A stretch of 64,000 nt of DNA from Roseivirga sp. E12 (lineage in GTDB: Bacteria; Bacteroidota; Bacteroidia; Cytophagales; Cyclobacteriaceae): NCBI RefSeq assembly GCF_017592825.1, contig NZ_JAGFMD010000010.1, positions 1-64,000 on the forward strand, read 5' to 3'. The notes beneath the pieces are model-generated. The model had not been told where the DNA came from. It ran no database searches and worked only from the letters and a program-made list of their open reading frames with translations. Position 1 is the first letter of the stretch, and the number at the start of each line of letters is the position of its first letter. The translations under genes were made by a program, and so were the position numbers. Below, in pieces: positions 1 through 64,000 of the stretch.

Positions 1-3000
1 TTGATACCATCGCTTGCCTTGACTTCTAATACATAGGCATTATCAGTATTTCCATCTGCTGGAGACTCAAAGTCTGGTGAGCTTTTGAAGGTCACTGCTC
101 CTGTCGATCCATCAATATCGAATAAGCTTTCGTCATTACTGGTACCAAGACTATAAGTAATTGCGTTGGCATCTGTAGCTACAGCAGTGTAGGCCGTACC
201 CGTTCCATTCTCTACAAAGCTGGCTGTAGTGGCCGAAGTAAAGACAGGGTCAGTGTCATCAACATCTGTTACGGTAATGGTTACTGTCAGGGAAACTGTA
301 TTGACACCATCGCTTGCTTTGACTTCTAGCACATAAGCATTGTCAGTATTAGCATCTGCTGGAGACTCAAAGTCTGGAACAGCCTTAAAGGTCACTGCTC
401 CTGTAGATCCATCAATATCGAATAGGCCTTCGTCATTACCCGTGCCCAAGCTATAAGTAATCGCATTGGCATCTATAGCTACAGCTGTGTAAGCTGTGCC
501 TGTTCCATTCTCTACAAAGTCTACGATAGTGCCTGAGGTAAGCACAGGCTTGATATCATCAATAATAGTAATTGAAAAGGACTGCTCAGAAGTATTACCA
601 CCTTCATCTGTGGCGAGTACGGTCACCAAATGATCACCAGATTGTCCAAGAGGGTTACCACTAAGAATATTTTTCCCTGATGAAACTCTCCTAATTCTAT
701 GATTCAAAAGGTCAGCAACAATTACATTACCATATGGGTCTAAAGCTACTCCTCTAGGAATACTAAAACTGGCGTTAGTCCCAATCTCATCAGAAGCACC
801 TCTAATCCCTGAACCTGCTAAAATTTCAGCAACTCGGCCATCTACCTTGACTATATGTTGTTTTGTTTGATCAGCCATAAAAAACACCCCTTCATCACTA
901 ATGGCCAGCCCGGATGGCGATACCAACTCAAAAGGGGCTCCCTTGATATCAATCACTGGATTTTCATTGTTCCCAAGAGCTGTTGTTACATTGCCTTCTG
1001 AATCAATTTTTCTCAACCAACTTGTCAGACCTTCTATGATATACAGGTTACCGTCTTTATCAATGGCCATTGATCTTGGCAACGAAATGGAGGCACTTTG
1101 CCCCTGCCCATCTCTGGATCTGAAAACTCCATCACCAGCAAAAACTGTAACCTCACCACTTAGATCAACTTTAAAAACCTGATGACCAGCTTCATCGGCC
1201 ACATATACTGTCCCATCACTAGATACAGCTACATCAACAACTGACTTAAATGGTGATGATCCACCTCCTTCAGTAGCACCTGCAATTGTACTCACAACAC
1301 CTATAGGAGATATCTTCCTGACAGATTTGTTCCTTGAATCGGCTACATAGACATTACCGTCTTTGTCCACCGCTATTCCTAAAGGGTCATTAAAGGTGGC
1401 TTGACTTCCAGAGCCATCATTATTCCCAATTTGGCCTGTGCCCGCAAGAGTAGAAACAACACCGTTCACATCTACTTTTCGAACCGCATGATTCCTACTA
1501 TCGGAAACATAGATATTACCGACCTTATCTGTTGCAACGTCAAAGGGCCGCTCAAAACTCGCGGCAGATCCAAGACCGTCATCAAAGCCCTGTCTCGTAC
1601 CACCCGCAAATGGTTGCACTGAGTTTTCATTTGCAGCTTTGTATATAATTCCGGTGGTATAATCAATCACAAAGAGGTTTCCACTCTGATCAAACGCTAA
1701 GTTTCTTGGGACCTCAAACAAACCTCCGGTAGTTATATGGCCAGATACAGTACCATCCAAAGAAATTTTTCGGACAACAGCATTGCCGGCATCGGTAACA
1801 TAGATATGATCATCAGCTCCATAGGCAAGCCCATATGGAAAACGGAAGGAAGCGGCTTGACCTACTCCATCAGTAAATCCCTCTACGCTACCTGCTAAGT
1901 CTGAAACAACTCTACCTGGAGTAATTTTCCTGATTCGGTGAGAGGTCACATCACTGGCATAAAGATTCCCTTCCTTATCAAATGTTAGCCCCCCAATACG
2001 TCCAAATGTTGCTACTTCATGACTACCATTCGCAGTACCAAAGTCATTTGGATCTCCCACGAACAAACTTACTTCTCCAACTGGAGTGATTTTCCTGATT
2101 GTGAATTGGTCAGCTACATAAATATTGTCCTGAGCATCAATTGCTATGGCCCTTTGGTTTCGAAATGATGCATTTACACCAATACCGTTTATTGAACCTG
2201 ATTCACCTGAACCGGCAAAGGTGGTCACATTGCCGGCTTGGTCAATTTTTCTAACCCTAAGTGTGGCTGCATCGGCTACAAACAGGTTATCCTTACTATC
2301 CACAACTACTCCAATAGGTGCATTGAACATTGCTTCCTCTTTCGGTCCATCCTTAAAGCCTCCAATACCCGTTCCAGCAAAAGTTGTCACTAGACCATCG
2401 GAAGTGATTTTGACAATCCTATCATTCTCTTGATCTGCCACGTAAAAGTTACCCTTTGAATCAAAGGCTCCTCCTCCTGGAGTGTTTAACGAAGCTTCCA
2501 ATCCAGTACCATCTTTAATAGTACTAGTCAAATTCCCGGCAACAGTAGTCACCTCCCCAAGAATAGAAGATTTCAAACTTAGCCAATCTGGTAAATTAGA
2601 TGTGGATAGTGTAACCCTTTCACCTTCTAAGTCCGAAACCTCAACAAAGTACCTGTACTCCTCACTTTCTTTCGCATTAGTAACAGGGTTGGATGTAAAC
2701 ACCGGTTTTACATCACTTACATTATTCACTTTGATGGTCACAAGTTGTTTTGTGGTATTTCTTCCATCAGTTGCTATAATTTCTAAAATGTAACTGTTAT
2801 CTGTATTTGCATCCTTCGGGTCTTCAAAATTTGGTGACGATTTGAAGGTAATCTCACCACTTGCAGCATCGATATTTAAATGTGCTTCATCATTACTCGT
2901 ACCTAAACTGTAAGTTATGGCATTGACATCAGTAGCCATGGCTTGATAAGCTGTACTAGTGCTATTTTCCAAGAAGTCTGATGTAGCTACGGAAGTAAAC

Positions 3001-6000
3001 ACAGGTGCAATATCATCCAAAGGTCTGACATTGATAGTAACCATTTTAGGTTCCACATTACTGCCGTCATTTGCTATTACCTCTAGAACATAAATGTTAT
3101 CAGCATTTGCATCTGATGGAGTATCAAAGACAGGAGGAACCTTGAACGTCACATCCCCATTGATTGCATTAATACTAAATAGTCCTTCATCATTCGCAGA
3201 CCCTAGGCTATAGGTAATAGTATTGGTATCAGTAGCCAAAGCCGTGTACGCCACCGTGGCACTTTTCTCTGTGAAGCTAATCGTCTCCCCAGAAGTAAAA
3301 ACTGGCTTTGTTACATCATTGATTTTGATTGCAAAACGTTGCTGGTCTTGACCACCAAAATCATCAGAAACAACTAGATCTACGATTTGATTACCTTTTT
3401 GGACAATTGCTGAGCCGCTTAAAGTATATTCTTTAGATATTTTTCTTAGACGAAAGTTGTTCAAATCGGCCACTATAATGTTATCGGCATTATCTACTAC
3501 TATAAAAATTGCTGCATTAAATAATGCAGAATCAGCCGAACCGTCTTGAAAACCAGAAGTACTTCCGGCAATTGTCGTCACCTTACCAGAAGAATCTATT
3601 TTTCTAATATTGTGTTTACTTCCATTCTGGGTGACATAAATATTATCATTTGAGTCGATAGCAATACCGAAAAGATTACCCAATTTGGCACTTGTTCCTT
3701 GCCCATCTTGGTCCCCAAATTCTGAGCCTGCAAAGGTTATTACAGTCCCATTATTGTCAATTTTTCTAATTCTATTATTTAAATAATCAACAACAAAAAT
3801 ATTGTCTTGGCTATCAACAGTTACTCCTCTAGGTATTGAAAATCTGGCTTCATTTGAAGTACCATCCTGAAAACCCTGAACAGAACCTGCAATTGTCGTT
3901 ACAACTCCGACTTGGGTGACTTTTCGAATGAGATGATTTCCTTCATCAGCAACAATAATGTTACCTGAATTATCAATTGCCAAATCACTAATTTTTTTGA
4001 ACGTTGCTTGACTTCCTTGACCATTGACGAAATTATCACCAGGACCACCAGCAATAACCCTTCTTTCTCCTCTTGAGGATATTCTTTCGATCCGAAAATA
4101 CCTTTCGCTGTTTGATCTATACTCACCCGCAACAATTAGGTTACCATGATTATCAGCTGTGATAGCGGTCATGTCCAACTGAGTTCCAGTCACGCCTCCG
4201 CTAGGATCTGTTTCTCTTCCAGTCAGAGACACAAAGCTTGTAACTAAACCCTGCGGTGTGACCTTTTTTAACATTTTTGTCCCTAATTCAGTTACAAACA
4301 CATTTCCTTCCCTGTCCGTAGTAATATCAGATAGGCTCCTAAATTTAGCCTCAGAACCTAAACCGTCTTGAAAACCCCTGACACTTCCTGCTAGAGTTGA
4401 TACTGTATAATTGGTTGTCAGTTTCAACCAGCTGGGTAAAGAGGAGTTACTCAGTAACAACCTGTCGAAATCTGGGTCATTGAAAGACAATGGGTAATTG
4501 TAGTTTTCATTATCATTCACAAATAATAATGGAGAAGAGCTTATTGAAGGAGCATTATTCGGTCTTATAAAATAGTATTCTCTGGTTCCTATAGGGTTCA
4601 AACTGGAGACCTGATTATTTTCAAGATCTACAATGTCATTTCCCGGTAGAAGATTCAATTCCAATTTTCCTGACCCATTGGGAACATCCACATTTACATA
4701 GTAGACTGAATCTTCAAAAACATCTTTGACTACAGAAGAAATTGTCCCTCCTAGGCCTGTCAAACCAAAATCCTCTGCGCTTACATTCTTGACTTTTTCA
4801 TTAAACTTAACTCTAAAGCCAACTCTCTTTGCCTTTATGAGTTGATCTGCCGGGTTGATTCTAACAATTTCACTCAATGACGGACTATTTGTATCCTTCA
4901 CTTCCAGTGTGAAGTCTTGGCTTGCAGATTGACCTTCCAGGTTAGAGGCGGACAGAGAAATATTATAAGTCCCCACTTGATTAAAAGGGTTACCTGTTAG
5001 CACCTCCACAAGTCTGAACCTTCTCAATTTAGCGTTGAGCTTATCAGGGACTATAAGATCTCCAGCCATAGTCAATTGAATATCTGCAGGACTGGAAAAT
5101 GTAGCGTCCGTACCGATACCATCTAAATCACCTACCTCATTGCCTCCAGCCACCGTCACCACCGTACCAGTTGTAGAAATTGACTTAATTCTTCCATTTC
5201 CTCCCAGCTGTGCAACGAAAACCACTCCATCTGAATTAACAGCTACCCCGTTCGGTAGATCGAACTGGGCCTCTAAAGCCATTCCATCAAGATCACCTTG
5301 AGTTGAACCCGCTATGGTCGTAACCTCCGCATTTGGGTTAATTTTCCTGATTTTATGATTCCTGGAATCGGCCAAATACAGATTATCATCTTTATCAATG
5401 GCGATATGCATAGGAGCATCAAACTTAGCATTGAGACCTATTCCATCTGCAAACCCTCCGTCTAAGTCAAACAGTACAGGTCCGTTTCCTCTATTGATAA
5501 ACCTTTCAATTCCTTTTCCCGCGAAGGTTGTGACATTTCCTATTGGATCAATTTTTCTGATGTTCTGAGCCCTGCTGTCTGAAACAAAGAGGTTTCCTTG
5601 ACTATCAAAGGCCAGGCCATGGGGCCAAACGAATGAAGCCACATTTGCCCCTCCATCTTTAATATCAAAGCCAACAGGTCCTACACCGGCAAAAGTGGTA
5701 ACCACACCAGCCTTAGTGACTTTCCTAATACGACTATTTCTCGTATCCGCAACATAGATATTTCCATCTGGCCCAATCGCTATTGCTGATGGCTCAGCAA
5801 AAGATGCTGACGTGCCTACCCCATCAGCAAAGTCGAAATTTCCAGAACCTGCTATTACTGTGATAGTTCCAGCCTGATCAATTTTCTTAACCTGATGATC
5901 CTCAAGAATATAAAAGTCACCATTTGTATCTTGTGTGATAGCAGTTCCCCCACCATTGGAACTGGTTACCTCAGCAAGAGATTTGAGGCTAAGCCATGGT

Positions 6001-9000
6001 GGCAAGTTGGTCCCACTAATTGATGATAAGTTCCCGTTTGGACTAGTAGTCTCAATAAGGTACCTGTAGTTTTCGTCTCTTGAGACAGTGGTCGTAGGTT
6101 CTGAAATAAAGGACAAACTCCCTTCATCAACATTAGTTACAGTAATGGAAATCTCCTGAGTTGCGGTATTCGTACCATCACTAGCTGTCACATCTAAGAT
6201 GTAGACATTATCGGAATTGGCATCAACAGGGTTTTCGAAATCCTGTTGAGTATTAAATCTTATTGAACCATCAACCCCATTAATATTAAAATTTGACTCA
6301 TCCTTCAAGTTACCCAGACCATAGATTAGCGCATTGGCATCAGTTGCCTTAGCAGTATACACTGGCAATGTTGTGGACTCTTTAACTGAGACGCTCAAAC
6401 CAGAGGTAAAAACAGGTTTAGTCAAATCATTCACAGTAATCGTGAAGGTCTGCATCACAGCAGCACCCTCAGCATCATTCACTTTGAGAGCTACTGAGTG
6501 ATCACCAGACTGGCCAACAGCACTGCCCGTTAACTTGGCTTGACCCAGTGTTACCTTCCTTATCCTATTATTACCAGCATCGGCAATTAGTAGGTTTCCT
6601 TCCTTATCTATAAGAATACCATCCGGACTGTTAAAAAGTGCGTTTGGTCCTGTGCCATCGGCATAGCCTCCAATATCATTACCTGCGACCGTGGTGACTA
6701 TTCCTCCTGGAGTAACCCTTCTAACATTTCCTCTTCTGGACTCTGTCACATAGATATTACCCTCTTTATCCACCACAATGCCCTGAGGTCCATTAAGAGA
6801 CGCTGCAGTCACAATACCATCTTCTGACGGGTGGTTTTGAGAACCGAGGTTGTCAGGTAGGCCAGCAATAGTTGTGACAACACCACTTGGAGTGATCTTA
6901 CGAATGCTGAAATTACCCCAATCTGCAACAAACACATTGCCCTGATTATCAACAGCCACATCTTGCGGAAATGAAAAACCTGCTGCAGTCCCCGTACCAT
7001 CTTGGTAAACGAAGCCGCCCTGGCCAGCCAAAGTGGCAACTTCACCTGATGGACTAATTGTTCTTATTCTACTATTGAAACCATCTGCTACATAGATTAC
7101 TCCATTAGCGTCAATCGCTAGGCCTCTAGGAGAATTGAACATAGCTGAGGTCCCCTGACCATCTTGAAAACCTCCATTACTTCCAGCGAAAGTGCTTACC
7201 TGTCCACTCTTTGTGATTTTCCGAATTCTATTATTTCCAGAATCAGATATGTAGAGATTATCGTCTTTATCAATCACTATCGCCCTTGGACCATTGAAAG
7301 TCGCTGACGCTCCGGTACCATCAGCAGACCCTTGCTGCCCATTGCCAGCAAAAGTGGTAATAGCGCCATCCACAGCCATTTTTCTTATTGCATTGTTCTG
7401 AGAGTCTACGATAAAAATATTTCCCTCAGAATCCATAGCAACATCACGTGGACTGGAAAAAGCTGCCGACAGCCCATTTCCATCTAACAGTTTCTTCTCA
7501 CCAGACCCTGCAATGGTGGTTGTGACACCATCAGGCTGCGAGTCTAAAGTCAACCAGCCCGGGAGGCTCTCCGCGGAAACCTGAAGGCGTTCACCGTCCT
7601 GATCTTCTACTTTTATGACATATTCATAGTTAGCATTGTCATTTACAGAAGTTACCGGAACGGAAGTAAAAGAAGGATCCTGATCATCCACATTGCTCAT
7701 TAAGGCACGTACAAGGATATTGGCAGAATTAGATCTGTCATCAAAAGCATAAATCTGTGCCAGATAGGAGTTGTTTTTATCGCTATCCAATGGGTTTTCA
7801 AAGTCAGGTGCATTCTTAAATGTCAAAACACCTGTCGATTGATCTATAGTGAAAAAAGACTCATCGAAGTTAGACCCAAGAACATACTTTATATTATCGC
7901 TATCCTGGGCTTTGGCGGTAAAGACTGTTCCCGCGCTATTTTCCTCAACCAATGGAAAAATGTTTGGCAAAGGCATGAATACAGGCCCAGTATTTGAAAT
8001 ATTGACAGTGAAACTCTGTATAGCCTTTCCATTGTTTGTATCAGTAGCCTCAATCGTGACTTCATGACTCCCAGCTTGTCCTTTGGTATTGCCTATCAAA
8101 ACTGGTAGTGTGCCGGAAATCACCATTTTCCTAATCACGCGACTACTCGACTCGGAGATAAAAAGATCACCTTTACTATCCAACACAATTCCGAAAAGCC
8201 CATTAAAGGCAGCTTCTGAGCCCGTTCCATCAGTTTTGGCATCGACACCTGATCCTGCTAAGGTTGTGACTTTTCCATCTACAGTAACTTTTCTAATTCT
8301 TTTGTTCCCGAAATCGGCCACATACAAGTTACCAACAGCATCTGAGCTTAAGTGTGCGGGATTGTCAAATCGAGCAGCAGCTCCAGTATCGTCTACATAG
8401 CCTTCGACACCATTTCCTGCAATGGTTGTGACAATTCCAGTAGGCGTAATCTTTCTGATACTATGATTATTATTGTCTGCCACATAGAGATTATCTGAAC
8501 CATCAATCGTTATTCCAAAAGGTCTGTTAAAAGCGGCACTCGTCCCTACTCCGTCTATTAATTTTCTTTCTCCTGAACCAGCAAATGTCGTTACCAACCC
8601 AGTGGGTGTTATTTTTCTAATACGATCATTTCCATGGTCTGCAATAAAAATATTGCCTTTACTATCAACAGCTAAATCCTTTGGCTCACTAAATTGAGCT
8701 GCAGCCCCTGTCCCATCCATATAACCTCGAACTCCAGTTCCCGCAATAGTTGTCACAACGCCACTCGGAGTAATTTTGCGAATGGAGCTGGTAGTATTAT
8801 CTGAGACATATAAGTTACCCAAAGCATCCGAAGCCATTCCAATTGGTCCTGAAAAGCCAGCGTCACTGCCCGTTCCGTCCTTTTCGGTAAAGTTTGATGC
8901 TGATCCTACAAAAGTTGTAACCTCACCAGTTGGAGATATCTTACGAATTGTTTTAGAGGTCAACTCAGCGACATAAATATTATCAGACTGATCAATTGTC

Positions 9001-12000
9001 AGACCCAACGGCAGGTTAAATTGAGCAGCCAACCCTGTACCATCAGAGGTGCCTGACACTCCTGAGCCTGCAAAAGTTGTCACTGTACCAAGAGGCTGTT
9101 GTTCTAAACTCATCCAACTTGGTAAAGTACTTGAGGAAACGGTGGTAACATCGTTTTCAGGGTCATTAACCTTGATTTCATATCGGTAACTAGTGTTGTC
9201 GGTAATTGAAGTGACAGGGTTAGATGTGATTACCGGCTCGGCATTTACTATTTGTGCGATAACACTTATGGTAACTATTTGACTCGTAGATCTAGTACCA
9301 TTGTTAGCTATTACTTCTACCAAGTATTTATTGTCATTATTGGAATCCTGCGGACTCGAAAAGTTCGGGGGTATTTTGAAATTAAGATTTCCATTTGAAG
9401 CATCTATATCAAAAAGGGCTTCATCATTATTAGTTCCTAATTGATAAGTGATGGCCTTTGTATCTGTGGCAATAGCCTGATAAGCTGTACCAGTGGTCAA
9501 TGTTAAGAAGTTTTGTGAAAGCCCAGACGTAAATACAGGCGCGAAATCACCATTGGCAAAAACTGATAGGGTGAACTCTTGTTTTGTCATAGCACCTTGT
9601 TGATCAGTAGCCTCAATCACAATATTATGATCTCCGGCCTGCCCACCGGTGTTTCCGTTCAAAGTGATGCCTGAGTGAGATATTTTACGAATTGATGAAT
9701 TCCCTCGGTCAGTAACATAAACCACACCATCAGCAACCTCAATTCCTTGTAACGAGAAGAACTCGGCCTCGCTCCCTTTTCCATTTCTAAAGGCGGCCTG
9801 ACCTGTTCCTGCCACTGTGGTCACCCTTCCTGATGGACTTATTATTCTAATGACATTCCCTCCGGCTACCCAAAGGTTACCTGATTTATCAATATCAATA
9901 TCATCAATGAGCACAAAAGAGGCACTTGTACCTAATCCATCTAAATTTTGTGAAGAGGTTCCGCTTCCTGCAATGGTAGTAACAATGCCGACAGGAGTTA
10001 TTTTGCGTATACGGCTATTGCCTCGGTCTGCCACATATAAGTTGTCATCTTTATCGATTGTTAAGCCACTAGGACCTGTGAAAAGGGCTTGAGAACCGTT
10101 TCCATCTTGATGTCCTGATGTGCTACCGGCAAAAGTTGATACAATACCGGATGGTGTAATCTTTCTAATTCTATGATTCAATTGATCTGCAACAAAAAAG
10201 TTGCCGTTAGAATCGATGACTAGACCATAAGGATTGCTAAACAGCGCATCTATACTATTTCCATCGGCAAAACCACGCCCCTCCTTTCCAAAAACCAAGG
10301 TAGAGGTACCATCAGAGTTTAGTTTTCTGATGACATTGCTTAGTACATCTGTGTAGAAGATCTGATCCGTATCATCGATAAATATATCAAATACGGATCC
10401 AGTAAAACCCTTTGAAAAGGTGGTTACCAGACCTTCAGGAGTTATTTTTCTAATTCCAGTAGATTGATCTGTCACATAAAGATTCCCATTAGAGTCGACA
10501 GCAGACCGATTAGGAAATGAGAAAGTAGCATTAGTACCTAACCCATCATTACCTTGAGACCCAGAAACGATGGCTTTTCCTGCAACGAATTCAACAGTCC
10601 CTCCAGTTGTAACACGCCTCACCTTTCTCGACCCATCCGTGAAATAAATATCACCATTGGAACGGATTGCCAAACCTCGAGCACCTTCTATACTGGCAGT
10701 GCCAATAGGGCCATCAGTGCCTGTGTTACTTCCGTTTCCAGCCACAGTACTCACAGTACCATCAGGTGTAACTTTTCTAACCCTAAAGTTATTGGCATCT
10801 GAAAAATAAAGATCCCCCGATGAAGTAAACATTAATGCTGAGACACTACCAATCTGGGCGTTGGTTCCCACTCCATCTTGAAAGCCAGGAGTTCCAGTAC
10901 CAGCAAAAGTGACACCCACACCTTGAGACGTCACTTTAGTTATCAAACCATTAGATTCACCAAAGTAAAGATTGTCATCCTTATCAATAGCCATACCAAG
11001 CGGATTTCGTAGTCGGTCGATACTTCCATTCTTTATCACATCTCCATTTCCACCACCAAAAAACGTTGTAACATTTCCAGCTTGATCAACCTTTTTAATT
11101 CTAGTGGAAGTAGTAACAAACAAATTTTCGGAACTGTCAAACGCAAAGTCATTAGGCAAGTCGAATTGACCATTTACCCCTTTGCCATCCAATAACCCAC
11201 TTCTACCGTTTCCGGCAACGGTAGTTACATTTCCGTTCGTATCTATCTTGCGAATGGCATGATTATTACGGTCAACCACGTATAGATTGCCATTGGAGTC
11301 AAACACGACATCTGTCGGGTTATTAAACCCTGCCATGAGTACAGGTCCATCTTTAAAAGAGGCTAATCCTGTACCCGCAAAAGTAGATACAGTTCCGTCT
11401 GGCGATACCTTTCTGATTTGGTTATGCAATGCATCGGCTACATATAAGTTACCCGCATTGTCGAATGTCAACCCTTGAGGTTGATTAAATACAGCATCAT
11501 TCGCGGAACCATTCTTAAAATTACTTGGTAGCTTACCTGCCAAAGTTGTAACCTCTAAATCTGGTTCTATATCAATCCAGCCAGGTTTGGTCGTTACGTT
11601 TATAAAAAGTCCAGTATTATCCGCGTCTGTGGCCTTTGCCTCATACTTGTAGTCAGTGCCTTCATTTATGCCTGTGACTGATGTGGTTGAGAATATGGGA
11701 TTAAATTCCTGCACATTGGCCACCTGGATTTGTATTGTTATACTGGATGTATTAGCACCATCAGTAGCCTTGATCCCTAACACATAGACATTGTCTGCAT
11801 TTGCATCCGCGGGAGCCTCGAAGTCAGGAGCTACTTTGAAAGTAACCACCCCTGAATTACCATCAATATTAAATTGACCTTCGTCATTGCTAGTTCCAAG
11901 GCTGTAAGTGATTGTGCTCGCATCTGTGGCCGAAGCAGTGTACACTGTACCAGTACCATTCTCTAGAAAACTCGTGACCACAGATGAAGTAAATACTGGC

Positions 12001-13052
12001 GCCTGTCGATCAAGGTTAACTCTTCTTATTACGTGACTAGCCTTATCAGCCACAAGAAAATGACCTTCAGAGGTTTTCACAATTCCTCTTGGAAAGTTAA
12101 AACGTGATGACAACGGAGAGCCATTATCAACTCCCTGCACAGCATTACCTGTAATCGTAGTCACAAAACCATCTTGGGAAATATGTCGAATCGAATGCCT
12201 ATCAACAACGTAGATTACATCTCCTTCATCCAGTAATAAGCCATTCATAAAACCAAAGCCTGCCACATCCTTGTTCCCATCTGTGTGGGTTGTTGCTGTT
12301 GCACTGCCAACAATAGTTGATAAGGTACCTGTAGTAAGGTTCAATCGTCTAACAGCATGATAGGTGACAATTATCAAGTCCCCTTTGGAGTCGAAGGCAA
12401 AGTCAGTTGGCACATCCAGAGTAGCTGTTAAAACATTCCCATCTAAATAACCACTCGTTCCTGTCCCAGCCACTGTGGACACATTTCCATTAGAATCAAT
12501 TCTTCTGACTCTATAATTCAGAGCATCAGCCACATAAATATTGTTGCTATTATCTACCAAAACCTCTACGGGTTTATTGAATAAAGCACTTGATGAGCTA
12601 CCGTCTTGAAACCCCGCGACATTACCAGCTATGGTCGTAACAACACCAGCAGGAGTAACCTTTCGAACAGCATGATTATCCTTGTCTGCTACGATGATAT
12701 TCCCGTTACCATCGAGGGCAATTCCTCTTATCTGATTAAAACGAGCCGATGCACCAGTGCCATCGATGAAACCAACATCTCCAGAGCTACCGACAAAATC
12801 CGATACTATTCCGTTAATATCAATGGTCTTAATAGATGACCCGTTTTCTTCAGCCAGATAAATTACTCCTGCCGAGGTGATTGCCATATCTATCGGCTCA
12901 TTAAATTGGGCACTCAGTTTTTGTCCATTCACATCCCCTCTAGTGGAAGTAGTACCAGCAAATTTCTCAACAGATAAGACCTTAGGGATGCTGTTCTGAG
13001 CTATTAATGAAGTGCTGATAAATGAGAAAAAGAGTAATTGAAATAATTTCAT
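1..13052 (-). CDS. Giant secreted NHL-repeat / cadherin-like / split Ig-like protein (C-terminus beyond the window)
   Basis: The frame is open from the ATG at 13052 to base 3 (4350 codons) and still running at the edge. It starts with a signal peptide (MKLFQLLFFSFISTSLIAQ); an in-frame ATG 15 nt upstream is possible. Reading N to C: NHL x6 (about 12990-12020), cadherin-like (12010-11735), half CADG/He_PIG domain, NHL x12 (11565-9680), second half, cadherin-like (9550-9250), then NHL x6 blocks at 9090-8115, 7540-6545, 5980-5010 and 4425-3425, and NHL x12 at 2560-665, each between two CADG halves. Spacers are cadherin-like except at 4890-4560, where a SwmB-like Ig module (GFRVKFNEKV) is used; two cadherin-like modules lie at 3310-2720 and two at 560-1. 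NHL units are about 54 residues with the pattern VTTxAGxG, DGxGxxAxF, GNLYVADxxNxRIRKI. Such proteins are secreted or surface-bound in Bacteroidota; a C-terminal sorting domain would be outside this window. Ligand unknown. Confidence 0.9.
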   Translation of the reverse strand, partial: MKLFQLLFFSFISTSLIAQNSIPKVLSVEKFAGTTSTRGDVNGQKLSAQFNEPIDMAITSAGVIYLAEENGSSIKTIDINGIVSDFVGSSGDVGFIDGTGASARFNQIRGIALDGNGNIIVADKDNHAVRKVTPAGVVTTIAGNVAGFQDGSSSSALFNKPVEVLVDNSNNIYVADALNYRVRRIDSNGNVSTVAGTGTSGYLDGNVLTATLDVPTDFAFDSKGDLIIVTYHAVRRLNLTTGTLSTIVGSATATTHTDGNKDVAGFGFMNGLLLDEGDVIYVVDRHSIRHISQDGFVTTITGNAVQGVDNGSPLSSRFNFPRGIVKTSEGHFLVADKASHVIRRVNLDRQAPVFTSSVVTSFLENGTGTVYTASATDASTITYSLGTSNDEGQFNIDGNSGVVTFKVAPDFEAPADANADNVYVLGIKATDGANTSSITIQIQVANVQEFNPIFSTTSVTGINEGTDYKYEAKATDADNTGLFINVTTKPGWIDIEPDLEVTTLAGKLPSNFKNGSANDAVFNQPQGLTFDNAGNLYVADALHNQIRKVSPDGTVSTFAGTGLASFKDGPVLMAGFNNPTDVVFDSNGNLYVVDRNNHAIRKIDTNGNVTTVAGNGRSGLLDGKGVNGQFDLPNDFAFDSSENLFVTTSTRIKKVDQAGNVTTFFGGGNGDVIKNGSIDRLRNPLGMAIDKDDNLYFGESNGLITKVTSQGVGVTFAGTGTPGFQDGVGTNAQIGSVSALMFTSSGDLYFSDANNFRVRKVTPDGTVSTVAGNGSNTGTDGPIGTASIEGARGLAIRSNGDIYFTDGSRKVRRVTTGGTVEFVAGKAIVSGSQGNDGLGTNATFSFPNRSAVDSNGNLYVTDQSTGIRKITPEGLVTTFSKGFTGSVFDIFIDDTDQIFYTDVLSNVIRKLNSDGTSTLVFGKEGRGFADGNSIDALFSNPYGLVIDSNGNFFVADQLNHRIRKITPSGIVSTFAGSTSGHQDGNGSQALFTGPSGLTIDKDDNLYVADRGNSRIRKITPVGIVTTIAGSGTSSQNLDGLGTSASFVLIDDIDIDKSGNLWVAGGNVIRIISPSGRVTTVAGTGQAAFRNGKGSEAEFFSLQGIEVADGVVYVTDRGNSSIRKISHSGITLNGNTGGQAGDHNIVIEATDQQGAMTKQEFTLSVFANGDFAPVFTSGLSQNFLTLTTGTAYQAIATDTKAITYQLGTNNDEALFDIDASNGNLNFKIPPNFSSPQDSNNDNKYLVEVIANNGTRSTSQIVTISVIAQIVNAEPVITSNPVTSITDNTSYRYEIKVNDPENDVTTVSSSTLPSWMSLEQQPLGTVTTFAGSGVSGTSDGTGLAAQFNLPLGLTIDQSDNIYVAELTSKTIRKISPTGEVTTFVGSASNFTEKDGTGSDAGFSGPIGMASDALGNLYVSDNTTSSIRKITPSGVVTTIAGTGVRGYMDGTGAAAQFSEPKDLAVDSKGNIFIADHGNDRIRKITPTGLVTTFAGSGERKLIDGVGTSAAFNRPFGITIDGSDNLYVADNNNHSIRKITPTGIVTTIAGNGVEGYVDDTGAAARFDNPAHLSSDAVGNLYVADFGNKRIRKVTVDGKVTTLAGSGVDAKTDGTGSEAAFNGLFGIVLDSKGDLFISESSSRVIRKMVISGTLPVLIGNTKGQAGSHEVTIEATDTNNGKAIQSFTVNISNTGPVFMPLPNIFPLVEENSAGTVFTAKAQDSDNIKYVLGSNFDESFFTIDQSTGVLTFKNAPDFENPLDSDKNNSYLAQIYAFDDRSNSANILVRALMSNVDDQDPSFTSVPVTSVNDNANYEYVIKVEDQDGERLQVSAESLPGWLTLDSQPDGVTTTIAGSGEKKLLDGNGLSAAFSSPRDVAMDSEGNIFIVDSQNNAIRKMAVDGAITTFAGNGQQGSADGTGASATFNGPRAIVIDKDDNLYISDSGNNRIRKITKSGQVSTFAGSNGGFQDGQGTSAMFNSPRGLAIDANGVIYVADGFNSRIRTISPSGEVATLAGQGGFVYQDGTGTAAGFSFPQDVAVDNQGNVFVADWGNFSIRKITPSGVVTTIAGLPDNLGSQNHPSEDGIVTAASLNGPQGIVVDKEGNIYVTESRRGNVRRVTPGGIVTTVAGNDIGGYADGTGPNALFNSPDGILIDKEGNLLIADAGNNRIRKVTLGQAKLTGSAVGQSGDHSVALKVNDAEGAAVMQTFTITVNDLTKPVFTSGLSVSVKESTTLPVYTAKATDANALIYGLGNLKDESNFNINGVDGSIRFNTQQDFENPVDANSDNVYILDVTASDGTNTATQEISITVTNVDEGSLSFISEPTTTVSRDENYRYLIETTSPNGNLSSISGTNLPPWLSLKSLAEVTSSNGGGTAITQDTNGDFYILEDHQVKKIDQAGTITVIAGSGNFDFADGVGTSASFAEPSAIAIGPDGNIYVADTRNSRIRKVTKAGVVTTFAGVGPVGFDIKDGGANVASFVWPHGLAFDSQGNLFVSDSRAQNIRKIDPIGNVTTFAGKGIERFINRGNGPVLFDLDGGFADGIGLNAKFDAPMHIAIDKDDNLYLADSRNHKIRKINPNAEVTTIAGSTQGDLDGMALEAQFDLPNGVAVNSDGVVFVAQLGGNGRIKSISTTGTVVTVAGGNEVGDLDGIGTDATFSSPADIQLTMAGDLIVPDKLNAKLRRFRLVEVLTGNPFNQVGTYNISLSASNLEGQSASQDFTLEVKDTNSPSLSEIVRINPADQLIKAKRVGFRVKFNEKVKNVSAEDFGLTGLGGTISSVVKDVFEDSVYYVNVDVPNGSGKLELNLLPGNDIVDLENNQVSSLNPIGTREYYFIRPNNAPSISSSPLLFVNDNENYNYPLSFNDPDFDRLLLSNSSLPSWLKLTTNYTVSTLAGSVRGFQDGLGSEAKFRSLSDITTDREGNVFVTELGTKMLKKVTPQGLVTSFVSLTGRETDPSGGVTGTQLDMTAITADNHGNLIVAGEYRSNSERYFRIERISSRGERRVIAGGPGDNFVNGQGSQATFKKISDLAIDNSGNIIVADEGNHLIRKVTQVGVVTTIAGSVQGFQDGTSNEARFSIPRGVTVDSQDNIFVVDYLNNRIRKIDNNGTVITFAGSEFGDQDGQGTSAKLGNLFGIAIDSNDNIYVTQNGSKHNIRKIDSSGKVTTIAGSTSGFQDGSADSALFNAAIFIVVDNADNIIVADLNNFRLRKISKEYTLSGSAIVQKGNQIVDLVVSDDFGGQDQQRFAIKINDVTKPVFTSGETISFTEKSATVAYTALATDTNTITYSLGSANDEGLFSINAINGDVTFKVPPVFDTPSDANADNIYVLEVIANDGSNVEPKMVTINVRPLDDIAPVFTSVATSDFLENSTSTAYQAMATDVNAITYSLGTSNDEAHLNIDAASGEITFKSSPNFEDPKDANTDNSYILEIIATDGRNTTKQLVTIKVNNVSDVKPVFTSNPVTNAKESEEYRYFVEVSDLEGERVTLSTSNLPDWLSLKSSILGEVTTVAGNLTSTIKDGTGLEASLNTPGGGAFDSKGNFYVADQENDRIVKITSDGLVTTFAGTGIGGFKDGPKEEAMFNAPIGVVVDSKDNLFVADAATLRVRKIDQAGNVTTFAGSGESGSINGIGVNASFRNQRAIAIDAQDNIYVADQFTIRKITPVGEVSLFVGDPNDFGTANGSHEVATFGRIGGLTFDKEGNLYASDVTSHRIRKITPGRVVSDLAGSVEGFTDGVGQAASFRFPYGLAYGADDHIYVTDAGNAVVRKISLDGTVSGHITTGGLFEVPRNLAFDQSGNLFVIDYTTGIIYKAANENSVQPFAGGTRQGFDDGLGSAASFERPFDVATDKVGNIYVSDSRNHAVRKVDVNGVVSTLAGTGQIGNNDGSGSQATFNDPLGIAVDKDGNVYVADSRNKSVRKISPIGVVSTIAGATEGGGSSPFKSVVDVAVSSDGTVYVADEAGHQVFKVDLSGEVTVFAGDGVFRSRDGQGQSASISLPRSMAIDKDGNLYIIEGLTSWLRKIDSEGNVTTALGNNENPVIDIKGAPFELVSPSGLAISDEGVFFMADQTKQHIVKVDGRVAEILAGSGIRGASDEIGTNASFSIPRGVALDPYGNVIVADLLNHRIRRVSSGKNILSGNPLGQSGDHLVTVLATDEGGNTSEQSFSITIIDDIKPVLTSGTIVDFVENGTGTAYTAVAIDANAITYSLGTGNDEGLFDIDGSTGAVTFKAVPDFESPADANTDNAYVLEVKASDGVNTVSLTVTITVTDVDDTDPVFTSATTASFVENGTGTAYTAVATDANAITYSLGTSNDESLFDIDGSTGAVTFKSSPDFESPADGNTDNAYVLEVKASDGI

Positions 13053-13290
13053 AATATCTTGAAACATACATCCTATTTTGGATTTTAAAATAAGCTGGAA
13101 TGCATCAAACAGCAAACTCTTCGTTTTAACAATTTTGATTTTTATTTAATCTATTTTAAGAAGTGATGAATGGTAAATTGAAAAATCATAGAATTAAAAT
13201 CTCCACAAATCCAAGCCTGGCTAAGCATTTTTCTTCATTAGAATTAAACTTTCATCTTCATTGAACAAATCTCTTTCAACTCTTGTTAAT

Positions 13291-13346
13291 GTGATTGTGA
13301 AGCAAAGCGAGTAGTAAGCAAACTTCTTACTCATTTAAACAATCAC
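13291..13346 (+). promoter_or_regulatory. Nested inverted repeat in the leader of the PTPS/folE operon
   Basis: An outer stem GTGATTG (13291-13297) pairs with CAATCAC (13340-13346), and an inner stem AGTAAG (13313-13318) pairs with CTTACT (13326-13331) around a 7-base loop. The structure ends two bases before the ATG at 13349. It does not resemble the known preQ1-I or tetrahydrofolate riboswitch consensus as I remember them. It could be an RNA element controlling translation, or chance. The rest of the 296-base gap (13053-13290) is AT-rich and shows no convincing gene. Confidence 0.35.
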
Positions 13347-13348
13347 GA

Positions 13349-13756
13349 ATGAAAGTAGCGGTTTTTAGAAAGGAGCATTTTAATGCTGCCCACAGATTGC
13401 ATAATCCGAATTGGTCTGAAGAAAAGAACGAATCCATCTTCGGGAAGTGTAACAACAAATACTATCATGGTCACAATTATGAACTGATAGTAAAAGTAAG
13501 TGGAGAACCTGATCCTGACACCGGATATGTCTATGACATGAAGGTTTTAAGTGATCTAATCAAAAAGCATGTCTCCAGTAAGTTCGATCACAAGAATTTA
13601 AACCTTGATGTTCCTGAATTCAAGGAACTCAACCCTACCGCTGAGAACATTGTCATCGTGATTTATAACATTCTAAGAGATAAAATCGAGTCTAACCTAG
13701 ATTTGAAAGTGACACTTTATGAAACAGAACGAAACTATGTTGAATACCCAGCTTAA
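13349..13756 (+). CDS. 6-pyruvoyl-tetrahydropterin synthase / 6-carboxytetrahydropterin synthase family protein
   Basis: This 135-residue protein has the T-fold family layout. Zinc ligands are H15 (NAAHRL), H40 and H42 (YYHGHNY); the catalytic Cys is C34 and the acidic substrate anchor lies in YETERN near the C-terminus. The family acts on 7,8-dihydroneopterin triphosphate, the product of FolE, which is encoded by the next gene overlapping by 38 nt. The spacing here is C-x5-HGH. As I recall, that spacing belongs to true PTPS (tetrahydrobiopterin-type) enzymes, while bacterial QueD has C-x3-HGH. The product could therefore be a pterin rather than the queuosine precursor, although the presence of tgt in the window keeps the QueD role open. 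Family call is firm, exact reaction is not. Confidence 0.85.
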   Translation: MKVAVFRKEHFNAAHRLHNPNWSEEKNESIFGKCNNKYYHGHNYELIVKVSGEPDPDTGYVYDMKVLSDLIKKHVSSKFDHKNLNLDVPEFKELNPTAENIVIVIYNILRDKIESNLDLKVTLYETERNYVEYPA

Positions 13757-14414
13757 CGGTTTGACAGTAGAAGAAATTGGTGATGAGCACATAGGTACCA
13801 GCTATGACACTCCCCTGAAGGAAGGCGCATTCGACATGGATGACGAGCTCAAAATGAATTTGATCGAAGATAAGTTCAGAGACATTATGGAAATAATGGG
13901 CCTAGACTTAACAGATGATAGCTTAAGCGGAACCCCCAAGAGAGTGGCTAAAATGTATATTCAGGAAATTTTCAGCGGACTGAATCCTGCTAATAAACCC
14001 AAGGTGGCACTCTTCGAAAACAAGTATCAGTACAACGAGATGCTTGTTGAAAAGGACATTACCTTCTACTCTAATTGTGAGCACCACTTTGTACCAATCA
14101 TTGGTAAAGCTCATGTAGCGTACATTTCTAGTGGAAAGGTAATCGGCTTATCGAAGATCAACCGTATCGTCAACTATTATGCAAAAAGACCTCAGGTTCA
14201 AGAACGACTTACCGTTCAAATTGCGAATGAGCTAAAGAGCATTTTAGAAACTGACGATGTAGCAGTAATCATTGATGCAGAACACTTATGCGTATCCTCT
14301 CGTGGGGTGCAAGATGTCAATAGCAGTACAGTCACAGCACAATTCGAGGGTAAGTTTAAAGAGGAAGGCACCAAAAACGAGTTATTGACCTACATCAGTA
14401 ACAAATTAAAGTAA
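13719..14414 (+). CDS. folE: GTP cyclohydrolase I
   Basis: FolE opens GTP to 7,8-dihydroneopterin triphosphate and formate, the first step to folate, pterins and queuosine. The 231-residue protein shows the zinc and active-site motifs: SNCEHHFVPI with C120, H122 and H123, and EHLCVSSRGV with C191, plus GLSKINRIV and QERLT. The first 40 or so residues are a non-conserved extension, usual for the family. The start lies inside the upstream gene (38 nt overlap), and a second in-frame ATG at 13737 would still overlap it, so translational coupling is likely. The substrate-product relation with the upstream PTPS-family gene makes this a two-gene pterin operon. A hairpin with a T-run follows the stop. 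Confidence 0.95.
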   Translation: MKQNETMLNTQLNGLTVEEIGDEHIGTSYDTPLKEGAFDMDDELKMNLIEDKFRDIMEIMGLDLTDDSLSGTPKRVAKMYIQEIFSGLNPANKPKVALFENKYQYNEMLVEKDITFYSNCEHHFVPIIGKAHVAYISSGKVIGLSKINRIVNYYAKRPQVQERLTVQIANELKSILETDDVAVIIDAEHLCVSSRGVQDVNSSTVTAQFEGKFKEEGTKNELLTYISNKLK

Positions 14415-14429
14415 AGCCACTCCTAACCA

Positions 14430-14474
14430 TCAAGTGAATCACTTTTAACAACTTAGTTTGATTCACTTGATTTT
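14430..14474 (+). terminator. Probable Rho-independent terminator of the PTPS-folE operon
   Basis: Perfect 12-bp arms TCAAGTGAATCA (14430-14441) and TGATTCACTTGA (14459-14470) with a 17-base loop are followed by TTTT. The AT-rich stem and long loop make it weaker than the other terminators in the window. Confidence 0.55.
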
Positions 14475-14506
14475 GAATTCTTAATCATGGATTCACATTA
14501 AAAGCT

Positions 14507-14514
14507 TACCTTTG
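14507..14514 (+). promoter_or_regulatory. Bacteroidota-type -7 box (TACCTTTG) upstream of typA
   Basis: TACCTTTG fits the TAnnTTTG consensus of the Bacteroidota primary sigma factor. It ends 22 bases before the ATG at 14537, giving a short leader. No clear -33 TTG is found at the usual spacing. Confidence 0.5.
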
Positions 14515-14536
14515 CGGCTTCAATTAGAAAGCATCC

Positions 14537-16342
14537 ATGCAAAGCATTAGAAATATCGCCATTATAGCACACGTTGATCATGGCAAAACCACTCTGGTAG
14601 ACAAGATTATACACGCCTCAAAACTCTTTAGGGAGAACCAAGAGTCGGGCGACCTCATTCTAGATAATAATGATTTAGAAAGAGAAAGAGGGATTACTAT
14701 TCTTTCCAAGAATGTTTCCGTCACTTACAATGGTGTTAAGATTAACATTATTGACACTCCTGGTCACGCAGACTTTGGTGGCGAAGTAGAACGTGTTTTA
14801 AAAATGGCGGATGGTGTCCTATTATTAGTAGATGCTTTCGAGGGTGCTATGCCACAAACTCGTTTTGTACTCAGCAAAGCTTTAGCCCTTGGTCTTACAC
14901 CTATTGTAGTGGTTAACAAGGTGGACAAAGAGAACTGCCGACCTGATGAAGTTCATGAGCAAGTATTCGACCTCATGTTCAACTTGGATGCAACGGAAGA
15001 ACAGCTTGATTTTGAAACCATGTATGGTTCCTCAAAAATGGGTTGGATGAGTGATGACTGGCAAAAGCAAACTGACTCGATAACTCCCCTATTGGACAAG
15101 ATCATTGATGTGATCCCTGAAGCGCCATCTCCTGAAGGAACACCTCAGTTTCAGGTGACATCACTAGACTATTCTTCCTTTGTAGGTCGAATCGCTATTG
15201 GTAGAGTTTATCAAGGAACAATAGAAGAAGGTAAATCAATGGGCTTGACAAAAGCCGATGGTTCCATTCAACGCGTTAGAATAAAAGAACTTCAAGTATT
15301 TGAAGGCTTAGGCAGACAAAAAGTAAGCTCAGTAAAAGCGGGTGATTTGTGTGCTATTGTAGGCCTTGAGAACTTCGAAATTGGTGATACGCTCACAGAT
15401 TTTGAAAGTCCAGCTCCACTTGAACGTATCTCCATCGATGAGCCTACTATGAATATGTTATTTACTATCAATAACTCACCAGGTTTTGGTAGTGAAGGTA
15501 AATTCGTGACCTCTCGTCACCTGAGAGATCGTTTAATAAAGGAAACTGAGAAGAACCTAGCACTTCGTGTTGACCCAACTGATTCTGAAGACAAGTTCTT
15601 GGTTTATGGTCGTGGGATTCTTCACTTGTCAGTTTTGATTGAAACGATGAGACGTGAAGGCTACGAATTGATGGTAGGACAACCTCAAGTAATCTTTAAA
15701 GAAATTGATGGCCAGCGTTGCGAGCCTATTGAAACACTTGTTGTTGATGTACCAGATGCGGTTTCAGGCAAAGTAATTGAACTTGCTACTCAGCGTAAGG
15801 GCGAGTTGAAGATCATGGAGCCAAAGGGCGATCAGCAGCACTTAGAGTTTGATATCCCATCGAGAGGGTTGATCGGCTTAAGAAATAATGTCTTGACTGC
15901 CACAGGCGGTGAGGCTGTGATGAATCATAGGTTCAAAGAATACCAACCATTTAAAGGTGAGATTAAAGGTCGTATCAATGGATCATTGATCTCAATGGAA
16001 AATGGACCTGGAACACCTTATTCAATTGACAAGCTTCAAGACAGAGGTTATTTCTTTGTTGCACCAGGAGAAAACCTATATACAGGTCAGGTAATTGGCG
16101 AGCACAATCGTGAAAACGATATTGTTGTAAACATTCAGAAAGGGAAGCAACTGACCAACATGCGAGCTTCTGGTTCGGATAGTAATTCTAAGATTGCACC
16201 TCCAAGAAGATTCTCATTAGAAGAATCCATGGAATACATCCAAAAAGATGAATATCTTGAAATCACTCCTGCGAGCATTCGCATGAGAAAAATTCACCTT
16301 GATGAGCATACAAGGATGAAGATGGCCAAGACCTTGGCTTAA
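14537..16342 (+). CDS. typA: Translational GTPase TypA/BipA
   Basis: TypA is a ribosome-binding GTPase of the EF-G family involved in ribosome assembly and stress adaptation. The 601-residue protein has the full family length. G1 is [10 protein letters not shown] (residues 11-20), G3 is DTPGHADF, G4 is NKVDKE, and the switch region contains RERGITI. Domain II (about 205-300), the EF-G domain III/V-like parts (about 305-480), and the TypA-specific C-terminal domain with [13 protein letters not shown] and [12 protein letters not shown] are all present. It stands alone with its own -7 box upstream and a strong terminator directly after the stop. Confidence 0.98.
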
Positions 16343-16362
16343 GTCAAATTCAAAAACACATT

Positions 16363-16396
16363 AAAAAGGAGCGAATCTTAATTCGCTCCTTTTTTT
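16363..16396. terminator. Strong bidirectional terminator between typA and the SDR gene
   Basis: Stem GGAGCGAAT (16368-16376) and ATTCGCTCC (16381-16389) with the 4-base loop CTTA, flanked by an A-run on the left and a T-run on the right. It can serve typA on the plus strand and the converging gene that ends at 16457. A second weaker hairpin, GCCCCAA/TTGGGGC, lies at 16437-16456 without a T-run. Confidence 0.9.
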
Positions 16397-16456
16397 ATAA
16401 ATCCGTCTTCTTCAACTGACGCTTAGCTTTCCAATAGCCCCAAAGTAACTTGGGGC

Positions 16457-17326
16457 CTATGACTTTTTTCCTCTACCGGCTTCTAGCATATCCCACATCG
16501 CTTGTGGTACTTTTTCGAGGTGACTGAACTCTCCTGCCCCCATTAGCCATTCTCCGCCATCTATGGTCACTACCTCACCATTTACATAGGAAGAGAAGTC
16601 TGACATCAAATAGGCTGCAAGATTGGCAAGCTCCTGATGTTCACCTACTCTTCCCACGGGTACTAACTTGGCCGGGTCAAATTTATCTATCAAGTCGCCA
16701 GGTAATAAGCGACTCCATGCGCCCTCCGTTGGGAACGGTCCCGGGGCAATGGCATTCAGTCTGATTTTGTATTTAGCCCATTCTACGGCTAAAGAACGTG
16801 TCATTGCCAACACTCCCGCTTTTGCACAGGCAGACGGTACAACATATCCAGATCCCGTCCATGCATATGTGGTTACTATATTTAGAACAGTACCAGCTTG
16901 TTCCGCTGCAATCCACTTTTTACCAAGGGCAAGCGTGAAATTCGTTGAACCCTTTAAAACGATATCAATGATGGTATCAAATGCTCGATTAGAGAGCCTT
17001 TCTGTAGGACTGACGAAGTTTCCAGCCGCGTTATTCAAGAGACAGTGAATCTGTCCAAAGCGCTCTTCAGTCTTTGCTAGAACATTCTCTACCTGCTCAT
17101 AGTCTCTTACATCGCATTGAACAGGCAAAACTTTACCTCCGGTTTCAGCTTCAAGTTCTTGAGCCGCCTTTTCCAAGACTTCCATCTTACGACTAGTAAT
17201 CACAAGGTTGGCACCAAGTTCAAGAAAATACTTACCCATGGCCCTTCCGAGCCCGGTTCCGCCACCCGTAACTATAATCGTTTGTCCCTTTAAGGCATCA
17301 TCTTTTAGCATTCCATCTGTTCTCAT
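16457..17326 (-). CDS. SDR family oxidoreductase, 2,4-dienoyl-CoA reductase-like
   Basis: A 289-residue short-chain dehydrogenase/reductase. The NADP-binding glycine motif TGGGTGLG is at residues 20-27, the NAG-type motif appears as LNNAAGN, the C-terminal APGPFPTEGA motif follows, and the protein ends with the usual VTIDGGEWL strand. The active-site segment reads PSACAKAGVLAMTRSLAVEW: the catalytic Lys is present but the usual Tyr of YxxxK is Ser. This is what I recall of the dienoyl-CoA reductase (DECR) branch, which reduces 2,4-dienoyl-CoA in beta-oxidation of unsaturated fatty acids. An alternative start at residue 6 (Met) is possible. No beta-oxidation neighbour is visible, so the substrate is inferred only from subfamily features. 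Confidence 0.85.
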   Translation of the reverse strand: MRTDGMLKDDALKGQTIIVTGGGTGLGRAMGKYFLELGANLVITSRKMEVLEKAAQELEAETGGKVLPVQCDVRDYEQVENVLAKTEERFGQIHCLLNNAAGNFVSPTERLSNRAFDTIIDIVLKGSTNFTLALGKKWIAAEQAGTVLNIVTTYAWTGSGYVVPSACAKAGVLAMTRSLAVEWAKYKIRLNAIAPGPFPTEGAWSRLLPGDLIDKFDPAKLVPVGRVGEHQELANLAAYLMSDFSSYVNGEVVTIDGGEWLMGAGEFSHLEKVPQAMWDMLEAGRGKKS

Positions 17327-17363
17327 AACAAAGCGTTAAATCAGTGGCTTTAAGTTAGAAAAT

Positions 17364-17382
17364 ATTATGCATGCAGCATAAT
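17364..17382. promoter_or_regulatory. Perfect inverted repeat between divergent SDR and OmpA-like genes
   Basis: ATTATGC (17364-17370) and GCATAAT (17376-17382) are separated by ATGCA. The element lies in the divergent promoter region, 38 bases upstream of the SDR start and 78 bases upstream of the OmpA-like start. It could be an operator or a hairpin; it is followed by TTTTTATA on the plus strand. Confidence 0.3.
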
Positions 17383-17460
17383 TTTTATACTTCCCGATCA
17401 GCACATAACATATGACAATCTCATGCGAATTATTCATATTTGTACAAGTAATTTTATCTC

Positions 17461-18414
17461 ATGAAGACCTTTCTCAATAAAACAGCACTTCTGTCCATTC
17501 TTCTAGTTTTCCTAAGCTCTTGTGTTGCCAAAAAGGATTTTGATACCGTGGTAAGCGAAAAGAACACTCTTGAAAATGACAAAACTCGTCTTCAAGAACA
17601 GCTTGCCGTTGTGAACGAAAAAGCAAAGCGACTGGAAGTGCAGGTTGAAGATCTTAAAGGAAAGAATACGGCCTTGCAAAGTGATTTTGATTTGGTGAGC
17701 AAAGAACTCAAAGACGTTCAGGGTGAGTATACACGCGTTAAGCAACTCTATGATAACCTATTGACCAATAGCAGCCAGCTCAATACTGATCTTGCTCAGC
17801 AACAACAAAGACTATTGGCAATTGAGGATGATCTTGAAATTGAAAGAAAGAAAAATGAAGAACTTGCCGTTGACCTATCCAAGCGTGAAGCCAAAGTAGC
17901 TGAGCTCGAAAGATTAATTTCTGAAAAGGATAAGGCTGTCCAACAACTCAAGAAACGTGTAACGGATGCGCTATTAAACTTTCAAGCTAGTGATCTATCT
18001 GTAGAGGTAAAAAATGGCAAAGTCTATGTGTCTCTTGCGGAAAAATTACTTTTCAACTCAGGAAGTACCAAAGTAGACTCAAAGGGTGAAAGTGCATTAA
18101 AACAACTAGCCAATGCCTTAAGCGGTAATAGTGATATCAATATCATGGTCGAAGGGCACACGGACAACGTACCTCTTTCAGGATCTGGCAAGTTTGCCGA
18201 TAACTGGGACCTAAGTGTTGTTAGAGCCACTTCCATTGTAAGAATCTTGGTCAACAATGGCATTAGCTCGGAAGTAATCACCGCTTCTGGTCGTGGAGAG
18301 TTCTCACCAGTGGCGGAAAACACAACTGCCGAAAACAAAGCGCTGAATAGAAGAACTGAGATCATTCTGACACCTAAGTTGGATGAGCTATTCCAGTTAT
18401 TGGAGACTTATTAA
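17461..18414 (+). CDS. OmpA family lipoprotein with coiled coil
   Basis: A 317-residue predicted lipoprotein: the signal peptide ends in the lipobox FLSSC, with C21 as the lipidated residue. Residues about 27-170 form a long charged heptad-rich coiled coil. Residues about 180-305 form an OmpA_C peptidoglycan-binding domain, seen in LLFNSGSTKV, MVEGHTDNVP, NWDLSVVRATSIVRIL and ALNRRTEIIL. The Asp and Arg needed to bind diaminopimelate (TDN and NRRTEI) are present. The likely job is to tether the outer membrane, or an envelope machine, to the cell wall across the periplasm. The layout resembles Pal or MotB-like proteins but there is no transmembrane motor part. It is followed closely by a small membrane protein (31 nt gap). 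Confidence 0.92.
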   Translation: MKTFLNKTALLSILLVFLSSCVAKKDFDTVVSEKNTLENDKTRLQEQLAVVNEKAKRLEVQVEDLKGKNTALQSDFDLVSKELKDVQGEYTRVKQLYDNLLTNSSQLNTDLAQQQQRLLAIEDDLEIERKKNEELAVDLSKREAKVAELERLISEKDKAVQQLKKRVTDALLNFQASDLSVEVKNGKVYVSLAEKLLFNSGSTKVDSKGESALKQLANALSGNSDINIMVEGHTDNVPLSGSGKFADNWDLSVVRATSIVRILVNNGISSEVITASGRGEFSPVAENTTAENKALNRRTEIILTPKLDELFQLLETY

Positions 18415-18445
18415 ACAATTATCTTAAGCACAAGATTTATAGTCC

Positions 18446-18712
18446 ATGTCAGATCGAAATGAGTTTGCAGACCACAGCATAGAAGAGCTTAAACAAAAGC
18501 AAAAGAAGTTCAAGGCAATTCAGAAAGTTATCTTGATTCTGTGCCTTATTACATCTTCAATTGCTATAGGGGTTTCTATTTGGAAAGAAACCAGCGAACT
18601 GTATCCAGTGATTGGGTTAACCCTTATTATCGGTATTGGCTACCCTATCATGGCTTTTGGCCCTATGCAGAAAAAGATACAGGCGGAAATTGACAGTCGA
18701 TCTCAAGCTTAA
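18446..18712 (+). CDS. Small two-helix membrane protein, unknown function
   Basis: I do not recognise this 88-residue protein. It has a charged N-terminus (EELKQKQKKFKAIQ), two hydrophobic segments (about residues 27-46 and 53-72) and a short charged tail. It probably inserts as a helical hairpin in the inner membrane. It lies 31 nt after the OmpA-like gene and may be cotranscribed. Its stop codon interlocks with that of the converging DUF819 gene in the shared four bases TTAA at 18709-18712. Confidence 0.75.
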   Translation: MSDRNEFADHSIEELKQKQKKFKAIQKVILILCLITSSIAIGVSIWKETSELYPVIGLTLIIGIGYPIMAFGPMQKKIQAEIDSRSQA

Positions 18713-19962
18713 GGAGAAACGCCTGCCATTAACTGGGCACAAAGTAAAGCTCCATAGGTTCCGAGCGCATAACCTAAGACTGCTAGTAACACTCCAACAG
18801 GTGCTAATGCTGGACTAAAAGCAGATGCCACCACTGGTGCTGACGCGGCTCCTCCGACATTGGCCTGGCTACCAACGGCTACAAAGAAGAATGGCGCCTT
18901 GATTAGTTTGGCCACCACAATCATAATTATCACATGGAAGAGCATCCAGGTAATACCGATAGCAAATAGACCTAGGTTATCGAATATCTCACCCACATTC
19001 ATTCGCATTCCTATGGTTGCTACAAGAATGAAGATAAACACACTCCCAAGCCTTGAAGCTCCTGCCCCCTCGTACTTTCTCATTTTGGTAAAAGACAAAC
19101 CCACTCCAATTGTTGTAGCAATGACTACCAGCCAGAAGAAGCCCGAAGTCAGCGATTCTAAACTATACTTAGCTAACCACTCGCTGCGCGCCTCCATGAG
19201 TGGAGCAATGACATCAGCACCCCAATGTGCCAAGGCAGTACCTCCAAAAGCAATTGCCAAAATAGTCATCACTTCAGGCAGTGTTGGAATTTTTGCAATA
19301 CTAGCTTGATAGCTTTCGACTCTATCTCTGAGGTCATCGATTGCCGTAGTATCAGATTTCAGCCACTTATCAACCTTTTGAGTTTTGCTGGCCCCGTACA
19401 GCAGAAAGCCAGTCCAGATGTTAGCACAGATCACATCGACAACGATCATGGTTGCGAAGAGACTATCGCTTACACCAAAGATCTCTTTCATAGAGGCTTG
19501 ATTGGCACCTCCACCAATCCAACTACCAGCAACAGTCGTCAAACCTCTCCAGACCTCTTCCCCACTTCCTATATCCAACACATCCGGAGCAATTGTAGAT
19601 ATAATGAGGATTGCCAATGGACCTCCCAATACGATACCAACGGTGGCAGCAAAGAACATTATGACTGCTTTTGGCCCTAGGTTGATAATACCTTTTATGT
19701 CAATGCTTAAACATAACAGCACCAAACTAGCAGGAAGCAAGTAGCGCGAAGCCACGAAATATAGATTTGAATCTTCACCTGAAACTAAACCTAATGGCCA
19801 ATTGAGAAGGCCCGGTAGAAAATAGCAAAGAAGAATACTAGGTACAATCGTATAGAACTTCTTCCATTTAGGGTTTGAAGAAGATGAAGTATGAAAGACT
19901 GCTGCTACTATTATAATAAGTAGTCCGAGTACTATTGCGTCATTAGTAAAGAATGGTTCCAT
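18709..19962 (-). CDS. DUF819 family integral membrane protein
   Basis: A 417-residue polytopic membrane protein with about eleven or twelve hydrophobic segments. The glycine-rich signature VAGSWIGGGANQASM around residue 145 and the C-terminal VGSQANVGGAASAPVVASAF, both inside membrane segments, match what I know of the DUF819 (YjcL-like) family. The inverted similarity of these two Gly/Ala/Asn motifs suggests two related halves, as in many secondary transporters. Transported substrate is unknown. The gene converges on the small membrane protein and shares stop-codon bases with it. Confidence 0.85.
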   Translation of the reverse strand: MEPFFTNDAIVLGLLIIIVAAVFHTSSSSNPKWKKFYTIVPSILLCYFLPGLLNWPLGLVSGEDSNLYFVASRYLLPASLVLLCLSIDIKGIINLGPKAVIMFFAATVGIVLGGPLAILIISTIAPDVLDIGSGEEVWRGLTTVAGSWIGGGANQASMKEIFGVSDSLFATMIVVDVICANIWTGFLLYGASKTQKVDKWLKSDTTAIDDLRDRVESYQASIAKIPTLPEVMTILAIAFGGTALAHWGADVIAPLMEARSEWLAKYSLESLTSGFFWLVVIATTIGVGLSFTKMRKYEGAGASRLGSVFIFILVATIGMRMNVGEIFDNLGLFAIGITWMLFHVIIMIVVAKLIKAPFFFVAVGSQANVGGAASAPVVASAFSPALAPVGVLLAVLGYALGTYGALLCAQLMAGVSP

Positions 19963-20009
19963 GGAGTGGTTTTCAAAACACCAATAATAGGAGTTTTTCC
20001 TGAAAGATA

Positions 20010-20573
20010 TCAGTCGTACTTGTAACCTTCACCTCTATCTTCTTCCAAAGCAACTCCCAAGCCTAGCACTAGACGATTGACAAAGTTGAAATAAGCCACC
20101 ACCAAAGAAGCATCCAAAATAGCCCGTTCTTCCAGACCCAAAGCTTTCAATGGGCCTACAAAATCTTCTTCTTTTACTCTTCCGGGATTAACGGTCAAAT
20201 TGAAAGCATAACCACAGAGTATAGCATCTACTTCGGAAAGCTCAACAGACTTGTAATCGTGCCAAAGCTGATTTACTTTCTCTTCATTTTTCCAAAAGTG
20301 ATTCAATGCAGCACCATGATGCACCTGACAGTATTCGCAATCATTGGCCGCAGAAACTACAACAGCAATCATTTCTCTCTGATATCGCTTAAGTGGAGAT
20401 TTGCCGAACATAATTGTCATATACAAGTCCATATGATTCATAATAGACCTAGGGTTTAAGCTCTGAATCTTATGAACCTCAGCAAGCTTGCCTCTTGTCT
20501 CCAAAAGGTGATCGTAGACTTCCTTTAATTCTCCTTCAGCCTCTTGATGCTCAATTACTTTTATAAATGCCAT
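20010..20573 (-). CDS. Peroxidase-related enzyme, AhpD / carboxymuconolactone decarboxylase-like
   Basis: A 187-residue all-helical AhpD-fold protein. The redox motif reads CEYCQVHHGAAL (ExxCxxCxxxH type), preceded by REMIAVVVSAANDCEYC, typical of the uncharacterised peroxidase-related subfamily. These proteins use the CxxC pair for thiol-dependent peroxide reduction or related chemistry, in the cytoplasm. It has no obvious operon partner: the upstream gene is divergent (sodium symporter), and the DUF819 gene follows on the same strand after 47 nt, so the two may be cotranscribed. The exact substrate is not deducible. Confidence 0.85.
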   Translation of the reverse strand: MAFIKVIEHQEAEGELKEVYDHLLETRGKLAEVHKIQSLNPRSIMNHMDLYMTIMFGKSPLKRYQREMIAVVVSAANDCEYCQVHHGAALNHFWKNEEKVNQLWHDYKSVELSEVDAILCGYAFNLTVNPGRVKEEDFVGPLKALGLEERAILDASLVVAYFNFVNRLVLGLGVALEEDRGEGYKYD

Positions 20574-20698
20574 ACCATAGGATTTACCCTGAAATTAAGG
20601 CAAACAAGTCATTAGACAGTCTGATGGTGGAGTTTTTTGGCGAATTGCAACCATAGGAAACAAGAATCCCATATATTCGGATTTCAAAATTTTTCAGA

Positions 20699-22090
20699 AT
20701 GGCACCCAGAGGAGGTTTTTCAAGTAGAATAGGTTTTATCGCAGCAGCAGCAGGCTCTGCTGTAGGTTTAGGAAATATTTGGGGTTTCCCCTTTGAGGTT
20801 GGCGAAGGAGGCGGAGCTGCCTTCGTAGTTATCTACCTTATGTTTTGCTTTATCCTTTGCTTTCCAGTAATGGCAACTGAGATCGCAATCGGAAGAAAGA
20901 CTCAGAAAAACCCTGTAGGCGCATTTACGGCCTTAGGTTATAAAAACTGGAATTGGGTTGGAAAACTGGGCATATTAGCCGGTATACTAATTCTTTCCTT
21001 TTACAATGTAATCGCTGGATGGGCTTTCGGATATATCTTCGAAATGGCTGCAGGTCACTTTGGAGGTGGAGAACAGTTTGGCGCCTATACTTTAAAGATA
21101 TTCAAAGTAGGTGGTTATGGCTTGGCATTTATGGCCACAACGGCCCTTGTGGTATCTAGAGGTATCTCTGGTGGTATCGAAAAGGCAGCGAAAATGCTAA
21201 TGCCGACCTTGGTAGTAATGATGTTGGGCATGGTTATCTACTCACTCACCCTTCCCAATGCAATGGACGGCATTCGTTTTTACCTCGTTCCTGATTTCTC
21301 CAAAATCAATGCAGGAGTTGTCTACAATGCCATGGGACAAGCTTTCTTCTCCTTGTCATTAGGTATGGGAGCATTGATTACCTACGGTAGTTATGTAAAC
21401 AAAAAAGAAAATATAGTATCCGCAGCGGCACTAATAACTTTAGCCGATGTTGGCATTGCAGTTATTGCTGGCTTGATGATCTTCCCTCTTATAGGCTTTA
21501 TGAGCGGAGGAACCATGGAAGGCGCCGCTGGCGGACCTGGTTTGATATTCGTAACCCTACCAACAATTTTCGGAACACTAGGATCTATCGGACCACTTGT
21601 TGGCACTTTGTTCTTTGTATTGCTCTGTTTTGCTGCATTAACCTCCACCGTATCTCTACTTGAGGTACCTGTGGCCTATGCTGTTGACGAATTAAAAATC
21701 AGACGAAGTAGAGCCGTGTGGATTGTAGCGGGCATTATCTTCGTAATCGGTATTCCATCTTTGCTCGGTTTCGGCTATTCTGACTTCTTTAGCACTGCTT
21801 TCACTACTTACAAAGAAGGAGGTACAGATACAGATTTCCTTTCTTTTATAGCATCTGTAGCAAACGACAGTATACTGCCACTGGGTGGCTGTATGATCGC
21901 TTTCTTTGCAGCTCACGTTTGGAAAAAACACAATTTGGATGACGAGCTTGCTGAGGGTTCTCCCAATTATAAAGGTTCTTTTGTCCAGAAGTATCTGAAC
22001 TTTGCCATCTCATACCTTGCTCCTTTTGTTCTTGGAGTGGTATTCGTCTTGACAGTGCTGTTCAAATTCTTTGGGATCAGCTTATTCTAG
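20699..22090 (+). CDS. Neurotransmitter:sodium symporter (SNF) family transporter
   Basis: A 463-residue LeuT-fold transporter. TM1 contains the family hallmark AAAGSAVGLGNIWGFPFEVG, and TM2 contains FCFPVMATEIAIGRK, matching the NSS pattern for sodium- and substrate-binding residues. About eleven to twelve membrane segments are visible, ending in SYLAPFVLGVVFVLTVLFKFFG. Bacterial members import amino acids with sodium, which fits a marine organism. It is a single gene with a terminator at 22118-22152. The amino acid carried cannot be told from the sequence. Confidence 0.95.
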   Translation: MAPRGGFSSRIGFIAAAAGSAVGLGNIWGFPFEVGEGGGAAFVVIYLMFCFILCFPVMATEIAIGRKTQKNPVGAFTALGYKNWNWVGKLGILAGILILSFYNVIAGWAFGYIFEMAAGHFGGGEQFGAYTLKIFKVGGYGLAFMATTALVVSRGISGGIEKAAKMLMPTLVVMMLGMVIYSLTLPNAMDGIRFYLVPDFSKINAGVVYNAMGQAFFSLSLGMGALITYGSYVNKKENIVSAAALITLADVGIAVIAGLMIFPLIGFMSGGTMEGAAGGPGLIFVTLPTIFGTLGSIGPLVGTLFFVLLCFAALTSTVSLLEVPVAYAVDELKIRRSRAVWIVAGIIFVIGIPSLLGFGYSDFFSTAFTTYKEGGTDTDFLSFIASVANDSILPLGGCMIAFFAAHVWKKHNLDDELAEGSPNYKGSFVQKYLNFAISYLAPFVLGVVFVLTVLFKFFGISLF

Positions 22091-22117
22091 AAGAGTAAAA
22101 ACAATATCCTTATTTAC

Positions 22118-22152
22118 ATCCCCTTCCAGAATTGGTTGGGGATATTTTTTTT
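22118..22152 (+). terminator. Rho-independent terminator after the sodium symporter
   Basis: Stem ATCCCC-tt-CCA (22118-22128) and TGG-tt-GGGGAT (22133-22143) with a small internal TT/TT loop, followed by A and eight T. Confidence 0.8.
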
Positions 22153-22253
22153 GAACTATGTAGCGTTATGAGAAGATAGAAGGTCTTACTAATATGGGTA
22201 CTAAAGCAAATTGCCTTCTTTTATTCACATCATTAACATTCCGCTCTTTCGCA

Positions 22254-23357
22254 ATGCTGATAAAGAGGTCGGTTTTTAGAAGACATCTAGTAGCATCATT
22301 ATTCCTATACTCATGCTTAATAACCTTTTTAAGTTGTGAAAACGAGGAACCTCAACCCACCTTCGAACACGCCAATAGAATAGAGTTCTCTAGTAATGCT
22401 TCTTTCTTGGTTGCTGATGGCCACTCTACAGCAACATTCAATATTGGGTTTTTCGATGAATACGGTCGTATAATTGAAAACCTGCAAGCCAGATCATCGG
22501 TAAAACAGAATGGGCAAGTGGTGTCAAACGAAGAAAGAGTTTATACTTTTACTCCCGAAACATCAGGCAGTTATCTCTTTCAACTTTTTATTGATGAGGT
22601 AATAGTAGAAAACCACATCATATATGTTTTAGAAAACCAACGGGTAGAAATACCTGTCATCTTTCATATATCAGAAAATGAGTCAGGCAACATGAGTGAA
22701 TTGACTCAAGAGTTTCTTGATAAACTCAATTCCAAACTACTCTTCAGACCGGACAACCCTGGTAGCACCCGGCAACAATCCAGTCTATTCTCATTTGTTC
22801 TTGCAGAGGTTGATGAATCAGGTCAAACTCTAGCCGAAAAAGGTGTCAACAGGTATAACGGCCAATATGAGCAATTCGCTCAGCCGATTGAAACTTGGCA
22901 GCGTGAGTATTACTGGGACCCTGAAACATACGTAAACTTCTGGCTCGGCAAACGAGGTGCCAATCAATTTGTTGCAAGGGCCAATTTTCCCGACCATTAT
23001 CACTTCTCCTTACCAAAATCCACCCTTCCTGAACCGCGATGGGAATATAGAGTCGACTATGGTGACTCTCCTCCCACCCACCATCCAGAGGGCATTAAAT
23101 ATGGCTATGGGGATAGCGTATCGGAACTGACCGACAACTCCTCTGTTTTGAACTACATTACACTACTTGTTGGCAAATTTATGGGCCTTGAAGTTCACTT
23201 GAACAATAATGTGATCAGCGAGACAAATTATATGTCTTACTATGGCAATAGTCAAAAAGATCACTTTACAGCAGCACAAAATGGTCAAATGTGGTTTATC
23301 ATTAATTATGCCCGATGGCGGGCCAGAAAGGGACTAGTTCGGATACCTCTTAATTAG
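22254..23357 (+). CDS. Lipoprotein, degenerate (pseudo-enzyme) M43 pappalysin/cytophagalysin-like protein
   Basis: The start is taken at 22254 because MLIKRSVFRRHL then leads a signal peptide to the lipobox FLSC (C28); a frame-open ATG at 22194 exists. The body reads like an M43 metalloprotease: IPVIFHI, then a helix with LDKLNSKL, FSFVLAEVDESG, GVNRY, ETYVNFWLGKRG, and a Met-turn region NYMSYY (residues 325-330) followed by FTAAQNGQMWFIIN. At the place of the zinc motif HExGHxLGLxH the protein has LLVGKFMGLEVH (residues 304-315): both motif His, the catalytic Glu and the third His position are replaced. I infer a surface lipoprotein that kept the fold but lost proteolysis. Residues about 40-130 look like an Ig-like N-terminal domain. 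Confidence 0.75.
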   Translation: MLIKRSVFRRHLVASLFLYSCLITFLSCENEEPQPTFEHANRIEFSSNASFLVADGHSTATFNIGFFDEYGRIIENLQARSSVKQNGQVVSNEERVYTFTPETSGSYLFQLFIDEVIVENHIIYVLENQRVEIPVIFHISENESGNMSELTQEFLDKLNSKLLFRPDNPGSTRQQSSLFSFVLAEVDESGQTLAEKGVNRYNGQYEQFAQPIETWQREYYWDPETYVNFWLGKRGANQFVARANFPDHYHFSLPKSTLPEPRWEYRVDYGDSPPTHHPEGIKYGYGDSVSELTDNSSVLNYITLLVGKFMGLEVHLNNNVISETNYMSYYGNSQKDHFTAAQNGQMWFIINYARWRARKGLVRIPLN

Positions 23358-23444
23358 TCACTCACCAAACATCTATTATTCAATTGGTGCTTTAGAATTC
23401 ATGAGTTTTTAAGATATTGATGGTCTTCTCTCAGAGGAAGCCTT

Positions 23445-24533
23445 ATGCAAAAAAGTCTTATCGTTTTATTCTATATCCTATCTATTCATCTTTCATACGG
23501 ACAGATCAGGCTGATCGAGGGTAGAGCCTATGCAGCCAAGCGGACTATTAGTGAAGTTTTTGTTGACGGACTAGGAGATGAAGATTCTTGGCAAAATGCA
23601 GCTTGGAGTGAGTACTTCGTTGATATAGAAGGTGACAAAAAGCCTGCCCCCTACTATAAAACCAGAGTCAAGATGCTCTGGGACGACAAGTACTTTTACT
23701 TCTATGCCGAAATGGAAGAGCCGCATGTATGGGCCAAACTCACCGAACGTGATGCTGTGATTTTCCATGATAATGACTTTGAGATATTCATTGACCCTGA
23801 CGGAGATACGCACAACTATTATGAATATGAGGTTAATGCCTTTAATACAGTTTGGGACTTACTTCTGACAAAACCTTATCGAGATAACGGCCATGCCATT
23901 AATAACTGGGATATCAAGGGACTAAAATCAGCTGTAAACATCAATGGAACACTGAATGATCCCAGTGATAAAGATGAGGGTTGGTCTGTAGAAGTTGCCA
24001 TTCCCTGGAAAGCACTTAAAGAAGCTACGCGCACTTCAGTTCCTCCGAAAAACAACGATGTCTGGCGTGTTAATTTCTCAAGAGTGCAATGGAAAACAGA
24101 AGTTAAGGGAAGGTCCTATTTCAAGAAAAAAGATCCTCAAACAGATAAAAATCTACCCGAGCACAATTGGGTCTGGTCTCCTCAAAGAGCAATCGCTATG
24201 CACGAACCAGAATTCTGGGGTATGGTCGTTTTCTATGATATTCCAGTTGGAGAAAATATTGACTTCGTGTCTGACTTTGGGTCTGAAGAAGTGAGGCAGT
24301 TATTGTTTGATGTTCATAGGCAGCAAATCGCTCTGAGAAGAGAAAAGCAACCTTACAGTAACGACAAAGAGGCATTAATTCAACACAAGGTTTTCAATAT
24401 TGGTAGAACAATTGAGTGGGAAATTGAAGCTGATGTCTATCGCTATCATGCCATTATGCAGCACCCATTTAATAAGTCTATCATTTGGCACATTAATGAA
24501 TCTGGTAGACTATGGAAAGAAATAAAAAAGTAA
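23445..24533 (+). CDS. Exported carbohydrate-binding family 9-like protein
   Basis: A 362-residue secreted protein: the signal peptide ends at about residue 20 (LSIHLSYGQ). Residues about 35-215 form a CBM9/DOMON-like beta-sandwich, with VDGLGDEDSWQNAAWSEYF, RVKMLWDDKYFYFYAEMEE, HDNDFEIFIDPDGDTHNYYE and EGWSVEVAIPWKAL, all typical signatures of family 9-like modules of Bacteroidota. The C-terminal third (residues about 260-362) is not recognised. The stop codon overlaps the start of the glycoside-hydrolase-like gene (TAATG at 24531-24535), so the two are coupled and probably act on the same glycan outside the cell. Substrate unknown. Confidence 0.88.
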   Translation: MQKSLIVLFYILSIHLSYGQIRLIEGRAYAAKRTISEVFVDGLGDEDSWQNAAWSEYFVDIEGDKKPAPYYKTRVKMLWDDKYFYFYAEMEEPHVWAKLTERDAVIFHDNDFEIFIDPDGDTHNYYEYEVNAFNTVWDLLLTKPYRDNGHAINNWDIKGLKSAVNINGTLNDPSDKDEGWSVEVAIPWKALKEATRTSVPPKNNDVWRVNFSRVQWKTEVKGRSYFKKKDPQTDKNLPEHNWVWSPQRAIAMHEPEFWGMVVFYDIPVGENIDFVSDFGSEEVRQLLFDVHRQQIALRREKQPYSNDKEALIQHKVFNIGRTIEWEIEADVYRYHAIMQHPFNKSIIWHINESGRLWKEIKK

Positions 24534-25621
24534 TGAATAAAAGAAAATTCCTTAAGCAACTAGGACTGGGCTCCTTCGCCATAGCCGCAACTCCGACTCT
24601 TTTTTCGTCTTGCCAATCAAACCCGCCTGAAGACTTTAAACTTTGGATGTGGGTTGGCGGTGGAGCCAATAAACCTGAGGAAGAGTGGCGTGAGCAATTC
24701 ACCCGATTAAGTGAACTTGGCTTTCATGGTGTACTGGCAGGTGGAAATGTCGAAACACTTAAGACAACCGTCCCATTGGCTAAGTCATTAGGTTTAGAAA
24801 TCCACTCTTGGCAATGGGTTATGAATCGTCCAGGAAACAAAGAAGCCATGGCACACCCTGAATGGTATGCCGTAAGCCGAAATGGAGATTCGAGCCTCGA
24901 TGTAAACCCCTATGTTGGCTACTATCAGTGGTTGTGCCCTTCAAAACCTGAAGTCCAGGACTATATCATTAATGGTATGATTGATATTGCCGAAGTTGAG
25001 GGCTTGGATGGCGTACAGTTAGATTACGTTCGTTACTGCGATGTTATTCTCCCAAGAGGTTTATGGGAGAAATACGACCTTGTTCAAGATCATGAAATGC
25101 CAGAGTTCGACTTCTGCTATTGCGATACTTGTCGTAATAAATTCAAATCTGAAAGTGGTTATGACCCTCTAGACCTTGAAGACCCTAGTCAGGATGAACA
25201 ATGGCTACAGTTTAGGTATGATTCGATTACCAACCTAGTCAATAGAATTGCGAAGGAGGTTCACTCCAGAAATAAAAAACTATCTGCATCAGTATTTGCC
25301 ACCCCAAATCTGGCTCGCAAGTTTGTACGTCAGGCTTGGGATGAATGGGATCTAGACTTTGTATTCCCTATGATCTATTACCAGTTCTATGCTGAGCCAT
25401 TGGACTTTGTTAGAACCGCGACAGCTGAAGGTGTGAAGGCGCTTGGAGGCTCAAAACCGCTTTACACTGCACAATACCTAAGCCAAAAGACTACAGAAGA
25501 TGTCACAGCTATGATCGAAGCCGCAAAGGCTGGTGGATCGAATGGCTTAGCGTTTTACGACTATGGTCTCCTAAATGAGGATAAAGCCAAGGTATTAGAA
25601 AATCTAAGAGCTTCTAAATAA
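24533..25621 (+). CDS. Lipoprotein related to glycosyl-hydrolase-like 10 (TIM-barrel) family
   Basis: The start at 24533 overlaps the previous stop codon and leads a signal sequence MNKRKFLKQLGLGS ... FSSC; the KRKFLK pattern is Tat-like and the Cys about residue 26 suggests lipidation. The barrel contains KLWMWVGGG, LAKSLGLEIHSWQWVMN, HPEWYAVSRNG, LCPSKPEVQDYI, GLDGVQLDYVRY and the paired cysteines FCYCDTCRNKF, then VFPMIYYQFY and GLAFYDYGLL. These match the GHL10 / DUF187-like putative glycoside hydrolases; the Asp in QLDYVRY is the candidate acidic residue. Total 362 residues. Together with the CBM9 protein it forms a small carbohydrate-acting unit ended by a strong terminator. Confidence 0.82.
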   Translation: MNKRKFLKQLGLGSFAIAATPTLFSSCQSNPPEDFKLWMWVGGGANKPEEEWREQFTRLSELGFHGVLAGGNVETLKTTVPLAKSLGLEIHSWQWVMNRPGNKEAMAHPEWYAVSRNGDSSLDVNPYVGYYQWLCPSKPEVQDYIINGMIDIAEVEGLDGVQLDYVRYCDVILPRGLWEKYDLVQDHEMPEFDFCYCDTCRNKFKSESGYDPLDLEDPSQDEQWLQFRYDSITNLVNRIAKEVHSRNKKLSASVFATPNLARKFVRQAWDEWDLDFVFPMIYYQFYAEPLDFVRTATAEGVKALGGSKPLYTAQYLSQKTTEDVTAMIEAAKAGGSNGLAFYDYGLLNEDKAKVLENLRASK

Positions 25622-25661
25622 AAAAGGCCCCGCCCCGAAACTTCGGGGGTCGGGGCCTTTT
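25622..25661. terminator. Very strong bidirectional terminator
   Basis: GGCCCCG (25626-25632) pairs with CGGGGCC (25651-25657), and inside it CCCCGAA (25633-25639) pairs with TTCGGGG (25642-25648). The stem is flanked by an A-run on the left and TTTT on the right, so it works for both converging genes. Confidence 0.95.
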
Positions 25662-25680
25662 ATCGTTCAAGTAATCTAGT

Positions 25681-28600
25681 TTACTTCTTTCTCTCTTTAA
25701 GGATAATAGCATCAACAGACTTGTCTTTAACCAGTTGATTGAAGGCTGGAAGATCATTTTCCATTAAACCTTTCAAAGTCGCCAACTGGGTATCAATCTG
25801 TCTGGTCAATTCTACTCTCACAGTTTCTGCTTGAGCAGTTGGTCTCCATTCTCCACCACCAGCTACACCAAGTAGTGCTGCCAGTTTATTATTCAAGCGA
25901 ATTGGGAAGTTCAATGGATCTTGACCTGACCTGTTCTTGGTCTGGTAGAGTGCCTCTTCTACGGCAGTCATCTTCTTCATTAACTCCTTACCTGACTTCA
26001 CAACATCTTCGTATTTATCGTCACCCTTGATCCTACCTATCAGTCCATCCATCTGCTCTCTGGCAGCACGAATATCCTTGATGGCTTGATGAGTCTCTGT
26101 CACTTTATCACGAACTTTCATCAAGAAGTCAAATTGAGCTTGAATATCTGCATCCGTTGAAGGATAGCGAGGGTCTCTTATCAAGTTAAACTTAGTTTCT
26201 TGCGACTCATCACCGACAACAAGTTTTGCTGTGTACTCTCCAGTTGGAGCAGCTGGCCCAGGTCCGCGAATAGAAGCGGCCCACATAATTAAGCCCTCAA
26301 AACCTTCGGCATTTTCGTACCTCATGTTCCAATTGAAAGAGTTCATTCCCTTTTTAGCTTTCTGCTTGAAAGACTTCACTAGGTCGCCTTTCTTGTCATA
26401 GATTTCAATAGCGACTTTCGTTCCTTTTTCTACTTCATCTTTCATGTAGTAGTAGATCATTGGCCCAGCAGGCTTATTCTTGCCGTAAAGAAGAGAGATA
26501 TTCCCTCCACCGCCACGACCGAAGCGACCTCCGCCACCTCCAAGTCTGTAGGCATCCATTGGCTTAAACATGTGGAAATTCTTTGCCGTCACCTCGTCTG
26601 ATAATTGATGCAAAATGGTCAAGTCATCGATCATCCAGAATGCTCTTCCCTGCGTTGCAGCGATAAGGTTATCATTTTTGATAGCCAAATCAGTGATCGG
26701 CACGATCGGCAAGTTCATTTGGAATGGTTTCCAAGAAGCTCCGTCATCGAAGGATACAAACATGCCTCTTTCTGTTCCAGCGTATAGCAAGCCTTCTTTC
26801 TTCAGGTCAGCTCTTACTACTCTAGTAAAATAGTCGTTAGGAATACCATTGGTGATCTTAGTCCACGTTTTACCGTAATCTTTTGTCTTGTATAAGTACG
26901 GCTCGTAATCACCAAGCTTGTATTGCGTACCTGCTATGTATGCTCCTCCTTTAACAAATGGATCGGCATCTATACTGTTGATCATTAAATACTTAGGGAA
27001 ATCAGGAGGTGTTACATTCTCCCAATTCTTACCGCCATCTCTGGTAACATGAATTAGTCCATCATCAGAACCAGCCCAAATCAAGTCTTTCTCGTATGGT
27101 GATTCTGTAGCTGCAAAAATGGTTGCATAGTACTCAACAGAAGTATCATCATATGTGATCGGCCCACCCGATTTACCAAGCTTGTCTGGTTCAGCTCTTG
27201 TTAGATCAGGACTGATTAATTCCCATGACTGTCCTTCGTTATATGTAACATGCAGATGGTTAGAAGCCGTGTAAAGCTTCTTAGAACTGTGTGGCGAGAA
27301 GAATATCGGGAAGTTCCACTGGAACCTGTACTTATAATCTTCGGCCCCATGTCCCATTGGGTTGTCAGGCCAAGCATTAATGTTTCGGTTGATACCCTTA
27401 TCATGATCAACTCTAGTCAAGAAACCACCATAGCTACCGCCATAAACAATGTCTGGGTTATCAGGGTTTGGTGCTATGTGAGCACTCTCACCCCCAGCTG
27501 TTGATTCCCAATCGTTCTCAGTGATTGCAAAACCAAAAGAACGGTGTGCTATTCTCACAGTAGAGTTGTCTTGCTGCGCACCATAGATTCTATATGGAAA
27601 TGCGTTATCTGTTGTTACTCTATAGAATTGAGCTGTTGGTTGATTATCGTCAGTAGACCAGCTATCACCACCATCATAGGACACCTGAGCGCCACCATCA
27701 TCGGCAATAACTAATCTCATATTATCTTCAGGGGCAATCCACAAGTCATGGTGATCACCATGAGGTGCATTTCTTCTATTGAAGGTTCTACCACCATCAG
27801 TTGACGTATGATATCCCACATTCATTACATAGACTTTATTGACATCCTTAGTATCGGCATAAATTCTAGAATAGTACCATGCACGTTGTCTTAGTCCTCT
27901 TTCTGAATTCGTATTTCTCCAAGTCTCTCCACCATCGGTAGACTTGTAAACACCACCTTTATTGGCTTCGATAATGGAATAAATTGTGTTTGGGTTTACT
28001 GGTGAGATAGAAACACCACTAATCCCTATAGGACCATTTGGCATACCTGATTTTTCCATCAAATTCTCCCATGTCTCTCCACCATCTTTAGATCTCCAAA
28101 CGCCAGAACCATCTCCACCGGAAGTAAGGCTGTAAGGTGTTCTTCTAACGCGCCAAGTACTGGCCATCATAAAGTCAGGATTATTTGGGTCAATGGATAG
28201 GTCGACTGCTCCCGCGTCTGCATTGGCAAACAATACACGACTCCAGTTTTGACCACCATCGGTAGTTTTATAAACACCACGCGTCTCACTCGTCTTGAAA
28301 AGGTCTCCCATTACAGCGACCCATGCTACATTCGAGTTCTCTGGATGCACCACAATTCGACCTACATGCATGGCATCCTTGAGCCCCATGTTGACCCAAG
28401 TTTCTCCACCATCGGTAGACTTCCAAATGCCTTCAAAACCAGAAGATACATTACCTCTTACGGTCTCTTCACCCTGACCAACGTAGATTACGTTGTTATC
28501 AGAATGGCTAACTGCAACAGCACCGATTGACCCTCCGAAATACCCATCCGAGATGTTTTTCCACGTGGTTCCGCCATTATCGGTTTTCCAGACGCCACCA

Positions 28601-28857
28601 CCGGTAGCTCCCATATAAAATACTTTCGGCTTACCGGGAACACCAGTGACAGATGATGCTCTACCACCTCTGTATGGTCCGATAGATCGCCATTCTATGC
28701 CTTTATAAACTTCCGCTTTGGGATCAGGCGTATTTGCATTGTCAGAAGCTTTATTTCTTCTATTCCTTCGTTGTGCTTCCGCATCGTATACAAAAGAAAA
28801 AAGAAGCAAACAGGCTACAACCAACACGCCTTTTGTTGAGAATCTTTTTGCTATCAT
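25681..28857 (-). CDS. Secreted BNR / VPS10-sortilin-type beta-propeller protein
   Basis: A 1058-residue exported protein; the start at 28857 is preferred over the open frame from 28917 because MIAKRFSTKGVLVVACLLLF gives a proper signal peptide. Residues about 50-730 carry many BNR/Asp-box repeats of the form STDGGETWxN (for example KTDNGGTTWKNI, KSTDGGETWVNM, KTTDGGQNWSRV, RDGGKNWENV), which build a large sortilin/GH74-like propeller, probably two. A glycine-rich stretch GGGGRFGRGGGGN follows, then an FlgD/Ig-like segment (about 790-890) and a C-terminal helical part with RIGR-type charged segments. Homologues in Bacteroidota are called VPS10 domain or glycosyl hydrolase proteins, but no catalytic residues are evident. 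Role unknown. Confidence 0.9.
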   Translation of the reverse strand: MIAKRFSTKGVLVVACLLLFSFVYDAEAQRRNRRNKASDNANTPDPKAEVYKGIEWRSIGPYRGGRASSVTGVPGKPKVFYMGATGGGVWKTDNGGTTWKNISDGYFGGSIGAVAVSHSDNNVIYVGQGEETVRGNVSSGFEGIWKSTDGGETWVNMGLKDAMHVGRIVVHPENSNVAWVAVMGDLFKTSETRGVYKTTDGGQNWSRVLFANADAGAVDLSIDPNNPDFMMASTWRVRRTPYSLTSGGDGSGVWRSKDGGETWENLMEKSGMPNGPIGISGVSISPVNPNTIYSIIEANKGGVYKSTDGGETWRNTNSERGLRQRAWYYSRIYADTKDVNKVYVMNVGYHTSTDGGRTFNRRNAPHGDHHDLWIAPEDNMRLVIADDGGAQVSYDGGDSWSTDDNQPTAQFYRVTTDNAFPYRIYGAQQDNSTVRIAHRSFGFAITENDWESTAGGESAHIAPNPDNPDIVYGGSYGGFLTRVDHDKGINRNINAWPDNPMGHGAEDYKYRFQWNFPIFFSPHSSKKLYTASNHLHVTYNEGQSWELISPDLTRAEPDKLGKSGGPITYDDTSVEYYATIFAATESPYEKDLIWAGSDDGLIHVTRDGGKNWENVTPPDFPKYLMINSIDADPFVKGGAYIAGTQYKLGDYEPYLYKTKDYGKTWTKITNGIPNDYFTRVVRADLKKEGLLYAGTERGMFVSFDDGASWKPFQMNLPIVPITDLAIKNDNLIAATQGRAFWMIDDLTILHQLSDEVTAKNFHMFKPMDAYRLGGGGGRFGRGGGGNISLLYGKNKPAGPMIYYYMKDEVEKGTKVAIEIYDKKGDLVKSFKQKAKKGMNSFNWNMRYENAEGFEGLIMWAASIRGPGPAAPTGEYTAKLVVGDESQETKFNLIRDPRYPSTDADIQAQFDFLMKVRDKVTETHQAIKDIRAAREQMDGLIGRIKGDDKYEDVVKSGKELMKKMTAVEEALYQTKNRSGQDPLNFPIRLNNKLAALLGVAGGGEWRPTAQAETVRVELTRQIDTQLATLKGLMENDLPAFNQLVKDKSVDAIILKERKK

Positions 28858-28960
28858 AGTTAATAGTTTGATTAAGGTAAATGTACTCAAGGTTAATGCT
28901 CTAAAAGTTATAAACAAAGGCCCACTTAGAGAAGGCCTTGACTTGGTTTTACACGAATGG

Positions 28961-28997
28961 AAAAAAGAAGAGTCGACCCAAAAATGAGTCGACTCTT
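28961..28997 (-). terminator. Rho-independent terminator of the 29036-29401 gene
   Basis: Perfect arms AAGAGTCGAC (28968-28977) and GTCGACTCTT (28988-28997) with a 10-base loop. Read on the minus strand the stem is followed by CTTTTTT. Confidence 0.8.
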
Positions 28998-29035
28998 ACT
29001 ACTGTTCTGTATTTAAACTTTGTTCTCTACTCTCC

Positions 29036-29401
29036 TTAATTGATTCTGTAAAGACTTGTATTGTTATAAGATGTCAAAAACTCTGCTCTGTTAAGAAGCT
29101 TTTTTGCTTCTACATCTTCAATTACTTCATTATCAGTCAAAACGATTGACCGTACCAAGTTATCTTCACTATCGTAAACTTTGATAGTCTCATATGATTC
29201 GGTTGCCAATTCGGCATCGAAATCATCCATAGTGACATCATTGTAAGCTCTTTCTAAAGATGCTTCCAAATCGAACATCACATTTTCTTCATTATTTGAA
29301 ATCTCGTAAGATTCTATACCCGCTGTCAGCGTTACTGCTGCAGCCAATGCCAATGCGACTATCGCTGACATTGTTCTCTTTGTGTTTAACTTTCTTTTCA
29401 T
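29036..29401 (-). CDS. Small secreted or anchored acidic protein, unknown function
   Basis: I do not recognise this 121-residue protein. It has a basic N-terminus (MKRKLNTKRT), one hydrophobic segment (residues about 11-28, signal peptide or anchor) and an acidic mature part rich in Asp and Glu with ESYETIKVYDSEDNLVRSIV in the middle. The gene is real by its own terminator (28961-28997), a leader with an inverted repeat (29456-29479), and a codon pattern like its neighbours. It is a stand-alone transcription unit, which suggests regulated expression of a small exported protein. Confidence 0.7.
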   Translation of the reverse strand: MKRKLNTKRTMSAIVALALAAAVTLTAGIESYEISNNEENVMFDLEASLERAYNDVTMDDFDAELATESYETIKVYDSEDNLVRSIVLTDNEVIEDVEAKKLLNRAEFLTSYNNTSLYRIN

Positions 29402-29455
29402 GACCGTTGTTGTTTCGAATGTGTTCCTTTTGCGTCTAGGTTGTTAATTTCGTGT

Positions 29456-29479
29456 TACCAAATTTTATTCTCTTTGGTA
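29456..29479 (-). promoter_or_regulatory. Inverted repeat upstream of the small acidic protein gene
   Basis: TACCAAA (29456-29462) and TTTGGTA (29473-29479) with a 10-base spacer lie 55-78 bases upstream of the start at 29401. It could be an operator or a leader hairpin. I found no exact TAnnTTTG box here. Confidence 0.25.
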
Positions 29480-29601
29480 CACTTATTATGACGGCAAAGT
29501 TCATGAAAAGTTTAATTTTAATCGAAAAAAAAGTAGATTATTTTCCCAATCGGTAAAATCCGCGGATGAACCGTAGAATATAGGGACTGAAATATCAAGC
29601 A

Positions 29602-29628
29602 CAAAAAAGCCCGCTTGTAGCGGGCCTT
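29602..29628 (-). terminator. Rho-independent terminator of the 35011-29650 operon
   Basis: GCCCGC (29609-29614) and GCGGGC (29620-29625) with the loop TTGTA. On the minus strand the stem is followed by TTTTTTGT. It lies just past the stop of the PLP enzyme gene. Confidence 0.9.
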
Positions 29629-29649
29629 TAAACCGAAATATTCTTTGGG

Positions 29650-30789
29650 TCAGCCAATCGCCTGTTCAAGGTCAGCAATTAAATCATCGGCATTTTCTAT
29701 ACCAACACTCAATCGAATAAGTGAATCTAGCAGACCAACTTTCATTCTTTCCTCTTTAGGGATGGCACCATGTGTCATGGTCGCAGGGTGATTGGCCATA
29801 GATTCTACTCCGCCTAGGGATTCTGCCAAAGCAAATAGTTTAAATTTTTCCATCACCTTAAATGACCTTTGCATATCATCTTCATGGAAGGTAAATGAAA
29901 TCATCCCTCCAAAACCTTTCATTTGCTCCTTTGCAATCTCATGATTTGGATGAGATTCAAATCCAGGCCAATAGACCTTGTCTACTTCAGGATGCTGAGC
30001 CAAGAACCTTGCTACTTTCTCTCCATTCTCACAGTGCCTTTCCATTCTAAGGTGCAAAGTCTTAATACCTCTAAGTACTAGGAAACAATCCTGTGGCCCA
30101 GGAACGGCTCCACAAGAATTCTGAATAAACGCTAGTCGTTTATATAATGATTCATCATTCACTGCTATAGCTCCCATCACCACATCTGAGTGCCCACCTA
30201 AGTATTTGGTCACCGAATGCATAACTATGTCAGCTCCTAATTCCATTGGACTCTGAAGCACTGGTGAAGCAAAGGTATTATCTACCCCAAGTAGCAAACT
30301 GTGCTTTTTACTAATGGCCGAGATTGCTTTAATGTCGATAATACTCATCATAGGATTGGTCGGTGTCTCCAACCAAATGAGTTTAGTATTTTCATTCACG
30401 TACTGCTCTACTCCCGCAGCATCGTTCATATCGACAAAGTGAAACTTGATACCAAAGCCTTCAAAAATCTTTGTGAAGATTCTATAAGTACCTCCATAGA
30501 GATCATTACCACTAATTACTTCATCACCAGGCTTTAATAGTTTGACTACAGCATCAATAGCCGCAACACCTGAACCGAAAACCAATCCATAGTTTGCGTT
30601 CTCCAACATGGCTATGCTCTTCTGCAAGGCAGACCTCGTTGGGTTTTGTGACCTTGCATACTCAAAGCCTTGGTGATCCCCGGGAGACTTCTGAACATAG
30701 GTAGAGGTTTGAAAAATAGGTGTCATAATAGCCCCCGTAGATGGATCTGGTTCTACACCGGCATGCACCGCTTTAGTATCAAAATGCAT
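29650..30789 (-). CDS. Cystathionine gamma-synthase / gamma-lyase family PLP enzyme
   Basis: A 379-residue fold-type I PLP enzyme of the Cys/Met transsulfuration family. Signatures: VHAGVEPDPSTGAIMTPI, FEYARSQNPTR, VFGSGVAAIDAV, DLYGGTYRIF, ETPTNPMM, VDNTFASP, and the PLP lysine in HSVTKYLGGHSDVVMG, then AESLGGVESMANHPATMTH. It either makes cystathionine from Cys and an acylated homoserine (MetB) or cleaves it (gamma-lyase); sequence motifs alone do not settle this. It is the last gene of an operon, 6 nt after the MscS gene, and has its own terminator. Nothing links its metabolism to the channel except cotranscription. Confidence 0.93.
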   Translation of the reverse strand: MHFDTKAVHAGVEPDPSTGAIMTPIFQTSTYVQKSPGDHQGFEYARSQNPTRSALQKSIAMLENANYGLVFGSGVAAIDAVVKLLKPGDEVISGNDLYGGTYRIFTKIFEGFGIKFHFVDMNDAAGVEQYVNENTKLIWLETPTNPMMSIIDIKAISAISKKHSLLLGVDNTFASPVLQSPMELGADIVMHSVTKYLGGHSDVVMGAIAVNDESLYKRLAFIQNSCGAVPGPQDCFLVLRGIKTLHLRMERHCENGEKVARFLAQHPEVDKVYWPGFESHPNHEIAKEQMKGFGGMISFTFHEDDMQRSFKVMEKFKLFALAESLGGVESMANHPATMTHGAIPKEERMKVGLLDSLIRLSVGIENADDLIADLEQAIG

Positions 30790-30795
30790 TAGCTT

Positions 30796-32427
30796 TTACT
30801 TTTTGGTTCGGCCTTTGAAATAAGCCTCTAACTCCTTATTCATTTCATCCTCGGTCTGTTTGTAATTAGGTGTTAGAGAAAGCTGACCAGGAGTTTGCTC
30901 AATCATCAGCGTTTGCGTTGGGAATGCAAAACGTACACCTAAATGCTCGGCCAACTTGTTGACTTCCAGCATTATCTCCTGACGACACCTCAACTCAGCC
31001 GTCCAATCTGGTACTTCGAAGAATATATATAGCATCACATCCAACGAACTTGCTGCATAATCATTGAGAAATATATTGTAGTAGTCTTTTCTAGTTTCTG
31101 GGTGATTTTGAACGATTTTCTCGATACCCTTGACAAATACTTCAATAAGTCTTGCTGGAGAGTCATATGTTACTGAGAGTTTGGTATAAAACCTTCTGTA
31201 CTTCCTTAAACCGTGGTTATCAACCGTACTGTTAGAGATGATACTATTAGGAACATACATCACAGAATCTCTGAAAGTTCTAATGCGCGTAGAACGAAAA
31301 CCGACTTCTTCTACAGTACCATCAATCTCTCCGGAAGTCACCCAATCTCCTATCTGAAATGGACGATCAATAAAGATCATTAGCGATCCAAAGAAGTTTT
31401 TCAAAGTATCTTGAGCGGCTAAGGCGAAAGCCAAACCACCTATAGAAAGACCTGTCAACAGAGGCCATATATCGAATTTAATGCTACTGAGAATGGCTAT
31501 AATTCCCACAATTACTACAAAGACCCTTAGGATCTTTCGGATCAATGGAACCAATTGATCATCTAAGGTATTCGCGGATTTGTCGGCCATTCTCTCAAAG
31601 TAGAGTCCGAGAATATCGACAAGCTTATAGAAGAAAATTGTAGCGAAAAATGGCACTAATGCTCTGGCCACCAAAATGAGATTTGCGGCAATAAAAGGTG
31701 GCAATTGCAGCGTAGGTACTAATATTTTAGAGAATTCAGCTACAATCATCAAACTGAATGGCTTAGCTGCTGGTATAAGCACATCCCTTGCTAGGTCAAT
31801 CTTTCCATAACGATGCATTATACGCACCAGAAATGCCTTGATCAGGAAAATCAGGACAAAGTGTAATATAAAACCTAAAGAGATGAGTATGAGTATGCCT
31901 AAATACTGCCACAGGTGAAGCCCGAGGTACGTTTTGTTACCCAACTTAGGAAGCAGGTTCAAAAGTTTATCAGTTCCAAATGGGTAAACCTGCTTATGAA
32001 TTTCGTCTATTTCAACAACGGTGCGCTCAGAGTACAACCATTGATCACCATATTTCTGAACATAGATATCAGGAAAGTCAGAAGTAAGTAAGTATCTATG
32101 CTTTTGTGTCAAAGAATCGAAATAGTTGGCTGTACGAGGTAAATCTTCTAGTCTGATATAATTCCCTGAACCATCAAAAATCTGTTTTAACTCTACAGCT
32201 AACTGCTCAATCTCACCTTGACTCCTACCTGCAGAAAAGAGTGATTTTGCCGCTTGTGCTTCGTTATGCGATCCATCCTGTAGGTACTGAAGGTGGTTGT
32301 AAATGGCATCATAGGGCGTGTTAAAACGCGATGGAAGTTCAGCTTCTTGGCCACTCAATGCAAATGCACTGAAGGTCAAAAATAAAACTAGATAGACACG
32401 AAAAGATTTAAAGTGGCTTGACCGCAT
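30796..32427 (-). CDS. MscS family mechanosensitive ion channel
   Basis: A 543-residue channel. A signal peptide (to about SGQEA, residue 28) is followed by a periplasmic N-terminal domain of about 130 residues, then membrane segments at about 175-200, 215-260 and 275-330. The pore helix and MscS core are clear: IGGLAFALAAQDTLKNFFGS, IFIDRPFQIGDWV, VEEVGFRSTRIRTFRDS, VPNSIISNSTVDNHG. The C-terminal cytoplasmic cage extends to the end. It releases solutes upon hypo-osmotic stress. The first 20 nt overlap the upstream 867-codon gene, so the two are likely translated together; the upstream product is itself membrane-anchored and outward-facing. Confidence 0.95.
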   Translation of the reverse strand: MRSSHFKSFRVYLVLFLTFSAFALSGQEAELPSRFNTPYDAIYNHLQYLQDGSHNEAQAAKSLFSAGRSQGEIEQLAVELKQIFDGSGNYIRLEDLPRTANYFDSLTQKHRYLLTSDFPDIYVQKYGDQWLYSERTVVEIDEIHKQVYPFGTDKLLNLLPKLGNKTYLGLHLWQYLGILILISLGFILHFVLIFLIKAFLVRIMHRYGKIDLARDVLIPAAKPFSLMIVAEFSKILVPTLQLPPFIAANLILVARALVPFFATIFFYKLVDILGLYFERMADKSANTLDDQLVPLIRKILRVFVVIVGIIAILSSIKFDIWPLLTGLSIGGLAFALAAQDTLKNFFGSLMIFIDRPFQIGDWVTSGEIDGTVEEVGFRSTRIRTFRDSVMYVPNSIISNSTVDNHGLRKYRRFYTKLSVTYDSPARLIEVFVKGIEKIVQNHPETRKDYYNIFLNDYAASSLDVMLYIFFEVPDWTAELRCRQEIMLEVNKLAEHLGVRFAFPTQTLMIEQTPGQLSLTPNYKQTEDEMNKELEAYFKGRTKK

Positions 32428-35011
32428 AAATATTCAGCTGATCTGCGAAGTTAACAAACACTTCGTATTCAAGTCTATTCTGATAAAAAAGTATACTGGC
32501 TTGGCTACTGGCAGGTATTTCTGAGGTCAAAAGTCTACCCTCTCGATCTATCAATCTGAGCGTTTGTCTAGCCACGTCTCTAATAGCAAAAATCTCTTTA
32601 CCATTTCTAAAATTGTACTGGTCTACTTTGATTGACTTAGAATTAGGGAAGTCAATGGAAAAGCGCTCCTCTCCCTTATTATCAAATATTACCAGTTTTC
32701 TTCCATCATTTCGAACAATACTAAAAGTTGTCTCCAATGCATCACTCACTGCATTGAACTCGCTTCCCGAGGCCCTTAGCAGTTGTTTTCGAGTCACTAC
32801 TCTGCCATTTAAATCCACTTGGACTAACTCTCCATCAACAGTGCTCAAAGAAATAAGACTCTGACCAAAGTTCGAACCTTTCACAAAAGCGGTTTCTCCT
32901 GAAAGGCGTTTACCAATATTCAGTGGAAACCCTGCATATTCATCTCCTCTTCTGTTCAGTAGATGAATCTGGCCTGATGTTTCAACTACAACAAAGCAAT
33001 CTCTACCTCTGACCCTCACATGAAAGGGTGTTTGAAGTAAGTCATTACCAATCGCCTTGGGCTGCCATCCATCTAGGGGTTCCCCCTCTTTACCATATAG
33101 ATACAAGTTACCACGTCTGTCTCTTGTCAAATATCTATAGCGTTTATTGTTATCATAATCGACAACACTAGTCCCTTCAAAAGGCAGACTTGAACCATAT
33201 CCTATCGGAAATCCATCGACTTCCTTTCCATTTCTGTCAATCAAATGAATTAATGAATCTGTGAACATTAGATACTGAAGCTTCTTATTGTTATAAAAGT
33301 CAATCTGATGTATATCACCTTTTAAGGTCCCGTTAATTCCCTTCTTCCATAATATTTCACCTTGTTTATCGGTCAGGTAGAGTTGATTGTCTGCATCTTG
33401 GAATATGACTTCTAAACTGGCGTCATTATGGTTTCTTACCACATAGGGTTTGGTGGTCAATTCGGCATCGGCAAACACATTAGCCTTTACTATAAGATCT
33501 TTCAAGTCACTCGCATAATCACTTGGCGTATCAAAAACGTCATTGAAGGTAACATCACCAGAAATCAAAATATTCGCTTTGGTTCGGTTAACCTGAAGCT
33601 TCAACAGACTTAGGGCCGATAATATCTCAGGGTTTGAGTCAAAAAATGTCTTCCACTTTGGTTTCAACCTATTTTTCAGAGGATCTGTAGCAAACTCAAA
33701 ATCTTGCACTATTGTCAAGTCTGTTTCTTGAATCATGTCATCGATGATTCGTCTTCTATCTACTGACCTTCCCCAAGTTCTCTCATTATCAAAATCATTA
33801 AGTACCATTTTCAAAGCGTCAAGATCATCTGATATAATCAGGAAGCCTTGCAGAATCGCATAGTAAGGTGATTGGACTTCTGATGCAGCATCTCTCATCA
33901 GGCCTTCCAAAGTTTGATTGTTATTGATGAAACCGATATCGGAACTAACATATCTCTCCTTATATACAGCTGAGTCCGATGGTTGCAAGTTTTCTAATGC
34001 CAAAGCATCCAGAGTGTTCCTCAGTTGTGTTGTGTCTGTAGAAGAGAACAGCAAAACACGGCTATTCGCACCCTCACTTTTTCCAATCTCAATATTGCAC
34101 AAATCTCCATTGAGAAGATCTTTCCACAGATTTGAAGCAATTTCTATTGGCCTCCAAGAGAATTTATTCGCAGCAATAGGGACTAGGTTCTCTGCAAAAA
34201 TCGAAGCAGCTGATGGTGGTACCGAGCTTCCATTGGCTTTGCCGCTTCCATTAAATGTCAACTGTCTATTCTCTAAATCAATATTTACAAATAGGTTTTG
34301 ATCTGATGGATTACGAAATGCCAATGACTCCATAGATTCGAAAAAAACCGCATTTAACTCTTGTAATCGAGAGCTATTTAATACAATACTCAAGTCACCT
34401 GAACCACCGAAGTCTTGGTTCAATTGTATTAAACGATTTTGGGGTTCTTCCATCGCTCTTACAACGTCTTCCACTAAAACAGTGCTTGTCGAAAAAGCCA
34501 AGTACGACCCCTCAATTAAAGTTGAGAGATTGAATTGATCTGATTGGAAGGTCAGAATCTCCTTGTCATTGAAGTTCTGAGTACTTGAAACAATATTACC
34601 CTTGACCAACTGCTCCATGATAGACTTAAGGCTGGCTCCATTCCATTCAAATCCATTGCTTTGAAGAATGAAAAGTGGTGATAGGTCATCGCTTGAGGTC
34701 GTATGCAGACTAATCCATAGCGGCAATTCTGAAATCTTCGAACTTAGTGTCTGTGCTCTTTCCAGAGAATCTATTTTGACTAAGGCTGATTCTAATGTTC
34801 TTAGCAAGGGCACTGACTTGAATGCCTCGTACCAATTCAGCTCTCTAAATTGTGCCAACGCGACCTTTGGGTTGTTAACCTTTATGGAAATTGCCGCAGT
34901 CTCAGGAATGAGTACCCTAACGTCATTTTTCGAACTGCTCAACAGTGGGTACAAGAAATACCCAAGAACAGAAAGCAGTATCAATACAATTAATAGACCC
35001 TTTGACTTCAA
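32408..35011 (-). CDS. Membrane-anchored protein with DUF3352-like N-part and C-terminal beta-propeller
   Basis: An 867-residue protein starting at TTG (35011); no ATG is available upstream in frame and residues 5-23 form a single membrane helix or uncleaved signal. Residues about 30-500 contain repeats of the kind seen in DUF3352-like proteins (for example GSYLAFSTSTVLVEDVV, FLIISDDLDALKMVLND). Residues about 520-865 carry strands such as LYLTDKQGEILWKKGI, IHLIDRNGKEVDGFPI, LYLYGKEGEPLDGW and IHLLNRRGDEYAGFPL, which indicate a PQQ/YVTN-like propeller. It lies in the periplasm by topology. It is the first gene of an operon with the MscS channel (20 nt overlap). Function unknown. Confidence 0.8.
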   Translation of the reverse strand: MKSKGLLIVLILLSVLGYFLYPLLSSSKNDVRVLIPETAAISIKVNNPKVALAQFRELNWYEAFKSVPLLRTLESALVKIDSLERAQTLSSKISELPLWISLHTTSSDDLSPLFILQSNGFEWNGASLKSIMEQLVKGNIVSSTQNFNDKEILTFQSDQFNLSTLIEGSYLAFSTSTVLVEDVVRAMEEPQNRLIQLNQDFGGSGDLSIVLNSSRLQELNAVFFESMESLAFRNPSDQNLFVNIDLENRQLTFNGSGKANGSSVPPSAASIFAENLVPIAANKFSWRPIEIASNLWKDLLNGDLCNIEIGKSEGANSRVLLFSSTDTTQLRNTLDALALENLQPSDSAVYKERYVSSDIGFINNNQTLEGLMRDAASEVQSPYYAILQGFLIISDDLDALKMVLNDFDNERTWGRSVDRRRIIDDMIQETDLTIVQDFEFATDPLKNRLKPKWKTFFDSNPEILSALSLLKLQVNRTKANILISGDVTFNDVFDTPSDYASDLKDLIVKANVFADAELTTKPYVVRNHNDASLEVIFQDADNQLYLTDKQGEILWKKGINGTLKGDIHQIDFYNNKKLQYLMFTDSLIHLIDRNGKEVDGFPIGYGSSLPFEGTSVVDYDNNKRYRYLTRDRRGNLYLYGKEGEPLDGWQPKAIGNDLLQTPFHVRVRGRDCFVVVETSGQIHLLNRRGDEYAGFPLNIGKRLSGETAFVKGSNFGQSLISLSTVDGELVQVDLNGRVVTRKQLLRASGSEFNAVSDALETTFSIVRNDGRKLVIFDNKGEERFSIDFPNSKSIKVDQYNFRNGKEIFAIRDVARQTLRLIDREGRLLTSEIPASSQASILFYQNRLEYEVFVNFADQLNIYAVKPL

Positions 35012-35327
35012 TCGATTCGAAATTCTAAACCTCTAACGTTCAAAATTACAGACTTGTGTATTCAAACCTACATACCTGCCTTTTTTAATTGACCGTTCAA
35101 ACCATTCCTTCCCCAGTGGTGTCAAAGAGAATAGATAATGGTATAGACAAACTGTTGACATTTGGTCAGTTACAAAGAATAGGATGCAATCATTCTTTTT
35201 TTGTATTGTTTATCTGACACTTTTCACTGAATTTTACGTTATCGACTTGACACTTGACTTTTGATTGCAAGTATCTTTTGGCTGGCAGATGCTAATTGAT
35301 GGTTTGATTAATCAAAAATGACTGATA
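35012..35327. other. 316-base divergent intergenic region
   Basis: It separates the operon starting at 35011 from the MORN-repeat gene at 35328. Besides the -7 box at 35041-35048 it contains an inverted pair TGTCAA (35120-35125) and TTGACA (35155-35160) and a repeated TTGAC motif near 35246-35258. No open frame of note, tRNA or small RNA is evident. It is likely a regulatory region for both sides. Confidence 0.4.
35041..35048 (-). promoter_or_regulatory. Bacteroidota-type -7 box (TAATTTTG) for the 35011-29650 operon
   Basis: On the minus strand the sequence reads TAATTTTG, an exact TAnnTTTG match, 29 bases upstream of the TTG start at 35011. No TTG at the ideal spacing for the -33 element is seen. 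Confidence 0.45.
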
Positions 35328-35870
35328 ATGAGAATATTACTGACCCAACTAGTAGTGCTACTAGTTCTTTTTTCTTCTGCAAATACTAGTTCTGATAAAG
35401 TTTTAATTTCAGAGGTAGAATTTGCAAATGGACTTTACAAGTTTGATGACCGCCTTATAACAGGTGAGATCATTGATTACTATGAGAACGAAACCCTGAA
35501 GTTTCGGTATCGAGTCTTAGAGGGTCGTCTTCACGGCCTTGCGACAGAGTTCTTCTCTGATGGAAGTGTTAAAAGTGAGCGAAACTATACCTTTAGTAAG
35601 CTTTTTGGTTCGTTGAAAGAATACTATCCAAATGGTGATGTTAAGCTTCAATTCCAAGTCGGCTTAAATGCCTATGGATCCGGTGAAAAAGTGACCAAAC
35701 TAGAGATCGCATCTGGAAGCAAACACAAATTGAAATCGAAAGATGACTGTGTGATCCATTTTATAGGTGCTGATAATAAACCACTGGATACAAGTGAAAA
35801 CATCTCAATCTTAAGCCAGAGCAAATACAAACTACTGGACAAAAAAGGTAAAGTGGTTTTCGAAAATTGA
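35328..35870 (+). CDS. Secreted MORN-repeat protein
   Basis: A 180-residue protein with a signal peptide ending near residue 20 (LLVLFSSANTSS). Residues about 40-110 contain MORN-like repeats: GEIIDYYENETLKFRYRVLEGRLHG, then ATEFFSDGSVKSERNY, then GSLKEYYPNGDVKLQFQV; the xxYYxNGxxK pattern is typical. Such proteins are often labelled 'toxin-antitoxin YwqK antitoxin', but there is no toxin partner and it is exported, so I do not use that name. The C-terminal 70 residues are not recognised. It is transcribed alone and ends at a strong bidirectional terminator. Confidence 0.8.
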   Translation: MRILLTQLVVLLVLFSSANTSSDKVLISEVEFANGLYKFDDRLITGEIIDYYENETLKFRYRVLEGRLHGLATEFFSDGSVKSERNYTFSKLFGSLKEYYPNGDVKLQFQVGLNAYGSGEKVTKLEIASGSKHKLKSKDDCVIHFIGADNKPLDTSENISILSQSKYKLLDKKGKVVFEN

Positions 35871-35890
35871 TTCTTTAAAAGAAGAATAAA

Positions 35891-35928
35891 AAAAACCCGA
35901 CACCTCTATTGAAGTGTCGGGTTTTTCT
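35891..35928. terminator. Strong bidirectional terminator between the MORN gene and mdh
   Basis: ACCCGACAC (35895-35903) pairs with GTGTCGGGT (35914-35922) around a 10-base loop; A-run on the left and T-run on the right extend the stem to 13 bp. Confidence 0.95.
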
Positions 35929-35943
35929 TTTCAGCCTATTGAA

Positions 35944-36864
35944 CTATAGAAGGCTGTTTGTTTTTCTCACAGCCTCTGCACTAGTCGATAAATCCTGCTT
36001 TTCAGCATCGCTCAATTCGATCTCTACAATAGACTCAATACCTTTTGCTCCGATCACAGCCGGAACTCCAATGCAAATATCATCTAGCCCATATTCTCCA
36101 TTGAGCATACATGAACAAGGGAACATCTTTTTGGAATCATTGCCAATAGCCTGAACCATTGCAGATACTGCAGCACCTGGGGCATACCAGGCAGACGTAC
36201 CTAGAAGTTTTGTTAACGTAGCACCACCTACTTTTGTCGCCTGTTTAACTTCTTCCAACCTGTCTTCGCTTACAAATTCTGAAACCGGAACACTGTTACG
36301 CGTTGCAAGCCTGGTAAGAGGAATCATTCCTGTATCACTGTGGCCTCCAATCACCATTCCATCAATATCTGAGATTGGTGCATTCACAGCCTCAGCAAGT
36401 CTGTACTTAAAACGAGCAGAATCAAGCGCTCCACCCATTCCAATTACTCTGTGCTTAGGAAGACCTGTTGCCTTATGCGTCAAATAAGTCATAGTATCCA
36501 TAGGATTGGAGACAACTATAATGATCACACTCGGAGACTCCTTAATCAAACTTTCAGCAACCGACTTGACAATACCAGCATTTGTACTGATCAATTCTTC
36601 ACGTGTCATGCCTGGTTTACGTGGAATACCAGATGTTATCACTGCCACATCACTACCTGCTGTTTTACTGTAATCACCAGTCGTTCCAGTAATTTTAGTA
36701 TCAAAGCTATTTAATGATGCTGTTTGCATCAAGTCCATTGCTTTACCTTCGGCAAAACCTTCTTTGATATCTATCAGAACTACTTCAGCAGCAAAATCTT
36801 TGATCGCAATATATTCTGCGCAACTCGCACCGACTGCTCCGGCACCGACTACAGTAACTTTCAT
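35944..36864 (-). CDS. mdh: Malate dehydrogenase
   Basis: A 306-residue NAD-dependent malate dehydrogenase of the LDH-like type, interconverting malate and oxaloacetate in the TCA cycle. The NAD motif is GAGAVGAS (residues 7-14), the Asp for NAD specificity is in VVLIDIKEG, the substrate arginines lie in GIPRKPGMTREEL, the Asn in VVSNPMDTM, the second Arg in GGALDSARFKY and the catalytic His in IGGHSDTGMIPL. Gln or Met discrimination between lactate and malate: the residue at the specificity loop is Arg (PRKPGMTR), indicating malate. A TAACTTTG promoter box lies upstream at 36905-36898. Confidence 0.97.
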   Translation of the reverse strand: MKVTVVGAGAVGASCAEYIAIKDFAAEVVLIDIKEGFAEGKAMDLMQTASLNSFDTKITGTTGDYSKTAGSDVAVITSGIPRKPGMTREELISTNAGIVKSVAESLIKESPSVIIIVVSNPMDTMTYLTHKATGLPKHRVIGMGGALDSARFKYRLAEAVNAPISDIDGMVIGGHSDTGMIPLTRLATRNSVPVSEFVSEDRLEEVKQATKVGGATLTKLLGTSAWYAPGAAVSAMVQAIGNDSKKMFPCSCMLNGEYGLDDICIGVPAVIGAKGIESIVEIELSDAEKQDLSTSAEAVRKTNSLL

Positions 36865-36897
36865 ATTGAATATTTTAATTAGGTTTTAAACTTTTCG

Positions 36898-36905
36898 CAA
36901 AGTTA
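36898..36905 (-). promoter_or_regulatory. Bacteroidota-type -7 box (TAACTTTG) of mdh
   Basis: Minus-strand TAACTTTG, an exact TAnnTTTG match followed by CG, lies 33 bases upstream of the mdh ATG. No matching -33 TTG is visible. Confidence 0.5.
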
Positions 36906-36967
36906 GCAACCTAGTGGCCTAAAAGAAATGGATCAGAAATAGATTGTTGAGATTTTTATAGTAAAAG

Positions 36968-38296
36968 TTAAAGACTGTCAGCAAGTTGATAATGCAGGAC
37001 TGAATTGGTTCCGCTTCTAACTTTAAACTTATCTGAAACCCTGTATCCTACAACCCATACGATTTCATTATTTGAGCAAAGCACAAAAACAGATTCTTTT
37101 TCAAAAATGGAAAGTTTTAAATCTATGAGCAGGTCGCTCACCAATTTTTGGCCCTGCATACCTAAGGGCTGAAACTTATCTCCTTCTCTCCATCTTCTAA
37201 GATCCATTGGGAATTTCAGTTGATCAAAGTCTAGCATAACATTGATCGGGTTCTTGTCTACTTCAACGTTTTCATCTTCGTAAATCCAAGCCTTATATTC
37301 AAAGGCATGAGTAGATAAGACATCACCCAACCCAATCTTATATTCCCCTGTTGAGTTTTTGGAACGCGGTCGGATACGTATTAACTCCCTATCTAGCAAC
37401 AGCTCATGTGTAAAGCTCTTAAAAAGCTTTCCAGAAGTCCCGTCCAATACCGCTATTATTTCTTCCGATTGAAAATAGTTAAAGCCAAATTCTTTTAACA
37501 TTTCACTTAACACATAAGCTCCAACTTTCTGTTTAAGTAGCTTCTGTTTATGAATAGAGAAACCAAACTCCTCGACCATCAGAAGTTCAGTCTTTAGCTT
37601 TTCTATGCCCAATCTAGCGAGTCGCGACACCTCCATGTTTTTTGCCATGTTCCTTTTCATGGTAGTCAAAAAATCAGGATTCAAGGTTTCTAATTTTGGA
37701 ACGACTTCTTTACGAATGAAATTCCGCTTGTAGTAGATCTCAGCATTACTACTATCTTCTCGCCACTGAATATTTTGATCATTCGCAAAGGCGATGATTT
37801 CTTCTTTGCTAAAATCAAGCAATGGTCTAATAAGTTTTAAGCCATTGACCTCCATACCCGTCAATCCATTGATTGAAGTACCCCTAGCCATATTCAGAAT
37901 AAAGGTTTCAACATTGTCATTGGCATGGTGAGCTAGCAGAATTCTGTCATAGCCTTCAGTTTCACAGAGTTCATCAAACCAGCCATAGCGCAAGTCTCGA
38001 GCCGCCATCTGAGTTGAAATCTTGTTAATGGTTGCATAAGAGCTTGTATCAAACTTCTTTGGATGAAAGGTCACGTCTAATTGATTCGCCTTTTCTCTAA
38101 TAAAAGCTTCATCTTGATCCGATGCATTCCCTCTAAGTTGAAAGTTACAATGAGCTACTCCATACCCAAGTCCAGAATTGGCCACCAGGTGCCATAGCAC
38201 CATTGAGTCTACACCTCCGCTTATTGCCAGAAGGAATTTTCCTTTCTGCCGATTTAAGGCATGTTTTTTGATAAACTGCAAAAAGCGATTGTGCAT
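36968..38296 (-). CDS. tilS: tRNA(Ile)-lysidine synthetase
   Basis: TilS attaches lysine to C34 of the minor isoleucine tRNA so that it reads AUA. The 442-residue protein has the PP-loop ATPase motif LLAISGGVDSM (residues 22-32), followed by VAHCNFQLRG, AARDLRYGWF, LLAHHANDNVETFILNMARG and GLKLIRPLL, then the middle and C-terminal substrate-binding domains (PLGMQGQKLVSDLL). It is an essential enzyme. The gene is divergent from the OstA-like gene with only 43 bases between the starts. Confidence 0.96.
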   Translation of the reverse strand: MHNRFLQFIKKHALNRQKGKFLLAISGGVDSMVLWHLVANSGLGYGVAHCNFQLRGNASDQDEAFIREKANQLDVTFHPKKFDTSSYATINKISTQMAARDLRYGWFDELCETEGYDRILLAHHANDNVETFILNMARGTSINGLTGMEVNGLKLIRPLLDFSKEEIIAFANDQNIQWREDSSNAEIYYKRNFIRKEVVPKLETLNPDFLTTMKRNMAKNMEVSRLARLGIEKLKTELLMVEEFGFSIHKQKLLKQKVGAYVLSEMLKEFGFNYFQSEEIIAVLDGTSGKLFKSFTHELLLDRELIRIRPRSKNSTGEYKIGLGDVLSTHAFEYKAWIYEDENVEVDKNPINVMLDFDQLKFPMDLRRWREGDKFQPLGMQGQKLVSDLLIDLKLSIFEKESVFVLCSNNEIVWVVGYRVSDKFKVRSGTNSVLHYQLADSL

Positions 38297-38319
38297 GGGT
38301 CAAAAATAGCATAAATCGC

Positions 38320-38327
38320 TAATTTTG
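38320..38327 (+). promoter_or_regulatory. Bacteroidota-type -7 box (TAATTTTG) before the OstA-like gene
   Basis: TAATTTTG followed by CGGC ends 12 bases before the ATG at 38340. It decides the start: an open frame beginning with TTG at 38325 overlaps this box, so the ATG at 38340 is preferred. Confidence 0.5.
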
Positions 38328-38339
38328 CGGCTTGTTGAA

Positions 38340-39845
38340 ATGAGGAGAATCTTCTTTTATTTTTTGTTTTTGGTCTTGCACCTTAGTCTACTGGGACAAT
38401 CCACCGTCAGGTTGGTTTATGCAGGTAAACTGAGGTCTGAAATTATTGATGGGCAGAATGTACAGAAGCTCATTGACAGCGTGCATTTGGTGCAGGGGAA
38501 CACGGAGATCTTTTGTGATTCAGCATACCTTGTCAGGGCCACCAACTCAGCCTTGGCCTTTGGCCACGTCCGGGTTATTGATACTGTTGATGTAATTAAT
38601 GTAAAAAGTGACTACCTAGAGTATAATGGAAACACGCGAGTAGCCTTTTTAAGAAGCAACGTCATTATGAAAGATGACAGTGCCACTCTTTATACCGACA
38701 ACCTAGATTATGATCGAAATACACGCATTGGAAATTATTTTAATGGCGGAAAGCTCATCGACAATACCAGCGAACTGACAAGTAAAACAGGTTTTTACAA
38801 CTCTCTCAACAAACAATCGCGCTTCTATGATTCTGTGAGAATGGTCAACGAAGATTTTTATCTAGAAACCGATACACTAATCTACAATACCCTCGATACG
38901 AGAACGAGAACCTATGGACCTACGCTTGGTATAACCACAGATGGGGACACACTACAATCAAGCAAAGGATTGTTATATAACAGACAAACACGTTATTCCG
39001 AAATCTATCAAGGTAGAATCTTTAATGCTGAATTTGATATTGAGGCGGACACACTTATAACAAACGATAGTCTTCAGCTCTATAAGGCATTCACCAATAT
39101 AACCATGGTTTCGAAAGAGGATTCAATGACAATTTACGGTGACAAAGCCACATACGACAAGGTAAAAAATATTGCCGTAGCCTACGAAAACGCTTATATG
39201 AAAACCATGATGCAAGGAGACTCGCTTTTTATCAAAGCTGATACTCTTTTTTCAGATCAAAGCAATCCTGAAAACAAGTACATAACAGCCTACAAGGGTG
39301 TCCAGATGTTCAAATCAAACATGCAGGGCATCGCAGACTCAATAAGCTATAATTTTTCTGACTCAACCATTTACATGTACCAGGACCCAGTAATCTGGTC
39401 CAACGATAGTCAAATAACTGCCGATTCAATCAATATCGAAATAGTCAACGATAAGGTGGACAAGATGAACTTGGCTGTCAAATCCTTTGTCATTTCACAA
39501 GACAGTGCCAAAAACTTCAATCAAGTCTCCGGCAAGACTATGGAAGTGTTTTTTAATGAGGGCTTTGTTAGCAAAACAGACGTCAATGGAAATGGAGAAA
39601 GCATTTATTACGTTGTAGACAATTTGGGAGCCACTTCAATGAATAAGCTAAGATGCTCCTCAATGACCCTTTTCTTTGAAAGCAATGTGGTCACAGAGAT
39701 AAGAACATACCGCGAAGTAGATGGCCAAGTAATTCCTGATTTTGAAATCAAAATAACTGATAAAAGACTAAGAGGCTTTAATTGGCGTTTTGCCGAAAAG
39801 CCAAAGCTCAAGGAGATTGCCAGACACCTGAGATATGACCGTTAA
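38340..39845 (+). CDS. OstA/LptA-like periplasmic protein
   Basis: A 501-residue exported protein; signal peptide MRRIFFYFLFLVLHLSLLGQ. The rest is a repetitive beta-jellyroll of the OstA/LptA type, with many units such as SVHLVQGNTEIFCDSAYLVR, GHVRVIDTVDVINVKSDYLEY, VIMKDDSATLYTDNLDYD and ADTLITNDSLQLY. LptA-like proteins carry lipopolysaccharide across the periplasm; this long Bacteroidota form is about three times the E. coli LptA length. The neighbours are envelope genes (bamD next), and LptF/G-type and lpxK genes occur elsewhere in the window, which supports an LPS-transport role. The C-terminus EIARHLRYDR is basic and ends without a membrane segment. Confidence 0.85.
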   Translation: MRRIFFYFLFLVLHLSLLGQSTVRLVYAGKLRSEIIDGQNVQKLIDSVHLVQGNTEIFCDSAYLVRATNSALAFGHVRVIDTVDVINVKSDYLEYNGNTRVAFLRSNVIMKDDSATLYTDNLDYDRNTRIGNYFNGGKLIDNTSELTSKTGFYNSLNKQSRFYDSVRMVNEDFYLETDTLIYNTLDTRTRTYGPTLGITTDGDTLQSSKGLLYNRQTRYSEIYQGRIFNAEFDIEADTLITNDSLQLYKAFTNITMVSKEDSMTIYGDKATYDKVKNIAVAYENAYMKTMMQGDSLFIKADTLFSDQSNPENKYITAYKGVQMFKSNMQGIADSISYNFSDSTIYMYQDPVIWSNDSQITADSINIEIVNDKVDKMNLAVKSFVISQDSAKNFNQVSGKTMEVFFNEGFVSKTDVNGNGESIYYVVDNLGATSMNKLRCSSMTLFFESNVVTEIRTYREVDGQVIPDFEIKITDKRLRGFNWRFAEKPKLKEIARHLRYDR

Positions 39846-39915
39846 AAAGGGTTAAACACTTATTATTCAGTTAAAAACTAATTTTCTTTGATCATTGATT
39901 GTCGGCCCAAACGGA

Positions 39916-39946
39916 TTGGAATTCTGACGATATACTGGTAACTTTG
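39916..39946 (+). promoter_or_regulatory. Bacteroidota promoter of the bamD operon
   Basis: TTG at 39916-39918 (-33) and TAACTTTG at 39939-39946 (-7), 20 bases apart, fit the TTG/TAnnTTTG consensus. The ATG at 39954 follows 7 bases later, so the transcript has a very short leader. Confidence 0.65.
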
Positions 39947-39953
39947 CACGCTT

Positions 39954-40784
39954 ATGAAAAAAGCCCCCATTTTATTGACTTTATGCTCATTGATCTTGGT
40001 GCTCTCAAGTTGTACTACCCAATTGGCAAAACTTGAGAGATCCAACGACTATGGCGAGTTATTTAATGGAGCCGTAGCCTTCTATGAAAAAGGCCAATAC
40101 GGCAAGGCAAAGGTGCTTTTCGAGAGAATTCAACCGTTCTACAGAGGATCAGAATATTCTGAAAAAATCAGATACTACTGGGCCTATTGTGAATACTACA
40201 GTGGTCTATATCAATTAGCCGCATACCAGTTTGGTGTTTTCTATGGCACCTATGCAAGAAGTCCACTGGCTGAAGAAGCTCAATATATGGAAGCTTATTC
40301 ACTCTATTTAGACTCACCAGGGCCTGACCTAGAACAAAGTAGTTCTGAAGGCGCTGTTGTAGCCATGCAGAACTTTTTAAACAGATACCCTGCTTCACAG
40401 TATTACCAAGAAGCAAATGACATTATTGACGAACTCCAAGTGAGATTCGAAACAAAAGCCTACCAGACTGCTAAGCTTTATTATAAGCTAAGCACCGGAC
40501 TCTCTTTTAGAAACTATCTAGAGGCGGCATTAACATCATTTCAATCCTTCAAAACGGATTACCCAGATTCTAAATTCAATGAAGAGTTGATGTTTTTGAG
40601 TGTAGAAACAAGTTTTAAACTCGCTAACAATAGCATCTTCTCACTTAAGGAGGAACGTTTTGACAAAACATTAGATTTATACAAAGACTTTGTGGAAAGA
40701 TTTCCCGTCAGTGAATACTCTGATCAGGCAAAGAATTACTTTGATAGGTCCACGAACGAATTAAACAAACTGAAAACAAATTAA
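39954..40784 (+). CDS. bamD: Outer membrane protein assembly factor BamD
   Basis: A 276-residue lipoprotein: signal peptide with lipobox VLSSC (C20). TPR-like helical pairs follow, e.g. GELFNGAVAFYEKGQYGKAKVLFERI, YYWAYCEYYSGLYQLAAYQFGVF and SPLAEEAQYMEAYSLY, then FLNRYPASQYYQEANDIIDEL and further repeats to SEYSDQAKNYFDR. This is the BamD/YfiO layout and length. It sits on the periplasmic face of the outer membrane and helps BamA insert beta-barrels. It begins the operon bamD-rpoZ-coaBC-DUF4835-recN, with only 2 nt to the next gene. Confidence 0.93.
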   Translation: MKKAPILLTLCSLILVLSSCTTQLAKLERSNDYGELFNGAVAFYEKGQYGKAKVLFERIQPFYRGSEYSEKIRYYWAYCEYYSGLYQLAAYQFGVFYGTYARSPLAEEAQYMEAYSLYLDSPGPDLEQSSSEGAVVAMQNFLNRYPASQYYQEANDIIDELQVRFETKAYQTAKLYYKLSTGLSFRNYLEAALTSFQSFKTDYPDSKFNEELMFLSVETSFKLANNSIFSLKEERFDKTLDLYKDFVERFPVSEYSDQAKNYFDRSTNELNKLKTN

Positions 40785-40786
40785 TT

Positions 40787-41116
40787 ATGGCAGCAAGTCC
40801 ATCTATCATCACAAGAGATTCTGATAAAATCGCTGAACCAACTGGAAACATTTACCAGTCGGTAGCTATCATCTCTAAAAGAGCGAAACAAATCGCAAGT
40901 ACCATGAAGGAGGAACTGAATGGTAAGCTAGCAGAATTCGCATCTACAGTTGATAACTTAGAAGAAATCTTCGAAAACAGAGAGCAAATAGAGATCTCTA
41001 AATTCTACGAAAGAATGCCAAAGCCTACTGCAATGGCCGTTGAAGAATTCATCAATGGTGAAATCTATCACAGGTTCAAAGAAGCAGAAGAAGCTGAGGG
41101 CGAAGCTAATAGCTAG
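40787..41116 (+). CDS. rpoZ: DNA-directed RNA polymerase subunit omega
   Basis: A 109-residue protein in the Bacteroidota form of omega/Rpb6. The core is NIYQSVAIISKRAKQIASTMKEEL, which corresponds to the conserved N-x-(Y/F)-(E/Q)-(A/L)-V-x-I-x-(A/S)-K-R-A-R-Q motif that wraps the beta-prime C-terminus. After it comes a charged helical tail with PKPTAMAVEEFINGEIYHRF, found in Bacteroidota homologues. It lies 2 nt after bamD and 6 nt before coaBC. Omega stabilises the polymerase core; its coupling with coaBC is common in bacteria. Confidence 0.9.
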   Translation: MAASPSIITRDSDKIAEPTGNIYQSVAIISKRAKQIASTMKEELNGKLAEFASTVDNLEEIFENREQIEISKFYERMPKPTAMAVEEFINGEIYHRFKEAEEAEGEANS

Positions 41117-41122
41117 TCTTTC

Positions 41123-42322
41123 ATGTTGAAGGGAAAGAAAATATTAGTCGGGGTTACCGGCAGCATAGCAGCCTATAAGGCTGCTTTTTTAGTTCGGCTA
41201 CTTGTCAAAGAGGAAGCGGAAGTGAAAGTCATTTTAACCGATGCTGCCAAGGAGTTTATCACTCCACTAACGCTATCTACCCTTTCAAAAAATCCAGTAC
41301 TCTCAAAATTCACTGACGGAGATCAAGGTGAATGGAACAACCATGTGGATCTAGGTCTGTGGGCTGATGCCATGTTGATAGCGCCTGCGAGTGCCAATAC
41401 AATCGGAAAGATGGCTAACGGGTTATGCGATAACCTCTTGTTAGCAACCTATCTATCAGCAAGGTGCCCTGTCTTCTTTGCACCTGCTATGGATCTTGAC
41501 ATGTATCAGCACCAATCAGTCTTAGACAACATAGCCAAATTGCAGTCCTTTGGTAATCAAATTATTGAGGCACAGTACGGAGAGCTGGCAAGTGGCTTGA
41601 TTGGAACAGGACGTATGGCCGAGCCTGAGGATTTAGTCCAAGCTTTGAACGAGCATTTTTCAAGTAATTTACCCTTATCTGGCAAAAAAGTTCTCATTAC
41701 AGCAGGGCCTACTTACGAGGCAATAGACCCCGTAAGGTTTATAGGTAACTACTCCACAGGAAAGATGGGGTACGCAATTGCCATTGCAGCCGCACAGGCA
41801 GGTGCCACTGTGAACCTTGTTTCTGGACCAACGCATTTGGACATAAACCATCCAAACATTGAGAGAATCGATGTTCGCTCAGGTAAGGAAATGTATGAAG
41901 CCTGCGATAAGCAATATGGCTCGACTGATATTACGATTTTTGCAGCTGCCGTAGCTGACTATTCTCCCAATTCAGTGGCAGATCAAAAAATTAAGAAACA
42001 GGGAGAAAGCATGTCCATAGACCTCTCGAAGACAACCGATATTGCCAAAACACTGGGCAAAAAGAAAACGGACAAACAATTGAATATTGGTTTTGCCCTA
42101 GAAACGAACAATGAAGTTGAAAACGCCAAGGAGAAAATCAAGGCCAAAAACTTCGACATGATTGTGTTAAACTCACTTCAGGATAGTGGCGCAGGTTTTG
42201 GTCATAACACAAACAAAATTTCAATCATTGACAAAGCCAATAATATTGAGCACTTTGAGTTAAAGACTAAAACGCAAGTAGCAAAAGACATTGTCAATGC
42301 CATTATCACTCAGATCAGGTAG
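41123..42322 (+). CDS. coaBC: Bifunctional phosphopantothenoylcysteine decarboxylase / phosphopantothenate-cysteine ligase
   Basis: A 399-residue fusion for two steps of coenzyme A synthesis. The N-terminal CoaC flavoprotein part has GVTGSIAAYKAAFLVRLL, the active-site His in WNNHVDL, the flavin motif PASANTIGKMANGLCDNLL and PAMDLDMY (PAMD, where E. coli has PAMN). The C-terminal CoaB part starts near residue 187 with VLITAGPTYEAIDPVRFIGN, then YSTGKMG and AAAVADY, and the ligase Lys region KIKKQGESMSIDL. It is in an operon: 6 nt after rpoZ and overlapping the DUF4835 gene by 26 nt. Confidence 0.96.
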   Translation: MLKGKKILVGVTGSIAAYKAAFLVRLLVKEEAEVKVILTDAAKEFITPLTLSTLSKNPVLSKFTDGDQGEWNNHVDLGLWADAMLIAPASANTIGKMANGLCDNLLLATYLSARCPVFFAPAMDLDMYQHQSVLDNIAKLQSFGNQIIEAQYGELASGLIGTGRMAEPEDLVQALNEHFSSNLPLSGKKVLITAGPTYEAIDPVRFIGNYSTGKMGYAIAIAAAQAGATVNLVSGPTHLDINHPNIERIDVRSGKEMYEACDKQYGSTDITIFAAAVADYSPNSVADQKIKKQGESMSIDLSKTTDIAKTLGKKKTDKQLNIGFALETNNEVENAKEKIKAKNFDMIVLNSLQDSGAGFGHNTNKISIIDKANNIEHFELKTKTQVAKDIVNAIITQIR

Positions 42323-43211
42323 TCTCCTTATTCTATTACTGCTTTTTGTGCAGATCAAATCAGGCGCTCAAGAACTTGATTTTACGGTTAGCATCAATGC
42401 CGATGTGGTTCAAACTACGGAAAGGGGGATTTTCGATGAAATGAGAACCGCGTTTCAAAGGTTTTTAAATGACACAAAATGGGGAGATGATCGCTTCCGT
42501 AACACTGAAAAGATAAAAGGAAATTTGGTGTTGACTATCCAAGATCAGCCCAGCATAGGCCGCTTCACAGCAAACGCACAGATTCAACTGATTAGGCCGG
42601 TCTATGGGACCTCTTATGAAACCGTTTTGCTCAACTTTGCTGATAGAGATTGGGATTTCCAGTTTACGACCTCTCAGCCCTTGCAATTCAATGAAAACAA
42701 CTTTAGCAGTAACCTCACTTCTCTCCTAGCCTACTATGCCTACATAGCGATCGGCTTAGACTATGATTCTTTCAGTCCACTTGGAGGAACCCAGTTTTAT
42801 GACAAGGCCCTTCTCATTGTGAACAATGCGCAAAACTCGGGTTCAACAGGCTGGGGACAATTCCAAAATAGAAGAAACCGCTATTGGTTAATTGAGAATC
42901 TAAGAATCAACAGTCAGTACGAGCCGATCAGAAGAGCCATCTATAAATATCACATACAGGCTCTAGATAAATTTCAGCGTACGCCCGATGACGGTAGGAC
43001 TATCATACTAGAGTCATTGAAAGAAATCCAAAATGTGAATCGAATTCTCCCCAACTCCATTCTCATTATTGCCTTCTTAGATGCCAAAAACGATGAGATT
43101 ATCAATCTCTTTTCAAAGGGCCAAATGGATGTAAGAAGGAATGTCTACAACGAGCTTTTAAAACTCGACCCTACCCGAAGATCTAAGTATCAGAAAATCG
43201 TACAGAATTAG
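42297..43211 (+). CDS. DUF4835 family exported protein
   Basis: A 304-residue protein with a signal peptide (MPLSLRSGSLLILLLLFVQIKSGAQ). The start at ATG 42297 is taken over a TTG two codons upstream; both lie inside coaBC. Landmarks of DUF4835: ELDFTVSINADVVQTTERGIF, FLNDTKWGDDRF, NLVLTIQDQPS, RPVYGTSYETVLLNFADRDWDF and LLAYYAYIAIGLDYDSFSPLGG. The family is found in Bacteroidota next to coaBC and recN; function is not known to me. It is predicted periplasmic or at the outer membrane. It probably has a structural or assembly role, given bamD in the same operon, but that is inference. Confidence 0.88.
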   Translation: MPLSLRSGSLLILLLLFVQIKSGAQELDFTVSINADVVQTTERGIFDEMRTAFQRFLNDTKWGDDRFRNTEKIKGNLVLTIQDQPSIGRFTANAQIQLIRPVYGTSYETVLLNFADRDWDFQFTTSQPLQFNENNFSSNLTSLLAYYAYIAIGLDYDSFSPLGGTQFYDKALLIVNNAQNSGSTGWGQFQNRRNRYWLIENLRINSQYEPIRRAIYKYHIQALDKFQRTPDDGRTIILESLKEIQNVNRILPNSILIIAFLDAKNDEIINLFSKGQMDVRRNVYNELLKLDPTRRSKYQKIVQN

Positions 43212-43236
43212 TATTGTAGTTGGCTGCTTGAATTGA

Positions 43237-43244
43237 TATTTTTG
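43237..43244 (+). promoter_or_regulatory. Possible -7 box (TATTTTTG) just before recN
   Basis: TATTTTTG matches TAnnTTTG and ends four bases before the ATG at 43249. If used, the transcript would be practically leaderless. It may also be a chance match in the 37-base gap inside the operon. Confidence 0.3.
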
Positions 43245-43248
43245 TTCG

Positions 43249-44901
43249 ATGCTCAAGAGCCTTTCGATAGAAAACTATGCCCTTATAAAACACTTGCAAA
43301 TCGAACCAGATGAGGCATTGAACATTGTGACGGGTGAAACCGGTGCCGGTAAATCAATCATGCTGGGTGCTCTAGGCCTCCTTCTTGGCAACAGGGCTGA
43401 CACTAAAGTCTTACTCGAACAGGATCGCAAATGTGTTATTGAGGGAATCTTTGATATATCTGCTTATTCACTAAAGCCACTCTTTGAGACTTTTGATATA
43501 GACTTTGACGAGGAGTGTATTGTGAGAAGGGAGATCAGTACTTCAGGAAAATCCAGAGCTTTTGTAAATGATGGAGTTACCAATCTTGATTTCTTAAAGC
43601 AATTGGGACTTAGGCTCATGGATGTTCACTCACAACATGAAACACTTCGGCTAGCAAATAAAGACTATCAATTAGAGATAATCGATGCGGTTGCTTCTTC
43701 GGCAGATGTTCTCAATGAGTTTCAAATGGCCTATAAATCCTATCAAGAGAAACATGGCATTTATCAAAGTCTCATCACTGAGGGAGATCAAATTAAGAAA
43801 GAGTCGGATTACAACCAGTTCTTGTTCGAAGAGCTAGATAAAGCACAACTTGATGCAGAAGAGCAGGACCTCTTGGAGATAGAGTTAAGTAAGCTTGAGA
43901 ATTCGGAAGAGATTAAAACGAAACTGAATAGTGCGCTAGAGATCTCTGATCGTTCTGAAATCAACCTGACAAGTATGCTGCAAGAAGTTAGGTCAATGAT
44001 TAGTCAGATTAGTCAGTTTAGCCCTAAATATGCTGAATTGCTGGATAGAATAGAAAGTGCTCGAATAGAGTTAAAGGACATTGTCGGTGAGTTAGAAATT
44101 GATGAGGAAAATGTTGTTTACGATCCGAATCGAGCAGATGAAGTTCAGGAGCGATTGAACCTAATCTATAAACTGCAGCAGAAGCATCAAGTTGATTCAA
44201 TTGAAGCGTTGTTAGTCATCTATAATGAACTTGGTGATAAGGTATTGAAGGTTGAAAACCTTGATGAAGCGATTGAGGAGGCCCATAAAGCAGAACAAGC
44301 GGCTTATCAAAAAGCCTTGAAACTTGCCGAAAGCCTATCGAAAAAGAGACAAGCTGTTTTCAGCGACTTTGGCCAAAAGGTAGAAAGTCTATTATCAGAA
44401 CTAGGAATGCCGAACGCGACTATATCGATGGACCATTCGGTAATCGATTTAAGTGCTAATGGAATTGACCAAATTGACATTCTTTTTTCTGCCAATAAGG
44501 GAATTGCACCGCAAGCCCTGAAGCAGGCCGCATCCGGAGGAGAGTTCTCAAGGCTCATGTTCTCCATAAAGTACATACTTGCTGATAAGACTGCCCTACC
44601 GACCATTGTATTCGATGAGATTGACACTGGGATATCGGGTGAGATTGCCATCAAGATGTCCCAGATGATGCTTGAAATGGCCAAGAATCATCAAGTAATT
44701 ACCATCACACACCTACCACAAATTGCGGCCAAAGGTCAATCACACTACTTTGTCTATAAAGATGAAAGCTCAAATGTGACTACCAGTAAGATCCGAAAGC
44801 TCTCTGAGGACGAACGCCTAAATGAAATTGCAGAAATGATTGGCGGAAAACAGGCCTCTGCCAATGCCTATGACTCCGCAAAAGAACTAATGAAGGGCTA
44901 A
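43249..44901 (+). CDS. recN: DNA repair protein RecN
   Basis: A 550-residue SMC-like ATPase active in double-strand break repair. Walker A is GETGAGKS (residues 29-36); the ABC signature is ASGGEFSRLMFSIKYI and Walker B is TIVFDEIDTGISGEIA near residue 460, with the switch region VITITHLPQIAAKGQSHY. The middle (about 150-380) is a coiled coil. Length and motif order fit the family. It ends the bamD operon; I see no LexA-like box, though a -7-like box lies directly upstream. Confidence 0.96.
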   Translation: MLKSLSIENYALIKHLQIEPDEALNIVTGETGAGKSIMLGALGLLLGNRADTKVLLEQDRKCVIEGIFDISAYSLKPLFETFDIDFDEECIVRREISTSGKSRAFVNDGVTNLDFLKQLGLRLMDVHSQHETLRLANKDYQLEIIDAVASSADVLNEFQMAYKSYQEKHGIYQSLITEGDQIKKESDYNQFLFEELDKAQLDAEEQDLLEIELSKLENSEEIKTKLNSALEISDRSEINLTSMLQEVRSMISQISQFSPKYAELLDRIESARIELKDIVGELEIDEENVVYDPNRADEVQERLNLIYKLQQKHQVDSIEALLVIYNELGDKVLKVENLDEAIEEAHKAEQAAYQKALKLAESLSKKRQAVFSDFGQKVESLLSELGMPNATISMDHSVIDLSANGIDQIDILFSANKGIAPQALKQAASGGEFSRLMFSIKYILADKTALPTIVFDEIDTGISGEIAIKMSQMMLEMAKNHQVITITHLPQIAAKGQSHYFVYKDESSNVTTSKIRKLSEDERLNEIAEMIGGKQASANAYDSAKELMKG

Positions 44902-44969
44902 CCTCGTTTTTGAGTTTATGCCTTGACTGTTATTAGCATAGTCATCCTTACTTCCGTAAAGCTTTCAGT

Positions 44970-45494
44970 ATGAAGAGACTCATCCTAATTTTGATATTCA
45001 CTCTCCCAATGGCATCCTTCATCTCTGCACAAGAGTTGAAATTCGGCAATGAGGACTTGTCAAAAGTAATAAAAGAGAAGGTATCCGCTATTTATGAAAC
45101 CAAGGGCAACACCCAATTCTTTATGACAAGCGAAAGCTTTCAATCAACAAAAACCTTGGGTACGGAGATTATTGCTTACAGTAGCCAAGGCATATACAAT
45201 AGAGTTATAACAAAAGGCTTTAGTAAAAACGGCCTTATGGCCACTGAATGGTTCTTTGAAGAGAATAAGCTCATTTTCGTATTTGAAGTATTTGAATACT
45301 TTGAGGAGTCGAATAAAAAAAGTAATTGGAGAAACTTTAAGGGTATATCAAGTTGGGAAGGCAGATACTACTTTCATAATGATGAATTGGTCTTTTACAA
45401 GCACACAGGCCGAGAAAGTATTGCTGAAAACTTCAACGGGAAAAGGCTGGTTCAACTATCAAAACAACTCAAAGAATTCCTCACAAAAAATTGA
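44970..45494 (+). CDS. Exported protein of unknown function
   Basis: I do not recognise this 174-residue protein. A signal peptide ends near residue 20 (MASFISAQ). The mature part is a mixed beta/alpha domain with aromatic-rich strands: YETKGNTQFFMTSESFQST, IIAYSSQGIYNRVITKGF, FVFEVFEYFEESNKKSNWRNF and SSWEGRYYFHNDELVFY, suggesting a small beta-barrel or sheet of about 150 residues that could bind a ligand. It stands between recN and the OprB-type porin gene, with 68 and 101 nt gaps. Confidence 0.72.
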   Translation: MKRLILILIFTLPMASFISAQELKFGNEDLSKVIKEKVSAIYETKGNTQFFMTSESFQSTKTLGTEIIAYSSQGIYNRVITKGFSKNGLMATEWFFEENKLIFVFEVFEYFEESNKKSNWRNFKGISSWEGRYYFHNDELVFYKHTGRESIAENFNGKRLVQLSKQLKEFLTKN

Positions 45495-45595
45495 AGTTCA
45501 TTGACCTAGTCATGAGCGAAGTAAGCCTTCCTATTTAAAATCATTCTCCTCAAAGACTCTATTATATTCACCCGTTCAAGACCACAATTCTTGGA

Positions 45596-46726
45596 ATGAG
45601 GAAAAACTCTTTTTTAGTCTTATTGTATCTCGCTTTATTCACGCTTTATTCTTCGAATGAGCTGACTTCCCAAACTCTAGAATACACCAACGAAACAGCT
45701 TACCTCACGGAAATCCTGTCCCATACCTCAAAGAACGGTGGCAAGGATGTTCACTTCATAGGCTGGTTTTTAAATACTTCGACTCTTGCAATCGGTGAAA
45801 AGCACAGTCTAAACCTTGGTTTGATGATGACCCATGGCGGAGAACCTTCCGCCAATATTGTTGGCGATCTTCAAACCTTTTCCAATCTAGAGGCAGGTTC
45901 CCTTTATGGGCTCTATGAAATGTATTACCAATACCAAGCCGATGACTTCTGGATCAAGTTTGGTCAGCAAGATTTGAATACGGACTTCCTAGTTTCAGAA
46001 AATGCACTCTTATTTACTCATAGCTCCTTTGGAATTGATCCTGTAGCCACCATCAATATGCCAGCACCAACTTACCCCGTAACGAGCGTTGCATTAACTA
46101 CTGGTATTAATCTTAGTGAAAAATTGAAATTGAAACTTGGCATATTCGATGGGCAATTTGCCATTCCAAGAGATAACTTTTTGACGGTTAACTGGAACAT
46201 CCCAAGGGATGAAGGATTGCTATATATTATAGAACCAGAATTTAAAATGTTCAATGGCAGACTTATTCAGAAAGTAGGTTACTTCTGCCATTCAGGTCAG
46301 TTTGTAGATAAAGAAACACAAAACATCTCACGTGGCCTTTCCGCTTACTATCTAGTTTCAGACCTATTACTAGCCAAAAAGGAAGAAAAAACCACCAACC
46401 TATTCCTGCAATTCAATACCAGTACAAAATCGGTCAGTGATTTGAATTATTACTATGGTATTGGCCTACGACTCACCAACCATTTAAGAGGCAAACCAAA
46501 TGAAATTGGTTTAGCACTTGGTCATGCGGTACTTAATGATCAGTTCGCAAGTGTAAGAAATGAATACAATTTAAAAAGCGAGTCAATAATAGAGTTCAAC
46601 TATAAACAAGAAATATCAGACTGGCTCAGTTTACAACCGTACTTCCAATGGATCGGGATGAACCAAATCACTAACAACCAGAAAAACCCTATCATCGTTG
46701 CCCTTAGGGCATATATTGAGTTCTGA
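45596..46726 (+). CDS. OprB-type carbohydrate-selective porin family protein
   Basis: A 376-residue exported beta-barrel; the signal peptide runs to about residue 25. The body shows alternating amphipathic strands and the OprB-like segments NLGLMMTHGGEPSANIVGD, SLYGLYEMYYQYQADDFWIKFGQQDLNTDF, FGIDPVATINMPAPTYPVT and LKLGIFDGQ, a series I know from Bacteroidota OprB-family porins. The C-terminal residue is Phe (AYIEF), as for barrels recognised by BamA. It likely lets sugars or other small solutes through the outer membrane. It lies alone, with about 100 nt on each side. Confidence 0.85.
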   Translation: MRKNSFLVLLYLALFTLYSSNELTSQTLEYTNETAYLTEILSHTSKNGGKDVHFIGWFLNTSTLAIGEKHSLNLGLMMTHGGEPSANIVGDLQTFSNLEAGSLYGLYEMYYQYQADDFWIKFGQQDLNTDFLVSENALLFTHSSFGIDPVATINMPAPTYPVTSVALTTGINLSEKLKLKLGIFDGQFAIPRDNFLTVNWNIPRDEGLLYIIEPEFKMFNGRLIQKVGYFCHSGQFVDKETQNISRGLSAYYLVSDLLLAKKEEKTTNLFLQFNTSTKSVSDLNYYYGIGLRLTNHLRGKPNEIGLALGHAVLNDQFASVRNEYNLKSESIIEFNYKQEISDWLSLQPYFQWIGMNQITNNQKNPIIVALRAYIEF

Positions 46727-46823
46727 AGCAAATTATGACATGCCAATGAATTGGGCAGATAGTCAACATTATTATTTCAAATCTAATCCCTATTTTTACG
46801 ACCGAAATTAAGACGAACAAACT

Positions 46824-47639
46824 ATGTCACATAACCTACTCAAAGGAAAAAGAGGAATCATTTTTGGTGCATTAGACGAACGTTCCATAGCATGGAAAGT
46901 AGCTCAAGTTGCCAAAGCCGAAGGTGCTGCTTTCACACTGACTAACGCACCAATTGCCATGCGCATGGGAGCTATCAATCAGTTGGCTGAAGAGTGCGGT
47001 GCTGAAATAATCCCAGCAGACGCTACTTCAGTAGAAGACCTTGAGAACCTTTTCACCAAATCAATGGAAATTCTTGGTGGTAAAATAGATTTTGTACTTC
47101 ACTCAATTGGCATGAGTCCAAACGTTCGTAAAGGACGAGATTATGGCGATTTGAACTATGACTGGCTTCAAAAAACCTTGGATGTTTCTGCTATATCATT
47201 CCATAAAGTGATGCAGACTGCAGAGAAACTGGATGCTATGAACGAATGGGGTTCTATCATGGCCCTATCTTATATCGCGGCACAGAGAACGTTCCCTGAC
47301 TACTCAGACATGGCGCATGCCAAGTCAATGCTTGAGTCTATTGCCAGAAGCTATGGAGAAAGATTCGCGAGACTTAAAAATGTTCGTGTGAATACCATTT
47401 CTCAGTCTCCGACTATGACCACTGCCGGAACTGGTGTTGGTGGTTTTGATGTCTTCTTTGACTATGCGGACAAGATGTCTCCACTCGGTAATGCGAGCGC
47501 TGAAGACTGTGCAAACTATACTGTGATGTTCTTCTCGGACTTTACTCGTATGGTTACCATGCAAAACTTAATGCACGATGGTGGTTTCTCTTCTTCTGGA
47601 ATTACTGATGCACTGATAGATCAATTGAAGAAAGACTAA
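46824..47639 (+). CDS. fabI: Enoyl-[acyl-carrier-protein] reductase FabI
   Basis: A 271-residue NADH-dependent enoyl-ACP reductase, the last step of each fatty-acid elongation cycle. N-terminal cofactor motif: LLKGKRGIIFGALDERSIAWKVAQ. The active site has the FabI-type Y-x6-K spacing: FPDYSDMAHAKSMLES. Further landmarks are LHSIGMSPN, VNTISQSPTMTTAGTGVGGF and MTMQNLMHDGGFSSSG. It is somewhat longer than the E. coli enzyme and has the signature of the FabI clade in Bacteroidota. The gene is followed by a long hairpin that lies just before ispE. Confidence 0.95.
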   Translation: MSHNLLKGKRGIIFGALDERSIAWKVAQVAKAEGAAFTLTNAPIAMRMGAINQLAEECGAEIIPADATSVEDLENLFTKSMEILGGKIDFVLHSIGMSPNVRKGRDYGDLNYDWLQKTLDVSAISFHKVMQTAEKLDAMNEWGSIMALSYIAAQRTFPDYSDMAHAKSMLESIARSYGERFARLKNVRVNTISQSPTMTTAGTGVGGFDVFFDYADKMSPLGNASAEDCANYTVMFFSDFTRMVTMQNLMHDGGFSSSGITDALIDQLKKD

Positions 47640-47648
47640 TTTAATCAG

Positions 47649-47703
47649 ACGCCATTCTGAGGGCAGAGAACAATCACTGCATCGTTCTTAGAATGGCGTT
47701 TTT
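47649..47703 (+). terminator. Long hairpin with T-run between fabI and ispE
   Basis: ACGCCATTCT (47649-47658) and AGAATGGCGT (47690-47699) form a perfect 10-bp stem; a second stem AGAAC/GTTCT lies in the 31-base loop. The right arm is followed by TTTTT and then, four bases later, the ispE ATG at 47708. It reads as a terminator or attenuator. Confidence 0.7.
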
Positions 47704-47707
47704 CATA

Positions 47708-48520
47708 ATGATTACCTTCCCAAATGCCAAGATAAATCTAGGCTTGCAAATCACAGGCAGGCTATCCAATGGCTACCACACCATTAATACCGGCATTTAT
47801 CCCATCCCACTTCGCGATGTACTCGAAGCCATTCCCTCGAAAAAGACTTCTTTCGAATCAAGTGGCACCACCATTCCCGGTAACCCAAAGGACAACCTAA
47901 TTCTTAAGGCATACAAACTGCTGAAAAAGGACTACCACCTACCGGAACTGACGATTCATCTTCTGAAGAGCATTCCTATGGGTGCAGGGCTGGGCGGTGG
48001 TTCAGCTGATGCCTCCTTCATGCTTAACATGCTCAATGAAGAATTCCAGCTTTTCTTGGATGACTCTATTCTAGAAGAATATGCCGCTCAACTTGGCAGT
48101 GATTGTCCATTCTTCATTAGAAATCAACCTGCAATTGCTACTGGAACTGGTACGGATGTTCAACCAATAGACCTAGATTTAAGTGGATATCACCTGTTGG
48201 TCTTAAACCCGGGAATACACATCTCTACCAAGGATGCCTATGCCGGCACCAGCCCAGCACCACCTTCCTACGATCTAAAAAGCACAATCGAGTCTAAAGA
48301 TTTTGACTTTTGGAAGAAAACCTTAGCCAACGACTTTGAGAAATCGGTCTTTCAGCAATACCCAGAACTAGGCGGAATAAAAGCCAAATTATACGATTCA
48401 GGAGCTTTATATGCTGCTATGAGTGGGTCAGGTTCAACGCTTTTTGGTATATTTAGTAGACCTGCTGACGCAACTGACTTTGAAGAGACTGCGAACTTTA
48501 TTAAAGCAATGCCTTTATAG
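47708..48520 (+). CDS. ispE: 4-diphosphocytidyl-2-C-methyl-D-erythritol kinase
   Basis: IspE phosphorylates CDP-methylerythritol in the MEP isoprenoid pathway. The start at 47708 (MITFPNAKINLGL) is chosen because the open frame from 47693 begins inside the hairpin. Of the 270 residues, catalytic Lys is K8, the GHMP ATP loop PMGAGLGGGSADAS is at 90-103 and catalytic Asp is D132 (GSDCPFF); the C-terminal GHMP motif is MSGSGSTLFGIF. Length is normal. The end overlaps the M23-family gene start. Translation directly after a terminator-like hairpin is notable (see findings). Confidence 0.93.
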   Translation: MITFPNAKINLGLQITGRLSNGYHTINTGIYPIPLRDVLEAIPSKKTSFESSGTTIPGNPKDNLILKAYKLLKKDYHLPELTIHLLKSIPMGAGLGGGSADASFMLNMLNEEFQLFLDDSILEEYAAQLGSDCPFFIRNQPAIATGTGTDVQPIDLDLSGYHLLVLNPGIHISTKDAYAGTSPAPPSYDLKSTIESKDFDFWKKTLANDFEKSVFQQYPELGGIKAKLYDSGALYAAMSGSGSTLFGIFSRPADATDFEETANFIKAMPL

Positions 48521-49316
48521 GCTATCCCTATGGAGCACACTTCTCGTGCTATCAGTTACTTCATTATTGGCGCAAGAGAGAATCAAAATATATGATGCAC
48601 AGGTCGGCCAACGTATTCTAGTCTATGCTGACAACCCCGACTTGTTTCCATATACAATACGACTGCAAATAGACCAAACTGGCTTAGATACTAATAAGCC
48701 CATGCCTGAATTCGTGGTCCTACCTGGCAATGAGAAGCGCTTTGTCATAGCCACCTTTTATATAAAGAGAAACATCCCCTGGAAAGTCAATTATAAGTTC
48801 CAGTATATGGAAGGCGATGCCAATGCTGTCCACAATGATGATTATGTATATCAGTTACCATTTAAAGAAGGGAGGTACATGATGTCACAAGGTTATAACG
48901 GTCCATCGACTCATCAGGGTGTCAATGCCCTTGACTTCACGATGCCCGAGGGTGAAATAATTGTTGCAGCCCGTAATGGCAAAGTTGTAATGGTAAAAGA
49001 AGACTCTGATCGAGGTTGTCCATCCGATGATTGTTTAACAGATGGCAACTTTGTAAGAATCCTGCATGATGATGGGACTATTGCGGAGTATCACCACCTA
49101 CAACTCAATGGAGCCATTGTTAAGCTTGGAGATATAGTAGAGCAAGGACAAGAAATTGGGAAATGTGGTGATACTGGTTATGCTACAGGCCCTCACCTAC
49201 ACTTTACAGTGTTCAAAACGGATGGTATCAGACAAATTACCATAAAGACAAAGTTCAAATACCAACATAATAAGATTGGCTTCCTTAAGCCTGGAATGAT
49301 GTATTCGGCCTTTTAA
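48480..49316 (+). CDS. Exported M23 family (LytM-like) metallopeptidase
   Basis: The frame is open from GTG 48423, inside ispE; I favour TTG 48480 because it gives a signal peptide (MKRLRTLLKQCLY ... LSVTSLLAQ). The N-terminal third (about residues 30-130) is an Ig-like domain. The C-terminal M23 domain shows GYNGPSTHQGVNALDFTMPE, where H and D of HxxxxxxxD bind zinc, IVAARNGKVVMVKED, AEYHHLQ, and GDTGYATGPHLHFTVF with the HLH motif. Peptidases of this type cut peptidoglycan cross-bridges, or help in cell division. All ligands appear present. It overlaps ispE by 41 nt and abuts the converging EamA gene (stop codons adjacent). Confidence 0.85.
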   Translation: MKRLRTLLKQCLYRLSLWSTLLVLSVTSLLAQERIKIYDAQVGQRILVYADNPDLFPYTIRLQIDQTGLDTNKPMPEFVVLPGNEKRFVIATFYIKRNIPWKVNYKFQYMEGDANAVHNDDYVYQLPFKEGRYMMSQGYNGPSTHQGVNALDFTMPEGEIIVAARNGKVVMVKEDSDRGCPSDDCLTDGNFVRILHDDGTIAEYHHLQLNGAIVKLGDIVEQGQEIGKCGDTGYATGPHLHFTVFKTDGIRQITIKTKFKYQHNKIGFLKPGMMYSAF

Positions 49317-50231
49317 TCAATGTATAACTTTTCTCATCTCCACTCGCTTTTGATACTTCCTTATCATTGGATAAGAGAAAACCGCGACCATTATGATAAG
49401 CGTACCTAGGTAGAAACCATTGCTCATTTGCTCACTCTCTCCATAAATAAGCAAGGCCATCAATATGCCATACACTGGTTCCATATTAATGGCCAAGTTT
49501 ACTGCGAAAGCCGAAATTCTTTTCATCAACTCTACTGATGCAGAGAAAGCGTAAACCGTACAAACCACAGATAGAAGAATAAGGAATCCCCAATCTTCAA
49601 GTCCCGCTGGAACTGCATAACTGGCAGCCTCTTCTAGGAATACAACTTTGTAAATAGGGATGAAAATGACGGTAAACAAACAAGCTGCCAACATCTCATA
49701 GAAAGTTATGCCATAATGAGAGTGCTTTTTAGCAAACCCCGCATTCAGTACCGAAAAGGTAGCAGATAGCATGGCAGACGCTATTGCCAGTGAAAAGCCC
49801 AATACATTGTCCAACTCAAAGCTAAATACAACGTAAAGGCCTCCGATCACTATTAGACCTAATAGAACCTCTATTGCATTTACCGATCGTTTAGTAAAAA
49901 TTGGTTCAATAAGACTGGTCCAAAAAGTTGTGGTCGCCATTCCGGCCAAGCATACGGAAACGTTAGATATTCTTGCAGATTCAAAGAACAAAAACCAATG
50001 AGCTGCAATCACCAATCCAGTGAGAAAAAACCTAATCAAAACTTTGGGGGGATATCTCAACGGATCTTTCCTAAAGTGCATATAGATGCCAACAACGATA
50101 GCCGCAATCCCAGTACGGTACATTACCACATCGGCAGTCGATATACTCAGTTCTTTTCCAATAATGGCAGTGAAGCCCCACAAAAACACAATGAAGTGAA
50201 GCTTAACAAAGTCTTTAAATGTGGCTGTCAT
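49317..50231 (-). CDS. EamA/DMT family transporter
   Basis: A 304-residue drug/metabolite transporter with ten membrane segments in two EamA repeats (residues about 8-135 and 150-290). Landmarks: FIVFLWGFTAIIGKELS, HWFLFFESARISNVSVCLAG near TM3-4, and YAFSASVELMKRISAFAVNLAINMEPVYGILMALLIYGE in the second repeat, with the glutamate loop typical of the family. It may export amino acids or metabolites; no substrate can be named. The gene starts inside the stop of the LptF/G gene (1 nt overlap), so it is the last of the operon tgt-lptF/G-eamA. Confidence 0.93.
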   Translation of the reverse strand: MTATFKDFVKLHFIVFLWGFTAIIGKELSISTADVVMYRTGIAAIVVGIYMHFRKDPLRYPPKVLIRFFLTGLVIAAHWFLFFESARISNVSVCLAGMATTTFWTSLIEPIFTKRSVNAIEVLLGLIVIGGLYVVFSFELDNVLGFSLAIASAMLSATFSVLNAGFAKKHSHYGITFYEMLAACLFTVIFIPIYKVVFLEEAASYAVPAGLEDWGFLILLSVVCTVYAFSASVELMKRISAFAVNLAINMEPVYGILMALLIYGESEQMSNGFYLGTLIIMVAVFSYPMIRKYQKRVEMRKVIH

Positions 50232-51313
50232 TATTTGGGTACGAAGCGATATAACAAGACGCCTAAGATAGAGAATACTATGTTAGGCAACCAGATAGCC
50301 AAAACCGGATTCATTGACCCTGTTTCCGCATTACTCTTTGCTGCAATAAAGACCAGGATGTAGATGAAGGCAATGAAAAATCCCAGAGCTATCTGGAAAC
50401 CAACTCCTCCCCTTGTCTTTCGAGAAGAGAGTATTACCCCTATAAACGTCAGAATGATTGCCGTAAATGGTGACATATACCGTACGAGCTTTTCGATCTC
50501 ATAAATGGCGATATTATCAGCGCCTTTCATCTTAAGTTCATCGATATATTCATCTAGTTCGTTGATTGTCAATGTCTGCTCAAAGCTCTTAGTATTGCCA
50601 AAGTCCGCTGGCGTCATATTGATTTGAATGACAGTATCCTTGATGTTTTCATATTTATAGCTCTCTTTAGGACCATCGAACTCTCGCAAGCTCCAGTCTT
50701 TCAACTTCCAGCCCATACTCAATGTATCCCATGTAGCATCTCGTGCAGTCAACTTCCATAGGACTTGCTTGTCTTGTATTTCTTCAAGTGTAAATCGAAA
50801 ACCTATATCTCTTCGGTTGTCATAAGATGCTACGTAGACATACTTTGTTGGCGAGACCTTAAAATGCACATCACGGTCGCTAAAGTTGAATTCCTTATCG
50901 AAGTACTTAATCTCAAAAGCAACTCTGAACTTGTTTGCATCAGGAATAATCCATCCTGTAAAGACAAAACTTACCAAGGCAATGATCAACGATCCAATGA
51001 AGAATGGTTTGAGCATCCTGGGATAGCTCACACCCCCACTCAGAATAGCAATAATCTCGGTGTGACTCGCCAATTTCGAAGTGACAAAAACAGTAGCAAT
51101 AAACACTGTAATTGGTGTTATCAAGTTTGCGATGTAAGGCGCGTAAGAAAGAAAGTATTGCAGGACAAGGCTTGCAGGAACATTGTTCTTAATAAAGCTC
51201 TCATTCCTTTCAGAAAAAGTAATGATCAGTACTATGGCCACCAGAATGGCCACCACGAAGATAAAGGTGGTTAAGAATTTTTTGAGGATATATCTGTCTA
51301 AGATCCTCATCAC
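50231..51313 (-). CDS. LptF/LptG family permease (YjgP/YjgQ)
   Basis: A 360-residue inner-membrane permease of the LPS exporter. TM1 follows the MRILDRYILKKFL start that is typical of the family; TMs lie at about 13-33, 55-85, 100-120, 270-290, 300-320 and 330-355. Between TM3 and TM4 is the periplasmic beta-jellyroll (about 125-250). The C-terminal helices include MSPFTAIILTFIGVILSSRKTRGGVGFQIALGFF. As one of two subunits with LptB it moves LPS out of the inner membrane. Bacteroidota often have separate LptF and LptG genes; which one this is cannot be decided here. Overlaps tgt by 4 nt. Confidence 0.93.
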   Translation of the reverse strand: MMRILDRYILKKFLTTFIFVVAILVAIVLIITFSERNESFIKNNVPASLVLQYFLSYAPYIANLITPITVFIATVFVTSKLASHTEIIAILSGGVSYPRMLKPFFIGSLIIALVSFVFTGWIIPDANKFRVAFEIKYFDKEFNFSDRDVHFKVSPTKYVYVASYDNRRDIGFRFTLEEIQDKQVLWKLTARDATWDTLSMGWKLKDWSLREFDGPKESYKYENIKDTVIQINMTPADFGNTKSFEQTLTINELDEYIDELKMKGADNIAIYEIEKLVRYMSPFTAIILTFIGVILSSRKTRGGVGFQIALGFFIAFIYILVFIAAKSNAETGSMNPVLAIWLPNIVFSILGVLLYRFVPK

Positions 51314-52440
51314 AACCTAGTCACCAACTTTTTAACCATGACGTTCTTCCAATCAATAAACGTGCCTGCCTGTATATGTTTTCTAGCTTCTTTTACCAGC
51401 CAAAGGTAAAATGTCAAATTATGGATACTGGCTATTTGGGCAGCAAGTATCTCCTTACTATGCGTAAGGTGTCTTAAATAGGCCTTGGTATAGAAACTGT
51501 CTACATAACCATCTAGATTGGGATCTACTGGAGAAAAATCATCTTTCCACTTCTCGTTTCTAATGTTGATGATCCCTTCTGAAGTAAACAAAAGACCATG
51601 ACGAGCATTTCTTGTCGGCATTACGCAATCGAACATATCAACACCCAAAGCTATGCATTCGAGAATATTCTCAGGTGTTCCAACTCCCATCAGATACCTC
51701 GGTTTATCCTTTGGTAGAATATCACAAACTACTTCTGTTTGCTCATAAAGCATCTCATGAGGCTCTCCTACTGACAAACCACCAATTGCATTGCCCTCTC
51801 TACCAAAAGACGCTATGGTCTCAGCAGACTTTTGTCTGAGGTCCTTGTAGGTACTCCCCTGAACAATCGGAAAGAGGGTCTGACTATAGCCATATTTTCC
51901 TTCCGTTTCATCAAAACGATCACAGCAGCGCTTTAACCATCTATGTGTCATTTCCATAGAGGTTCTCGCATAACCATACTCACATGGGTATGGAGTACAC
52001 TCATCGAAGGCCATGATTATATCTGCACCTATAGTTCTCTGAATATCAATAGCGTATTCTGGAGTGAAAGTATGTTTAGAACCGTCAATATGTGATTTGA
52101 ATGTTACTCCTTCTTCTTTGATTTTTCGAGTATTGGCAAGTGAATACACTTGATATCCCCCTGAATCAGTTAACAATGGTCTATCCCAACCATTGAACTT
52201 ATGAAGACCTCCGGCCTTTTCTATAATTTCTAAGCCAGGTCGAAGGTATAGATGATAAGTATTTCCAAGAATGATTTCAGCCTTTACATCCTCCTTAAGT
52301 TCTCGCTGGTGTACAGCTTTTACCGTCCCTGCGGTTCCAACAGGCATAAAAATAGGAGTCTCAACTACACCGTGGTCTGTTGTGATGGTTCCAGCTCTAG
52401 CTTTTGATCCCTTATCCTCTACTTCTAACTTAAAGTCCAT
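51310..52440 (-). CDS. tgt: tRNA-guanine(34) transglycosylase (queuosine synthesis)
   Basis: Tgt exchanges guanine-34 of the GUN tRNAs for preQ1. The start at 52440 (MDFKLEVEDKG) is preferred over 52461. Of the 376 residues the general acid-base D92 (LLTDSGGYQ), AFDECTPYP, GGLSVGEP and the nucleophile D271 (MFDCVMPTRNARHG) are present. The structural zinc cysteines (CxCxxC) are missing: at the place of E. coli C302, C304 and C307 the protein has L309, G311 and D314, though the fourth ligand H340 (SIHNL) remains. Active-site residues being intact, I expect it to be active. It heads an operon with LptF/G and EamA genes, with a promoter box at 52466-52459. Confidence 0.95.
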   Translation of the reverse strand: MDFKLEVEDKGSKARAGTITTDHGVVETPIFMPVGTAGTVKAVHQRELKEDVKAEIILGNTYHLYLRPGLEIIEKAGGLHKFNGWDRPLLTDSGGYQVYSLANTRKIKEEGVTFKSHIDGSKHTFTPEYAIDIQRTIGADIIMAFDECTPYPCEYGYARTSMEMTHRWLKRCCDRFDETEGKYGYSQTLFPIVQGSTYKDLRQKSAETIASFGREGNAIGGLSVGEPHEMLYEQTEVVCDILPKDKPRYLMGVGTPENILECIALGVDMFDCVMPTRNARHGLLFTSEGIINIRNEKWKDDFSPVDPNLDGYVDSFYTKAYLRHLTHSKEILAAQIASIHNLTFYLWLVKEARKHIQAGTFIDWKNVMVKKLVTRL

Positions 52441-52458
52441 TCGCACATTTTGACGGCA

Positions 52459-52466
52459 CAAAAATA
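52459..52466 (-). promoter_or_regulatory. Bacteroidota-type -7 box (TATTTTTG) of the tgt operon
   Basis: Minus-strand TATTTTTG is an exact TAnnTTTG match, ending 18 bases before the ATG at 52440. It overlaps the start of the longer open frame (52461), which supports the shorter tgt. Confidence 0.5.
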
Positions 52467-52512
52467 GCAGTATTGGTCAATTCTTGTTTCTTTGAAACTT
52501 ATTCTTTCCCCA

Positions 52513-53616
52513 ATGACGGAGATCATACTAGTACTTTTTTTACTCTGCATGGTGGTGCAAATTCTATTTCACCAAATGGTATTCGGGAAACTCCTCTCTC
52601 CCATTTCAGAAGAAATAAAATCCACTCAAGTACCTAGCGTCTCCATAATTATCGCTGCAAGAAATGAATCAAAAAATCTAGAAGGTCTGATTGCTGCTAT
52701 GAAAGACCAGGACCATCCAAACTTTGAAGTTATCATTGTAAACGATAGGTCTGATGATAATTCTGAGTCTGTAATTAATAAGGCCATATTGAACTTAGAT
52801 GACTTTCAACAGGTCATAATTAATGCCCTGCCTGATGGGTGGACTGGAAAGAAATATGCCTTAAGTCAAGGCATTCAAAGAGCCAGTAATGAAATTTTGC
52901 TTTTCACAGATGCAGATTGTCTGCCCAAATCCAAACAGTGGGGCACTATTATGGCAAGAGCATTTAATGAGTCAATAGACATCGTTCTTGGCTACTCTCC
53001 CTATCAAGAAGGGAAAAGCCTTCTTAATCATTTTATTCAATTCGAGACCTTACTTACCGGACTACAATATCTGGGATTTTCAGCAATAAGGAGGCCCTAT
53101 ATGGGTGTAGGGAGAAATTGGGCCATTAGAAGAACTGCTTATGACCTTAACTACTTGAAGTCAATGGCCCATGTCACTGGAGGTGATGATGACTTAATGA
53201 TCAATCGCTTAGCCACAAAAGAAAACACAGCCAATCTTACTATCCCTTCAAGTCAGACTATCTCGATTCCTGAGCGCTCATGGTCTCAATATTTCAAACA
53301 AAAAACACGTCACTTATCAGTTGGTGTCCACTATCATAAAAAAGACAAAACGCTTTTAGGGGTTTTTACGTTAACTTTTCTGTTCGGATGGATATTCTTT
53401 TTCTCGTTGTTGGTAAGTACAATTAATCCTTATTTGATTTTGGCAGCCTTTGGTCTAAGGAGCTTGTCATTTTATAGTATATTTGCCCGCGTTGGTCAAA
53501 AATTCGGGTCCCCCATTAAATTTTGGGCACTTCCTGTATTAGATCTTTGTTATAGCATTTACTATCCTGTTGTGAGCCTCCGAGCGCTATCAACTAAAAG
53601 TATTAAATGGAAGTAG
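52513..53616 (+). CDS. Family 2 glycosyltransferase, membrane-bound
   Basis: A 367-residue GT-A enzyme; the ATG at 52513 is preferred over a TTG at 52492. An N-terminal membrane helix (residues about 5-25) precedes the catalytic domain: VSIIIAARNESKNLEGLIAAM, FEVIIVNDRSDDNS, FTDADCLPKSKQWG (DxD-like), and the acceptor motif TGGDDDLMINRL followed by RSWSQYFKQKTRHL, that is the Q/RxxRW-type motif in a variant form. The C-terminus has two or three membrane segments (about 300-355). It probably transfers a sugar to a lipid or cell-surface glycan. Its end overlaps the start of the sigma factor gene (10 nt). Confidence 0.9.
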   Translation: MTEIILVLFLLCMVVQILFHQMVFGKLLSPISEEIKSTQVPSVSIIIAARNESKNLEGLIAAMKDQDHPNFEVIIVNDRSDDNSESVINKAILNLDDFQQVIINALPDGWTGKKYALSQGIQRASNEILLFTDADCLPKSKQWGTIMARAFNESIDIVLGYSPYQEGKSLLNHFIQFETLLTGLQYLGFSAIRRPYMGVGRNWAIRRTAYDLNYLKSMAHVTGGDDDLMINRLATKENTANLTIPSSQTISIPERSWSQYFKQKTRHLSVGVHYHKKDKTLLGVFTLTFLFGWIFFFSLLVSTINPYLILAAFGLRSLSFYSIFARVGQKFGSPIKFWALPVLDLCYSIYYPVVSLRALSTKSIKWK

Positions 53617-54215
53617 GTAAACAGTTTTCTGACAAGGCACTTCAAGATTTTCGCCTGATAGACTCTGCCGTAAGCGGACAGGATCAGCAAGCATATGCTG
53701 ATCTTATGCAACGGTATAAGAAGCCCGTCTATCACATGATATTGAAAATGGTCAGAAACGTTGATGACGCGGAAGATTTGACCATCGAAGCCTTTGCTAA
53801 AGCTTTTAAAAACCTTCATAAGTTCAAGAAGGATTTTACTTTCAGTACATGGTTATTTAGGATTGCTACCAACAATACGATTGACTTTATCAGGAAAAAG
53901 AGATTAGACACTATGAGTCTAGACACCTCATTTAAAGATGATAATGGTGATTCGGTAACAATTGACGTAGCTGATAGAAATCTGAACCCACAAGAAGAAG
54001 CGATCAAGAGTCAAAAGATAGAACTTGTCCGAATGTTCGTTACGAAGCTCCCTGCAAAGTATCAACGCTTAGTTAAACTCAGATACTTTGATGAGTTAAG
54101 CTATGATGAGATTGCTAAAGAGCTAGAAGCACCTTTAGGAACTGTGAAAGCACAGCTACATCGTGCTCGTGAGCTTATGTATGACCTTGTCAAAAGCAAA
54201 AAAGATCATATCTAA
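53607..54215 (+). CDS. RNA polymerase ECF-type sigma factor
   Basis: A 202-residue sigma-70 family protein with region 2 (YKKPVYHMILKMVRNVDDAEDLTIEAFAKAF, then FSTWLFRIATNNTIDFIRKKR) and region 4 (KLPAKYQRLVKLRYFDELSYDEIAKELEAPLGTVKAQLHRARELM), joined by a longer linker, so it has ECF architecture. It would direct polymerase to a dedicated promoter set, often for envelope stress. No anti-sigma gene follows: the next gene is rsmG. It begins within the end of the glycosyltransferase gene, so both are cotranscribed. Confidence 0.93.
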   Translation: MEVGKQFSDKALQDFRLIDSAVSGQDQQAYADLMQRYKKPVYHMILKMVRNVDDAEDLTIEAFAKAFKNLHKFKKDFTFSTWLFRIATNNTIDFIRKKRLDTMSLDTSFKDDNGDSVTIDVADRNLNPQEEAIKSQKIELVRMFVTKLPAKYQRLVKLRYFDELSYDEIAKELEAPLGTVKAQLHRARELMYDLVKSKKDHI

Positions 54216-54260
54216 ACTTAAGGTCAGGTTTAGTTTTCAAATCAATCATTTTCTCAAGAC

Positions 54261-54887
54261 ATGGAGATAATCCTGAAATACTTTCCTGAGCTAACGGATA
54301 AACAGAAAAACCAGTTTTCCCAATTACAATCACTTTATGCTGACTGGAATGACAAGATCAACGTAATCTCTCGAAAGGATATCGAAAATATTTCGGAACG
54401 TCATGTCTTGCACTCTTTGGGAATCGCCAAAGTCATTAGCTTTAAAAAGGGCACTTCAATACTGGATGTGGGTACTGGTGGTGGGTTTCCTGGTATTCCT
54501 CTAGCCATTCTTTTCCCAGAAAGCAATTTTCACTTGGTAGACTCTATTGGTAAAAAAATCAAGGTGGTTAATGCCGTCAGTGAAAGCCTTGGTTTGACGA
54601 ACGTTATTGGTGAACATAAACGGGCAGAGCAAATTACGGAACAATATGACTTTGTAATCAGTCGTGCGGTTACTCGGTTAGTACGCTTCTATCCTTGGAT
54701 AAAGAAGAATTTCAATCCCAGATCAAGGCATAAATTAAAAAATGGACTGCTTTACTTAAAGGGAGGAGATTTGTTAGAAGAACTTCAAGAATCACGACTC
54801 AAAAAAATAGCTACCCATAAATTGAGTAACTATTTTGAAGAAGAATTCTTTGAAACTAAGAAGGTAATCTATCTTCCTGCTCAATAA
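54261..54887 (+). CDS. rsmG: 16S rRNA (guanine(527)-N7)-methyltransferase RsmG
   Basis: RsmG methylates G527 in 16S rRNA using S-adenosylmethionine. The 208-residue protein has the family features: LYADWNDKINVISRKDIENISERHVLHSLGIAK, the SAM motif ILDVGTGGGFPGIPLAILFP (rough residues 71-90), and SRAVTRLVRFYPW. Length is normal. Its end overlaps the 3-prime end of the converging 54881-55258 gene by 7 nt. Loss of RsmG gives low-level streptomycin resistance in other bacteria (established knowledge of the family). Confidence 0.95.
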   Translation: MEIILKYFPELTDKQKNQFSQLQSLYADWNDKINVISRKDIENISERHVLHSLGIAKVISFKKGTSILDVGTGGGFPGIPLAILFPESNFHLVDSIGKKIKVVNAVSESLGLTNVIGEHKRAEQITEQYDFVISRAVTRLVRFYPWIKKNFNPRSRHKLKNGLLYLKGGDLLEELQESRLKKIATHKLSNYFEEEFFETKKVIYLPAQ

Positions 54888-55258
54888 TCCTCATCGGGCT
54901 TCTTGGCAGTAAAAACCATAATACAATAAACACCTAAAGCTGTGCCTACCGGGAAGTTAATGAGACTTACCACGCCATAAACAAGAGAAGGAATATTTGC
55001 CCATTTCTGACCACTAACCAAGGCTATTCCTAATACCAGTCTTGGGATAAAAAAGAGGACGGTAATTCCCCAAAAGACAGAATTTATAATATCAAAAATG
55101 AAGAATACATCGGGGTCTCCACCTGATTCTTCAATTGCTTTGTCTACAAAAAAATCCATAAAAGTATCGAAAAATGCCATTGATAGTAGCCACAAAGCAC
55201 TAAAGACAATAAATGAAATACCGATTACTTTCTTATGGACTGGGTCGTGAAGATTCAT
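54881..55258 (-). CDS. Four-helix membrane protein of unknown function
   Basis: A 125-residue polytopic protein; ATG 55258 (MNLHDPVHKKVIG) is preferred over 55282, since the latter lies at the end of the terminator of the upstream minus-strand gene. Membrane segments are at about residues 11-30, 55-75, 78-92 and 96-118, joined by the acidic loop DKAIEESGGDPDVFF. The sequence is like many small Bacteroidota membrane proteins; I know no function. It ends inside rsmG on the other strand. Confidence 0.65.
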   Translation of the reverse strand: MNLHDPVHKKVIGISFIVFSALWLLSMAFFDTFMDFFVDKAIEESGGDPDVFFIFDIINSVFWGITVLFFIPRLVLGIALVSGQKWANIPSLVYGVVSLINFPVGTALGVYCIMVFTAKKPDEDY

Positions 55259-55285
55259 AACGTTGAAATTTGTGAACTTCAAGAT

Positions 55286-55315
55286 AAAAAAAAGCCTCGA
55301 CTAGCGAGGCTTTTT
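55286..55315 (-). terminator. Rho-independent terminator of the ABC permease gene
   Basis: AAAGCCTCG (55291-55299) and CGAGGCTTT (55305-55313) with the loop ACTAG. On the minus strand the stem continues into a run of T (55293-55286). Confidence 0.9.
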
Positions 55316-55334
55316 CATCAGCGGCACAAACCGC

Positions 55335-56567
55335 TTATTCAAATCTTAGTGACTCTATTGGGTCTAGTTTTGCAGCCCTCTTGGCTGGAACATAACCAGA
55401 TACGACCCCTACAATTACACAAACAACAAGTCCTACGGTGATCCAAAGCCAAGGAATTACGAATGCACCTCCTAAGAAGTTGGCAATTACATTACCCACA
55501 ATAATTCCTAGTATGGCCCCTACTATTCCTCCCATTTGGCAAATAACAACTGCTTCAATCAGAAATTGCTGAAGTATCCTTTTTGGTGTAGCTCCTAGGG
55601 CCTTTCTAACTCCAATCTCTCGAGTTCTTTCGGTAACAGTTACCATCATTATATTCATCAAGCCAATTGCTGCTCCCAAGAGCGTGACGGCACCAATACT
55701 AAATCCAGCCCATCGCATACCATTGGTTATATCATCAAGTGCCTCTGTAACAGAATCGCTTCGTTCTAGTTCGAACGAATCTTCTTCACCTATTTTATCC
55801 CCCCTAATCTTACGCATGAAACCCGTAGCTTCACCCATTGCGTAATCAATGTTCTCAGGGTTTGCAATCATTGTGGTAACGCTATAGCGCATTCGTCCAC
55901 TCCTATCAAGGCGCTTGGCATTTAAGAGAGGGATAATAATGTTTCTATCTTCCTCAGTATCGCCACCAAAGCCTCCTTTCTCTTCAAGTACTCCAATTAT
56001 ACGATAGTTATTACCATAAAATTTGATTGTCTTATTGAGGGGCTCTTCATTCTCTTCGAAAAGTTTTTTGACAACCTCAGTACCGAGAATACATACATAA
56101 TTACCATACTGTGTTTCAAGAGATGAGAAGTTCCTCCCCTTTTCTATTTCAATCCCTTTAATTATAAAGTAATTTTCATCACCACCGGTAATCGTGACAT
56201 TCGGATTGGTTTTCTTCTCTTCGTATTTAACCTCAGCACTTCCACTGGCCCTCGTAAAAATTGTGGTGGTGGATGGATAATCAAAGTCATTTTTGAAGCG
56301 CATTGCATCATCAAACTTTATGGGTTCAAAAGACTTAGACCTTCGACCATTCCTATTACCTCGAACGAATTTAGAGTTTACGTCAAAACTGTTTGCTCCT
56401 AAATTGGAGAGACTGGCATCGATTTCACTCTTTATCCCATCTACTGCCGTAAGCATTCCTACAAGCGAAGTGATCCCAATTGCAATAACTAAGCCTGTTA
56501 GAACAGTCCTCAGAACGTTCGACTTAATCGAATTAATACCCTCGCTAATATTTTGTCCTAAATTCAT
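55335..56567 (-). CDS. MacB/FtsX-type ABC transporter permease
   Basis: A 410-residue permease with a TM near residues 20-45 (VLRTVLTGLVIAIGITSLVGML), a periplasmic MacB-like core (about 50-280, with GGDENYFIIKGIEIEKGRNF and NIIIPLL) and three C-terminal FtsX TMs (about 285-405). Landmarks: NIMMVTVTERTREIGVRKALGATPKRILQQFLIEAV and GYVPAKRAAKLDPIESLRFE. It functions in tripartite efflux or lipoprotein release with a separate ATPase, which is not in this window. The promoter has a palindrome between -33 and -7 (see 56603-56617). Confidence 0.93.
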   Translation of the reverse strand: MNLGQNISEGINSIKSNVLRTVLTGLVIAIGITSLVGMLTAVDGIKSEIDASLSNLGANSFDVNSKFVRGNRNGRRSKSFEPIKFDDAMRFKNDFDYPSTTTIFTRASGSAEVKYEEKKTNPNVTITGGDENYFIIKGIEIEKGRNFSSLETQYGNYVCILGTEVVKKLFEENEEPLNKTIKFYGNNYRIIGVLEEKGGFGGDTEEDRNIIIPLLNAKRLDRSGRMRYSVTTMIANPENIDYAMGEATGFMRKIRGDKIGEEDSFELERSDSVTEALDDITNGMRWAGFSIGAVTLLGAAIGLMNIMMVTVTERTREIGVRKALGATPKRILQQFLIEAVVICQMGGIVGAILGIIVGNVIANFLGGAFVIPWLWITVGLVVCVIVGVVSGYVPAKRAAKLDPIESLRFE

Positions 56568-56593
56568 TGGTCATTTTGAGTTTTAGCTCGTTA

Positions 56594-56601
56594 CAAATGT
56601 A
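56594..56601 (-). promoter_or_regulatory. -7 box (TACATTTG) of the ABC permease gene
   Basis: Minus-strand TACATTTG is an exact TAnnTTTG match, 26 bases upstream of the ATG at 56567. Confidence 0.55.
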
Positions 56602-56602
56602 C

Positions 56603-56617
56603 CTGACCACTGGTCAG
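56603..56617. promoter_or_regulatory. Perfect palindromic operator candidate
   Basis: CTGACCA-C-TGGTCAG is a 15-base perfect inverted repeat that lies immediately upstream of the -7 box of the ABC permease gene, that is, in the spacer covered by polymerase. The form is like TetR-family operators. It is also 62 bases upstream of the plus-strand gene at 56679. Confidence 0.5.
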
Positions 56618-56678
56618 AAATTAGTAACTAATACGTAAATTAAACGATTCCACACTTAAACGGTTTAAAATCCTGTTC

Positions 56679-57947
56679 ATGATGAAGAGAATTCTGCTCC
56701 TACTCCTTTTGACTACTGTTACAAGCTTTAGTTATGCTAATAAGATTCTTGTTCCAATGGACCAATCTCAGTCCAATCACATGAAAGCTTATGGCGTAGC
56801 CTACTGGGTTCTTAGTCAAGACGAACCAATTGACTGGATGTTAAATTTCAGAGGTGGAAGTTTTTTACTCCCTGCAAGAACGGGCATTCAGAACGAGCTG
56901 GTCATTCGGGGAGTATCATACGAATTGATCTCTGATGCCGATGCTGCAAGGTATGCCAGAGAACTTTCATCACCTTCCACGAACATGGATATGATGCGGT
57001 TAGAAAAGGTACCCAAAATCGCAGTTTATTCTCCCAAAAGTAAGATGCCATGGGACGATGCCGTAACCTTAGCTCTCTCATATGCCGAAATACCCTATGA
57101 CGTTGTTTATGATGATGAATTGATGGCAGATGAATTGACAACTTATGATTGGCTTCATCTACACCATGAAGACTTCACAGGACAGTATGGTAAGTTCTAT
57201 GCCTCATTTAAAAACTACAGTTGGTATATACAGCAACAAAAAGATTATGAGGCTATGGCTAAGAAACATGGCTTTAGAAAAGTCTCACAATTGAAGTTGG
57301 CCATTGCCCAAAAGATTCAAACCTTCGTAGCTGGCGGGGGCTTTCTATTTGCCATGTGCTCTGCCACTGACAGTTTTGATATTGCGCTTGCGGCAGCCGG
57401 TACTGACTTCATAGAGGCAATGTATGACGGTGACCCTGCTGATCCATCGGCCGAATCTAAATTTGACTTTTCACAAACATTAGCTTTCGAGAATTTTAGA
57501 ATAAAGAAAGATCCGATGGAATATGAGTTCTCGAACATAGATAATACAGACGCGAGAAGAAGCAGGTCATTAAATGAAGGCAATGATTACTTTAAGCTTT
57601 TTCAATTCTCTGCTAAATGGGATCCTATCCCAACTATGCTGACACAAAACCACATCAACTTGGTAAAGGGGTTTTACGGACAAACAACCTCATTCAAAAA
57701 ATTCACAGTTAAGCCAGATGTTGTGATTATGGGCGAAACCACTGCTGCAGATGAAGCAAAATATATTCACGGTGTATTCGGAAAAGGTTTTTGGACCTTC
57801 TATGGAGGGCACGATCCGGAAGACTACAGACATCAAGTTGGAGAGGAACCTACCGATTTGAACCTCTATCCCAATTCACCGGGTTATCGCTTAATCTTGA
57901 ATAACATCCTGTTCCCTGCTGCTAAGAAGAAAAAGAGAAAAACCTAG
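56679..57947 (+). CDS. Exported GATase1-like-fold protein (often mislabelled asparagine synthetase B)
   Basis: A 422-residue exported protein, signal peptide to about residue 20 (TSFSYA). The body has KILVPMDQSQSNHMKAYGVAYWVL, DWMLNFRGGSFLLP, a Rossmann-like strand KIAVYSPKSKMPWDDAVTLAL, WLHLHHEDFTGQYGKFY, a nucleophile-elbow-like VAGGGFLFAMCSATDSFDIALAA, and a His strand GFWTFYGGHDPEDYRHQ. This suggests a class I amidotransferase/ThuA-like fold, with Cys in MCSATD and His in GGHDPED as catalytic candidates. I recall homologues in Bacteroidota named asparagine synthetase B, but no Ntn-amidotransferase or synthetase motif is there. The C-terminus is Lys-rich (KKKKRKT). Function unknown. Confidence 0.78.
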   Translation: MMKRILLLLLLTTVTSFSYANKILVPMDQSQSNHMKAYGVAYWVLSQDEPIDWMLNFRGGSFLLPARTGIQNELVIRGVSYELISDADAARYARELSSPSTNMDMMRLEKVPKIAVYSPKSKMPWDDAVTLALSYAEIPYDVVYDDELMADELTTYDWLHLHHEDFTGQYGKFYASFKNYSWYIQQQKDYEAMAKKHGFRKVSQLKLAIAQKIQTFVAGGGFLFAMCSATDSFDIALAAAGTDFIEAMYDGDPADPSAESKFDFSQTLAFENFRIKKDPMEYEFSNIDNTDARRSRSLNEGNDYFKLFQFSAKWDPIPTMLTQNHINLVKGFYGQTTSFKKFTVKPDVVIMGETTAADEAKYIHGVFGKGFWTFYGGHDPEDYRHQVGEEPTDLNLYPNSPGYRLILNNILFPAAKKKKRKT

Positions 57948-58549
57948 TGCATTCTATCCCCTCTTACTTCAAGCGACTGAAGGATTTTGGCTTCTTCTAT
58001 TAAAAACTCCTTCCAGCGATCTCTCACGTAGTCTTCGGGCATATATTCTTTGGCCAAGCTGATGAAGTTCTTGTAATGGCCAGCTTCTGACACCATAAGT
58101 TCGTAGTAGAACTTCTGAAGTTCTTCATCTTCGATCTGCTCATGTAGGAGTTTAAATCTTTCACAGCTTCGTGCTTCGATCAATGCATTCATTAATAGCT
58201 TTTCTACAAGCTGAGCTTCTCTGCTACCTCCTTTCTTCAGAATACTCGATAACCTAATCACATATTCGTCCTTACGCATTTTACCTAAAGCCATTCCCCG
58301 CTTTCTCAGGTGCTCTATTACACGTTCGAAGTGATTCCATTCTTCAGCCACCACAGGAGTCATCATTTCGACAAGGGACTCCTTTTCCGGGTATTGCACA
58401 ATCAAAGAAATACATGAGGAAGCAGCTTTTTGTTCACAATAAGCATGATCCACCAAGATGTCCTCAATATTCATCTGAGCAATATTAACCCAGCGCGGAT
58501 CTGTTGGAAGTTGCAAACCCAACATATTATTCTTGAACTCAGTCTCCAT
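57944..58549 (-). CDS. miaE: tRNA-(ms2io6A)-hydroxylase MiaE
   Basis: A 201-residue ferritin-like diiron monooxygenase that hydroxylates ms2i6A37 of tRNA. Iron ligands fit the pattern: DHAYCEQKAASS, VAEEWNHFERVIEHL (ExxH), ALIEARSCERFKLL and VSEAGHYKNFISL (ExxH). Length is that of the short bacterial form. The stop codon interlocks with that of the converging 56679 gene (CTAG at 57944-57947). With tgt and tilS it is one of three tRNA-modification genes of the window. Confidence 0.92.
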   Translation of the reverse strand: METEFKNNMLGLQLPTDPRWVNIAQMNIEDILVDHAYCEQKAASSCISLIVQYPEKESLVEMMTPVVAEEWNHFERVIEHLRKRGMALGKMRKDEYVIRLSSILKKGGSREAQLVEKLLMNALIEARSCERFKLLHEQIEDEELQKFYYELMVSEAGHYKNFISLAKEYMPEDYVRDRWKEFLIEEAKILQSLEVRGDRMH

Positions 58550-58677
58550 ACTGTAAAAGTAAGCCTAGTCTTCTAAATCAGAAATTTTGAACGGTCACAT
58601 TCTAAAACTGCATTTTTTTTGATAATCCTGAGATAAGCTCCATTTTTACAGCTTCATCGACAACTCAAATACAAAAC

Positions 58678-59580
58678 ATGAAAAAACACATTCTATTGGC
58701 GTTATTACTGATTGTAACAATCTCGGTAAAGGCCCAAAACGCAGATTCAGTAACCATTGAAAAAAAAGGTTCTTGGGGAGTGAACTTAGCTAATGTTGGT
58801 TTGTCCAACTGGGCTGGTGGTGGAGAGAATTCTCTCGCCATTGGAACTGTATTCAATACCTCAGTAACTAGAACCAAAGGGAATGGTACATGGAAGAACC
58901 AATTCGATTTTGCCCTTGGTGGAGCAAAGGTAGGAGAGCAAGACTTCAGAAAGACTGACGATAACATCATCTTACTGTCTCAATACAGCAAGGCTATTAA
59001 TGAGAACCTCTCATGGAGCTTAACTGGTATTCTAAGAACTCAGCTATTGGTCGGTAATACTTTTGAAGATCACCCAACAAATGTAGGTGAGGAAATAGTC
59101 ACTAAAATTTCAAATTTCATGGCACCAGGTTATCTATCCGTCAACTTAGGAATAGATCACCAAGTAGGTAAGCACTTGAGCATTTCATTTGCTCCTGCAG
59201 CTGGTAAATTCACTTTTGTTTCTGATGACGACCTCTCAGCTGTTGGAGCTTACGGTGTAGATATCAATGAGAAGTTCCGTGCAGAATTCGGTACCAACCT
59301 TCTAGCCAGCCTTAGCCTTCCTATTATGGAGAACGTTACACTGACCAGTAATGCCAACTTCTTCACACCATATTCTGATACTTTTGGAACCATTGATGTG
59401 AACTGGGAAACGTTGCTTGTCATGAAGATTAACAAGTGGTTCAATGCCACATTCGGTACTCAGCTAATCTACGATGCTGACATCTTCTTTGAGCAAGAAA
59501 CTGGTCCTCCAACAAGAGAATTGCAGTTTAAGCATGTATTAAACTTCGGTGCGAACTTTGCACTATTCACATCAAATTAG
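58678..59580 (+). CDS. DUF3078 family outer-membrane-type protein
   Basis: A 300-residue exported protein; signal peptide MKKHILLALLLIVTISVKAQ. The DUF3078 hallmarks are WGVNLANVGLSNWAGGGENSLAIGT, then WKNQFDFALGGAKV, FRKTDDNIILLSQYSKAI and alternating strands to LNFGANFALF. The family is specific to Bacteroidota and is predicted to be an outer membrane beta-barrel of about 12 strands; function is unknown to me. It converges on the putative porin gene with interlocked stop codons (TTAG at 59577-59580). Confidence 0.88.
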   Translation: MKKHILLALLLIVTISVKAQNADSVTIEKKGSWGVNLANVGLSNWAGGGENSLAIGTVFNTSVTRTKGNGTWKNQFDFALGGAKVGEQDFRKTDDNIILLSQYSKAINENLSWSLTGILRTQLLVGNTFEDHPTNVGEEIVTKISNFMAPGYLSVNLGIDHQVGKHLSISFAPAAGKFTFVSDDDLSAVGAYGVDINEKFRAEFGTNLLASLSLPIMENVTLTSNANFFTPYSDTFGTIDVNWETLLVMKINKWFNATFGTQLIYDADIFFEQETGPPTRELQFKHVLNFGANFALFTSN

Positions 59581-61499
59581 TCGTAAAAAGACCATCTAAC
59601 ACCCATATCAAGTGTTTGACGAGTGCCGGTAAACAATGGAGTTATAAAGTAGCCGTCATTTGTCAAACCTTGATTGAAGTGAGCCGACTTGACAAAGAAT
59701 AAGAAGGTCTTGACCTTAAAGTTCAAGAACAGGTCGATTTTAGCAAACCCATCTTGTTTGAAACTGTTTTGGAGATAGAACTGCTGAGACGTTGGGTCAT
59801 AGGCTTGGCCAAAATAGCCGCTTCTAAAATGAACATCCATCCCAGTTTGAACAATCATCTTTCCATCAAACAGCACGTTCTTATAAGCTATTTGCGCTAG
59901 AGCCATGGTCTCTGGAATGCGAAAGGTACTGGCCGATCCTCCGCTAACATTGTTGTAGTAAATAGAGCTGCTCCAAAACCATTTGTCTGATATTTTCCAA
60001 TCTAAGTGAAAACCTGGAGCTAATAACACCACATCATCGGTAGCCTGAGCCGCCAATCTGTTTTCATCAAAGTAGGTGTAGTTAGAAATTCGATTAAACT
60101 TGACAAAAGGTCTAAAGCTAATATTCCCAGACTTTAACTTGATGGTCCCTTGAAAATTATCAGAGATCTGGTTCTCAAAAGTATTCGTCCATTGACGTTG
60201 CTCACCTTCAAAACGTTCGACCAGAAACGATGGCTTATTATTTATACGACTATAGGTGGCATCAAAGAAATCACTAGTAAACCTTCCCTCAGCGAAGTAA
60301 TTACCTCCCAAAAGGAGTTCGCCTGAGGCCGTAAGAAATATCTTTGGAGTGAGTTGTTGCCTAAGTGTCCCTCCCAGATAGTGCTCGGTTTCGTTCACCT
60401 TATTCTCAATTTGAGCAACATCATAAGACAATAGCCGATTCTTATAAAGTAAAGTGTAAGAGAACTTTTTTGTCCTGCCTTTTAGACCGAATTCATTTAA
60501 AAGCTCTCTGAACGTAGTCCGTTGAGCAATAGTACCGGAGGTCTCCCCGCCTACAGATTCATAAAGTAATGAATCCGAACCGGTCAAAGTGTACGAATCG
60601 TCAAACCTTGTAATTTGTTCTAGGTAATTAAACGTATGATAGACTTGAAATATAGAGTCTAAATCGTATTGCTGATAAATGTGAAAACCTCCCCTTTTAT
60701 CTTTACTAAAGGCATCATCAAGAATAACGTTGGCATCTTGATAATCGAAAAAAGAAGCATCCGGATTAGAGGTATCTAAGCTAGGATCAATGATCCCTCC
60801 CTGTTCAGAAACTTCATGGTTCAGTTGAGTCATGTTAAAAAGCAGCAGGTACTTAGGCAAGCGCTTAGGGCGCAAAAAACCAAAGATATTCCAGTCATTA
60901 TTCTTTACCTGTCGGTCACCCCTTGTCAGAAAGGCGAGCTGCTTATCCGATCGAATGCTATTAAAATTGAACCCAATATTGAATTGAACACTATCGTTCA
61001 AAGCGAAAGTAACATCTGTAACAGCTCTGCCACCACCACCGAAAGCTGCAAAAACATCTGTATAAGGCGACCTTGTATCATAATACTTAATCTGATCGGG
61101 AGAGGTATAGAAATCATCGTACACTGAATAACCTGAGGTTCTACCGATGGTCTTTGAAGGCTCAAAGAAAAGAGACCTTCGAGCTGTACCTATATTACCT
61201 AAATTTTGAATTAAGTATCCGCTTCTCTCCAGGTCACCAAATCGATGTAGATTGTCTGGAATGGTGTCTGGGGTAACGAATTGAATGTTGTTAAATTTAA
61301 AATTCTCTTCAAAGGTGAACCGCGTTGTATGCGCTCCATAGTTACCGGTCTTTTTTTCCCTATCCTCGCGCGCCTTACTTCTGGCAGCTAGAAGTGAATC
61401 GGTTTCAGCATTCTGAAAAGAGCTCAGACCACCCACTTGGCCCAATGCCCAAGAACTTAAACTCACCAAACCAACTAATAATAGAATTCCTTTACGCAC
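59577..61499 (-). CDS. Bacteroidota 'putative porin' family protein (Porin_10-like)
   Basis: A 640-residue exported barrel; I take GTG 61499 (MRKGILLLVGLVSLSSWALGQ) over TTG 61505, both without ATG. After the signal peptide a disordered basic segment (ARSKAREDREKKT) precedes the barrel of roughly 20 strands, with typical pieces FFEPSKTIGRTSGYSVYDDF, FAAFGGGGRAVTDVTFALNDSVQFNIGFNF, FLTRGDRQVKNNDWNIFGFL and LDMGVRWSFYD at the very end (C-terminal aromatic). It is a channel or scaffold in the outer membrane. It precedes its downstream neighbour DUF3078 in a converging arrangement and follows lpxK (22 nt), probably in one operon. Confidence 0.82.
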   Translation of the reverse strand: MRKGILLLVGLVSLSSWALGQVGGLSSFQNAETDSLLAARSKAREDREKKTGNYGAHTTRFTFEENFKFNNIQFVTPDTIPDNLHRFGDLERSGYLIQNLGNIGTARRSLFFEPSKTIGRTSGYSVYDDFYTSPDQIKYYDTRSPYTDVFAAFGGGGRAVTDVTFALNDSVQFNIGFNFNSIRSDKQLAFLTRGDRQVKNNDWNIFGFLRPKRLPKYLLLFNMTQLNHEVSEQGGIIDPSLDTSNPDASFFDYQDANVILDDAFSKDKRGGFHIYQQYDLDSIFQVYHTFNYLEQITRFDDSYTLTGSDSLLYESVGGETSGTIAQRTTFRELLNEFGLKGRTKKFSYTLLYKNRLLSYDVAQIENKVNETEHYLGGTLRQQLTPKIFLTASGELLLGGNYFAEGRFTSDFFDATYSRINNKPSFLVERFEGEQRQWTNTFENQISDNFQGTIKLKSGNISFRPFVKFNRISNYTYFDENRLAAQATDDVVLLAPGFHLDWKISDKWFWSSSIYYNNVSGGSASTFRIPETMALAQIAYKNVLFDGKMIVQTGMDVHFRSGYFGQAYDPTSQQFYLQNSFKQDGFAKIDLFLNFKVKTFLFFVKSAHFNQGLTNDGYFITPLFTGTRQTLDMGVRWSFYD

Positions 61500-61502
61500 G
61501 GC

Positions 61503-61510
61503 CAAAAATA
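61503..61510 (-). promoter_or_regulatory. Possible -7 box (TATTTTTG) directly before the porin gene
   Basis: Minus-strand TATTTTTG matches TAnnTTTG and ends three bases before the GTG at 61499. If functional, the transcript would be leaderless, or the true start is further downstream; the gene may instead rely on the lpxK promoter. Confidence 0.3.
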
Positions 61511-61520
61511 CAAATTCAGT

Positions 61521-62555
61521 TTACCTTTTCCCTCTTTGAATCACCTTGATTACATCTGATAAAAAATCATCTTCTCGATCCATCCTAAACTCAATAGGTA
61601 AGTAAAACAAGTCGATCTTTTCGAACATCGGGTGCGACTTGAAAGGCAAAAGTCGTACCATATCTTTCTCGGTGGTGACCATGGCCGTAACATCAATCTT
61701 AGCAAGTACTTTGGTCATTTCATCTAAATCACTTGATCTGAAATTGTAATGATCTGCATATTCTAAGTGTTTCAATATTAAATACGACTTAGAAAGGTGC
61801 TTGGCAATGGGCTGTGCCTTAGCCACACCGGTCAGCAATGCGATTTCTCTTGGTATGCTTGCTTTACCAAAAACCGATCGGACATCTTGGTAAGCAATAT
61901 GAGAGAAGTAAATGGGTGAAATATCATTGTATTTTCTCACATTAGAAATAACCACTTCCTTCTCTTGCTCTCCTAGCTCCGGACACTTTGTTATGACAAT
62001 GGCATCCGCACGCTTAGCTCCAATTCGTGGTTCTCTGAGGTTTCCTGCTGGTAATACAAAATCTTGGTAAAAAGGATGCTGGTAGTCGGACAACAAGATA
62101 TTGTGGTCTCTCGCTACTTTTCTATGCTGGTAGGCATCGTCTAAAAGAAAAACCTCCACATCATCTTTTTCCATCAGAACAGACGGAACGGCCAAAATTC
62201 GCTCTTCGCAAACCGAAACGGTGATATCTTGACCAAATTTGTGATAAAATTGTAAGGGTTCATCTCCAATACTCTTCGCATCATCAGCATCAGAAGCCAT
62301 TATAAACCCCTTGGTTCGTCTACCATAACCACGACTGATGGTTGCTAACCTGTACTCGTCTTTGAGGCTCTTGATCAGGAATTCAATCATTGGAGTCTTA
62401 CCAGTTCCTCCGGTTGACAAGTTTCCTACCGAAATGATTGTACGATCGAACGCTGTTTGGCTACGTTGACCATTGTCAAACTGGCGATTTCTGGCTTGCA
62501 TTAGCCAGCCATAGAGTACTGAAAAAGGAAAGAATAATGCTCTGATGAATTTCAT
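61521..62555 (-). CDS. lpxK: Tetraacyldisaccharide 4-prime-kinase LpxK
   Basis: LpxK phosphorylates the 4-prime position of the lipid A precursor at the inner membrane. The 344-residue protein starts with a membrane helix (FFPFSVLYGWLMQARNR), then SVGNLSTGGTGKTPMIEFLIK with the Walker A, TISRGYGRRTKGF, DEPLQF, LLDDAYQHRKVARD (Walker B/catalytic Asp region), PAGNLREP and VVTTEKDMVRL. All motifs of the family appear in order. It lies directly upstream of the porin gene in the same direction. Confidence 0.95.
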   Translation of the reverse strand: MKFIRALFFPFSVLYGWLMQARNRQFDNGQRSQTAFDRTIISVGNLSTGGTGKTPMIEFLIKSLKDEYRLATISRGYGRRTKGFIMASDADDAKSIGDEPLQFYHKFGQDITVSVCEERILAVPSVLMEKDDVEVFLLDDAYQHRKVARDHNILLSDYQHPFYQDFVLPAGNLREPRIGAKRADAIVITKCPELGEQEKEVVISNVRKYNDISPIYFSHIAYQDVRSVFGKASIPREIALLTGVAKAQPIAKHLSKSYLILKHLEYADHYNFRSSDLDEMTKVLAKIDVTAMVTTEKDMVRLLPFKSHPMFEKIDLFYLPIEFRMDREDDFLSDVIKVIQRGKR

Positions 62556-62607
62556 TCAATTCAGCTGATTATCTTTAGAGATTTAAAGGCTGCAAATAAA
62601 GTCAAAT

Positions 62608-63705
62608 ATGACAAAAATAAAGGATATCATCTCTGTACTAGAAAATATAGCCCCTCGAGGATATCAGGAAAACTATGATAACTCAGGGCTTATAACGGGT
62701 ACATTCGATAGTGACATCAGTGGAGTTCTCATTACACTTGATTGTATTGAATCCGTTGTGGATGAGGCAATTCGCAAGAAATGTAATCTGATCATAGCGC
62801 ATCACCCGATTGTGTTCAAAGGGTTAAAGCAGCTCAATGGCAAAAACTATGTTGAAAGAACCATTATAAAGGCAATAAAGAATGACATAGCGATCTATGC
62901 CATCCACACTAATCTTGACAATGTGCATAATGGCGTTAATGCCAAAATAGCCGAGAAATTGGAGCTTGAAAACGTGCAAATTCTAGCTCCTAAAGCAGAT
63001 ACACTTCTAAAACTCGAAGTCTTTGTACCCATAGATTCTACAGCAAAACTTTTGGACGCCATTCATGAGGCTGGTGCTGGCAATGTTGGTAACTACAGCC
63101 ATTGTAGTTTTAAGGTAACAGGTACTGGTTCTTTTAGACCCAATGAAAACGCTCAGCCTAGTATTGGTCAGCCAGGACAACAAGAGTCTGCCCAAGAAGA
63201 CAAGGTGGAACTCATCTTCCCTGCTGTACTTAGGCACAAAGTCATATCTGCCATGAACAGGGCTCACCCTTATGAAGAAGTTGCTCATTTTATCCAATCC
63301 GTTGAGAATACAAACCAGCAGGTTGGTGCCGGAATGATTGGTGAACTGCCCAGCTCGAAGACACCTGAAGATTTCCTTGCTTATTTGAAGGAAAAAATGT
63401 CTTTGAAGGTGATCAGATATACTCCTTTTGACGGCAGTGAGATTAAAAAAGTAGCACTATGTGGTGGTGCCGGAAGTTTCTTATTAGGCCATGCAAAGGC
63501 ACAATCAGCTGATGCTTTTGTAACCGGAGATTTTAAGTATCACGAGTTCTTTGATGGAGAAGGTAAAACCATGATAGCGGACATTGGACACTATGAAAGT
63601 GAAGTCTTTACAAAAGAGTTGATTGATGGGTTTATCAGAGAAAATTTTGCTAATATTGCAACCTATTTATCAGAGGTGGATACGAATCCCGTAAAGTACT
63701 TCTAA
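62608..63705 (+). CDS. Nif3-like dinuclear metal centre protein
   Basis: A 365-residue Nif3/YbgI family protein of the long form with the inserted domain. Metal ligands: IIAHHPIVFKGL (HH), YAIHTNLDNVHNG and near the end ADIGHYESEVF. The insert (about residues 130-235) contains AGAGNVGNYSHCSFKVTGTGSF, which resembles a PII-like (CutA-like) domain. It forms hexameric rings in known structures; its reaction is uncertain, although GTP cyclohydrolase or regulatory roles were proposed. The following gene starts 12 nt downstream. Confidence 0.93.
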   Translation: MTKIKDIISVLENIAPRGYQENYDNSGLITGTFDSDISGVLITLDCIESVVDEAIRKKCNLIIAHHPIVFKGLKQLNGKNYVERTIIKAIKNDIAIYAIHTNLDNVHNGVNAKIAEKLELENVQILAPKADTLLKLEVFVPIDSTAKLLDAIHEAGAGNVGNYSHCSFKVTGTGSFRPNENAQPSIGQPGQQESAQEDKVELIFPAVLRHKVISAMNRAHPYEEVAHFIQSVENTNQQVGAGMIGELPSSKTPEDFLAYLKEKMSLKVIRYTPFDGSEIKKVALCGGAGSFLLGHAKAQSADAFVTGDFKYHEFFDGEGKTMIADIGHYESEVFTKELIDGFIRENFANIATYLSEVDTNPVKYF

Positions 63706-63716
63706 AAAAATCGTCA

Positions 63717-64000
63717 ATGGAAAAAACAGTTTCACAGAAATTAGAGGCGTTAAAGAACCTACAATCAATTGACTCTCAATTAGATGAGATCAAAAAAGTA
63801 AGAGGCGCATTACCAGAAGAGGTAGCAGATCTTGAAGATGAGATTGCAGGATATGAAACACGCGTTGAAAAGTTCAATACTGAACTTGCAGAGCTAGAGG
63901 GCAATATTTCTGATCACAAGACTCAAATAAAAAATTCCGAGGGGCTCATCAAAAAATATGAAGAGCAGCAAATGAATGTTCGTAACAATCGTGAATACGA
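63717..64000 (+). CDS. Zinc-ribbon coiled-coil protein (DUF164/CT398-like), 3-prime part beyond the window
   Basis: The frame from ATG 63717 is open to the end of the window (94 codons): MEKTVSQKLEALKNLQSID, then a highly charged coiled coil with QLDEIKKVRGALPEEVADLEDEIA and repeated Glu/Lys heptads, ending with NVRNNREY. This N-terminus and its position directly after the Nif3-family gene match C4-type zinc-ribbon proteins; the zinc-binding part would come after the edge. Likely cotranscribed with the Nif3-like gene (12 nt gap). Confidence 0.8.
   Translation, partial: MEKTVSQKLEALKNLQSIDSQLDEIKKVRGALPEEVADLEDEIAGYETRVEKFNTELAELEGNISDHKTQIKNSEGLIKKYEEQQMNVRNNREY

Follow-up and report, generated by a model that had tools for sequence, protein, structure and literature searches.

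Beta-propellers nested within split He_PIG domains of a giant, putatively surface-exposed Roseivirga protein

A giant protein of Roseivirga sp. E12 contains six He_PIG/CADG domains, each of which is almost certainly interrupted by a nested NHL beta-propeller. The window analysed here, 64,000 nucleotides in length (contig C1, 1-64000), encodes this protein in a single minus-strand ORF (3-13115) that is open at the contig start. The likely ATG at 13052 (minus strand) is followed by a stretch that, by eye, resembles a signal peptide, and translation from this codon yields 4350 aa up to the contig edge. The best explanation of the whole, to which we assign a probability of roughly 0.65, appears to be that the propellers are pendant heads on a surface rod secreted by the type IX system. 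The six modules span about 552-11714, with the N-half/C-half pairs at residues 489/1131, 1310/1652, 1830/2174, 2350/2685, 2872/3211 and 3487/4130; they are listed below with the flanking features (insert lengths are approximate; bit scores are those of the joined halves against He_PIG).

12003-12998, minus strand: N-terminal six-bladed NHL propeller, non-nested (residues about 19-350 of the translation; six blade matches before the first half domain)
11568-11714, minus strand: module 1 He_PIG N-half, ending in KPGWIDI (23.9 bits, cut-off 24)
9663-11567, minus strand: module 1 insert, 635 aa, 12 NHL blades
9549-9662, minus strand: module 1 He_PIG C-half, starting with LNGNTGGQAGDH
9105-9251, minus strand: module 2 N-half, ending in LPSWMSL (46.3 bits)
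8100-9104, minus strand: module 2 insert, 335 aa, six blades
7986-8099, minus strand: module 2 C-half, LIGNTKGQAGSH
7545-7691, minus strand: module 3 N-half, ending in LPGWLTL (44.1 bits; alone, model positions 2-56)
6534-7544, minus strand: module 3 insert, 337 aa, six blades, the first strand closing the last blade (AlphaFold2 strands)
6420-6533, minus strand: module 3 C-half, LTGSAVGQSGDH
5985-6131, minus strand: module 4 N-half, ending in LPPWLSL (38.7 bits)
5001-5984, minus strand: module 4 insert, 328 aa, six blades
4887-5000, minus strand: module 4 C-half, LTGNPFNQVGTY
4419-4565, minus strand: module 5 N-half, ending in LPSWLKL (25.7 bits; alone, no Pfam match)
3423-4418, minus strand: module 5 insert, 332 aa, six blades
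3309-3422, minus strand: module 5 C-half, LSGSAIVQKGNQ
2574-2720, minus strand: module 6 N-half, ending in LPDWLSL (46.5 bits; alone, model positions 2-57)
666-2573, minus strand: module 6 insert, 636 aa, 12 blades (weak structure model)
552-665, minus strand: module 6 C-half, LSGNPLGQSGDH (alone, model positions 61-95)
3-551, minus strand: cadherin-like repeats running off the contig (cf. the start of contig C2, with Por_Secre_tail)

The sequence-only reading had placed NHL blocks inside split He_PIG/CADG domains six times in one ORF, and this claim is borne out, including the motifs that it quoted. None of these six He_PIG domains is contiguous, the halves being separated by 328-636 residues; contiguous copies are confined to the 10 intact ones of relatives. 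Once joined, as that reading anticipated, the halves behave as one domain, covering nearly the whole He_PIG model (PF05345, 96 positions) and exceeding the Pfam cut-off of 24 bits in five of the six modules, with module 1 falling 0.1 bit short. Two of the three N-halves searched alone (units 3 and 6) match positions 2-56/57, that of unit 5 has no Pfam match by itself, and the sole C-half tested alone matches positions 61-95; the halves thus are complementary pieces of one model. They are not separate complete domains, which is the result that had been named as a possible refutation. When the halves from other proteins are joined in this way, all 28 resulting domains match He_PIG (E 0.001 or better), against 38 of 73 units left uncut, and a profile built from the 28 recovers contiguous CADG-type domains in solved chains (12 distinct sequences), including fucoidanase, SraP and alpha-dystroglycan. 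Chance or a misreading of split domains is ruled out by the profile scores and the recurrence in relatives.

The inserts are propellers of fixed size. Among the 19 Pfam families that match the uncut ORF, NHL (PF01436) reaches 593.5 bits over 31 stretches. The AlphaFold2 model of the native unit 3 (residues 1787-2217; 73 rows; pLDDT 95.5, pTM 0.89) predicts both halves with high confidence, and these values give no sign of a failure to pack, which would speak against a single domain. In this model, Ig strands are followed by a 24-strand insert and then by the remaining Ig strands, via links of four and three residues. The insert strands (1+20+3) form six four-stranded blades, the sixth consisting of the first strand and the last three, such that the predicted ring is closed by the propeller's own first strand. 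Both propeller ends would therefore exit the same blade, so that the Ig/cadherin chain can continue as a rod, with the propeller hanging on two connections.

Across 123 of 123 nested modules of the window and its relatives, the halves are spaced by 293-373 or 634-649 residues, with nothing in between, and these two size classes correspond to six or twelve blades. A blade recount of the first 82 of the 123 modules detected six blades in 77 inserts and twelve in two, with six recognised by eye in the remaining three. In the window, the inserts of modules 1 and 6 are the double-length ones, and that of module 4, with a degenerate first blade and an insertion in another blade, yields seven model matches that by eye represent six blades. 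The twelve-blade insert may form either two rings or one larger ring, the structure model of a double unit being weak (pTM 0.54, six rows). An origin of the twelve-blade inserts by fusion of two singles was considered and is undistinguished by blade-position scoring, in which position 3 is the best match for all 24 blades. Among 628 blades, variability peaks in four columns of the D-A and B-C loops, at 3.7 bits or more, and the columns of the A-B and C-D loops reach 3.4 and 3.0 bits; this small signal is a weak hint of ligand binding. The D-A and B-C loops are presumably located on one face of the ring.

By sequence comparison, the nested unit is a recurrent module. The window and 43 loci chosen by a match to the nested junction or the first half contain 140 first halves, excluding those below 25 bits or short of model position 44: 123 with an insert, 10 intact and 7 cut off or degenerate, which also precede NHL-like sequence; given this choice of loci, 123 to 10 is not a frequency. 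No other type of insert was found at the seam among these 140 first halves, from loci chosen by nested-type queries. In one relative (L058), the module is repeated up to ten times within an ORF; another ORF (L067) combines two intact and two nested He_PIG domains. The module was seen in 12 of the 19 Roseivirga genomes and rarely elsewhere, in surveys that scored 13-17 candidates per genome at large n, one of which missed a genome (G002) despite its nested module and another of which covered a set without a positive control. No relative of the C junction was found on viral contigs. An assembly artefact as the source of the module is unlikely because it recurs in independent assemblies.

The contig end is an assembly break within near-identical cadherin repeats. 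The start of contig C2 carries this repeat sequence with 96% identity over 91 residues, and the gene probably continues there (bases 1-882), ending in a type IX sorting tail (Por_Secre_tail, 44.4 bits). The likely C-terminus is thus a type IX sorting domain rather than the RTX nonapeptide region and type I secretion signal of an RTX adhesin, and none of the 19 Pfam families matching the ORF is an RTX-repeat family. The genome encodes a SprA homologue (SprA_N, 511 bits), and several complete ORFs of relatives end in tails that look similar by eye. These features suggest export to the surface by the type IX system, and the Ig/cadherin domains would form a calcium-stiffened rod. In each module, the most likely layout is a complete six-bladed (or twelve-blade) NHL propeller seated in the loop that joins the PxWLxL and LxG strands, its ends leaving one blade and entering two Ig strands through the four- and three-residue links. 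Such propellers very likely project sideways from the rod, probably to touch something outside the cell. By analogy, they would be the ligand-binding heads of a putative adhesin, and we lean slightly towards a ligand-binding surface protein. If so, the nesting provides a simple rule for locating likely binding heads in giant proteins of this kind.

In principle, each flank could be a small domain in its own right or an Ig-like tail of the propeller, and Pfam indeed reports unjoined He_PIG stretches on the uncut ORF, with 38 of 73 uncut units matching He_PIG. Nesting itself explains why Pfam reports only half domains in these proteins, and the halves cover 2-57 and 61-95 of a single model and score together. 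Moreover, the genus also has uninterrupted members of this subfamily, even within the same ORF. Across proteins, N-half and C-half co-vary with r 0.484, compared with 0.354 +- 0.033 after shuffling of the modules inside each protein (p 0.001; 122 of the 123 modules), and this link is closer than that of either half to the intervening propeller. Separate flanking domains are, accordingly, extremely improbable. A point on the other side is that the C-half shows no co-variation with the propeller beyond protein membership (p 0.16).

Granting that the nested units are real, the propellers might be structural spacers or protease-resistant bulk instead of ligand-binding heads, which we consider unlikely. 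In favour of spacers, the blades are repetitive, those of one module resemble each other more closely (mean score 95.8) than those of different modules do (91.4 at the same position, 88.0 at others), and the propellers have no recognised catalytic or known binding site; yet a spacer does not need a closed ring, the number of blades is fixed at six or twelve, and in other proteins both propellers and the inserts of split domains serve for binding, as far as the available parts of the sources describe them. It is far less probable that the rod displays the propellers at the surface as enzymes with a lactonase- or lyase-like fold. In Pfam and NCBIfam, the propellers do match SMP-30/gluconolactonase-like and virginiamycin B lyase-like families, but the Vgb(A) score is 22.5 against a cut-off of 600. 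Such cross-matches to enzyme families are expected of any six-bladed NHL-type ring, which counts against an enzyme.

For the nested arrangement itself, a tree of 132 short rows (122 nested and 10 intact; 86 columns, bootstrap not settled) forces, on its well-supported branches, at least three gains or losses between the intact and nested copies; a nested and an intact copy from the L067 ORF are sisters (99/82). The best blade match is found at the same position in 30% of cases within a locus and 18.8% between loci, compared with 16.7% for an even choice among six. A single ancestral propeller copied together with its frame was considered and is unsupported, given that the position of a blade can be recognised only weakly from one locus to another. 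Tentatively, the split He_PIG domain might be a reusable socket, at which whole propellers were repeatedly gained or lost at one seam and blades reshuffled at a ring size of six (or twelve), so that Roseivirga would hold diversified ring-shaped binding heads on interchangeable rods. The gains or losses, the L067 sisters, the likeness of blades within modules and the failure of the C-half to track the propeller are consistent with such a socket. The intact and interrupted versions of one domain also make a natural set for testing insertion without breaking a fold.

Split Ig-like domains are known to project ligand-binding domains from RTX adhesins, among them those of Vibrio and Aeromonas; examples are AhLap of Aeromonas hydrophila, MpIBP and the FrhA protein of Vibrio cholerae, in which only one strand precedes the break in the Ig domain (PMC12077191, PMC10865825, in the parts available). 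The sequence-only reading, which knew of no repeated nested arrangement, needs correcting in that splitting as such has precedents. Within the accessible portions of the literature, we found no split Ig-like domain that holds a beta-propeller, belongs to a type IX cargo or shows such repetition; the word 'propeller' is absent from the main text of both papers. In the RTX adhesins, so far as those portions go, an Ig-like domain of a giant, rod-shaped surface protein is interrupted by a domain that has adjoining ends and points sideways, a layout that the window protein would share, with both propeller ends predicted on one blade. Unlike in these adhesins, the insert is an NHL propeller, the He_PIG/CADG frame is split near the middle, the module is repeated up to ten times per ORF, and the likely continuation carries a type IX tail in a member of Bacteroidota. 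The split-domain principle, known from RTX adhesins with type I secretion, would thereby extend to type IX-secreted Bacteroidota giants, with the propeller as pendant and its multiplicity per protein being new.

The closest solved propellers are the NHL domains of teneurin and bacterial teneurin-like proteins (9ifo, 9pt5; Foldseek rank 1, 32% identity), which are also the best sequence matches. Among the best 60 of 69 solved chains, no best stretch extends beyond profile positions 52-384, so that the likeness involves the propeller only and not the Ig halves. Two giants from other Bacteroidota (L104 and L105) resemble the window protein in alternating several six-blade NHL propellers with Ig-like domains and differ in that the propellers and 84-88-residue linkers are arranged in tandem, with He_PIG halves not detected. 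From their sequence pattern, we take these linkers to be IPT/TIG domains. BapP of Pseudoalteromonas tunicata, in the description available, is a surface adhesin with a beta-propeller and tandem cadherin-like and Ig-like repeats; unlike the window protein, it has one five-bladed N-terminal propeller, and that description does not mention nesting. BPP43_05035 of Brachyspira pilosicoli, likewise from a partial source, is a surface adhesin that consists of a single six-bladed propeller lipoprotein. A fold search of viral proteins listed at least 50 matches, mostly to NHL or other propellers, and the matches listed include one giant-virus protein with an Ig name.

A single ORF, open at the contig end, fills the first 13 kb of the window. 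Its translation starts with a signal-peptide-like stretch and a free NHL propeller, followed by cadherin-like repeats alternating with six interrupted Ig-like domains. The features of this region are:
13052-1, minus strand: the ORF, with Pfam matches to NHL (31 stretches), cadherin (seven stretches) and He_PIG
1-551: near-identical tandem cadherin-like repeats, within which an assembly break interrupts the gene
13719-22090: seven scanned ORFs, with no adhesion operon beside the gene; the housekeeping-like neighbors include GTP cyclohydrolase I, a BipA-type GTPase, a short-chain dehydrogenase, an OmpA-family protein, DUF819 and a transporter

Pattern and spacing analysis of the ORF identified six first halves, each with PxW[LMI]xx at its end, in strict alternation with six second halves that begin with LxGxxxxQxG; the half-to-half spacing is 328-337 residues in four cases and 635-636 residues in two. 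When the NHL blocks were deleted, the joined pairs from units 1-6 scored 23.9, 46.3, 44.1, 38.7, 25.7 and 46.5 bits against He_PIG (PF05345), for which the cut-off is 24 bits. The lone halves are complementary: two of the three first halves tried cover model positions 2-56/57 (the third, from unit 5, gave no He_PIG match), and the one second half tried covers positions 61-95; therefore, the domain is cut at approximately He_PIG positions 57-61. The claim of the sequence-only reading that NHL blocks sit inside split He_PIG/CADG domains, six times in one protein, is thus confirmed, with five of the six joined pairs reaching the cut-off and the sixth falling 0.1 bit short, and the scores support the reading of each pair as one domain. 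Joined domains from other proteins all match He_PIG at E 0.001 or better (28/28), compared with only 38 of 73 units left in their uncut form. A profile of these 28 joined domains retrieved 12 distinct solved chains, including endofucoidanases, SraP and alpha-dystroglycan; in both alignments listed, those with endofucoidanases, WL and LsG lie a few residues apart.

An AlphaFold2 model of the native third unit (73 related rows; pLDDT 95.5, pTM 0.89) shows four Ig strands, a single strand, five groups of four strands, three strands and, finally, three Ig strands. The insert strands total 24 (1 + five groups of four + 3), so the first of them completes the sixth blade. The links between the Ig-like domain and the propeller are residues 53-56 and 383-385 of the model, and the packing and distances of the halves are predicted from its confidence and strand order. 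In a Foldseek search with this model, the best 50 of 230 PDB matches (E 0.001 or better) were NHL-type or designed propellers; by sequence, 69 solved chains were matched, and in none of the 60 listed did the best stretch extend past the propeller. The model of a twelve-blade unit was poor (pTM 0.54).

The nesting of propellers in Ig-like domains and its recurrence are both certain in our assessment. In the window and 20 loci fetched from related genomes, we found 82 nested modules, which contain 491 of the 542 blade matches; six blades were detected in 77 inserts, twelve in 2, and five, five and seven in the remaining 3, which look like six by eye. Adding 23 further loci enlarged the tally to 140 first halves, of which 123 are nested, 10 intact and 7 neither. 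Three of these 7 are truncated where the locus or ORF ends; in the other four the blades are weak and the second half lies 303, 320, 335 or 630 residues downstream. The gaps in the 123 nested modules are 293-373 residues in 119 and 634-649 in 4, two of the latter in the window and two in a 3136-aa ORF (L139) with double-length inserts of 645 and 649 residues and 11-12 blades. One ORF (L067) combines two intact domains with two nested ones, and another locus (L070) has one intact domain. Long ORFs in six same-genus genomes, which seem to be orthologues, each contain a single intact domain from the same subfamily.

The related contigs belong to Roseivirga (FE80, UBA6061, R. echinicomitans), and 12 of the 19 genomes searched in this genus carry nested modules. 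Two genomes (G002 and G013) also have more strongly diverged modules with weak matches, in which diverged first halves precede blades and the second halves are missed by the profile (L039, L047); the true module frequency is probably higher than counted. A junction profile, consisting of the last blade and the second half, matched 27 of the 79 related genomes at E 1e-8; for the 12 of these that lie outside the genus, the best locus has blades without half domains. No match outside the genus spanned the junction among the matches listed for a phylum sample of 395, and 0 of 294 genomes of another family were positive at a strict threshold, both searches being undercounts with few candidates scored. 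Modules are nevertheless present outside Roseivirga in two Polaribacter MAGs (three in L116, one in L122), in a Cyclobacteriaceae MAG (one) and in a genome from the same order as the window's host (two, with a sorting-type tail). In the tree, L116 neighbors the Roseivirga modules from G008 and G010, with the fork open, a position that would fit transfer between lineages.

Across proteins, the first and second halves co-vary beyond what common descent of whole proteins explains (r 0.484 vs 0.354 ± 0.033, p 0.001). Co-variation was also detected for the first half and first blade (p 0.004), last blade and second half (p 0.002), first blade and second half (p 0.007), and first and last blades (p 0.004); it was weak between the first half and the propeller (p 0.025) and not detected between the second half and the propeller (p 0.16) or the first half and the last blade (p 0.29). 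Thus, the modules travel partly as units, and the two pieces of the Ig frame form the most coherent pair, though about 330 residues lie between them. Blades resemble others of their own module more than those of different modules. On a short tree with unsettled bootstrap, the intact copies require five changes, of which well-supported branches force at least three; one nested copy in L067 is sister to an intact one (support 99/82).

The C-terminus of the gene is likely encoded at the start of another contig of the same genome, C2 (L020, 1-882), which has a cadherin repeat with 96% identity over 91 residues together with an ASH-like domain and a type IX sorting tail (Por_Secre_tail, 44.4 bits). 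The genome also encodes SprA_N (511 bits), and of its 23 Por_Secre_tail matches 21 exceed the cut-off. The ORF product would be a surface rod built from Ig and cadherin domains and secreted by the type IX system, in which a propeller placed in the seam of an Ig-like domain would leave the rod unbroken and hold the ring off-axis on two short links, a probable sideways display. Across the nested blades (628), variability is highest at four columns (10, 24, 26 and 41), all in the D-A and B-C loops, which weakly hints at a putative variable binding face.

The nested modules would resemble RTX-adhesin split domains in how they work, although the window protein is not an RTX adhesin. Two reports describe a six-bladed propeller as a proven adhesin in Brachyspira (PMC11444514) and an adhesin combining a propeller with Ig/cadherin domains in Pseudoalteromonas (PMC12153261). 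Our literature search found no NHL propeller nested in He_PIG; an earlier mention in a split-domain review (doi 10.1002/prot.26689) is possible. In contrast to the nested arrangement, giant proteins of another Bacteroidota family (L104, L105) alternate six NHL propellers with IPT/TIG-like domains of 84-88 residues in tandem. A 705-aa ORF on contig C31 of the window's genome (L021) combines three cadherin-like repeats with a single, terminal six-blade propeller that is not nested, and a 3864-aa ORF of a Planctomycetales MAG (L123) strings together about ten intact He_PIG-like domains and lacks propellers. A pithovirus 'Putative Ig domain protein' ranked 4 in the fold search, with 474 columns aligned to the unit and a low TM-score of 0.48.
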